Assembly: GCA_028284955.1 (NCBI GenBank)
Contig: JANQQS010000210.1
Coordinates: forward strand, 1 to 34,939
Reading direction: 5' to 3'
Length of the DNA: 34,939 nucleotides
Origin: Myxococcota bacterium
GTDB lineage: Bacteria > Myxococcota_A > Polyangia > Polyangiales > Houyiibacteriaceae
Position numbers and translations under genes: made by a program. Of the stretch, positions 1-34,939 are shown in pieces. Below the pieces are notes generated by a model, which was given only the letters and a program-made list of their open reading frames with translations, did no database searches and was not told the origin of the DNA. How positions within the stretch are numbered: position 1 is the first letter of the stretch; each line of letters opens with the position of its first letter.

Positions 1-51
1 GCATGCTCCAGCGCCAGAAACTTCGATGCCAAAGGTTTCGATGGATGAACA

Positions 52-123
52 GTCATATTGGGTTCCTTTGATTTGGGGTTCACACCCCGCTGAGAACCCC
101 AAATCAAAGGAACCCAATATGAC
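52..123. repeat. Perfect 30-bp inverted repeat with 12-nt loop
   Basis: Arms 52-81 and 94-123 are exact reverse complements, separated by a 12-nt spacer at 82-93. The arms contain the core GGTTCCTTTGATTTGGGG and its complement. There is no T-tract on either side, so a simple intrinsic terminator is not evident. A perfect 30-bp stem is far longer than typical terminators. It could be a mobile-element end, a REP-like element or a strong transcript-end structure. What it does is unknown. Confidence 0.9.
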
Positions 124-292
124 CCGCAGCCCCCGGACCCGAAACACCGCCAGCCACCCCCGCGACAAAGCTCCTCCCACCCCCAAACCCGCCGCCCCTC
201 CAGATCCTGACCCTGACCCCGATGCTGATCCGCTGATCCTGATCCTCATCCCGTTCCCGCTGCGAGCGAGAGGCTCACGATCAACGCAAGCA

Positions 293-314
293 GGCACTGC
301 TCTAGAGCAGTGCC
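293..314. repeat. 22-bp perfect palindrome
   Basis: GGCACTGCTCTAGAGCAGTGCC reads identically on both strands, with no central loop. It sits in the gene-free region upstream of the peptidase. A palindrome without a loop fits a dimeric protein-binding site or a cruciform better than an RNA hairpin. No function is assigned. Confidence 0.85.
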
Positions 315-339
315 CCTTTGGCCTGATTGCGGCTGCCCC

Positions 340-365
340 TGCCTATCTACACTGCCTATCTACAC
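340..365. repeat. Tandem 13-bp repeat (two copies)
   Basis: TGCCTATCTACAC occurs at 340-352 and is repeated exactly at 353-365. It lies just before a GGGTCC-TTC-GGACCC hairpin at 369-383. No coding frame here is convincing. Confidence 0.8.
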
Positions 366-519
366 TGGGGGTCCTTCGGACCCGTACTGCGTCGAGTGCA
401 GCTCCACGGACTTCGTCCGCCCCGCCTTGCACAGCTCCAGTCGCAACAACCTCCTCGCTCCCTCCCTGCGAAAGCCTCGGAGTCTTCCTCAGTCGTTCGC
501 TGTCCAGTAGGGGGTGGGG

Positions 520-543
520 CCCCATCGGATGTATTCGATGGGG
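520..543. repeat. Hairpin, 8-bp stem
   Basis: CCCCATCG (520-527) and CGATGGGG (536-543) are complementary around an 8-nt loop. The hairpin directly abuts the 20-bp palindrome at 544-563, giving two stacked dyads. Confidence 0.75.
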
Positions 544-563
544 CGGGGGCGATATCGCCCCCG
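544..563. repeat. 20-bp perfect palindrome
   Basis: CGGGGGCGATATCGCCCCCG is a perfect loopless palindrome directly after the 520-543 hairpin. It may be a binding site or part of a REP-like element. It is about 180 bp upstream of the peptidase start. Confidence 0.85.
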
Positions 564-744
564 GGAAAAGCAGCCGCTCGCAATCAGACTCAAAATTCGA
601 CTGCTCTATGGGATGCATCTGGACCTTTTAATGAACCAATCTGGTCGCTGCCACATAGGACGCTCCTTGACCTTCCATCTACCAACCTGATCATTGCCGC
701 GGTTGACGACTTCGGCACATTTTTTGCTTCGATGCTGCGGACAG

Positions 745-2685
745 ATGTCCGATTTCCCTCGATTCTCAATTCCGACCACTGCGGTGGTGCTGTCGCTGGT
801 GGGTTGCGCCGCGGTGAGTTCTAGCGACGGTTCAGAAGTGTCTAAAAGCAACGAGTGTCCTGGCGTACTGTGCTTCGCGCCTGAGCGGGTCGACTGGTCT
901 GGCTGGTCACCATGCGCTGTGGGAGATCCCAGCCAAGGCCTGTGTGGTTCCGTACAAGTCCCCCTGAATCACCTCGACCGGTCCGACTCCCGAGTCACCT
1001 CGCTCTACGTGCAAATCATCCCTGCCGCAGACCAAGCTCGACGTATCGGGCCGCTGTTCGCCAACCCTGGGGGGCCTGGAGTCGCGGCTGCGTCCAAAGA
1101 CTTCGCGACCAGAATTGCTCACGCTTCGAGTGCACCTGGCGAACGATTCGACGTGGTGACCTGGAACCCTAGAGGCACTGGGGATCCCGTCGCCAACCTC
1201 CCGGCGCTGGATTGCATCGACAACAAAGAATCTCCATGGAGGCTGCTCGATCAAAGCCCAGACAACGACTCCGAGCGCGACGAGCTGGATCAGGCAGCAG
1301 CTCATTTCGCTCAACGCTGCCTCGCCAATCCGCACTACGCGGACTTGTTGCCGTTCATGGGCTCGGACGTGGCTGCGTTCGACATGGAATACCTTCGTCG
1401 CGCAATGTTTCCCGGTGAGGCTGCAAACTACATAGGCTTTTCGTATGGGACGGAGATCGGGCAACAGTATCTGCACTTCTTCGGACAAGAAATTCGGTCC
1501 ATGATTCTCGACAGCGTCGCACCCGTCGACGAAGACTACCTAGAAGTCAGTCGTCGCCAAACCACGGAACAGAGCCGTGTACTCGCGGAGTTTTTTTCCT
1601 GGTGTGCTCGCCATCGGCCAGCCATCGGATCGGACCCAACGCCTGGAGAGCCGACCTGCACGTTCGCGTCTTATGCGAAATCGCCGAAAGAGATCGCCGA
1701 CGCGTTTTTGAAACTTGCCCAGCGGCTCGAACAGCCTGCGGCAAACGATCCGATACAAGTCATGAACGCTCGGACGGGCGTAACCTTCGGAAACTACGGC
1801 CTTGGTGATCTCCCAGAAGCGAGTTATTCGGGCACACTGTTTCAGAATGCATGGCCGACGTTCGCGGCGGCGCTAAGAGCCGCTGACGAGGGTGACCCTC
1901 AAACTGGAGAGCGATATGTGTATCGCCAAGCGGCGCAACTATATCCACGCCGTCAAAAAGAAAACCTGGGCATGCACTACAGTCGAGTGCTTCCTTTGGG
2001 GTTATCGGACCAGGCTGGACAGTATTTCGGCGACGACTTTGATGCTTGGCATCAGCACGTGACCATCTCCGATGTCGATCCGCACTTCGGAATCGTTTGT
2101 GCCAGCAGACGCAAGCGCACAGCCGCTGATCTTTGGAAGCTGTTCGACTCCGCAAAGGGACCAAACGGTTTCGGTTCTCGTGCCCTACAAGAACTAGTCT
2201 ACGGCCGGGAGCCGGATCCTTTTGTTGGCGATGGATTTCCTTTTGGTGAAGGCTTCACGCCCGGCGATCGCGTGGCTTCTTTCGACTTCGCGGCAGTCCA
2301 TGGGGCCATGGAGTATCTCACGTGTGCACTTGGTGACTGGCCGGCATCGCCCGAACCTAGACATCACGTCGAGTACAACGGCAACGCTCCGGTGCTGATG
2401 ATCAACAGCCGTATGGATTTCGCGACACCTCTGGTAGGAGCGCAGCTGGTCCATGACCGACTTGGACCCAAAGCCGCGCTGGTGATTCTGGAGGCCGTTG
2501 CCCACTCATTCACATTCCTCGGCAACCAGTGTTTGGATGAAATAGCGTCCACTTATCTCGCAGATCCCACAACGTTGACGAAAGACGGCGTGGACGGGAC
2601 AAACTGCCCCTGGGACAAACACACACACCCCGCAATAGACCCCTATTTCATACCTGGGACATCAGGACCGCCTAGGACGCAGTGA
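745..2685 (+). CDS. S33-type alpha/beta hydrolase lipoprotein (tripeptidyl aminopeptidase-like)
   Basis: This encodes a 646-residue probable exported serine peptidase of the SlpD/SlpE or tripeptidyl-aminopeptidase type (peptidase family S33). The ATG at 745 is chosen because it gives a compact signal peptide with a lipobox ending LVGC; an in-frame start at 694 would add 17 residues before it. The oxyanion-type NPGGPG motif is followed by the nucleophile in GFSYG (S233). The likely acid is D558 in NSRMDFATP and the likely base H587 in VAHSF. The region around D558-H587 matches the TAP-like C-terminal domain. Such enzymes trim short peptides from substrate N-termini; the substrate here is unknown. 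It is convergent with the next gene and only 7 bp from its stop. The ribosome-binding site is weak. Confidence 0.85.
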   Translation: MSDFPRFSIPTTAVVLSLVGCAAVSSSDGSEVSKSNECPGVLCFAPERVDWSGWSPCAVGDPSQGLCGSVQVPLNHLDRSDSRVTSLYVQIIPAADQARRIGPLFANPGGPGVAAASKDFATRIAHASSAPGERFDVVTWNPRGTGDPVANLPALDCIDNKESPWRLLDQSPDNDSERDELDQAAAHFAQRCLANPHYADLLPFMGSDVAAFDMEYLRRAMFPGEAANYIGFSYGTEIGQQYLHFFGQEIRSMILDSVAPVDEDYLEVSRRQTTEQSRVLAEFFSWCARHRPAIGSDPTPGEPTCTFASYAKSPKEIADAFLKLAQRLEQPAANDPIQVMNARTGVTFGNYGLGDLPEASYSGTLFQNAWPTFAAALRAADEGDPQTGERYVYRQAAQLYPRRQKENLGMHYSRVLPLGLSDQAGQYFGDDFDAWHQHVTISDVDPHFGIVCASRRKRTAADLWKLFDSAKGPNGFGSRALQELVYGREPDPFVGDGFPFGEGFTPGDRVASFDFAAVHGAMEYLTCALGDWPASPEPRHHVEYNGNAPVLMINSRMDFATPLVGAQLVHDRLGPKAALVILEAVAHSFTFLGNQCLDEIASTYLADPTTLTKDGVDGTNCPWDKHTHPAIDPYFIPGTSGPPRTQ

Positions 2686-2692
2686 CGCCGAG

Positions 2693-3895
2693 TCATGGTT
2701 TCGTTGCGGTGCTGCTGCGGAGGAAGCGATGGATGGTTTCGCGTGCATGCTCTTGTGCGCGATGCTCGGGAATCTCTTCCTTCGTGAGCCGGTCGGCAAA
2801 GGCGAAATGGAACTCGTAGAGTTTCTTCCCGTCCACGGACTCACGTAGGGCGAATAAGTCTCGTTCGTATATCGATCGCCAGGTCGCGCGTACCGCCGAC
2901 CAGTATGCGTCGGTGCGCTGCCAATAGGTTTCCGCTTTCCGTACGTCGAGATCGACGATACGGGTGTAGCGATTGAGGCCGACTTCGCGCGCAATATATG
3001 TCTGCTCGCCATCGTCGCCCAACGCGAGCTTGAGATTCTCTTGTGCGTGGGTCCACCCTAGCGGAGTGATGGTGTGTCGGTTGGTGCCGACGAGCACGTG
3101 GTAGTCGCTGCGGACACTAAACTCGCGGCGCGGCAACGGCCGCCACGTGGTTTCGCTTTCCCATTCCGAAAATGTTGGATGATGGACCCACCGGCCGAGA
3201 GCTTCATATCTCGGTGAATCGTCTACTTGATAGACGGCCTGCGACCATTGGCCGCGCACTTCACGCTTGGGACGTGTTCGGCGCCTCCACGTCGATCGCC
3301 CGGCGTATTCATGGACATCAGTATCTTCGTAGCGCCAATCTTGTCGCCAGTGCTTCATCACCACTGGACCGCGAATTTGGCCGCTTTCGGTCCGAAACGA
3401 CATCACCAGTGTATGTTGCAATGACACCTCAGCCGGCGTGTCGCGCAACACCGTGATGAGCTCTGTCGCCCAGGAACGATAGGGTCTGTCGAGTCGATAG
3501 CCAGGCGCGAATCCCACTACTTCGAGAAACTCAAAACTCACCTCGTAGGTTCCGGCCATCGCCAGAATCGCACGACGATCGCGTTCTTGTTGGCTCAGGC
3601 CGGCTTCCTGCAGGCGACGCCACTGCTCAGACGGTTCGCCGCTACGTCGGACCGGCGCCCCCCGCGTAGTGCCCCCTCGAGGCTTGAGCGTTTCGGACAT
3701 ACCCGCGAGTCGCCAACGAGAAAAAACGTACGGCGCTGGTGAATTCGACTCGTCATCGGTCGTCTCGCGAACGGTCGATCGGCCGCCGGTCGATGGAGTG
3801 ATGGTCGCTTGGGCGCGGGGTGACACCGCCGGACCACAAGCCATCCCCGACATTGCAAACGAGCTGGCAAAAGATAGAGCGATTACGATACGCAT
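2693..3895 (-). CDS. DUF6607-like secreted protein
   Basis: This encodes a 400-residue protein with a hydrophobic N-terminal signal sequence containing Cys in ...SGMACG, a weak lipobox, so it is exported and perhaps lipid-anchored. The body is rich in Trp, Arg and Tyr, with recognisable blocks TYEVSFEFLE, SLQHTLVM and KHWRQDWRYE. These fit my recollection of the DUF6607 family, whose function is unknown. The ATG at 3895 is preferred over an adjacent in-frame GTG at 3898. The first 80 residues after the signal are low-complexity (Ser, Thr, Arg, Pro). It is convergent with the upstream peptidase. The family call is from memory of conserved blocks and needs a profile search. Confidence 0.65.
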   Translation of the reverse strand: MRIVIALSFASSFAMSGMACGPAVSPRAQATITPSTGGRSTVRETTDDESNSPAPYVFSRWRLAGMSETLKPRGGTTRGAPVRRSGEPSEQWRRLQEAGLSQQERDRRAILAMAGTYEVSFEFLEVVGFAPGYRLDRPYRSWATELITVLRDTPAEVSLQHTLVMSFRTESGQIRGPVVMKHWRQDWRYEDTDVHEYAGRSTWRRRTRPKREVRGQWSQAVYQVDDSPRYEALGRWVHHPTFSEWESETTWRPLPRREFSVRSDYHVLVGTNRHTITPLGWTHAQENLKLALGDDGEQTYIAREVGLNRYTRIVDLDVRKAETYWQRTDAYWSAVRATWRSIYERDLFALRESVDGKKLYEFHFAFADRLTKEEIPEHRAQEHARETIHRFLRSSTATKP

Positions 3896-3970
3896 CACCA
3901 GATGCTAGCCGAGAACGACGAGACCGACGACGCATGTCCGAGCGGACAAAAAAGCGCCCCCCCGTTGACC

Positions 3971-4004
3971 CGTCACAACTCATGATTACTTCTGAGTTGT
4001 GACG
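3971..4004. promoter_or_regulatory. 12-bp inverted repeat upstream of the Hsp20 pair
   Basis: CGTCACAACTCA (3971-3982) is repeated inverted at 3993-4004 around a 10-nt spacer. It is the only strong dyad in the 318-bp divergent gap between the DUF6607-like gene and the first Hsp20 gene. It may be an operator for either gene. It does not match the CIRCE consensus, and I see no convincing sigma-32 promoter. The rest of the gap holds nothing recognisable. Confidence 0.5.
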
Positions 4005-4213
4005 TCAAGGACTTGAATAACTCGACCCACGCTGCGGCCACCGCTGCGCATCTTTGACCCGGTGTACTGTTTTGACTCAGCGCTCTGCAGGACCCGTCGC
4101 AAAACCTATCGCCGAAGCAGCGCAAATCGCCTTCGGCTTGCCCGTGAGACAGAAGCTGCGACTTCTGGCCATGTGCGTACGAGAATTCATCAACCAAGAA
4201 AGGAACTTGAATC

Positions 4214-4699
4214 ATGTTGACACGATGGAATGATTTTGGACTGATAAATTTTCACTATTCGCGCTCATCGTTCGACGCACTCAGGCAAGAAATAGACCGA
4301 TTGTTTTCCGGATTTGAGCGCGAATCAGGAAATGACCCGAGTTTCGACCCAGACCGAGGCGCCCTCGGAAACCGCACCTGGCCAAGGATTCACGTGCGCG
4401 ATACAGGCAAGGAACTGAAGGTACACGCGGAAGTCCCTGGACTATCGGAAAAAGACCTAGATATTACAGTAGAGCAGACCTCGCTCACGCTTCGTGGAGA
4501 ACGAGCCACCGAGGCCCCTGAGGGATACTCCGTGCATCGCACCGAACGCCGAGCATTGAAGTTTGCGCGAAGCTTCACGCTGCCTTCCCGCATCGATACC
4601 AAGCGAGCCACCGCCACTCTGAAAAACGGTGTTCTGGAACTTGTGCTCCCTAAAGTCGCCGAAGCTCAACCCCGACAAATTCAAATCAAAGCATCCTAG
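4214..4699 (+). CDS. Small heat shock protein, Hsp20 family
   Basis: This encodes a 161-residue ATP-independent holdase chaperone that binds unfolding proteins in the cytoplasm. The alpha-crystallin domain runs from about residue 55 to 150, with the signature GVLELVLPK near its end. It is followed by an I-x-I motif (IQI) in the C-terminal tail, used for oligomer assembly. An AAGAAAGGAA ribosome-binding site precedes the ATG. The Hsp20 gene downstream follows after 51 bp on the same strand, so the two are probably co-transcribed. The first 20 codons are noticeably AT-rich compared with the neighbouring genes. Confidence 0.93.
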   Translation: MLTRWNDFGLINFHYSRSSFDALRQEIDRLFSGFERESGNDPSFDPDRGALGNRTWPRIHVRDTGKELKVHAEVPGLSEKDLDITVEQTSLTLRGERATEAPEGYSVHRTERRALKFARSFTLPSRIDTKRATATLKNGVLELVLPKVAEAQPRQIQIKAS

Positions 4700-4750
4700 T
4701 ATATTGACCCAGAAAGAATGCGTTCACTCAAATTGCAAAAGGAGAGAATC

Positions 4751-5119
4751 ATGAGTGTACATACTGAATTGGCACACCCGTCGAATCTAACCGAGAAACA
4801 AAACTCTTTCACCGTCCCCGCGCCGGTCGATATCTACGAAAACAAAGATGAAATTCTCATGATTGCAGACTTTCCTGGAGTCGCTACTGAGGATCTGAAC
4901 ATTCGATTGGACGGCGCGGAGCTTCATATTCTCGGCTCACCGTCAGCGACCTACGAAGACGCGCCGCCACTCACCTTCTCACGTACGTTTCGCGTACCCA
5001 ACACGGTGGACCCATCGAGCGTCACCGCCGAGCTCTCACATGGCGTGCTGCGCGTACACCTCACCAAAGCCGAAGCTGCAAAACCCCGTCGCATCACGGT
5101 GCACTCCTCAACCGAATAA
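4751..5119 (+). CDS. Small heat shock protein, Hsp20 family (second copy)
   Basis: This encodes a 122-residue Hsp20 chaperone. The ATG at 4751 is chosen because AAAAGGAGAG lies directly upstream; an in-frame ATG at 4718 lacks this. The alpha-crystallin domain covers about residues 22-112, with a GVLRVHL signature and a C-terminal I-x-V (ITV). Its N-terminal arm is shorter than that of the upstream paralogue, and the two are clearly divergent. Tandem Hsp20 pairs commonly form mixed oligomers, which is only a possibility here. It is convergent with the histidine kinase gene. Confidence 0.93.
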   Translation: MSVHTELAHPSNLTEKQNSFTVPAPVDIYENKDEILMIADFPGVATEDLNIRLDGAELHILGSPSATYEDAPPLTFSRTFRVPNTVDPSSVTAELSHGVLRVHLTKAEAAKPRRITVHSSTE

Positions 5120-5211
5120 TCGACCGACAACCAAACAATCGACCGTTCGGCTGCTGTTCTCAACGCCACGCAACGTACCATGCGAGGTGACCACACCGAT
5201 TGGCGCTTCGT

Positions 5212-6657
5212 TCATGGTCTCATCGAAAGGCGTTCCTGATAAGGGTCAAGAGCCACAAAAAAAGTCGCTCCTTCGCCGCGCTGTCCGTGCGCCCACACCC
5301 TTCCTCGACATTGCTCGGCGATGCGTTGAACCACGGCGAGACCGATGCCCGTCCCATCGTACTCGCTGCGCGAATGGAGGCGTTTGAATGGCGCGAAGAT
5401 TCGCTCGGCGTGCTCCGCGTCAAATCCCACGCCTCGATCTTCCACGCGTACGACCCACTGGTCGCCGCGACGCTCCGCGCCCACCCGGATATCCGCGGGG
5501 GCGTCGCCACAAAACTTGATCGCGTTACTCACCAGATTTTGAAATAGCTGAGTGAGCCGGACATGGTCGCCGGCTACGTGGGGGAGACTCGAGGCCACAG
5601 CGATCGACGCCCCGTTGTCCTCAATTTGTGCGGCCAGGTTGGCGCACACATCATGAAGCACTTCCTTAAGATCGACTGAAGTAAGGGTAAGTGGTTGGCC
5701 GGCGCGAGTGTAGTGCAGAAGGTCCGTAATCAAGTTTTGCAAACGGACGGCAGCCTGGTCGATGTGGTTCCAAAACTGCGCCGTCTGTTCGTCGAACTCA
5801 ACTTGCGATTCGTTGATCAAACCGACAAAAGCGCGAATCGTGCGTACCGGCTCATGCAAATCGTGTGAAGTCATGTACGCAAACTGCTCGAGCTCGCGTG
5901 TACGCCGCGCTCGATCATCGTCGGTGATGTCTCGGAACACGCCGAATATGCCGACAACCTGGTCGGTCTGCTCATCGATTTCCGGCTTTCCGATGCTCTG
6001 CACGTGCCGAACTTCCCCATCCGGTCGCAAGATGCGCAGCTCGAACTCGAAGGTAGCTCGGCGGTCGATGGCGTTTTGAACGTAGTCCGACACTCGCTGC
6101 CGGTCCTCGGGGTGATACGCGTTGATCCCGTCTTGAAGGGTGGGCGTATAGGTATCGGGGCTTCGGCCATGAATCCGAAACACTTCCGGAGACCAAAAAA
6201 CCGTTTCGCGCACGAGATCGACGCGCCAGTGGCCAGTCCGTCCGACCTCTTCGCCGAGCCGCAGAAGTTCCAAGGTGCGCTGTCGCTCCGTCTGTTCGTG
6301 CGCCCGCACCGTGATATCGCGCGCTACGAAATAAACCGCGTTGTGCAAACCAAAGCGCGCGTTCCACTCAAGCCATCGCCAGCTTCCGTCTTTACACTGG
6401 TAGCGATTCACAAACAGCGTAGCTTCGCGACCCTGGTTCAGAAGAGAGGCCGCTTCGATGGTCGACTGCACGTCTTCGGGGTGGACGAAGTCGATGTACG
6501 GCCGCGCGCAAAGTTCGTCGGGGGTCCACCCCAGAGTTTTTTGCCAGTGCGCGTTAAGCCAGGTGAAATACCCTTCTCGGGAAGCCGTTCCGATCATGTC
6601 GGGCGACTGCTGAAGGAGCAGTTCAGGCTGCGCCGGTTCTTCGCACTTTCCGTGCAT
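5212..6657 (-). CDS. Cytoplasmic PAS-PAS sensor histidine kinase
   Basis: This encodes about 481 residues from the ATG at 6657; an upstream in-frame TTG at 6774 would add 39 residues. Two PAS domains occupy roughly residues 10-120 and 130-250, each of the PAS_3 type (KDGSWRWLEW, RPDGEVRHV, FRDIT). The HisKA dimerisation helix carries the phospho-acceptor His in MTSHDLHEP (H265). The ATPase domain has the N box (NLVSNAIKF), the G1 box (DRGVG) and the G2 box (GTGIGLA), so the kinase looks intact. No transmembrane segments are visible, suggesting it senses a cytoplasmic or diffusible signal. The architecture resembles phytochrome-like or bacteriophytochrome-type kinases without the GAF domain. 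No response regulator lies nearby, so it is an orphan kinase. Neither start has a good ribosome-binding site. Confidence 0.88.
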   Translation of the reverse strand: MHGKCEEPAQPELLLQQSPDMIGTASREGYFTWLNAHWQKTLGWTPDELCARPYIDFVHPEDVQSTIEAASLLNQGREATLFVNRYQCKDGSWRWLEWNARFGLHNAVYFVARDITVRAHEQTERQRTLELLRLGEEVGRTGHWRVDLVRETVFWSPEVFRIHGRSPDTYTPTLQDGINAYHPEDRQRVSDYVQNAIDRRATFEFELRILRPDGEVRHVQSIGKPEIDEQTDQVVGIFGVFRDITDDDRARRTRELEQFAYMTSHDLHEPVRTIRAFVGLINESQVEFDEQTAQFWNHIDQAAVRLQNLITDLLHYTRAGQPLTLTSVDLKEVLHDVCANLAAQIEDNGASIAVASSLPHVAGDHVRLTQLFQNLVSNAIKFCGDAPADIRVGAERRGDQWVVRVEDRGVGFDAEHAERIFAPFKRLHSRSEYDGTGIGLAVVQRIAEQCRGRVWAHGQRGEGATFFVALDPYQERLSMRP

Positions 6658-6900
6658 TCCGAGCTGATGGTACAAAATCGTCCGGGGAGGTTCCAGCTTC
6701 CAATCACCCTGAGACGTCGCCAACGGGATTTCTGTAGCGTAGTTCTTGCCGCAACCTTCCGTGCGCGAGGGCAACGCGACTACGCCACGGTCGCCGCTCA
6801 GAGTTCGCGTCGCGATCGATTTGATCGTCGAGACTCATTTTTTTTCTTCAAGAGAACCTTCTTTTGTTTCGCGACGTTGCACGTGAAACCGGCGACATAT

Positions 6901-6917
6901 GTGCCATGTTATGGCAC
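6901..6917. promoter_or_regulatory. GTGCCAT-n3-ATGGCAC dyad in a divergent intergenic region
   Basis: A 7-bp perfect inverted repeat with a 3-nt spacer lies between the histidine kinase gene and the small protein gene at 6972. It is 55 bp upstream of the small gene's start. The location fits an operator for the divergent pair. A TTGACA overlaps the 6972 start and so cannot be its own -35 box. The role is inferred only from symmetry and position. Confidence 0.4.
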
Positions 6918-6971
6918 TACATGGCTCGTCACGAATTGTCATGAGGTGCGGTTGGTGGTAAAGAACTTGAC

Positions 6972-7226
6972 ATGAGGATCAGCAACAGTTTTTCCGAAGG
7001 CGAGATTCAGGTGATGGAGTTCATCCTGCAGACGCTTCTGCGCGGTGGCACACCGAGCCTCGCAACCCGCAACAAAGACTTCGCGTCGCTCTACCGAAAA
7101 GTCATGACCATGAAGCGCAGGGTTCAGGACAAGAAGGATGAGTCTCGCGAGACGTCGTCGGCCGGAAGCGTCGCCGCAAGCTCGGAAGCGCTTTCGTCAG
7201 ACATCCCCCAGCGCAAAGCTGGCTAG
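6972..7226 (+). CDS. Small conserved-looking protein of unknown function
   Basis: This encodes an 84-residue protein that I do not recognise. Residues 1-50 look folded: an amphipathic helix (GEIQVMEFILQTLLRGG), then NKDFASLYRKVMTMKRR, a basic helix. The tail from about residue 52 is disordered (Lys, Glu, Ser, Ala). No signal peptide or membrane segment is seen. It stands alone between two divergent or convergent neighbours. The absence of a clear ribosome-binding site lowers confidence. The helix pattern resembles small regulatory or adaptor proteins, but no function is assigned. Confidence 0.55.
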   Translation: MRISNSFSEGEIQVMEFILQTLLRGGTPSLATRNKDFASLYRKVMTMKRRVQDKKDESRETSSAGSVAASSEALSSDIPQRKAG

Positions 7227-7277
7227 CACCGACCGAATCCCGGGGAGCGACCCACACGCTGTCTTGCCACGCTACGG

Positions 7278-8603
7278 CTACGCCTCACGCGCAGCGTCGA
7301 GCGCAGCTTCGCACATACGTTCCCGTTCAACGGGGTCATCCCAACACCATTGTTCGGTTTCGTCAAGTGTGTCGACGGGATCGAAATACATAAAGTACTG
7401 ACCAGGCTTGACCGCGGGGGCGGCATACACCGAAATCCCGGTTCGCTTGTTGTAGTGCTCGTACGAATGCACACCGCGCTTTCCTCCTCCACCGGGCGCA
7501 TCGACGACGAACGTCGGCGTATTGTAACCCGCGGTGACACCGCGAACTTTTTTCTCAAGCTCGACAGCGGTGCGTACCGGAGTGCGGAGTTCCTCGGTGC
7601 CCTGCACTAGATCGTGCTGATACACGTAGTAGGGATGCACGTTGACGTAGCTGCAACGCTTGACGAGCAGCGTCATCACCTCCGGGGTATCGTTGACGAA
7701 GCGCTGAAGGACGCTTTGATTGCGGATCACGACGCCCTCCGAAAACAGCCGGTTCATCGCATCACGCGTGATCTCAGTGATTTCGCTGGGGTGGTTGAAA
7801 TGGGTATGCAGCGCTACGTCTTTACCGCGGCGACGCCCGCGCTCCACAACGCCAACGAACGCTCGAAACCACTCGTCATCGGTCAATAACTTCTGCGGCA
7901 TGACGGCGGGCCCTTTGCTCGCAAACCGCATGCGCCTCACGTGGGGAATGTCGAGAAGCGCATTCCCGAGCGTTTCCACCTGATTGGCCCTCAAGTTCCA
8001 CGCGTCGCCTCCGCTGATGACGATGTCTTCGAGCTCCGGACGCGACGCAATATACTCAAACGCGCGCTCCCAGCGAGACGGGCGAGCCTTGATACTCAGC
8101 TTCTCCACCGCGACCTGGTCCGGGCCGACGGCGTACGAGCGCGTGCAGAATCGACAGTAGACAGGACAGGTGTCGAGCGCGAGGAAGAGCGCTTTGTCGG
8201 GATACCGATGGGTCAGCCCAGGCACGGGTGCATCGTCCTGCTCGGATAGAGAGTCGAGCGTGAGCTTGGGATGGTCGGGGAGCTGGGTGGACGCCACGGG
8301 AATAAACTGACGCCGAATCGGGTCCTCGTAGGGCATCGTCCAATCCACCAGACTGAGCAAGTACGGAGACACCCGCACCGCCATCGGCGCGGATTGAAAC
8401 CCTCGCTCCGCATCACGAATAAACGATTCATCAACCGAGCCCTTGAGGGCCGCCAGCAACTTCGTGACGTTGGTGATGGTGTGTTTCGCTTGCCACCGGT
8501 GGTCGAGAAAATCGTCGCGGGAAACGCCCCGAAACGCGGGAATCGCGTTCCAGAAATCGCCTCCTTTGAGTTCTCGATGTTCAAGAGACGCGGGGGATTC
8601 CAT
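7278..8603 (-). CDS. kamA: KamA-family radical SAM aminomutase (lysine 2,3-aminomutase-like)
   Basis: This encodes 441 residues from the ATG at 8603; the longer open frame would run into the divergent sulfotransferase gene. The CxxxCxxC radical SAM cluster is C146-C150-C153 in TCPVYCRFC. The PLP-binding Lys is in GGGGK (K375). The two Asp residues that contact the substrate amino group in clostridial lysine 2,3-aminomutase appear retained (D331 in HDL, D368 in VVDAPGG), consistent with lysine to beta-lysine conversion. However, the HFRT block of the clostridial enzyme is replaced by EELRT, so the substrate may differ. The usual partner enzymes of lysine fermentation are absent. Beta-lysine serves as an osmolyte or building block in some bacteria. 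Confidence is high for the family and moderate for the substrate. Confidence 0.87.
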   Translation of the reverse strand: MESPASLEHRELKGGDFWNAIPAFRGVSRDDFLDHRWQAKHTITNVTKLLAALKGSVDESFIRDAERGFQSAPMAVRVSPYLLSLVDWTMPYEDPIRRQFIPVASTQLPDHPKLTLDSLSEQDDAPVPGLTHRYPDKALFLALDTCPVYCRFCTRSYAVGPDQVAVEKLSIKARPSRWERAFEYIASRPELEDIVISGGDAWNLRANQVETLGNALLDIPHVRRMRFASKGPAVMPQKLLTDDEWFRAFVGVVERGRRRGKDVALHTHFNHPSEITEITRDAMNRLFSEGVVIRNQSVLQRFVNDTPEVMTLLVKRCSYVNVHPYYVYQHDLVQGTEELRTPVRTAVELEKKVRGVTAGYNTPTFVVDAPGGGGKRGVHSYEHYNKRTGISVYAAPAVKPGQYFMYFDPVDTLDETEQWCWDDPVERERMCEAALDAAREA

Positions 8604-8651
8604 GGCCCGTGAATTGTGGACCAGATGCGCGCCTAGCGCCAAAACGACGCG

Positions 8652-9761
8652 ATGCGCACCCTGGAACGTGCTACTTCCCGCATTGTGCTCACCTCGAAAC
8701 CTGACCCCGACCCACTCTCTAGACCCGATGCGCCGGCCACCCACGATACACATCGAACGGTGCAAGAACAGCTCGTCTTCGTCATTTCGCCGCCGCGCGC
8801 GGGATCGACACTGCTTCAACGCATGCTTGGTAGTCACTCCGAAATCTTTACCCATCCCGAGCCACACCTGATCGCACCCCTCGCCCATCTCGGATACTAC
8901 GCAAACGTCGACAAAGCTCCGTTTGACCACATCAACTCAGCCGTCGCGCTGCAAGGTTTCGTAGACGCCCTTCCCCGCCGAGAGAACGACTATTTGGATG
9001 CGCTGCGGGCGTACGCCGACACACTATACGGACGCATGCTCACCACCACGTCGTGCTCATTTTTTCTCGACAAAACCCCCGCCAATGCCCTGGTACTGCC
9101 GTTCTTGCGTCGACTCTATCCGCGCGCGAAATACATCGTACTGACGCGGCACCCTCTGGCCGTGTTCAGCTCCTACGCGAACAGCTTTTTTGGAGGCGAG
9201 TGGGCCGAAGCGCACGCCTACAACCCCATTTTGGAGCGGTACGTCCCAGCCATGGCGGAGTTTCTGCGCGAACGGCCGGTGCCGCTGCTGCACATCACGT
9301 ACGAAGAACTAGTCGCGGCGCCGGCTCCCCAGCTCGAGCGAATCTTCGCATTCTTGGGCGTGGAACATGAACCCGAAGCCGTCGAGTACGGCCGCCACGA
9401 TTCGGGGCGCAGTCAAGGGCCGGGCGATCCGATCGCCGTGCACCGTCATCAGCGCCCGACCACCGAATCGATCGACAAATGGGCGCGCGAACTCGCCTCC
9501 GACCCCGCCAAAAAATCTCTCGCGGTAGAGATGCTCGACACGCTAAGCCCCGCTGACTTGCGAAGCTGGGGCTGGACCAAGGAAGAAGTGTTCGCCGGTC
9601 TCGAGGCGGCAGACGGCTCCAAACCGCCGAGCCCTCCCCGCAATCGATACACGTTTCAGCGGAGCTTGATGCGAGCGCTCAAGAAAGATATTCGCACCCG
9701 CCCTCACGGTAAAATTGTAAAGAAAATAAAGTACTACTGTGACGTGCTGCTTCGCGAATGA
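8652..9761 (+). CDS. PAPS-dependent sulfotransferase family protein
   Basis: This encodes a 369-residue cytoplasmic sulfotransferase-fold enzyme transferring sulfate from PAPS to a hydroxyl or amine acceptor. The 5'-phosphosulfate loop is SPPRAGST (residues 46-53). The 3'-phosphate site is in YIVLTRHPLAVFSSY (R166 and the Ser pair at 173-174). The start is uncertain: the first 38 residues are low complexity, and an in-frame GTG at 8760 would begin just before the PAPS loop. It is divergent from kamA, 48 bp between the starts. The acceptor is unknown. A basic C-terminal tail (KKDIRTRPHGKIVKKIK) is present. Confidence 0.87.
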   Translation: MRTLERATSRIVLTSKPDPDPLSRPDAPATHDTHRTVQEQLVFVISPPRAGSTLLQRMLGSHSEIFTHPEPHLIAPLAHLGYYANVDKAPFDHINSAVALQGFVDALPRRENDYLDALRAYADTLYGRMLTTTSCSFFLDKTPANALVLPFLRRLYPRAKYIVLTRHPLAVFSSYANSFFGGEWAEAHAYNPILERYVPAMAEFLRERPVPLLHITYEELVAAPAPQLERIFAFLGVEHEPEAVEYGRHDSGRSQGPGDPIAVHRHQRPTTESIDKWARELASDPAKKSLAVEMLDTLSPADLRSWGWTKEEVFAGLEAADGSKPPSPPRNRYTFQRSLMRALKKDIRTRPHGKIVKKIKYYCDVLLRE

Positions 9762-9795
9762 ACGGCGGGCCAAGTAGAGCCCCATAGGCCACATT

Positions 9796-10569
9796 ATGAT
9801 GATGCGAACTGTTGTCGTGAGCGCCGCGTGCGCCGCGGGGTTGCTGATGCTTCACCCGACCCCTTCGTCAGCCCAGTCACCTCCCGAACGCTCAGCTCCC
9901 GCGGAGGTCGCCCCCAAGGAGGACGGCGCGTCCCACCTCAGTGATCCGCGGTCGGGTCAAGCCGGTCAGTCCACTCCTGACCAAAAGGTGCCAGACCCTC
10001 CTGAAGGATATGTGACGTCCCCACCAGCCGACGAACCCCCACCAAACGACGAGCCCTATGTCACGCCGACGCCATCCGCGCCGCAGGCCGGCTCATCCAC
10101 GTATCCGAGCATTGATCCGGCCATCACGGGCGCGAAACCCTATCGCGTTCGATACCGAGAAGGTATGCCCGTTCCACCAGGGGCCGAGATCGAATACCGC
10201 CGACGACCGGCGCTTTGGATTCCTGGTCTAGCCGCGTTCGCCGCGGCGTACATCAGTTCGATTTTGGTGTGGACCATTCTCACCGACGACGAGCTCACGG
10301 TCGATGGTCCCGACAACCCTCATGAGCTCTTTGCACCCGTGGTGGGCCCCGCAATACTCGCTGCCCGAGGGAACGATCTAGTGCCAGAAGACCGGGTCGC
10401 ACTGGTTTTCGCGACACTTGTACAAGGAGTGGGGCTGTCGCTTTTTGTTGCCGGAATGCGCAAACGTCCCTATTTACGGTATTGGGTGGATCCGCATCAT
10501 CGGGGGATCGCTTTGGTCCCAAGCGCGTCCCGAAACGATGTGGGCGCGACGCTATCGGCACGTTGGTAG
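9796..10569 (+). CDS. Proline-rich exported or membrane protein of unknown function
   Basis: This encodes 257 residues. A signal peptide (about residues 1-26, ending SSA-Q) precedes a long Pro/Ser/Glu-rich disordered stretch to about residue 110. After that come two hydrophobic helices (ALWIPGLAAFAAAYISSILV and ALVFATLVQGVGLSLFVAG), so the C-terminal part is membrane-bound. I do not recognise the family, although signal-peptide, Pro-rich and two-helix proteins of this shape are frequent in Myxococcota. Three consecutive ATG codons begin at 9796, so the exact start is ambiguous by two residues. It lies 28 bp upstream of the first ketosynthase, on the same strand, and may be co-transcribed with the polyene cluster. 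Confidence 0.7.
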   Translation: MMMRTVVVSAACAAGLLMLHPTPSSAQSPPERSAPAEVAPKEDGASHLSDPRSGQAGQSTPDQKVPDPPEGYVTSPPADEPPPNDEPYVTPTPSAPQAGSSTYPSIDPAITGAKPYRVRYREGMPVPPGAEIEYRRRPALWIPGLAAFAAAYISSILVWTILTDDELTVDGPDNPHELFAPVVGPAILAARGNDLVPEDRVALVFATLVQGVGLSLFVAGMRKRPYLRYWVDPHHRGIALVPSASRNDVGATLSARW

Positions 10570-10597
10570 TCTCCAGCAAACAGGTTTCCCGTCTAGA

Positions 10598-11902
10598 ATG
10601 AGCGTCAACTCGGTCCAACGAAAAGTGGTCATCAGCGGGCTGGGCATCGCAAGTCCCATCGGGGCAAACTTGTCTGAGGCATCAAGGTTGATACAATCAG
10701 ACGGGCATGGAATCCGCCGATGGTCGCCGTGGGAAGCAGTGGACGGGCTGAGGACACGGCTTGCGGCGGCGGTTACGGACATCGAGCTCCGCGGGTGGCC
10801 GAGGAAAAAATCGCGCAGCATGGGTCGGGTCGCGCGGCTCGCGGCGTGGGCCAGCGAACGCGCAATCGAGGACGCCCAGCTCGACCGCAGCCTCATGACA
10901 AGTGAGCGGCTGGGCTTAGCCTACGGCTCGACGCATGGTTCCTCGGCAGAAATGGAACGTTTCGCGTATGCGCTTTCGGATGGCCCATCCTTGCTTGGGA
11001 TCGGGCCCAACGAGTTTCTGAGATTTATGAGTCATACCTGCGCCATGAATCTCGCTTCGCTGTTCGAAATCCGAGGACGCGTGCTCACCACGTGTTCCGC
11101 GTGCGTGAGCGGGAGCCAGGCTATCGGGTTTGGCTACGAGGCAATTCGCAGCGGCACGCAGGACGTCATGCTTTGCGGAGGAGCGGACGAGCTCCATTTC
11201 ATGAACACCGGGATGTTCGACATTTTGCAGCTCACGTCGGTGGGCTACAACGCACACCCCAACCTCAGCCCCCGCCCGTTCGACCGCGACCGAGACGGGT
11301 TGGTCGTGGGAGAAGGCGCTGGCACCTTGGTCCTCGAAGAGCAGCGCCACGCCGAAGCTCGAGGCGCTGCATGGCACGCCGAAGTGGTCGGGTTCGGAAC
11401 GAGTTGCGATGTATCGAACCTGACCTCTCCCGCGCGCTCGGGCATGGAACGAGCGATGCGCGATGCACTCGATGACGCCGCGCTCGAGCCTTCCGATATC
11501 GACTACATCAACGCCCACGCCACCGGCACGGCCATGGGTGACATCGCTGAAAGCCACGCGACGTGGGCCGTCTTTGGCGACGAGGTGCCCACGAGCTCAA
11601 CCAAGGGGTTTACCGGCCACACGCTGGGCGCTTGTGGTCCCATCGAAGCCGCACTATGCATTGCGATGATTCGTGACGAGTTTCTCGCACCGAACCGCAA
11701 CCTCTCCCATCCCGATCCGGAATGCGCTCCGCTCCGCTACGTGCGTGAACGAACGCCCGCGATGGTGAACTACGCGATGTGCAACAACTTCGCGTTCGGT
11801 GGAATCAACACATCCTTGATTTTGAAACGGCCAGACCGGCCGCGGGAAGACCCCGCCGGCAGCGCCCCAACATCACCCGCGAAGGAACACCCATCGACAT
11901 GA
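10598..11902 (+). CDS. Beta-ketoacyl-ACP synthase, FabF-like (KS1)
   Basis: This encodes 434 residues from the ATG at 10598; an open frame continues upstream to 10418 but overlaps the preceding gene. It performs decarboxylative Claisen condensation of an acyl chain with malonyl-ACP. The catalytic set is complete: C169 in SACVS, H307 in NAHATGT and H341 in GFTGHTLG, with K336. The C-terminal gatekeeper block NNFAFGG is present. It is closely similar to the ketosynthase at 17175-18434 over its whole length (SPRPFDR, GGADELH, FxxRGR blocks), so the two are paralogues. Its stop overlaps the flavoprotein start by ATGA. It probably elongates the polyene chain. Confidence 0.92.
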   Translation: MSVNSVQRKVVISGLGIASPIGANLSEASRLIQSDGHGIRRWSPWEAVDGLRTRLAAAVTDIELRGWPRKKSRSMGRVARLAAWASERAIEDAQLDRSLMTSERLGLAYGSTHGSSAEMERFAYALSDGPSLLGIGPNEFLRFMSHTCAMNLASLFEIRGRVLTTCSACVSGSQAIGFGYEAIRSGTQDVMLCGGADELHFMNTGMFDILQLTSVGYNAHPNLSPRPFDRDRDGLVVGEGAGTLVLEEQRHAEARGAAWHAEVVGFGTSCDVSNLTSPARSGMERAMRDALDDAALEPSDIDYINAHATGTAMGDIAESHATWAVFGDEVPTSSTKGFTGHTLGACGPIEAALCIAMIRDEFLAPNRNLSHPDPECAPLRYVRERTPAMVNYAMCNNFAFGGINTSLILKRPDRPREDPAGSAPTSPAKEHPST

Positions 11903-13119
11903 AAGATGTGGCGATATTGGGCGGAGGGCCCACCGGAACAGCCACCGCTGCCCTCTTGGCCGACGCCGGACACTCCGTAGTACTCTACGAAAAAGACGCG
12001 TTCCCTCGTTTTCACATCGGAGAATCGCTACTTCCCTGTAGCGTTCCGTTGCTTCGGCGGCTGCGGGTCGATTTGTCGGCCCATGTGGTGAAGCTCGGCG
12101 CCGACTTTATCGACGAACGAGGCAGCGGTCAGCATGTTCGATACTTATTTGCCGACGCGCTCGAAGGCACCGGCGGCTACGCCTACCAGGTCGACCGCGC
12201 CCGCTTCGACAGCGATTTGCTCCGTCGCGCAGTCGAACTCGGCGCCGAGCGCAAGCCCCACCGCGTAGACGCAGTCGAGTTTTTCACCGATAGCGTCGCC
12301 GTGCATGCGGACGATAGCTCCGAGCGCGCCCGCTTTCTGGTGGACGCTTCTGGCCGATCGACATTTCTCGCCCGCCGCCACCGCTCGCTGGTCGCCCGCC
12401 ACGACCTGGGCATCGCGGCAGCGTTTTGCCACTACCGCGGAATCTCCGAACGCACCATGACGACGCTCGAGCACACGGGAAACATCCAAATTTTCATGCT
12501 CGACGAGGGCTGGGCATGGATGATTCCTCTCGGCCCTGAACCGGACGGCGAATCGAGCGAGAGGCACAATCGCGGACGAGTCAGCGTAGGCGTAGTCACC
12601 ACCAAACGCGGTTTCGCCTCGAAAGACCTGCTGAAATCGACGATCGCTCAGTCCCCGGCGCTCGAAGCCCTCCTCGCTGGCGCCCAGCCCGGGCCCACCC
12701 ATGTCACCGGCGACTACAGCTACGCCAACACCAAGCCGGTCGGGTCGCGATATGCCTGCGTCGGCGACGCTTATGGATTCATCGACCCAGTGTTTTCGTC
12801 CGGGGTCGCGCTCGGCCTCAGCGGCGCGTCGAAACTGGTCGAATTGCTTTCCCCCGCCCTCTCTTCCGGCTGCGAAGGAAACGCCTCGCTGCTGAAACCC
12901 TTCGATTCGTTCCTGCGGCACGCCCACGAAGTCTTCGGGGCCATGGTGCACAGCTTCTATCACACCCGCTTGGTGGACAACCTGTTCTTCTATTCCGCTC
13001 CGGACCCTGCGCTGCGTGCTGGTTTGATCAGCATTTTGGCAGGAGACGTCCATCGCAGCGACAACACCTTTCAAGAAATGATTCTTCGCTCCCGGCGGCG
13101 ACGCCGACTCGACGCATGA
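11899..13119 (+). CDS. FAD-dependent halogenase/monooxygenase-like flavoprotein (FAD1)
   Basis: This encodes a 406-residue flavoprotein of the tryptophan-halogenase / geranylgeranyl-reductase superfamily. The Rossmann motif GGGPTG is at residues 8-13, the FPRFHIGESLLP block at 35-46, WAWMIP at 205-210 and GDAYGFIDP at 289-297. WxWxIP is the motif associated with flavin-dependent halogenases. The conserved K65 (in KLGADF) may correspond to the catalytic Lys, which I cannot confirm without alignment. It overlaps the upstream ketosynthase and the downstream ketosynthase by ATGA, so expression is coupled. The role could be halogenation, hydroxylation or desaturation of the polyene. This copy is shorter and more divergent than the two at 18431-22060. 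Confidence 0.85.
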   Translation: MKDVAILGGGPTGTATAALLADAGHSVVLYEKDAFPRFHIGESLLPCSVPLLRRLRVDLSAHVVKLGADFIDERGSGQHVRYLFADALEGTGGYAYQVDRARFDSDLLRRAVELGAERKPHRVDAVEFFTDSVAVHADDSSERARFLVDASGRSTFLARRHRSLVARHDLGIAAAFCHYRGISERTMTTLEHTGNIQIFMLDEGWAWMIPLGPEPDGESSERHNRGRVSVGVVTTKRGFASKDLLKSTIAQSPALEALLAGAQPGPTHVTGDYSYANTKPVGSRYACVGDAYGFIDPVFSSGVALGLSGASKLVELLSPALSSGCEGNASLLKPFDSFLRHAHEVFGAMVHSFYHTRLVDNLFFYSAPDPALRAGLISILAGDVHRSDNTFQEMILRSRRRRRLDA

Positions 13120-14312
13120 TGCGTACCCCCTACCCCATCACGGCTCATTCCGCGGCGTGCGGCCTCGGGCGTTCGACCCAAGAGGTCTTCGACCATCTCC
13201 GCGCGGGCCAGCGCGGTCTCACTCCGTGCCCGCTGGACATTCCGTTTTCCGCGATGACGGGATCGGTCCCTGGCGACCTCGCGCGGGTACCCGATGCCTG
13301 GTCCGCCTACGATGCGCGGGTTACCCGCCTCGCCCACCTCGTGCACGAAGAAATCAAGGAGGCGGTGCAAGCCGCATGCGACCGCTGGGGGAGCTCGCGG
13401 GTGGGAGTCGCGCTCGGCACCAGCACGGGCGGAATCGGAGAAACCGAGCAGGCCTACGCGCGCTGGAAAACCCAAGACACAAAACCGCCCGCCCACCAAA
13501 CCGTCTATCGCTACGAAACCCAGCACACCTTTCATTCGCTCGCCGATTTCGTGGCCGGGGTTTCGGGAATCGATGGACCGCGATGTGTCGTGAGCACCGC
13601 GTGCTCGTCGAGCGCCAAAGTGTTCGCGGTAGCCCGGCGATGGATGGACGCGGAGGTCGCAGACGCAGTGTTGGTTGGCGGGGTGGACGCGCTCTGTCAC
13701 ACCACCGTGCGCGGATTCAAGACCTTGGGCGTGATGGCGGACCGGTATAGTCGACCCTTTGGCGAGGATCGTCCCGGGATGAACGTGGGCGAAGGCGCCG
13801 CGCTAGTCCTTCTCGAACGCCTTCCTGCGACCGATGGAGACACGCTGGCCTGGCTCTTGGGGGTCGGCGAAACAAGCGACGCCTACCGAATGTCGTCTCC
13901 CGAGCCTTCCGGGCGCGGCGCCGCTGCCGCCATGCGGGCCGCCCTCGATGATGCAGGACTGTCCGCCCCCCAGGTCGACTGCGTGCAAGCCCACGGAACG
14001 GGCACCCGCCACAATGATTCGGCGGAATCGATGGCCATTGAACACGTTTTTGGCACCGATACTCCAGTCGTATCCACCAAAAGCTACACCGCGCACACGC
14101 TGGGTGCGTGCGGCGCGCTCGAAGCGGTGCTTTCGATCCATTCGCTTCGCGAAGGCTGGATTCCCCCAAACCTCGGCCTTCCGCCGGTCGACCCGGAGAT
14201 TCACCTCGCATTGCCGACCCAACCGCTCCGCCAACGCTGTCGCTATGTGATGAGCAACGCGTTCGCGTTTGGCGGAAACAACTGTTGTTTGCTCCTTGGA
14301 GCAGATTCATGA
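13116..14312 (+). CDS. Beta-ketoacyl-ACP synthase (KS2, ApeO-like)
   Basis: This encodes a 398-residue ketosynthase. C163 (TACSSS), H293 (AHGTGT), H327 and K322 complete the triad. The second His block reads TAHTLGACG, with Ala in place of the usual Gly before His. It ends NAFAFGGNN. It is followed by an overlapping ATGA start of the chain-length factor, which matches the ApeO-ApeC type pairing where an active ketosynthase dimerises with an inactive partner. An ATGATG start overlaps the previous stop; the second ATG at 13119 is an alternative start. It is distinct from KS1 and KS3, which are more alike. Confidence 0.92.
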   Translation: MMRTPYPITAHSAACGLGRSTQEVFDHLRAGQRGLTPCPLDIPFSAMTGSVPGDLARVPDAWSAYDARVTRLAHLVHEEIKEAVQAACDRWGSSRVGVALGTSTGGIGETEQAYARWKTQDTKPPAHQTVYRYETQHTFHSLADFVAGVSGIDGPRCVVSTACSSSAKVFAVARRWMDAEVADAVLVGGVDALCHTTVRGFKTLGVMADRYSRPFGEDRPGMNVGEGAALVLLERLPATDGDTLAWLLGVGETSDAYRMSSPEPSGRGAAAAMRAALDDAGLSAPQVDCVQAHGTGTRHNDSAESMAIEHVFGTDTPVVSTKSYTAHTLGACGALEAVLSIHSLREGWIPPNLGLPPVDPEIHLALPTQPLRQRCRYVMSNAFAFGGNNCCLLLGADS

Positions 14313-15238
14313 GGCCTATTCGCGTGCTCGGACAAGGCCTGTGGTCGCCCCCCTACGCCACCGTCGAAGCTTGGCGAGACCATCTTGAACATCCCGTCGA
14401 CTCGCCGCACCACGGCAGCCGCCCGCCCTGCGCGATGGTCTCGTCTCGCCTCGGGCGCGCGACGAGCATGGTCACGCGGATCCTGGTGGAAGTCGCATCA
14501 CAGGCGACCGAGCGCGCCGGCATCCGCGCGGACGAAGTGTGCACGGTATTCGGATCGACCCACGGCGAGATCCACACCGCATTGGCCCAAATGGAGATGA
14601 TGCACGACGCGAACGGCATGCTCTCCCCCGCGCGATTCAAAAACAGCGTTCACAACACCGCAAACGGCATTTTTTCCATCGCCGCAGGCAACCGCGCGCG
14701 TTCCACCGCGCTCGCCGGGTCCAGCGGCGAACTCTTCGCGATGTGTCTCATGGAGGCCTGGACCCTCCTGCATACCCGCGAAGCAACCGCGGTAGTGCTC
14801 GCGATCGCAGAGGAGACACTTCCTCTCCCTCTTTCCGAACTCACCGCGGAATCGGAACTCGCTGACTCAGCGGCCGACGCATTCGGCGTCGGTCTATTGC
14901 TGGCCGCGGATACAGATGCTGGGCTGTCCGCTCATCCCCGCCTTCGAAATCTCCGCCGCGAACACGCTCACCTACCGAAGTCCAGCTTCGCGACCGAAAG
15001 CCGATGCAGCGGTTCAGTGGCACCCGCGCTGCACCTGTTGCGCGCGCTGGCGCCTGAATCGAGTTCCGCGCGGGAATCGATACCAAACTCGCTCGTCGTG
15101 TCACAACCGGTCGGGTCCAGCGGCCCCGCACGAGCCGACGAATCGCAGGCAAGGCAGTGGGTGGTCGACCTCGACCTGGTTGGATCGGTCAGAGCGGTTG
15201 GATCGCGGTCGGAACGGAACCCGGATCATAGAGGCTGA
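14309..15238 (+). CDS. Ketosynthase-like chain length factor (PF13723-type)
   Basis: This encodes a 309-residue inactive ketosynthase partner. The body shows KS features: a short N-terminal half, then the HGEIHTAL, NSVHNTANG and STALAGSSGE blocks. The position of the active-site Cys reads STALAGSSG, so no nucleophile is present, and the second half of the fold is shortened. In aryl polyene systems such a subunit forms a heterodimer with the ApeO ketosynthase and sets chain length. A TTGGAG ribosome-binding site and an ATGA overlap with KS2 support co-translation. The C-terminal 80 residues are low complexity (Ser, Arg, Ala). Confidence 0.85.
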   Translation: MRPIRVLGQGLWSPPYATVEAWRDHLEHPVDSPHHGSRPPCAMVSSRLGRATSMVTRILVEVASQATERAGIRADEVCTVFGSTHGEIHTALAQMEMMHDANGMLSPARFKNSVHNTANGIFSIAAGNRARSTALAGSSGELFAMCLMEAWTLLHTREATAVVLAIAEETLPLPLSELTAESELADSAADAFGVGLLLAADTDAGLSAHPRLRNLRREHAHLPKSSFATESRCSGSVAPALHLLRALAPESSSARESIPNSLVVSQPVGSSGPARADESQARQWVVDLDLVGSVRAVGSRSERNPDHRG

Positions 15239-15873
15239 CAAACGCGTACGTCCACCGACGTTCGATAACCGAACCAGCCGTTCGAGAACTCGATCCGCTT
15301 TCCCGGGGAGCGGCAAGGCGCGGCAACGTCCAAGCCGCCAGCGTAGTTCACCACGATGTGCCCAGGCGGTTGATTGTCGACACGCCGAAACGTTCTCCGA
15401 ACGAGTCGGCCATTCGCGAAACGCTCGGCCACTTCTTCACCGAACGCGATTCTCCGCTGCGTTCCTTCCCGCGAAGGGGAAACCGGCTGAAGCCAGATGC
15501 GATGGATATCGTAGAGAATGTAGCGGGGAGGAAACGGCATCTCAAAAGGCATCCAGCTCCGAAAACGCACCTGAGTGCCCCGTTGGGAAAGCAAGAACGC
15601 GCGGCCGCCGTGTGGCGCAAGCCCCACCAGGAGCACTTCCGCGCCCTTTTTTTGGAGCACCGCCCGAAACGAATGTCGCCCACGACGGTGCGCAATGGTC
15701 ACTCGATGTTCGATCATGAAATCGCTGCGAAACTCCCCCGGACTTCTGAGGCCCGAGTTTCCGAGCGGCGCCGGGTATCCAAGAGCGGCCGCGCGTGACG
15801 ACTGCCGAGACGTCGTCGAAGTGGACGATGCCGTGGGGGCGCCACACGCGAGGGCGAGCGCGCATATCGGCAC
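15226..15873 (-). CDS. DUF3261-like lipoprotein of the polyene cluster
   Basis: This encodes about 215 residues, with the DUF3261 body from about residue 45 (FMIEHRVTI, LLVGLAPHGG, PRYILYDIHRIWLQP, FSNGWFGY). DUF3261 proteins occur in aryl polyene clusters and are probably envelope lipoproteins. The only nearby in-frame start is a GTG at 15873, giving a very short LALAC leader. A more plausible basic n-region (QRRSSTRW) lies just upstream without a start codon. An in-frame GTG at 15960 would overlap the divergent dehydratase. The 5' end is therefore unresolved. The 3' end overlaps the convergent chain-length factor by 13 bp. Confidence 0.7.
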   Translation of the reverse strand: MPICALALACGAPTASSTSTTSRQSSRAAALGYPAPLGNSGLRSPGEFRSDFMIEHRVTIAHRRGRHSFRAVLQKKGAEVLLVGLAPHGGRAFLLSQRGTQVRFRSWMPFEMPFPPRYILYDIHRIWLQPVSPSREGTQRRIAFGEEVAERFANGRLVRRTFRRVDNQPPGHIVVNYAGGLDVAAPCRSPGKRIEFSNGWFGYRTSVDVRVCQPL

Positions 15874-15915
15874 CCATCGGGTTGATGATCGTCTTTGGCA
15901 AGCTACGGTTCCGGC

Positions 15916-16380
15916 GTGAGCGATCGTGATTTTATCCGTCTTTCTAGCCGCGGCTCGCACGATGATGGTGGGGGCCACGATAGCGAGCCACAGCATGACC
16001 GCAAGCACAGCGTCGTTGGCAAGCACGGTGGCGTAGGCAAGCACGGTGTCGGCGACGAAAACCGTGAAGTGCGCATCGCCATCGAAGTCCCGCAGCGCGT
16101 TCGTTACGTCGAAGGCCATTTCCCAGGCAATCCGATTCTGCCCGGCATCGCGCAACTCGTGCCGCTGGCAGAAGCGCTCGCGGAAGAGCAATGGCCTGAC
16201 CTCGGCGGAGTCGAAAGCGTGCGTCGTCTAAAGTTCATGCACGCGTTGCGACCAGGCGACCGACTCGATGTCGTGCTCTCGCGGCCTGCGAACTCACCGA
16301 ATCGAGTCATGTTTCGCATCGAACGGAGCGGTACTGAGTGTACGCGCGGCACGTTGCTCTTCCGTTCCGCCGGCAGTTAG
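15916..16380 (+). CDS. ApeI-like 3-hydroxyacyl-ACP dehydratase (hotdog fold)
   Basis: This encodes a 154-residue dehydratase from the GTG at 15916; an alternative TTG at 15895 would add 7 residues. The hotdog domain starts near residue 50. The motif GHFPGNPILPG (67-77) carries the catalytic H68, as in FabZ/ApeI. It would dehydrate 3-hydroxyacyl-ACP to the enoyl form during polyene building. Residues 13-49 are Gly/His/Lys-rich and include a repeated KHG-type hexapeptide, unusual for this family, whose members usually begin directly at the domain. Its end overlaps the convergent PlsC-like gene by 87 bp. Confidence 0.86.
   Translation: MSDRDFIRLSSRGSHDDGGGHDSEPQHDRKHSVVGKHGGVGKHGVGDENREVRIAIEVPQRVRYVEGHFPGNPILPGIAQLVPLAEALAEEQWPDLGGVESVRRLKFMHALRPGDRLDVVLSRPANSPNRVMFRIERSGTECTRGTLLFRSAGS
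16001..16054. repeat. Three 18-bp tandem repeats in the dehydratase N-terminus
   Basis: GCAAGCAC-type units begin at 16001, 16019 and 16037, with an 18-bp period. Copies two and three share the exact 13-mer GGCAAGCACGGTG (16018-16030 and 16036-16048); copy one is more diverged. They encode three His/Gly/Lys hexapeptides ahead of the hotdog domain. Copy number may vary between strains, which is inference. Confidence 0.8.
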
Positions 16381-17166
16381 CGCGCCCGGTTGTGTCAACT
16401 CGCCGCCCTGCGAAAGGCCTGCCTGAATCAGCTCGCGTACGTGGTCGCACAATCGCTTGGCGTCGGTTCCCAGCGCGTCCCGTTCCACCACCCCGAGGCA
16501 ACTGAACTCGTAGACCGCGCGCGCTTTGGGCACCCGCCAAAACGGCGCGCCCTTGGTAAGAAAAGGCCGGTCGATGCGAATGCCCACACAGACCAGCGGC
16601 ACGCTAGCGCGAATCGCCGCTTCGAACGCGCCGCGCCGGAACCGATGCAGCCCCCCTACTGGGGAACGCGTCCCTTCTGGGAAAATCACCAGCGGCCGCC
16701 CGCTCCGAAGCTGGGCGACCATGCGGTCGAGCGCAGCGGCACCGAACGCATCCTCCTCGGTCCGCTGAGGCCCCGGAATGTAACGCGTCGATCGCAGCAA
16801 GAGGCCCACGAACCACGACCGGTAGAGCGACGCTTTGACGAGGGATGTAAGCCCCGAAAAGAAGTGCAACAAGAATAGGACATCGATCAAGCTCGGATGA
16901 TTGGCCACGAGCACGTAGGGGCCACGCAGCGTGATCGGCGGCGGTCGAAAAGGTGCGTAGTCGATCAGCCCCATAAGCTTCAGATAGAAGAGGAAGAAAC
17001 CGTAGCCGCGGCCGAGAAACGCCGTGCACCGATCTCGGTGTCGGTCGAGCCCTCCCGGAAGCAAGAGGAGCATCAGGGGGAATACCAACGCCCCCAACAT
17101 CACGCTTCCGGCAAAAAACATCGCGAAGCCGAGCGCGGTAAGCGTGATGCGGACCCACCGAAACAT
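16294..17166 (-). CDS. PlsC-like 1-acylglycerol-3-phosphate acyltransferase
   Basis: This encodes a 290-residue membrane acyltransferase. N-terminal hydrophobic helices (about residues 6-37) precede the HX4D site NHPSLID (H90, D95) and the FPEGTR block (162-167). The family acylates lysophospholipids or similar hydroxyl acceptors at the inner membrane. In polyene clusters such enzymes can attach the polyene acyl chain to a glycerol-type anchor. It lies 8 bp downstream of KS3 on the same strand and probably shares its operon. The C-terminal tail overlaps the dehydratase gene on the opposite strand. Confidence 0.88.
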   Translation of the reverse strand: MFRWVRITLTALGFAMFFAGSVMLGALVFPLMLLLLPGGLDRHRDRCTAFLGRGYGFFLFYLKLMGLIDYAPFRPPPITLRGPYVLVANHPSLIDVLFLLHFFSGLTSLVKASLYRSWFVGLLLRSTRYIPGPQRTEEDAFGAAALDRMVAQLRSGRPLVIFPEGTRSPVGGLHRFRRGAFEAAIRASVPLVCVGIRIDRPFLTKGAPFWRVPKARAVYEFSCLGVVERDALGTDAKRLCDHVRELIQAGLSQGGELTQPGALTAGGTEEQRAARTLSTAPFDAKHDSIR

Positions 17167-17174
17167 AGCGGCCG

Positions 17175-18434
17175 CTACGGCGTCGAGCGCAGCACGAGCG
17201 ATGTATTGATGCCGCCAAACGCGAAGTTGTTGGTCATCGCAGTGCCGAGCGTGGCCTCCCGAGGCGTGCGGACATAATCCAGCGGAGCGCAGCGGGGGTC
17301 GATTTCTTCAAGGTTGTGACAAGGAGCCATGAACGAATGGCGCATCATACCAATGGTCCAAGCCGCTTCAATGGCTCCGCACGCACCAAGCGTATGCCCC
17401 ACGAAGCCTTTCTGCGACGAAACAGGCGTCCCGTCGCCAAATACGGAATGCGTGGCATGGCTCTCGGCGATATCCCCGAGTTCCGTGCCCGTGCCGTGAG
17501 CGCTCACGAAATCGATGGCGCCTGGGGCCACGCCCGCGTCGGTCAGCGCAAGCTCCATCACCCGCTGCATGCCCTTGCGGTCCGGCTGGGTGAGGTGGGC
17601 GCCGTCGCAGTTGCTCGCGTATCCAGCGACCTCGGCGAGTATTTGCGCGCCGCGCTGTTTCGCGTGCTGGTAGCTCTCGAGAACGAGCGCGCCGCCGCCC
17701 TCCCCGATCACCAACCCGTCGCGCGCGCGATCGAAGGGGCGCGGGCTTCGGTCGGGAGTTTCGTTGTAGCGCACCGACGTCGCCATCAGCAGGTCAAACG
17801 TCACCGCGCTGGTGTAGTGCAGCTCCTCGGCGCCGCCGCAGATCATGACGTCCTGCAATCCGTGCCGAATCAGCTCGTATCCCGCGCCGATGGCTTGCGA
17901 GCCGCTGGTGCAGGCGGTGCATGTCGACGCAATTCGGCCGCGCGTGCGAAAAAAATAGCCCACGTTCACCGCACACGTGTGCGTCATCAAGCGAAAGTAG
18001 CCGTTCGACTCAAGGCCTTTCATGTGGTGGTGAAGCGCGAGCGGAGTACTGAACGCCTCTGTTTCTTCCCCGGACCCCGAGGTTGACCCGAACGCCACTC
18101 CGGTCCGGCCCGATGTAAGCGTGTCTTCTTCGAGCCCCGCCTGGGCCACCGCCTGCTCGGCCGCGTTCACGGCCAAAAGCGCCACCCGCCCCATCGTGCG
18201 CCTTTTTTTTCGCGGATAGCGGCTGGCCAGGTCGGTCTCGGGAACTGGCGCGCCGATCCGGCACTGGAGATCGCGAATGTGGTCCCACTCCGGCATCTTC
18301 CGAATCCCCGATCGGCCTTCTCGTAGCCCCGCCAACGATTCCGCGACGGAAAGGCCAATCGGGCAGATGACGCCGATTCCCGTGACGACTACGCGCTGGC
18401 TCGGCGCTCGGTCCCCCGTCGCAGTCGCGCTCAT
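17175..18434 (-). CDS. Beta-ketoacyl-ACP synthase, FabF-like (KS3)
   Basis: This encodes 419 residues from the ATG at 18434, which overlaps the upstream flavoprotein stop by ATGA; the longer open frame to 18467 is therefore not needed. The catalytic residues are complete: C175 (CTACTS), H313 (SAHGTGT), K342 and H347 (GFVGHTLG). It ends NNFAFGG. It is a close paralogue of KS1 but on the opposite strand. As with KS1, it is translationally coupled to a halogenase-like flavoprotein. It is probably an extender ketosynthase (ApeR-like) of the polyene pathway. Confidence 0.92.
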   Translation of the reverse strand: MSATATGDRAPSQRVVVTGIGVICPIGLSVAESLAGLREGRSGIRKMPEWDHIRDLQCRIGAPVPETDLASRYPRKKRRTMGRVALLAVNAAEQAVAQAGLEEDTLTSGRTGVAFGSTSGSGEETEAFSTPLALHHHMKGLESNGYFRLMTHTCAVNVGYFFRTRGRIASTCTACTSGSQAIGAGYELIRHGLQDVMICGGAEELHYTSAVTFDLLMATSVRYNETPDRSPRPFDRARDGLVIGEGGGALVLESYQHAKQRGAQILAEVAGYASNCDGAHLTQPDRKGMQRVMELALTDAGVAPGAIDFVSAHGTGTELGDIAESHATHSVFGDGTPVSSQKGFVGHTLGACGAIEAAWTIGMMRHSFMAPCHNLEEIDPRCAPLDYVRTPREATLGTAMTNNFAFGGINTSLVLRSTP

Positions 18435-20035
18435 AGTGCGCTCCCCATCGTGTCCAGCTGCGACCACGCGTCAACCGACGAAGCGGCGCGCTCGGCCAGC
18501 AGGTCGCCATCGAGCGCTTCCCGCACCATCTGCCGGGTTTGCGCGAAAATCGCTTCGCTGCGCGCATTGACGTCTCGACGGCTGCGCGGAACACCGACCT
18601 CTTCCATCACGCCAAATGCCTCGCGTCCCTCGAGCTCGTAGTGCTCCGTGTTTTGACGATAAAACGTGCCGCGACGGTGCATTTCCTCGGCTGCGGTCAG
18701 AAAAAGAGTGCGGAACTCCTTCATCGTGGCCATCACCCAAGAGCGACGGCGCGACAGCGTTCGAAGCCAGCGGGCATCGAAATGGAGATCTCGCGCATAT
18801 GCGTCGAACCACAAGTTGTAGTAGCAGGCGGTGTCAAAAAACGCCTTGGCGCGAAATAGCTCGTAGCTTCCGAAGACCGGGTAGAGCCCCTCGTAGAGGG
18901 TCATCGTCACATCCAATCGAAAATGCATATGGTCGTCGTAGAGCCGGGCCGTCTCCTCAATATTCTCGCCGCGTAAATCCTTTTCGATCAGATCGCACAC
19001 CAGGTCGTTTTCCACCGAAATGAAATCAGAGCCGGGGCTGTAGAATGGGTCCGCGAACGCCGCCGCATCGCCCACGCAGCCCCACCGCTCGGCGCTGAAA
19101 AACTGCCGGGTGCGAAACGCGAGCTGACTGAACGCGCCGAAATCCACCATCTCCGCGGGACGCATGAGGTCGCCGACCGCGCGGTGCTCTCCCAAAAAGC
19201 TCTGAAACCCCTCCTTTTCATGCATGGAACGGTTCCACCCCTTCGCCTCCTGCACGACGCCGACCGACGTGAGACCATCGCGCAGAGGGATGAACCAAAT
19301 CCAATAGCCGGGGTAGCAAAAATGGTTCGTGGAGAGTACTCGGCTCGTGTGCCGGGCGCGCGCGTGCCACTCCGGCGCGTCAATCTGGTCCATGTCGACG
19401 ACGCCTCGAAAGCGCCCCCAGGCCGCACCAACCCGATGATCCCGTTCTGGTCGCTTCAGATCGCGCAGCTTCGCCACCACGCCTTCGCGTCCCGTGGCGT
19501 CGACCACCCACCGCGCGCGCCATGAATCGCCAGCCGTGCGGTCGGCGTGCGCGGCGCCCGTTGCATCCACGACGCGAAAACTATGCCCGCCGTCGGCCGA
19601 AAGCTCGAGATCTGTCACCCGAACGCCCTCGACAACCTGCACGCCGTCAGCTCGATTCAGGCGGATCAAATCTGCTTCAAGGCGCGCGCGGTCGAGTTGA
19701 AAACTCGGATACGGCGGCAGCGCATGCACCCCGATTTCGCTCAGGTTGGGGAGCGTCGCGTCTTTGCGCTCGGTATCAAAGAAAAATCGCAGGCCGTTCT
19801 TGGGAAGATGTTCTTTGTAGATATACGTCGAGAGACCGAGTCGGCGAACCAAGTAGTTGGTCGCAATCTCGACCGTCGATTCACCGACTTTGAACGTACG
19901 CTCGGTCGTTCGCTCGAATACCGCGACCGACGCATCGGGAATCTGACGTCGAATCTGGCGCGCCAAGAGATTGCCGGCGAGGCCGCCCCCCAAAATCGCA
20001 ACGTCCACCGCGTTCATATGTTTTGACCCCGCCAT
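18431..20035 (-). CDS. FAD-dependent halogenase-like flavoprotein (FAD2)
   Basis: This encodes a 534-residue flavoprotein. GGGLAG is at residues 16-21, VGESTVE at 50-56, LPKNGLRFFF at 77-86, GYWIWFIPL at 243-251 and VGDAAAFADPFYSPGSDF at 321-338. The halogenase-associated WxWxIP motif is intact. K79 of the LPKNG block is a candidate for the catalytic Lys. The C-terminal domain (about residues 345-534) is mostly helical and larger than in FAD1. The start could be ATG 20035 or ATG 20017; the latter begins directly before the Rossmann fold. It is divergent from its homologue FAD3, and its stop overlaps KS3. Substrate and reaction are not known. Confidence 0.87.
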   Translation of the reverse strand: MAGSKHMNAVDVAILGGGLAGNLLARQIRRQIPDASVAVFERTTERTFKVGESTVEIATNYLVRRLGLSTYIYKEHLPKNGLRFFFDTERKDATLPNLSEIGVHALPPYPSFQLDRARLEADLIRLNRADGVQVVEGVRVTDLELSADGGHSFRVVDATGAAHADRTAGDSWRARWVVDATGREGVVAKLRDLKRPERDHRVGAAWGRFRGVVDMDQIDAPEWHARARHTSRVLSTNHFCYPGYWIWFIPLRDGLTSVGVVQEAKGWNRSMHEKEGFQSFLGEHRAVGDLMRPAEMVDFGAFSQLAFRTRQFFSAERWGCVGDAAAFADPFYSPGSDFISVENDLVCDLIEKDLRGENIEETARLYDDHMHFRLDVTMTLYEGLYPVFGSYELFRAKAFFDTACYYNLWFDAYARDLHFDARWLRTLSRRRSWVMATMKEFRTLFLTAAEEMHRRGTFYRQNTEHYELEGREAFGVMEEVGVPRSRRDVNARSEAIFAQTRQMVREALDGDLLAERAASSVDAWSQLDTMGSAL

Positions 20036-20161
20036 TCGAATCCGACACCATCCTAAAACGGTGCTATACGGAGAGTCTTAGCGCTCTCCCTTGCGTCAGT
20101 CCATAGCAGGTTCCATGGAGAGTACCGGCCAAACGGAAGCCGAAAGCCGACCGACAGGGAA
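20036..20161. promoter_or_regulatory. Divergent promoter region between two homologous flavoproteins
   Basis: This 126-bp gap separates the FAD2 and FAD3 starts, so both promoters must lie here or inside the genes. A GGAGAG...CTCTCC dyad (20070-20075 and 20084-20089) is a possible operator. TATACG (20064-20069) is a possible -10 box, but no convincing -35 was found. The exact elements are not assignable by eye. Confidence 0.45.
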
Positions 20162-22060
20162 ATGACACAAACCGACTTCGACGTAGTGATATGCGGCGGA
20201 GGGCTGGCCGGGCTCAGCCTCGCGCTCCAACTTCGCCAGGAACAGCCCGTGAACGGGGTCGACCCGATCCTCCGGGTGGGCGTGGTCGAGCGGACGGCTC
20301 GGCCGCTGCCGCCGGCTTGCCACAAGGTCGGCGAATCGACGGTGGAAATGGGAGCCTACTATTTCGACCGAATGCTCGGGCTCGGGGAAAGCCTGCGCGA
20401 ACGACATCTTCCGAAGAACGGTCTTCGCTTCTTTTGCGGACCGGGGACCGAACCTCTCGCGCGGCGATCGGAAATCGGCCCGGTCGAGTTTCCGATCGTT
20501 CCGTCCTATCAGATCGACCGGGGGCGATTCGAGACCGAGCTACGAGAACGCTGCGAAGACGCGGGCGTGACTCTGCTCGAAGGCTGGACCGTCGACACGA
20601 TCGATCTCTCAGACTGCGATGATACCCCCCATCGAGTGCACCTGCGTCATCTGTGCGCAACCGGGCAATCGAGCGCGACCGCGCCACCCGACTCGTCTTC
20701 CTCGGCCACATGGCACACGCGATGGGTCGTGGACGCTTCCGGTCGGCGGCGTCTCCTTCACAAGCAGCTCGATCTCCGTCGGCCAAGCGCCCAAACCGCG
20801 AGCGCGGCATGGTTTCGCGTCGCGGAGCGAGTTCGCGTCGACGAACTGGTTCCCCAGGACGAAAAACCGTGGCACTCGCGTGACATCGACGGCACGCGGT
20901 GGCTGTCTACGGTGCACTTGATGGGTCCAGGCTACTGGGTGTGGCTGATTCCGCTGGCCGACGACTTCACGAGCATCGGAATCGTCGCCGACGCCGCGCA
21001 CCACGACTTTCGCGAATTCAACACCGAAGCGCGGGCGCGCCGCTGGCTCGCCACGCACGAGCCTGCGCTCGCCGAACGCATGGACGCCGTAGCCACCGAA
21101 GACTTTCGCGTCATGCACGACTTCAGCTACCTCACCGAGCGAGCGTTCTCGAAGCATCGGTGGGCCTGCGTAGGCGAGGCAGCTCTGTTTGCCGACCCTC
21201 TCTATAGCCCCGGCAGCGATTTTTTGGGTCTCAGCAACTCCATCGCCGCGCGGTTGATTCTCGACGACATGCGAGGCGCACTGGATGAAGAAATCGTCAA
21301 TCAGCTGAATGATGTACTCGTTCGAAGCGGCGAAAACTTCGTCGAAGTCGTTCGCGAAGCCGGCGTGACATTTCCCCACGGCTCGATCTTCGGAGCGAAA
21401 ACATGGTGGGATTTCTTCCACTACTGGACCTTCCTCGCGCCGTACTTCATTCAAGGCATCTATCGGCTCGACGCGGCTGAGCATCGACGTTTTCTCGAAC
21501 TCGGGTCTACCTACCGGGCGCTCAACTCGAGCGCTCAGCGGGTGCTCACGGCGTGGGCGACACTCAAGTCGTCTTCCCCTCCGCGTGGCTCCGAGACGCC
21601 TCACGCACAGCCAGCCGGGCGACCGTTTATCCCGCTGCCGATGTTCCCCTCCATCCTCGCCGAGCGTCACGTCGAACTGGCCAAGCCCGCCACGCCGGAT
21701 GAGGTCTATGCGAAGATGGTCGACGACGTGGAGCTGTCTCATCAGTTCATCCAGGAGCTCGTCGTTCACGCCCTGAGCGATCTTCCTCCCGAGCACGCCG
21801 CACAATTCGGACAACAAAGCGGTCTCGCAGCAGGTGATGTACGCATCGATCGCGATCGTTTCGTCGTCGAATCCCAATCAAGACGCACGCGGCTTGCGTC
21901 GACGCCCCGGATCGGACGAGACCTCGAGCGAGCCGTCGGACGAACGCGCAGCGGAGAGCTCCCACTGCTCGACCGTCTCGACCGAGCCTTGGACACGAGC
22001 CAGCGAGCCACCCCAACCATCGAACAACCCCAATCCTCTGGAACCCTCACCCACCTGTAA
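20162..22060 (+). CDS. FAD-dependent halogenase-like flavoprotein with long C-terminus (FAD3)
   Basis: This encodes a 632-residue homologue of FAD2. GGGLAG is at 12-17, KVGESTVE at 55-62, LPKNGLRFF at 83-91, GYWVWLIPL at 257-265 and VGEAALFADPLYSPGSDF at 337-354. Gly-Asp of the FAD motif reads Gly-Glu here (VGEAA instead of VGDAA). A Ser/Ala/Pro-rich insertion lies around 165-185. The C-terminal 130 residues, beyond the homologous core, are poorly conserved and rich in Arg, Ser and Asp. An AGGGA ribosome-binding site precedes the ATG. It is followed 46 bp later by an ACP gene, so it probably acts on ACP-bound chains. The reaction (halogenation or hydroxylation) is not decided. Confidence 0.85.
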   Translation: MTQTDFDVVICGGGLAGLSLALQLRQEQPVNGVDPILRVGVVERTARPLPPACHKVGESTVEMGAYYFDRMLGLGESLRERHLPKNGLRFFCGPGTEPLARRSEIGPVEFPIVPSYQIDRGRFETELRERCEDAGVTLLEGWTVDTIDLSDCDDTPHRVHLRHLCATGQSSATAPPDSSSSATWHTRWVVDASGRRRLLHKQLDLRRPSAQTASAAWFRVAERVRVDELVPQDEKPWHSRDIDGTRWLSTVHLMGPGYWVWLIPLADDFTSIGIVADAAHHDFREFNTEARARRWLATHEPALAERMDAVATEDFRVMHDFSYLTERAFSKHRWACVGEAALFADPLYSPGSDFLGLSNSIAARLILDDMRGALDEEIVNQLNDVLVRSGENFVEVVREAGVTFPHGSIFGAKTWWDFFHYWTFLAPYFIQGIYRLDAAEHRRFLELGSTYRALNSSAQRVLTAWATLKSSSPPRGSETPHAQPAGRPFIPLPMFPSILAERHVELAKPATPDEVYAKMVDDVELSHQFIQELVVHALSDLPPEHAAQFGQQSGLAAGDVRIDRDRFVVESQSRRTRLASTPRIGRDLERAVGRTRSGELPLLDRLDRALDTSQRATPTIEQPQSSGTLTHL

Positions 22061-22106
22061 CTGAGTTGCGCGCGGCATCCGCATCCGATACATCCGGCCC
22101 TACTCC

Positions 22107-22406
22107 ATGACTCGAGAAGAAATTTACTCCGAGGTCGTTCAAATTCTCGCCGATTCGTTCGAACTCGACGCAGCCAGCATCAAACTTGATTCAACGCTTT
22201 ACGAAGATTTGGACCTCGACAGCATCGATGCAGTCGACATCTTCGTTCAGCTCCGTGATTTGACGGGACGACGACCCGACCCCGAAGTCGCCAAGCAAAT
22301 CCGGACGGTCGATGAGCTGGTCACCTTCGTGGAAAACGAAATCGCGGCCGCTGAACGCGGCGACCCCGAACCACAACCCCAGATGCCACCTGGCGCGGGC
22401 ACGTGA
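22107..22406 (+). CDS. Acyl carrier protein (ACP1)
   Basis: This encodes a 99-residue ACP. Its phosphopantetheine attachment Ser is S39 in DLDSIDAVD, with a standard four-helix pattern over residues 3-83. The last 15 residues are a Pro-rich tail, longer than in FabD-system ACPs. It carries growing acyl chains as a thioester. It overlaps the following dehydratase by GTGA and follows FAD3, so these three act as a unit. A second ACP at 30806-31075 suggests a two-carrier system as in aryl polyene clusters. Confidence 0.93.
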   Translation: MTREEIYSEVVQILADSFELDAASIKLDSTLYEDLDLDSIDAVDIFVQLRDLTGRRPDPEVAKQIRTVDELVTFVENEIAAAERGDPEPQPQMPPGAGT

Positions 22407-22831
22407 GCGATACACACCGCGATCTGCTTGAACGCATCCCGCATCGCCCTCCAATGAGATTTTTGGACGACGTCGTGACGGTGACAAGCGAACGCATCCG
22501 GACGCGCGCGGAGCTGCGCCAAGGGCACATTCTGGAGTCCGGAAACGGCATCTCCGCGCTCATCGCGATCGAAATCTTTGCACAATCCGCGGCCGCGCTC
22601 TTAGCCCACCGAGCCCGCTCAGTCGGCCAAGCTCAGGTGTCGGGGGCCCTGCTCGGTTCGCGTCGCGTCGATTTCCTAGTGCCGCGATTTCGCATCGGCG
22701 ACGTACTCGAGGCGGAAGTCTCAGAAACCTGGGGCGCGGGCGAGCTCGCGCAGTTTGACGGCACACTGTTTCGCGAACGCGAGGTGGTCGCGCAGGGCTC
22801 GATCAATGTCGTCAGTGGTTCCATTCCTTGA
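22403..22831 (+). CDS. ApeP-like 3-hydroxyacyl-ACP dehydratase
   Basis: This encodes a 142-residue hotdog-fold dehydratase starting with GTG, overlapping the ACP stop (GTGA). Its features are PHRPPMRFLDDV near the start, the EIFAQSAAALLAHR helix and GALLGSRRVDF, which match the ApeP-type dehydratases rather than FabZ. With ApeI it would form the dehydration partner in polyene formation. It ends just 7 bp before the convergent MMPL gene. Confidence 0.88.
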   Translation: MSDTHRDLLERIPHRPPMRFLDDVVTVTSERIRTRAELRQGHILESGNGISALIAIEIFAQSAAALLAHRARSVGQAQVSGALLGSRRVDFLVPRFRIGDVLEAEVSETWGAGELAQFDGTLFREREVVAQGSINVVSGSIP

Positions 22832-22837
22832 GCGCGC

Positions 22838-25309
22838 CTATCCCGGACCCATGAGCGATTCGGACGCTGGCCGCAACAGCACCCACGCGGTCGGGGCGAA
22901 AAGAAGGCTCAGCACCACACCCAGGGTGGCGGTCATGCCGATCGCGTGAAGGCCGGGGTTGTCGCTGAGCGAAAGCACTCCGAACGAGGCGACCGTCGAA
23001 AGGCAAGCAAAGAGTAGCCCCACGCATGTCACGGACGCACCACTGGAATCGCGCCGCGCTTCGACAAGAAATACGCCGTAGTCGACGCCCATGCTGAGCA
23101 CGAGGAGCAGCGCCACGACATGCAACAAGCTCACTCGCTGCCCGAGTAGCGTCAGCAATCCAATGGTGCAGCCAGCCGCGAGTACGGCCGGCAAAAACGC
23201 GGCCAGCGCTGCTGGCAAACTTCGATAGCGCACGACGACGAGCAGCAACACGAGCACCAACCCGCCGAGCACCATCTCCACCGTACGAACGCGAAACCCA
23301 CGATAGGCGGACTGCAAGAACTTCGTTTGCTCGAACAGTCGAACCCCCTTCAGGGCATTGACAGCGCGCGAGAGGCGAGCTGGATCGCGCACCCCCTGCA
23401 CCATCGAGAGCACCATTGTATCCCGCGAATCAAGTACTTCTTTCGAATCAGGCTTCTTTTTGCCCCACGATGGTTGCGCGCCAGCTGGCTTGGTCGCTGC
23501 GGGAACTTGAACCACGAACGGTTCGACCAGACGCTCGAGCGCGGTGTGTCGAATGTCTCGAAGGTGAACCGCATCGGTCGGTTCGCGAAGCGCGCGCTCA
23601 AACTCGACGAACGCTTCAGGTCGAAACCCTTCCGCAGCAAGCGCACGGGAGGAGCGCTGCCACGCGTCTGACGGAATCGCGCGGAGAATCTGCTGCTGGT
23701 GTCGCGCCGACGGAACCAAATCGTGGAGGGAGCGAAATCCTTTCAGCACGCCTTGCGCTTTGGCGTCTCGAAGCACGCGATGGACCGAGTCGTTGCGCTC
23801 AAGCACTTCTTGGACGGTGCGTCCGCGGGCCACCACCAGACGACCTGCGTCATCGCCGGAAACCCGCGCCCGGACTCGGGCTTCTTCGTCTAAGAGCGTC
23901 TGGTCAATGCCCTGAAACGAGCGCAGGTCATCCTCCCAGCGCACCTGCCATACGCCCCACCCCGACAGCGCCACCGCGAACGCCAAGATTCCCCAGCCCA
24001 CCCACCGCTGACGTCCGAGTGACACCAGGAAATGCCCGCACTGACGCTCGAGGGTCCGATGAAAGGATGTTGGCGCACGCGAAGGAATAAAGTTCGGCAG
24101 AACGAGCGTGGTGACCAAGAATGCCACCGCCACGCCGACCGATGTGTAGAGCGACATCTCGGCGATCCCGGGAAACGATGTCCACGAGAGACCGCTAAGG
24201 CCGACCAGGGTTGTCGCCGCACCGAGCGCAAGGCCTGGCGCGATGCGACGGAGCGTGCGGTAGGGCCCGGCTTGTGCCCCATCGGTTGATCGACGATCGA
24301 GCGCCCGAGGGTCAAGGACGTGGTGGTTGAGCAAGTGGGCGACGTAGTCGATCGCCACGCCGATCAGCGTCGCACCAAACGCGAACGTAAGCCCGTGAAT
24401 CGACCCAAACCACCATCCCGTCACCGCGGTCGCGACGAGCATCCCGGAGGCGATCGGAAGAGCTGCGATAAACACGAAGCGCCACGACCGGAACACAAGC
24501 AAAATGAGCACCAGGGTCGCGCACACCCCCACCGTCGACACGCGTGCGATATCGGATCGAATGCTCGACTCGGATGCGATGGCGAGGCGATGAATCCCTG
24601 CCTGCTCGAGCCGAAGCGCACCGCCGTGGCTTTTGTTGACGCGCACGAACGCCTCATGAATGCCGGCCTGCACCTGGCGGCCAGCTTGAGTATTAAACGC
24701 CGACGCCCGGGTACCCAGAAACAAAACCGCATACTGGTCGCGACTGCCGGTCACGAACTGCCCCAAGCGATGACGAATCGACTCGGGCTGCGCCTCGCGC
24801 AAGCGGTCGAGGTGGCGCGAAAAGAACATCCAAGGGTCCGCCTGAGCCAGTTCGCGCACAAACGCCCCGGCTGGACCCGAGAGCTCTCGACGCAATGAAC
24901 GCGCCCGCGCTCTTAGTGACCCAGGTTCAAAACTCTCCGCGACATCGCCTGGTGACGGCCCCGCGAAAAGCAGCCTCTTGTCGAAATACGTCTGATAGAA
25001 CGACCGCTCGAACTCCGGCGTCGGGCCGCGATGAACCCACGCCACGCCGCGAACGTTCTTCAGCGCATCGCCGAGCGCGCGTCCCGCAGCCACCGCCTTC
25101 GCGCTCGAAGGCGCCTCAACCGTCAACGAAACCGTCTGGTTCGCAGCCGACCGGGCGACATCCCGCGCGATCCGCGCCAGCTCATGGTCACCAGCCTTCG
25201 GCAAGAAGTGGGTGATCTCCGAATGAACTACGAGCCCCGGCAGCGCGAGCGCAGATGCGACCACGATACCGAGCAGCACCAACGCAGAAGCCATTCTCCG
25301 AACACGCAT
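22838..25309 (-). CDS. MMPL-type RND exporter
   Basis: This encodes an 823-residue inner membrane exporter with the duplicated RND arrangement: one N-terminal helix (8-28), a large periplasmic loop, a bundle of helices, then the repeat. Conserved Asp residues lie in GVAIDYVAHL (first half) and GVDYGVFL (second half), fitting proton-driven transport. Polyene clusters use such MMPL proteins with a LolA-like partner to move the product to the outer membrane. The partner gene here lies upstream on the same strand, beyond the broken barrel gene. The ribosome-binding site before ATG 25309 is weak. An in-frame internal ATG five codons later is an alternative. Confidence 0.9.
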   Translation of the reverse strand: MRVRRMASALVLLGIVVASALALPGLVVHSEITHFLPKAGDHELARIARDVARSAANQTVSLTVEAPSSAKAVAAGRALGDALKNVRGVAWVHRGPTPEFERSFYQTYFDKRLLFAGPSPGDVAESFEPGSLRARARSLRRELSGPAGAFVRELAQADPWMFFSRHLDRLREAQPESIRHRLGQFVTGSRDQYAVLFLGTRASAFNTQAGRQVQAGIHEAFVRVNKSHGGALRLEQAGIHRLAIASESSIRSDIARVSTVGVCATLVLILLVFRSWRFVFIAALPIASGMLVATAVTGWWFGSIHGLTFAFGATLIGVAIDYVAHLLNHHVLDPRALDRRSTDGAQAGPYRTLRRIAPGLALGAATTLVGLSGLSWTSFPGIAEMSLYTSVGVAVAFLVTTLVLPNFIPSRAPTSFHRTLERQCGHFLVSLGRQRWVGWGILAFAVALSGWGVWQVRWEDDLRSFQGIDQTLLDEEARVRARVSGDDAGRLVVARGRTVQEVLERNDSVHRVLRDAKAQGVLKGFRSLHDLVPSARHQQQILRAIPSDAWQRSSRALAAEGFRPEAFVEFERALREPTDAVHLRDIRHTALERLVEPFVVQVPAATKPAGAQPSWGKKKPDSKEVLDSRDTMVLSMVQGVRDPARLSRAVNALKGVRLFEQTKFLQSAYRGFRVRTVEMVLGGLVLVLLLVVVRYRSLPAALAAFLPAVLAAGCTIGLLTLLGQRVSLLHVVALLLVLSMGVDYGVFLVEARRDSSGASVTCVGLLFACLSTVASFGVLSLSDNPGLHAIGMTATLGVVLSLLFAPTAWVLLRPASESLMGPG

Positions 25310-25387
25310 CAGTGGACGCAGACGTGGCGCACACCGATTGCCTCGGCAACCCGACGCTCTCCCCCGCCGCTCGACACACCCGTTACG

Positions 25388-25672
25388 TTACAACGCAACC
25401 CCGGCACCGAGCTGCACCACGAACTGATTGAAATTGCGAACTGATTGAAGTCCCATTTGCCCTCAATCGTCATGTCGTCCGCGGTCGCGGAAGCGTTCAC
25501 TTCATGGCGCATCCAGCCGAGCTCCACCAGCAAACCCACGCGCTCGCCGATGAACAACTGCGCGCCGCCGAGCACCCCAATATTCCACCCGAAGTCGGTT
25601 TGATTGCCGTTTCCCGAGCCGTTGTCTCGGGTAAATGCTAGCGAACCCGAAATAATTCGCGCTTTTCACGAT
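25388..25672 (-). pseudogene. Remnant of an outer-membrane beta-barrel gene
   Basis: The minus strand encodes a stretch with alternating hydrophobic barrel strands (VLGGAQLFIGERVGLLVEL, then WMRHEVNAS). It opens after a stop near 25672, with no start codon and no signal peptide, so it is 5' truncated. Near its end the frame is shifted by a 17-bp tandem duplication (see repeat at 25420-25449). Removing one copy restores NQFVVQLGAGVAL followed by TAA at 25388, a perfect barrel C-terminus. The un-shifted frame instead runs on for 30 unrelated residues. The intact ancestor was probably a porin-like protein. It sits between LolA and MMPL, where no barrel gene is needed. Confidence 0.72.
25420..25449. 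repeat. 17-bp tandem duplication in the barrel pseudogene
   Basis: CGAACTGATTGAA occurs at 25420-25432 and again at 25437-25449, a 17-bp period on the plus strand. 17 is not a multiple of three, so the duplication shifts the reading frame of the barrel remnant. Confidence 0.85.
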
Positions 25673-26297
25673 TCGAAAACCGTCGACGACTGTCCACATC
25701 GTGAAACGTCGTTCTCGTTTCGTCTCCGTTGGCTTCTCGCAGCACCATCAACGACACCCGATGCCCTGTGCCCTGCAGCACGAGCTCTTGCAAGAATCTA
25801 CGCAGCGCTTTGGTCTTCGGTCGCAGTTGCAACCGCCATCCTTCGTTCACGACGCGAAACGTCACCTGATAGTCGCGCGTCAGCGACTTTTCGTCGCCTG
25901 CCAAGACATAGCGCAACGAGTTCACAAAACCGCCTACCGGGTTTCGCTCGCTGAGATCGACGTGGCGCACCTTCCCTCGGTCGTTCCATGAAAGTCGCCC
26001 CTCGGAAATCACGGTGCGAGAAGGGTCTGGATCGGTCACCCGACGAAGCAGCTGTCCTGGGGGCGCGAAGTAAATCTCGCCGCGCGTGGTAAGCGGCATG
26101 GTGAGCATCGACAGCTTTTTTTCTTCTCGAAAACGAGCGTAAAGCCCTGGCATCGACCGGAAACCGCGAAGCACTGTTTCGAGGTTGACCTTCGCGGCGG
26201 GTTCATCAGCTTCGGCGGAAGGCGGCACGACCGCACTGATCCATGTCGTCGTGATCCATGCGGTAGCGCTCCATGCCGCCACAAGCCTCCACGCCAA
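25638..26297 (-). CDS. LolA-like outer-membrane lipoprotein carrier
   Basis: This encodes about 219 residues from a TTG at 26297; a GTG at 26282 is an alternative. A Trp-rich signal peptide is followed by the LolA fold: FRSMPGLYARFREEKKL, TRGEIYFAPPGQLLRRV, LQLRPKTKALRRFLQELVL. In the polyene setting this periplasmic carrier would ferry the lipid-like product or a lipoprotein across the periplasm with the MMPL exporter. No ATG is available without a long overlap of the thioesterase gene. The 3' end abuts the barrel pseudogene. The start is the least certain part of the annotation. Confidence 0.8.
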   Translation of the reverse strand: MAWRLVAAWSATAWITTTWISAVVPPSAEADEPAAKVNLETVLRGFRSMPGLYARFREEKKLSMLTMPLTTRGEIYFAPPGQLLRRVTDPDPSRTVISEGRLSWNDRGKVRHVDLSERNPVGGFVNSLRYVLAGDEKSLTRDYQVTFRVVNEGWRLQLRPKTKALRRFLQELVLQGTGHRVSLMVLREANGDETRTTFHDVDSRRRFSNREKRELFRVR

Positions 26298-26307
26298 ACA
26301 GAATCTG

Positions 26308-26715
26308 TCAGCCCCGAATGCGCGCTTGAATCTCAAGAGGCGTCTCCCATAGCATGTCGTCGTCTCGCAGCGTGACCAGCGTGGTCCACGCTCGTGCGGC
26401 CCGTCGAGCCCGAGTGCGGTTGCGGACTTCGTAGGCAATGCGAATCCGCGTTTCTGTTTCCTGAAAGCGCGCGCGAACGTCGAACTGATCTCCGTATCGC
26501 AAAGGATGGGTGTGGCGACACCGCGTCTCGATCATGAACAGCCGGAAACCGAGCTCCTGGAAATCCGCAACATCGAGACGATGATTCCGTAGCAGGACGG
26601 TTCGCGCGTGTTCGAGATATTTGTAGTAATGGCCGTGCCACACAATGCCCAGCGGGTCGCAGTCGTGGAATGGAACTTCGGCTTGATAGACGATGTCGTC
26701 CTCAGAACATTTCAT
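26308..26715 (-). CDS. 4HBT-family acyl thioesterase
   Basis: This encodes a 135-residue hotdog thioesterase. The start at 26715 is supported by GGGGGAGACGAA upstream and an ATGA overlap with the LpxL-like gene. The catalytic Asp is in HDCDPLGIVWHGHYYKYLEHAR, a typical 4HBT block. It would hydrolyse acyl-ACP or acyl-CoA thioesters, as the thioesterase of aryl polyene clusters does for editing or release. A 28-residue longer start is possible but overlaps the neighbour. Confidence 0.92.
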   Translation of the reverse strand: MKCSEDDIVYQAEVPFHDCDPLGIVWHGHYYKYLEHARTVLLRNHRLDVADFQELGFRLFMIETRCRHTHPLRYGDQFDVRARFQETETRIRIAYEVRNRTRARRAARAWTTLVTLRDDDMLWETPLEIQARIRG

Positions 26716-27722
26716 TTCGTCTCCCCCGCGTTGCCGCTCTGGGTCCCTGGGTTGCCGTTTTGGCCTTCCGAGCCCGGTGAGCCCCCGCTCGACTCCCAAA
26801 AATCAAAGAAGTTAAACCAGTTGTCCGGGGCGTCTCGGCAGTAGTGAGCCACGCGGTCGGCGTATTGCTGCGCGTACTGTTGAATCGCTGCATCGCGATG
26901 TTTGCGCGGCAAGACAACCTGCTCCGCAAAGGGTTCGCAGAACAGATCGTAGTGGTTTCCGCCGCGATAGATTCCCACCGTCACGTATACGGGACACCGC
27001 AAGACGGAAGCCAACACATAAGGACCGGCTGGGAGGCGCGCTCGCCCCCCCAGAAAGTCTACCGAAACGGTTTTCCCGCCCGGACTGACCCTGTCGGCGA
27101 GAATCGCGATCAAGCCACCGAGCTCGACTTTTTCGCGGATGCGGAGCATGAAGTCGACCTGATTGTCGTCGTTCATTTCAATCAGTTGTGTCTGTGATCG
27201 CGGATCGATCGATTTCAAAACCTGATTAAAGCGCCGAGCGTTTCGCATATAGACTACGGGATAGAGCCGCAAATCTTCGCGCCCTCCTTGCATGCGAAGC
27301 GCGTAAAAACTGCCGACATGAGCGCCGAGCAACACCGCGCCGCAGCCTCGACCGTGAAGCTTCGACAGATGCTGCGATCCGTTGCGGGTGATGCGGAAAT
27401 ACGACGTTTTCCCTTGGAGAAAGAGCGCTGCGTCGGCGGCGCATTGCGCAAACCGGAAGACCCGCCGATGGGTGGCGGCGAACCCTGTGCGAATCCCCAG
27501 GCGACCGAAGAGCTCTTTGGTGGTCCGTCGCGTTACCGATGAGAACAGAGTGTAGTAGCTAGCCACCCACCATACGACGAACCGCATCGGGGCTCTACCG
27601 AACATGGTGGCCACAAAGAGCAGCAGTCGAATCCCCAATACGGAACCCCGCTCTCGCACGTCGCGCCAGCCTCGCGACGTTTCTTTGTGCGCGCCGGTTT
27701 CCGTTGTCGACGTTTGATTCAC
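26712..27722 (-). CDS. LpxL-like acyltransferase
   Basis: This encodes 336 residues, starting with GTG at 27722 that overlaps the upstream stop (GTGA), with AGGCAG as a possible ribosome-binding site. The LpxL/HtrB fold is recognised by GAVLLGAHVGSFYALR (130-143), ILADRVSPGG and FCEPF. The motif normally reads HX4D/E, but here the acidic position is Tyr (H135-VGSF-Y140), so the catalytic dyad may be incomplete. The tail (ESSGGSPGSEGQNGN) is a Gly/Asn/Ser-rich disordered extension. In polyene clusters it would transfer an acyl chain to the lipid anchor. Confidence 0.85.
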   Translation of the reverse strand: MNQTSTTETGAHKETSRGWRDVRERGSVLGIRLLLFVATMFGRAPMRFVVWWVASYYTLFSSVTRRTTKELFGRLGIRTGFAATHRRVFRFAQCAADAALFLQGKTSYFRITRNGSQHLSKLHGRGCGAVLLGAHVGSFYALRMQGGREDLRLYPVVYMRNARRFNQVLKSIDPRSQTQLIEMNDDNQVDFMLRIREKVELGGLIAILADRVSPGGKTVSVDFLGGRARLPAGPYVLASVLRCPVYVTVGIYRGGNHYDLFCEPFAEQVVLPRKHRDAAIQQYAQQYADRVAHYCRDAPDNWFNFFDFWESSGGSPGSEGQNGNPGTQSGNAGETK

Positions 27723-28324
27723 GAAGAACTGCCTTTCGTGGCCGTCGAACCAAAACGCAGACGACGCACGATGTACTCTGAAGCGAACATGAAGCCCATC
27801 AGCACGTACGCAACAGCTCCCGCATAAAGCGTCCACCAGGCCACCGGAGCGAGGAGCGCAAGCCCGCCCGCGATGAGCGCGTTCACCACGAAGAACACAC
27901 ACCAAGCTATTGTGAACTGACGGCAGTGGGCACGTTGCGCATCCGATAAGTCGGCTTCGTAGAGACGCGCAAATCGCTCCACCATGGGCATATCGCTCGC
28001 AAGTGACGCTCCAAACTGGAGCAGCAAGATCAGACTGATGGCGACCGGCATCGCCATCACAAACCGTCGATCGTCAAGCAGCGCGCCGAGACTAAGCAGC
28101 GTGACGACCGACAGCGGTACGTACGCCGCGACGATCCATTGTCGAAACGGAAGCCGCGCCCGGGTCATCAGAGCCGGCAACGCCGCGGCAAGCAACACCA
28201 GCGCGCCGACCCGTGCGTCGTAGCGGGTTAGGCACCACCATACCGCGACCGGATACACCACAATCATCGCTGTATTCCAAACCCGCAGCGCTCGGCTTAT
28301 CGATGACGAATCACCCAAGCCCAC
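27719..28324 (-). CDS. COG4648-like inner membrane protein
   Basis: This encodes a 201-residue protein with about six hydrophobic helices (for example ALRVWNTAMIVVYPVAVWWCL, LLAAALPALM). The GTG start at 28324 overlaps fabG by 14 bp; a TTG at 28318 is an alternative. Membrane proteins of the COG4648 type accompany the LpxL, thioesterase and exporter genes in aryl polyene clusters. Its biochemical role is unknown. It is co-transcribed with its neighbours (overlaps on both sides). Confidence 0.78.
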   Translation of the reverse strand: MGLGDSSSISRALRVWNTAMIVVYPVAVWWCLTRYDARVGALVLLAAALPALMTRARLPFRQWIVAAYVPLSVVTLLSLGALLDDRRFVMAMPVAISLILLLQFGASLASDMPMVERFARLYEADLSDAQRAHCRQFTIAWCVFFVVNALIAGGLALLAPVAWWTLYAGAVAYVLMGFMFASEYIVRRLRFGSTATKGSSS

Positions 28325-29039
28325 CGCTCATCGAAATGACTTGGCCGGTGATGTAGCCCGCCGCTTCGCTGGCGAGAAACCCGACCAGCGCCGCGACTTC
28401 CTCAGATGTGCCAAACCGGCGCATGGGAATCGCTTTGAGAATCATGTCCACCGGCGCATCATCGAGCATGTCGGTCTCAATAGGGCCCGGGGCCACCGCA
28501 TTGACGGTGATATTTCGTTTCGCCAACTCGAGCGCCAGCGATCGAGTCGCACCGATCAAACCGGCTTTGGCTGCCGAATAGTTCACCTGGCCGCGATTGC
28601 CGATCACGCCACTGATGCTCGCAATATTGATGATCCGCCCCGACCGACGCCGCACCATCGGCATCACCAGCGGCTGGGTTACATGAAAAAAGCCGTCGAG
28701 CGTCGTTCGGGTCACGTCCTCCCATGCCGGCCAATCCATGGATGGAAAGCTCGCATCTCGAGCAATCCCGGCGTTGTTGACAACGACCCCGATCGGGAGC
28801 TCCTGAGCCAGTGGCTCGAGAATCTTGCGTGCTGCGGCGGCGTCACGCACGTCAAACTTGAGCAGTCGAGCTTGACCTCCATCGCGCTCGATCTCGCTTT
28901 TGATCTGCGCTGCGAGCTCGTCCTGGCTGCGGTAGTTCAGCAACACCGGGTGTCCCGCACGTGCGAGGGTTCGAGCGATGGCTGCACCGATCCCGCGGCT
29001 CGCTCCGGTGACCAAAGCAAACGAGCGCTGTTCAGTCAT
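28311..29039 (-). CDS. fabG: 3-oxoacyl-ACP reductase (FabG)
   Basis: This encodes a 242-residue short-chain dehydrogenase that reduces 3-oxoacyl-ACP to the 3-hydroxy form with NADPH. TGASRGIG (11-18) binds the cofactor; NNAG (88-91), S141, Y154 and K158 (YSAAK) form the active site. As the only ketoreductase in the cluster, it supplies all reductions before dehydration. The ATG overlaps the esterase stop (ATGA), and its end overlaps the COG4648-like gene. Confidence 0.94.
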   Translation of the reverse strand: MTEQRSFALVTGASRGIGAAIARTLARAGHPVLLNYRSQDELAAQIKSEIERDGGQARLLKFDVRDAAAARKILEPLAQELPIGVVVNNAGIARDASFPSMDWPAWEDVTRTTLDGFFHVTQPLVMPMVRRRSGRIINIASISGVIGNRGQVNYSAAKAGLIGATRSLALELAKRNITVNAVAPGPIETDMLDDAPVDMILKAIPMRRFGTSEEVAALVGFLASEAAGYITGQVISMSGGLG

Positions 29040-29938
29040 TGAGCACGCCTCCTTTTGGTACGCCCCACTTGATATGCAAGGGCTCGTTCAATCACCGGAG
29101 ACCAGCTCACCCACGCGTGGCGACCCCGAAACTCCTCCGCATGATGCTCAATACCTTTGGCGTTCAAATGCTTGCTGAACTTTCGGTTGGTTTTTTTGAT
29201 TCCGGGGCGATCGCGATCCGCCCACGCCAAAAAGACCGACATGCCGCCAAGGTCGGCGGGATTGCGCCAACGCAAGAACACATCTTCGCGCTCGATACGG
29301 GTGATTGGATCTGGCGGACCGAAGATGCGATGGGTCGGGATGAACAGCTCGATCCATCGGTTGCCCACGAAATCACGCATTTGCTCGGTGTCGAAAATAG
29401 GACCGCTCAGCGCCGTCACCGAGGCAAACTGGCCAGGACGATGGAGCGCGAAACGAAGCGCCCCGTGGCCGCCCATCGACACCCCCATGACGTGGCACTT
29501 CTGAGGACAGGATGCGGTATGGTAGCGCTTGGAAAGCTCAGGCATCAGCTCGTCGACCACCCAGTCCTCGTAGCGTCGGCTTCCGTCGTACCAGTTCATC
29601 CAGAAGCCGTTGTCGCCCTGAGGGAATACCACCACCGCGCGCGGGATTCGCCGCTCGCGGATCGCTTGGTCCAAGCGCGCCGGTAAACCGTATTTGTCGG
29701 GCGACCGGGGGTCGTCGCCACCACCGTGAAGAAAGACGACGAGCGGCAACCGCTCATGTTTCGAAAACCCGGGCGGCAAATACACGGAGTAAGAAAGCTC
29801 GGCCCGCATCACTTGGCTTTCGACTTGAACGTATTTCAAGCGCGGCGAATAGCTCGCGCATCCCCCGACGCCCAACATCAGGCAGGCGCCCGCGATCACC
29901 CCGCTCAGCCTCCGCGCCACCCATGACACTCCGACCAT
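29036..29938 (-). CDS. Alpha/beta hydrolase lipoprotein, esterase D / PF00756-like
   Basis: This encodes about 300 residues from the ATG at 29938; a GTG at 29947, which has AGGAGG 11 bp upstream, is an alternative start. The signal peptide ends with the lipobox LGVGGC (C27), so it is a lipoprotein. HGGGDDP forms the oxyanion site, S154 in GVSMGGHGA is the nucleophile, D241 or D243 the acid, and H274 (GRHAWVSW) the base. Esterase-fold lipoproteins are not a standard component of aryl polyene clusters. It may remove or exchange acyl groups on the envelope-located product. It sits between the glycosyltransferase and FabG genes in the same operon. Confidence 0.85.
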   Translation of the reverse strand: MVGVSWVARRLSGVIAGACLMLGVGGCASYSPRLKYVQVESQVMRAELSYSVYLPPGFSKHERLPLVVFLHGGGDDPRSPDKYGLPARLDQAIRERRIPRAVVVFPQGDNGFWMNWYDGSRRYEDWVVDELMPELSKRYHTASCPQKCHVMGVSMGGHGALRFALHRPGQFASVTALSGPIFDTEQMRDFVGNRWIELFIPTHRIFGPPDPITRIEREDVFLRWRNPADLGGMSVFLAWADRDRPGIKKTNRKFSKHLNAKGIEHHAEEFRGRHAWVSWSPVIERALAYQVGRTKRRRAQ

Positions 29939-29949
29939 CTTTGACACCG

Positions 29950-30708
29950 TCAGTTTCGCCTCCTCGGTCGCGAACGAAACGCACAAAACAACCACATCAA
30001 CACCCGCGCCATCATAAGCCGGGAATGCATCCAGGCAATGCGGAGGTTGTCTTCGAACAGTCGGAAATGCGACACCCCTCCCTCTTCTTCAAGAAGGTAC
30101 CGAACGCGGGTCGCGACGTTGACCACAGGAAACCCTCGCCACACCCAACGCACCGCAAATTCCGGATCGAAATCCATCCGGCAGGAACGCACGCGAAGGC
30201 GGTTTGCGCGCGTAAGCGGGTAGACACGAAAGCCGCAGAGGGGGTCCCCAATCTGCGCTCCACCAGTCTCCATGTGTACCCAAAACACACTTAACTGTCG
30301 CCCCCACGTTCGCGATTTCGGAGCGGACCCGTCAAACACGGGTCGCCCAAGCACCAGAGCGGTCGGGTTGGCTCGAGAGGTTGCCAGCAACCTCGAAATG
30401 TCCCCCAGCTCATGCTGGCCGTCCGCATCAACCTGAATGCCATGGGTAAACCCGAGCGCCTCCGCGTGCCGTAGCCCGTCTTTGACAGCCGCTCCTTTGC
30501 CGCCGTTTTTCGCGCGCCGCACCAGGTGGATATGAGGGTGCTGGCCGAGGCGATCCAGCACTTGGGCGGCCGGCTCGTCACTTCCGTCGTCTACCACCAC
30601 GACGTCCCCAACCTGATCCATGACTGCATGGACCACGCGCTCAATGGTGCGCGGGTTATTGAACGTGGGGATCACCGCGCAGAACTTCGGTTCTGTTTCT
30701 TCGCGCAT
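29950..30708 (-). CDS. Family 2 glycosyltransferase
   Basis: This encodes about 252 residues from the ATG at 30708, which has GGAAG 8 bp upstream. Upstream in-frame ATGs at 30777 and 30759 fall within a repeat and are less likely. The GT2 fold: VIPTFNNPRTI, VVVVDDGS and the DXD metal site VDADGQ (D94-D96). It would add a sugar to the polyene or its lipid anchor. A hydrophobic helix near the C-terminus (MARVLMWLFCAF) may anchor it to the membrane. It is in an operon with the ACP upstream. Confidence 0.88.
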   Translation of the reverse strand: MREETEPKFCAVIPTFNNPRTIERVVHAVMDQVGDVVVVDDGSDEPAAQVLDRLGQHPHIHLVRRAKNGGKGAAVKDGLRHAEALGFTHGIQVDADGQHELGDISRLLATSRANPTALVLGRPVFDGSAPKSRTWGRQLSVFWVHMETGGAQIGDPLCGFRVYPLTRANRLRVRSCRMDFDPEFAVRWVWRGFPVVNVATRVRYLLEEEGGVSHFRLFEDNLRIAWMHSRLMMARVLMWLFCAFRSRPRRRN

Positions 30709-30753
30709 CGACGCTACTTCCAACCGCGACGCAGGCTCTGTCGACAAACCGGA

Positions 30754-30788
30754 GTCCATCGACGACGCAGGGTCCATCGACGACGCAG
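30754..30788. repeat. Tandem 18-bp repeat
   Basis: GTCCATCGACGACGCAG is repeated at 30754-30770 and 30772-30788, an 18-bp period. It lies between the glycosyltransferase start and the ACP stop. If the upstream start codons were used it would encode a SSMD-type hexapeptide repeat. Confidence 0.75.
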
Positions 30789-30805
30789 AGCCGCCCCGAA
30801 ATACG

Positions 30806-31075
30806 CTACGAGGAAGGCCGGCGGTGCTCGGCAATGTGGCTCGCCAAGCTGCGCGCAGAGGCGAAAATAGCCTTGGTGTCTTCGGTTTCTGCGTCAATCT
30901 TGACACCGTACCGCTTGTCGATGGCGATGGCGAGCTCCAGCGCGTCGATCGAATCGAGCCCCAAACCTTCGACAAAAAGGGGAGCATCGGGCTCGATCTC
31001 ACCGGCCTTCACGTCTTCGAGCATCAGAGCATCGACAATGAGTTCTTTGACTTCCTCAACCAGTTCCGCGCTCAT
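30806..31075 (-). CDS. Acyl carrier protein (ACP2)
   Basis: This encodes an 89-residue ACP with phosphopantetheine Ser S42 in GLDSIDALE. The helices match FabD-system ACPs more closely than ACP1 does. It is the first polyene gene of the long minus-strand operon and follows acnA after 35 bp. The AAGGG before ATG is unusually close. Together with ACP1 it gives two distinct carriers, possibly for starter and extender steps. Confidence 0.93.
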   Translation of the reverse strand: MSAELVEEVKELIVDALMLEDVKAGEIEPDAPLFVEGLGLDSIDALELAIAIDKRYGVKIDAETEDTKAIFASARSLASHIAEHRRPSS

Positions 31076-31110
31076 CCCTTGATTTTCGACCCCTTCAGCT
31101 GGCGAGCGTC

Positions 31111-33795
31111 CTACTGTCCCGCCAGGTCCCGAAGCACGTAGGGCAGAATTCCTCCGTGCGTGTAGTAGTCGACCTCCTGCGGTGTGTCGAGACGCGCGAC
31201 GACCGAAAAGCTCGCGCCCCGGTCGTTGCGTACGGTGAGCTGCTGACGAGGCTTCAGACCCGCGGCGATGCCGTGCAGTGAGTACTGTTCCTCACCGCTC
31301 AGTTCGAGCGAACTCGCGCTGTCCCCAGGTTGAAACTCGAGCGGCAGTACGCCCATGCCGATCAGGTTGGATCGATGAATGCGTTCGTAGCTCTGCGCGA
31401 TGACCGCGCGCACCCCAAGCAGCAGCGTTCCTTTGGCGGCCCAATCTCGGGACGACCCGGTGCCGTATTCTTTCCCCGCAATCACCAGCAGCGGCGTGCG
31501 TTCCTCGGCATACTTCATCGCCGCGTCATAGATGGCCATGGTCTCGCCACTCGGTATGTGCCGCGTGATTCCCCCCTCGGTCCCTGGGGCGAGCAGGTTT
31601 CTCAATCGAATGTTGGCGAAGGTCCCCCGCATCATCACTTCGTGGTTGCCGCGCCGGCTCCCGTAGCTGTTGAAATCTCGAACGGAGACGCCCTGAGATT
31701 TGAGATATTCCGCCGCTGGGCTGTCCATCGCGATGGCCCCCGCGGGCGAAATGTGGTCGGTGGTGACCGAGTCGCCGAGCAAGCAGAGCACGCGAGCGCC
31801 TTCGATGTCCGGCGGCGAAGGCGGTGCGCCAGGAGTCACTGCGTCGAAAAACGGCGGTTTGCGAATGTACGTGGAGCTTTCCTGCCATTCGAATCGGTCG
31901 CCTTTAGGAACTTCCACCGAGCGCCACTCAGCCGGTCCGGTCAGCACTTCTGCGTACCGCTCGAGAAACTGTTCGCGGGTCACCGCTTCCGCCAGCACCC
32001 CTGAAACCTCGGCCGTTGTCGGCCAGATGTCCTTCAAATACACATCTTGCCCATTCGCCGTCCCGATCGGGTCGCGCTCGAAATCGATATTCATCGTTCC
32101 TGCCAACGCATACGCAACCACGAGGGGCGGAGAACACAAGTAGTTTGCGCGCGTCTGAGGATTGACCCGCCCTTCGAAGTTGCGATTGCCGCTGAGCGCC
32201 GAAACTACCGCGAGGTCTCCATCGCGAACTGCTTGGGAAATATCCGCGTCAAGCGGCCCTGAATTACCGATGCACGTCGTACAGCCGTATCCCACCAAAT
32301 GGAACCCCATGGTCTCGAGGTCCGCCATCAAGCCGGATGCGCGCAGATACTCGGTCACCACCTGAGACCCCGGGGCAAGGCTGGTCTTGACCCACGGTTT
32401 CACCCGAAGCCCGGCTTGCGCGGCCTTTCGCGCGACCAATCCTGCCGCCAGCATGACCTGTGGGTTGGATGTGTTGGTGCAACTGGTAATTGCCGCGATG
32501 ACCACCGCACCGTGCTCGAGGTCGAACGACCCGCCATCGCGTGCAACCTGCACCGAGTTTTTTGCATCGTCGCGAAGCTGGGGTTGAATCGCTTGAAACG
32601 TTCGCTCCCATGCCGATTTCGCGTCACGCAGGGGAATGCGATCTTGCGGCCGCTTGGGCCCTGCAATCGAGGGAACCACGTCGCCCAAATCGAGCTCGAG
32701 CACATCGGTGAATCGAGGATCAGGCTTGTCCGAAGAGTGAAAGAGGCCCTGCTCTTTGAGCACGCGCTCGACCAACGCCACATGGTCTTCGGGTCGACCG
32801 GTGAACCGGAGGTAGCGAAGGGTTTCGTCGTCGACCGGAAAAAAGCCCATCGTCGCGCCGTACTCCGGCGCCATATTGGCGATGGTGGCCCGATCAGCGA
32901 GGGACAAGGCTTCCATGCCAGGACCGAAAAACTCCACAAACTTCCCGACCACACCGCGCTCGCGGAGCATCTGGGTGACGGTAAGCACCGCATCGGTCGC
33001 AGTCGCCCCTTCCGCCAGCTTGCCCACCAAACGAAATCCCACCACCTGAGGCAGGAGCATCGAAATCGGCTGGCCCAGCATCGCCGCTTCGGCCTCAATG
33101 CCCCCTACGCCCCACCCGAGAACACCGAGCCCGTTGATCATCGTGGTATGCGAATCGGTTCCCACGAGCGAATCGGGATACGCGGCCACTGACCCACCAG
33201 CCTCGCGACGAAACACGACACGAGCGAGAAACTCCAGGTTCACTTGGTGCACGATGCCAGTACCCGGCGGCACCACGCGCAAGTTTTGAAACGCGCCCTG
33301 CCCCCACTTCAAGAACTGATATCGTTCCTGGTTTCGCTCAAACTCCCGTCGAACGTTGTCTTCAAAAGACCGCAAGGCGCCGTAGGAGTCGACCTGCACC
33401 GAATGGTCGATCACCAGGTCAGCCGGCTGGAGCGGATTGATGCGACCGGGATCGCCCCCCATGCGCGCGAATGCCTCCCGCATCGCAGCAAGGTCCACCA
33501 CGGCAGGAACGCCGGTAAAGTCTTGCAGCAACACCCGCGCAGGGCGAAACGCGATTTCCGTCGTCGGGTCCGCGGCAGGATTCCACCCCGCGACCGCGCG
33601 AATGTCCGCCCCCGTGACCGTGGTCCCGTCCTCATTGCGCAACAGGTTCTCGAGCAGGACCCGAATCGAGTACGGCAATGTCTCGACGTCGCCGAAATCG
33701 CCGACCGGAAGCGCGCTGGGTCGAAAGATCTCGACGTCCTCATCACCAATACGAATATTCGCGCGAACGCCAAAACTATCCAAAGAGCCACTCAT
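31111..33795 (-). CDS. acnA: Aconitate hydratase A
   Basis: This encodes an 894-residue aconitase of the AcnA/IRP type, interconverting citrate and isocitrate in the TCA cycle. The 4Fe-4S cluster ligands C439 (TSCTNTSNP), C505 and C508 ([12 protein letters not shown]) are present. The C-terminal swivel domain is complete and the length is typical. GGGGATAAAT precedes ATG. It is a core metabolic gene, not part of the pathway, but only 35 bp separate its stop from ACP2, so read-through into the polyene operon is possible. The 316-bp region upstream, shared with the basic protein gene at 34112, shows a TTGACA on the acnA strand but no matching -10 box. Confidence 0.97.
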
Positions 33796-34111
33796 ATTTA
33801 TCCCCTATCGTCCCAGCCCAAGGTACTGGTTCCGAGCCCGGATGTGAAGAGTTCAGGCGGGCGCGAATCAAACAAAGCAACTCCCACGTTTCAATACCAG
33901 TTCGATCCCTGAACTTGGGGCTGTCGAGTTTACCGTTCCCTCCTTGTCAACACGATCGCGAATCAAATCAATCTCGAAGAAACCCTCAAAAAGAAGCGAG
34001 AAACCGTTGCACAAGATGGAAACGCAGTGTATTCGACAGCACCTTGTCGGCGAACCGCCGAGAGACAACGCAACGTTAGGATTGACGTTGGGAAATATTG
34101 AGGAGACGCAG
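33796..34111. other. Divergent intergenic region acnA / basic protein
   Basis: This gap holds no gene. A small TCGGCG-AAC-CGCCGA hairpin lies at 34047-34061. The ribosome-binding sites of both flanking genes lie at its ends. Nothing else is recognised. Confidence 0.5.
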
Positions 34112-34600
34112 ATGGCTCGACCGCGCAAAGCAACCAAACCTACCGGCGGCAGGGGGAGTGCTCAGGCGATTGAAAAACGACGAGTTGCGCGACAGTTAAA
34201 TGCAGTACTGACCGGTGGCTCACCACGAAGCGGTGGGCTCGATGGGCGCACCGAAAAACGTCGTCAACGGCTCATCAAAGAGCTGGCGGATGGCAAGAAT
34301 GGCAAAGCGCTCAAACCGATCGACGTTGTGGCGCACGTCGACGAGCTACTCGAAATTGGAGAGACGCTCTCGTCACTCAAAAAGCAAGGCGTCAAGCCTC
34401 AGAAAACAGAGATCACACCCGAGGTGATGGAAGTCGTCAAGCGCACGCAACACGCGTACGGATTTCGCCCTGACGCGTGGAAAATGCTCGGCCTCGCTGT
34501 CGAAAACGGCGCGTCTCGCGCAAAAGGAACCAAAACGTCGAGCAAGCCTGCGAAAAAGCGTGCGCCCCGCAAACGAGGACGCGCGTCCGCAACACGCTGA
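34112..34600 (+). CDS. Small basic conserved protein, unknown function
   Basis: This encodes 162 residues. The ATG at 34112 is chosen because AGGAGA precedes it by five bases; an upstream open frame from 33944 looks non-coding. The N-terminus (MARPRKATK) and C-terminus (KKRAPRKRGRASATR) are highly basic, with an AT-hook-like RKRGR core, so nucleic-acid binding is plausible. The middle is a helical domain (VVAHVDELLEIGETL, PEVMEVVKRTQHAYGF). I do not recognise a named family. It precedes the tRNA-Cys gene. Confidence 0.7.
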   Translation: MARPRKATKPTGGRGSAQAIEKRRVARQLNAVLTGGSPRSGGLDGRTEKRRQRLIKELADGKNGKALKPIDVVAHVDELLEIGETLSSLKKQGVKPQKTEITPEVMEVVKRTQHAYGFRPDAWKMLGLAVENGASRAKGTKTSSKPAKKRAPRKRGRASATR

Positions 34601-34757
34601 GTCGTCGCCTCACTGTTCTGAAGCCCCGATACGGCGAAACCAAGACTCCCACCGCTACCCTGGCCATTCTTTTCCAGTTGCAGCACTAGTCACCGCGGCG
34701 AACTCGAGCTAGAACTCCGAGCCGAGAGATCAGCGCAATCGCATGTGTCTCCATCAG

Positions 34758-34829
34758 GGCGCCGTGGCCAAGTGGTAAGGCAGAGGTTTGCAAAACCTCC
34801 ATTCACCGGTTCGAATCCGGTCGGCGCCT
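34758..34829 (+). tRNA. tRNA-Cys (GCA)
   Basis: The 72-nt cloverleaf has a 7-bp acceptor stem GGCGCCG/CGGCGCC, an anticodon loop with GCA, a T arm with GGTTCGAATCC, and discriminator U73, typical of tRNA-Cys. The 3' CCA is not encoded in the genome here. The hairpin after it may be part of its transcription end. No repeat of the tRNA 3' end (an att site) is visible in the window. Confidence 0.95.
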
Positions 34830-34840
34830 CAGTTTAGTCT

Positions 34841-34863
34841 GAGGGTCTGGCACCCAGACCCTC
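34841..34863 (+). terminator. Hairpin after tRNA-Cys
   Basis: A 10-bp perfect stem GAGGGTCTGG/CCAGACCCTC with a 3-nt loop lies 11 bp after the tRNA. There is no T-tract, so it is a candidate terminator or processing structure only. A second hairpin CGGGGT-ACG-ACCCCG follows at 34868-34882. Confidence 0.55.
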
Positions 34864-34939
34864 TCGTCGGGGTACGACCCCGCCGATTCACCCAAACTCC
34901 CCCGCCAGGAGGCACGTACCCTGGTTCCGTAGTGCCGAA

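Follow-up and report, generated by a model that had tools for sequence, protein, structure and literature searches.

Few bacterial pigments are as widespread as the aryl polyenes. The ape clusters of E. coli CFT073, Xenorhabdus and Acinetobacter encode ApeO, ApeC, ApeR, acyl carrier protein (ACP), dehydratase (DH) and ketoreductase (KR) (PMC8253772; PMC8358021), along with LolA, MMPL and DUF3261 proteins and acyltransferases; the half-size ApeC type has been described previously (PMC3691225; PMC8358021). Xanthomonadins carry between zero and two bromine atoms, and a halogenase gene is present in the Xanthomonas clusters, whereas the Lysobacter enzymogenes cluster has neither a halogenase gene nor a bromine signal (PMC3691225). 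In Xanthomonas, the cluster order is ACP, XanB1, XanB2 and AMP-ligase, with a separate halogenase, and XanB1 is labelled merely as a 'putative reductase/halogenase' (PMC3838355). The literature that we searched does not state which enzyme installs which halogen in xanthomonadins, and our search for halogenated aryl polyenes in myxobacteria returned merely general remarks on arylpolyene clusters.

We herein analyse a 34,939-nt stretch of DNA from a Myxococcota bacterium of the class Polyangia (hereafter, the window), in which two ketosynthases (KS) each overlap the gene of a flavoprotein (FAD). Judging from its genes, the cluster holding both pairs is probably a biosynthetic gene cluster for a yellow, xanthomonadin-like aryl-polyene pigment that is predicted to be halogenated. 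It is a real and conserved aryl-polyene cluster of a xanthomonadin-like type, and its variant feature is an unusual number of halogenase-like enzymes.

Gene content and the closest described clusters

The genes of the window that belong, or may belong, to the cluster are as follows.

8652..9761, + strand: sulfotransferase, possible cluster member (PF13469)
10598..11902, + strand: KS1, ApeR-type ketosynthase (PRK09116, 466.7 bits, cut-off 470; tree; catalytic residues)
11899..13119, + strand: FAD1, flavin-dependent halogenase-like, XanB1 type, short form (PF04820; signature residues; fold; Xanthomonas counterpart)
13116..14312, + strand: KS2, ApeO-type ketosynthase (PRK09185, 416 bits, cut-off 407)
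14309..15238, + strand: KS4, half-size ApeC-type chain-length factor (PF13723; conserved KS2-KS4 pair)
15226..16191, - strand: DUF3261 protein, ApeN-like (PF11659)
16294..17166, - strand: lysophospholipid acyltransferase-like protein (LPLAT), ApeD-like (PF01553)
17175..18434, - strand: KS3, ApeR-type ketosynthase (PRK09116, 537.6 bits, cut-off 470; PDB match 4EWG)
18431..20035 (start at 20035 or 20017), - strand: FAD2, flavin-dependent halogenase-like (PF04820)
20162..22060, + strand: FAD3, flavin-dependent halogenase-like, kin of the xanthomonadin halogenase (PF04820)
22107..22406, + strand: acyl carrier protein (PRK05350, 94.7 bits, cut-off 65)
22403..22831, + strand: ApeP-like dehydratase (PF22817, 31.2 bits, cut-off 27)
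22838..25309, - strand: MMPL/RND exporter, ApeM-like (PF03176)
25638..26438, - strand: LolA-like chaperone, ApeL-like (PF19574, PF03548)
26712..27905, - strand: LpxL-like acyltransferase (PF03279)
27719..28324, - strand: membrane protein, conserved in related clusters (weak VC0807-family match)
28311..29039, - strand: ketoreductase, ApeQ-like (PF13561; FabG model, 332.6 bits, cut-off 273)
29950..31002, - strand: family 2 glycosyltransferase, GT2 (PF00535)

This gene set agrees with the one listed for the ape cluster of E. coli (PMC8253772), which supports the aryl-polyene reading: an ApeO-type ketosynthase adjoins its half-size ApeC partner with an ATGA overlap, ApeR-type ketosynthases are present (KS3 above the PRK09116 cut-off; KS1 just below it, and assigned by the tree and its catalytic residues), and the ACP, dehydratase, ketoreductase, LolA, MMPL and DUF3261 proteins and acyltransferases are all found. 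The E. coli list has no halogenase and comprises one ApeR, an ApeH ligase, two ACPs and two DHs, whereas the window holds two ApeR-type ketosynthases and three halogenase-like proteins, with one ACP and one DH seen in the cluster. The flexirubin clusters of Bacteroidota share with the window the aryl-polyene core and the LolA and KR types. We rejected membership of the flexirubin group, since the flexirubin models match below their cut-offs (LolA2_flexi, 50 of 125 bits; FlxB, 298 of 340 bits) and an aromatic ammonia lyase (PF00221) was not found in the window's genome, a 96.6% complete draft.

The resemblance to the xanthomonadin (pig) cluster extends to the flavoproteins. Xanthomonas loci have KS2, KS4 and GT2 in common with the window; there, a FAD3-family gene comes directly after KS2-KS4-GT2, while the opposite end holds a FAD1-family gene that adjoins an ACP gene, in the position of XanB1; next to it lie chorismatase-like and AMP-ligase-like proteins, named from sequence and gene order with no family model. 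This arrangement fits the gene order, the halogenase and XanB1 of the published cluster (PMC3838355). As far as sequence can tell, FAD1 is the counterpart of XanB1, and in our tree the FAD3 clade is sister to the clade of xanthomonadin halogenases. The window thus combines the KS2-KS4 pair, a FAD3-family halogenase and a XanB1-type protein, and it also has the KR, MMPL, LolA, LpxL-like and LPLAT genes of the xanthomonadin cluster (PMC3838355; PMC3691225). It differs in possessing a third halogenase-like protein (FAD2) and two ApeR-type ketosynthases, in its gene order, in the adjoining sulfotransferase, and in lying in a genome with no match to XanB2. Given the last point, we describe the cluster as xanthomonadin-like rather than as a xanthomonadin cluster. 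A starter supply of the XanB2 type was thus not found in this 96.6% complete draft genome; among the 33 genomes of the family, a single weak XanB2 match was seen. For an AMP-ligase, the window's genome gave weak matches only, and a Pfam scan of the regions flanking three relatives' clusters (L140, L150 and L192) revealed no relevant starter genes.

Three halogenase-like flavoproteins

All three flavoproteins score above the cut-off for Trp_halogenase (PF04820). The motifs GxGxxG, WxWxIP and FxxPxxSxG, which are features of flavin-dependent halogenases (PMC10377541; PMC10696468), are found in FAD1, FAD2 and FAD3 of the window. Across the 34 FAD1, 35 FAD2 and 24 FAD3 proteins, GxGxxG, WxWxI, FxxPxxSxG and the catalytic Lys, which aligns with that of Mpy16 and CmlS, are invariant, and two of the 34 FAD1 rows have another residue for the proline of WxWxIP. 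Moreover, the best PDB matches of the flavoproteins, by sequence as well as by fold, are halogenases. The AlphaFold2 models (pLDDT 88 for FAD1 and 87 for FAD2) match ChlB4, Mpy16, Bmp2 and PltA in the case of FAD1, and larger halogenases, including CtcP, PltM and CmlS, in the case of FAD2. FAD1 is alike to PltA, Mpy16, Bmp2 and ChlB4 in fold, length and signature residues, although its identity to them in the structural matches is only 25-28%. FAD1 is a short form, and the C-termini of FAD2 and FAD3 are longer. Carrier-bound substrates are the targets of variant B enzymes, CndH among them, and the marker of variant A is a C-terminal lid (PMC10377541); carried over to the window, this scheme may place FAD1 with the former and FAD2 and FAD3 with the latter. 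The likeness of FAD1 to carrier-protein-dependent halogenases fits ACP-bound substrates.

We also weighed the possibility that the cluster makes an aryl polyene, with at least one of the three flavoproteins being a hydroxylase, an epoxidase or another flavin oxidoreductase. The product would then be oxygenated instead of halogenated, or partly halogenated. FAD1 gives nearly the same score with the monooxygenase QhpG (115 bits) as with the halogenase CmlS (109 bits), both below the cut-off; the close matches in fold include 3NIX, which bears a flavoprotein/dehydrogenase annotation; and the cautious label of XanB1 in Xanthomonas (PMC3838355) leaves room for such an activity. Against this, the halogenase signature residues are retained in all three families, WxWxIP has been proposed to hinder hydroxylation (PMC10696468), and the kin of FAD3 lie in clusters for brominated xanthomonadins (PMC3691225). 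We therefore regard this alternative as rather unlikely, and prefer to read all three as probable halogenases.

This halogenated aryl-polyene reading draws on the ape gene set, the invariant motifs, the PDB matches to halogenases, the Xanthomonas locus, the sister position of the FAD3 clade and the conserved linkages described below, as well as on the occurrence of bromine in xanthomonadins and its absence, together with the halogenase gene, in Lysobacter (PMC3691225). It is weakened by the lack of detected starter genes (XanB2, ammonia lyase) and the weak AMP-ligase matches, by the relationship to QhpG, by the annotation of 3NIX, and by the fact that no flavin reductase domain protein was found in the cluster; one is encoded elsewhere in the window's genome. 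The same genome carries a further full-length gene of the Trp_halogenase family (L001, 1501-2931 on contig C184; 448.9 bits).

Linkage and origin of the ketosynthase-flavoprotein pairs

The sequence-only reading had noted that ATGA overlaps join the two pairs in opposite orientations, and the coordinates bear this out: KS1 (10598-11902, +) and FAD1 (11899-13119, +) have ATGA in common at 11899, and FAD2 (20035 or 20017 to 18431, -) and KS3 (18434-17175, -) at 18434. ATGA junctions also occur between FAD1 and KS2 (13116) and between KS2 and KS4 (14309), so they are a property of the operon and not specific to these pairs. At related loci, which served as background, 71 of 132 close same-strand junctions allow a 4-nt overlap, the values being 9 of 14 for KS1 to FAD1, 4 of 9 for FAD2 to KS3 and 16 of 17 for KS2 to KS4. 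Hence, we rejected the overlap as a mark of special coupling, given that it is equally frequent at other junctions; it would reflect ordinary translational coupling between genes that are used together.

KS1 and KS3 are indeed close paralogues, as had been suggested. They share 53% identity over 404 aa, both retain the catalytic Cys, two His and Lys, and their clades, each covering several families of the class, are sisters within the ApeR group, with moderate support (92/88 for KS1 and 86/94 for KS3). The nearest solved structures to KS3 are 4EWG, its best PDB match, and 7F27, which are PpApeR and AbApeR, respectively (PMC8358021). The window's KS1 is unique in its clade in having Phe in place of AbApeR Tyr135 and Asn in place of AbApeR His268, and it sits on a long branch; its activity may have drifted.

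The kinship of KS1 and KS3, each adjoining a flavoprotein gene, speaks for the proposal that a two-gene module was duplicated and inverted inside the cluster. The flavoproteins do not share this history. In the trees FAD1 stands apart from FAD2 plus FAD3, and forcing FAD1 and FAD2 into one clade lowers the log-likelihood by 107 (p-AU 8e-55); the nearest paralogue of FAD2 is FAD3 (37% identity, as against about 26% to FAD1). A parallel duplication of KS1/KS3 and FAD1/FAD2 was thereby rejected. Moreover, inversion preserves the internal order of a module, and here the two pairs run in opposite order, KS ahead of FAD on the plus strand and FAD ahead of KS on the minus strand. In the deeper KS3 lineages, an ACP gene and often a DH gene lie between FAD2 and KS3, which suggests that their direct contact, found in the window's family and the nearest lineages, is derived. 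Thus, duplication of a KS-FAD module is excluded and, barring a secondary replacement of FAD1 by an unrelated halogenase together with a rearrangement of gene order, already refuted; we give it next to no probability. The ketosynthase half of the proposal stood and the flavoprotein half fell, and the case demonstrates that overlapping gene pairs can recur without any module having been duplicated.

The pairing itself is not peculiar to the window: other genera and families have conserved both linkages. An ApeR-type ketosynthase lies immediately upstream of FAD1 at 17 testable loci, usually in the order KS2-KS4-(DH)-(KR)-KS1-FAD1, and the KS2-KS4 pair is likewise conserved. Most of the closest relatives have FAD2 and FAD3 side by side in divergent orientation. 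The two pairs themselves lie on separate contigs or far apart in the majority of relatives; the L207 locus, like the window, holds FAD1 with its ketosynthase plus FAD2. At several loci FAD1 occurs without KS1, mostly following KR, and in two genomes that carry FAD1 (G172 and G153) a family-wide search did not find an ApeR-type ketosynthase, giving only FabF- and KS2-like matches.

A shared pathway for the ketosynthases and flavoproteins is well supported. The earlier suggestion that they act together on ACP-bound intermediates is supported in part: the conserved linkage, the common membership of one type II polyketide synthase (PKS) cluster and the resemblance of FAD1 to carrier-protein-dependent halogenases speak for it, while the genomes in which FAD1 occurs without a detected ApeR-type ketosynthase, and the restriction of direct FAD2-KS3 contact to a derived part of the KS3 tree, speak against it. 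A stronger version, in which each ketosynthase forms a specific physical complex with its flavoprotein neighbour on the same ACP-bound intermediate, could appeal to the 17 loci with adjacent KS1 and FAD1, many with a 4-nt overlap, to the same-strand order of FAD2 before KS3 in their lineage, and to the Nitrospirales and Planctomycetota, where FAD2 directly precedes KS2 or follows two KS-like genes, respectively. Yet FAD1 is found without a detected ApeR-type ketosynthase, overlaps are equally common at other junctions, the partner of FAD2 varies between phyla, and core cluster genes are neighbours in any case. Such pair-specific complexes are not supported, and we consider them improbable.

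The scan of named genomes yielded records for Sandaracinus, Nannocystis, Sorangium, Nitrospirales, Planctomycetota, Xanthomonas, Lysobacter and Stenotrophomonas. Nannocystis has the gene order FAD2-ACP-DH-KS3. In Nitrospirales (L199, 1107-3895; L205, 8204-12748; L216, 9980-12748), a FAD2-family gene lies directly before KS2-KS4, which takes the place of KS3, and L205 has two such genes in tandem. In Planctomycetota and an uncultured bacterium (L211, L214 and L217, about 7500-11540), two KS-like genes, 27-37% identical to KS1/KS3, precede a FAD2-family gene. Three tandem FAD3-family halogenase-like genes each were observed in Kribbella antibiotica (L230, 7164-12414) and in a Ktedonobacteraceae MAG (L237, 6270-11671).

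Proposed pathway

We postulate that both pairs are parts of a single aryl-polyene type II PKS cluster with three flavin-dependent halogenase-like enzymes, and infer the halogenation, the substrates and the order of steps from homology. The ACP-bound chain would be elongated by KS2 (ApeO) and KS4 (ApeC), with early or additional condensations by an ApeR-type ketosynthase (KS1 and/or KS3), and KR and DH would make the conjugated double bonds. FAD1 most likely halogenates an ACP-tethered intermediate. For the paralogues FAD2 and FAD3, the most likely target of halogenation is the aryl head or the polyene, in tethered or free form. The acyltransferases and the LolA, MMPL and DUF3261 proteins would serve lipid anchoring and export. 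On balance, we find it likely that the pathway leads to a xanthomonadin-like halogenated aryl polyene, with one ApeR and one halogenase extra. A bolder possibility is that unrelated halogenase families, separately joined to two sister ApeR-type ketosynthases, form two units that halogenate one chain at different stages, giving a multiply halogenated aryl polyene with an unusual starter; this we hold to be improbable.

The two flavoproteins of Xanthomonas may correspond to the two bromination sites of xanthomonadins. The Polyangia clusters comprise three halogenase families that can be separated, since natural relatives possess only FAD1 and FAD3, so that each halogen site could be traced to its gene in turn.

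In three relatives (L137, L138 and L142), the KS2 group likewise has a homologue of the sulfotransferase (8652-9761) close by; given this conserved neighbour, the cluster product might be sulfated. Next to the sulfotransferase, the window has an open reading frame on the minus strand (7278-8930), named by eye as lysine 2,3-aminomutase-like, which also occurs close to the clusters of L137 and L138. The longest frames of 7278-8930 (-) and of the sulfotransferase (+) overlap, hence both gene starts need correction.
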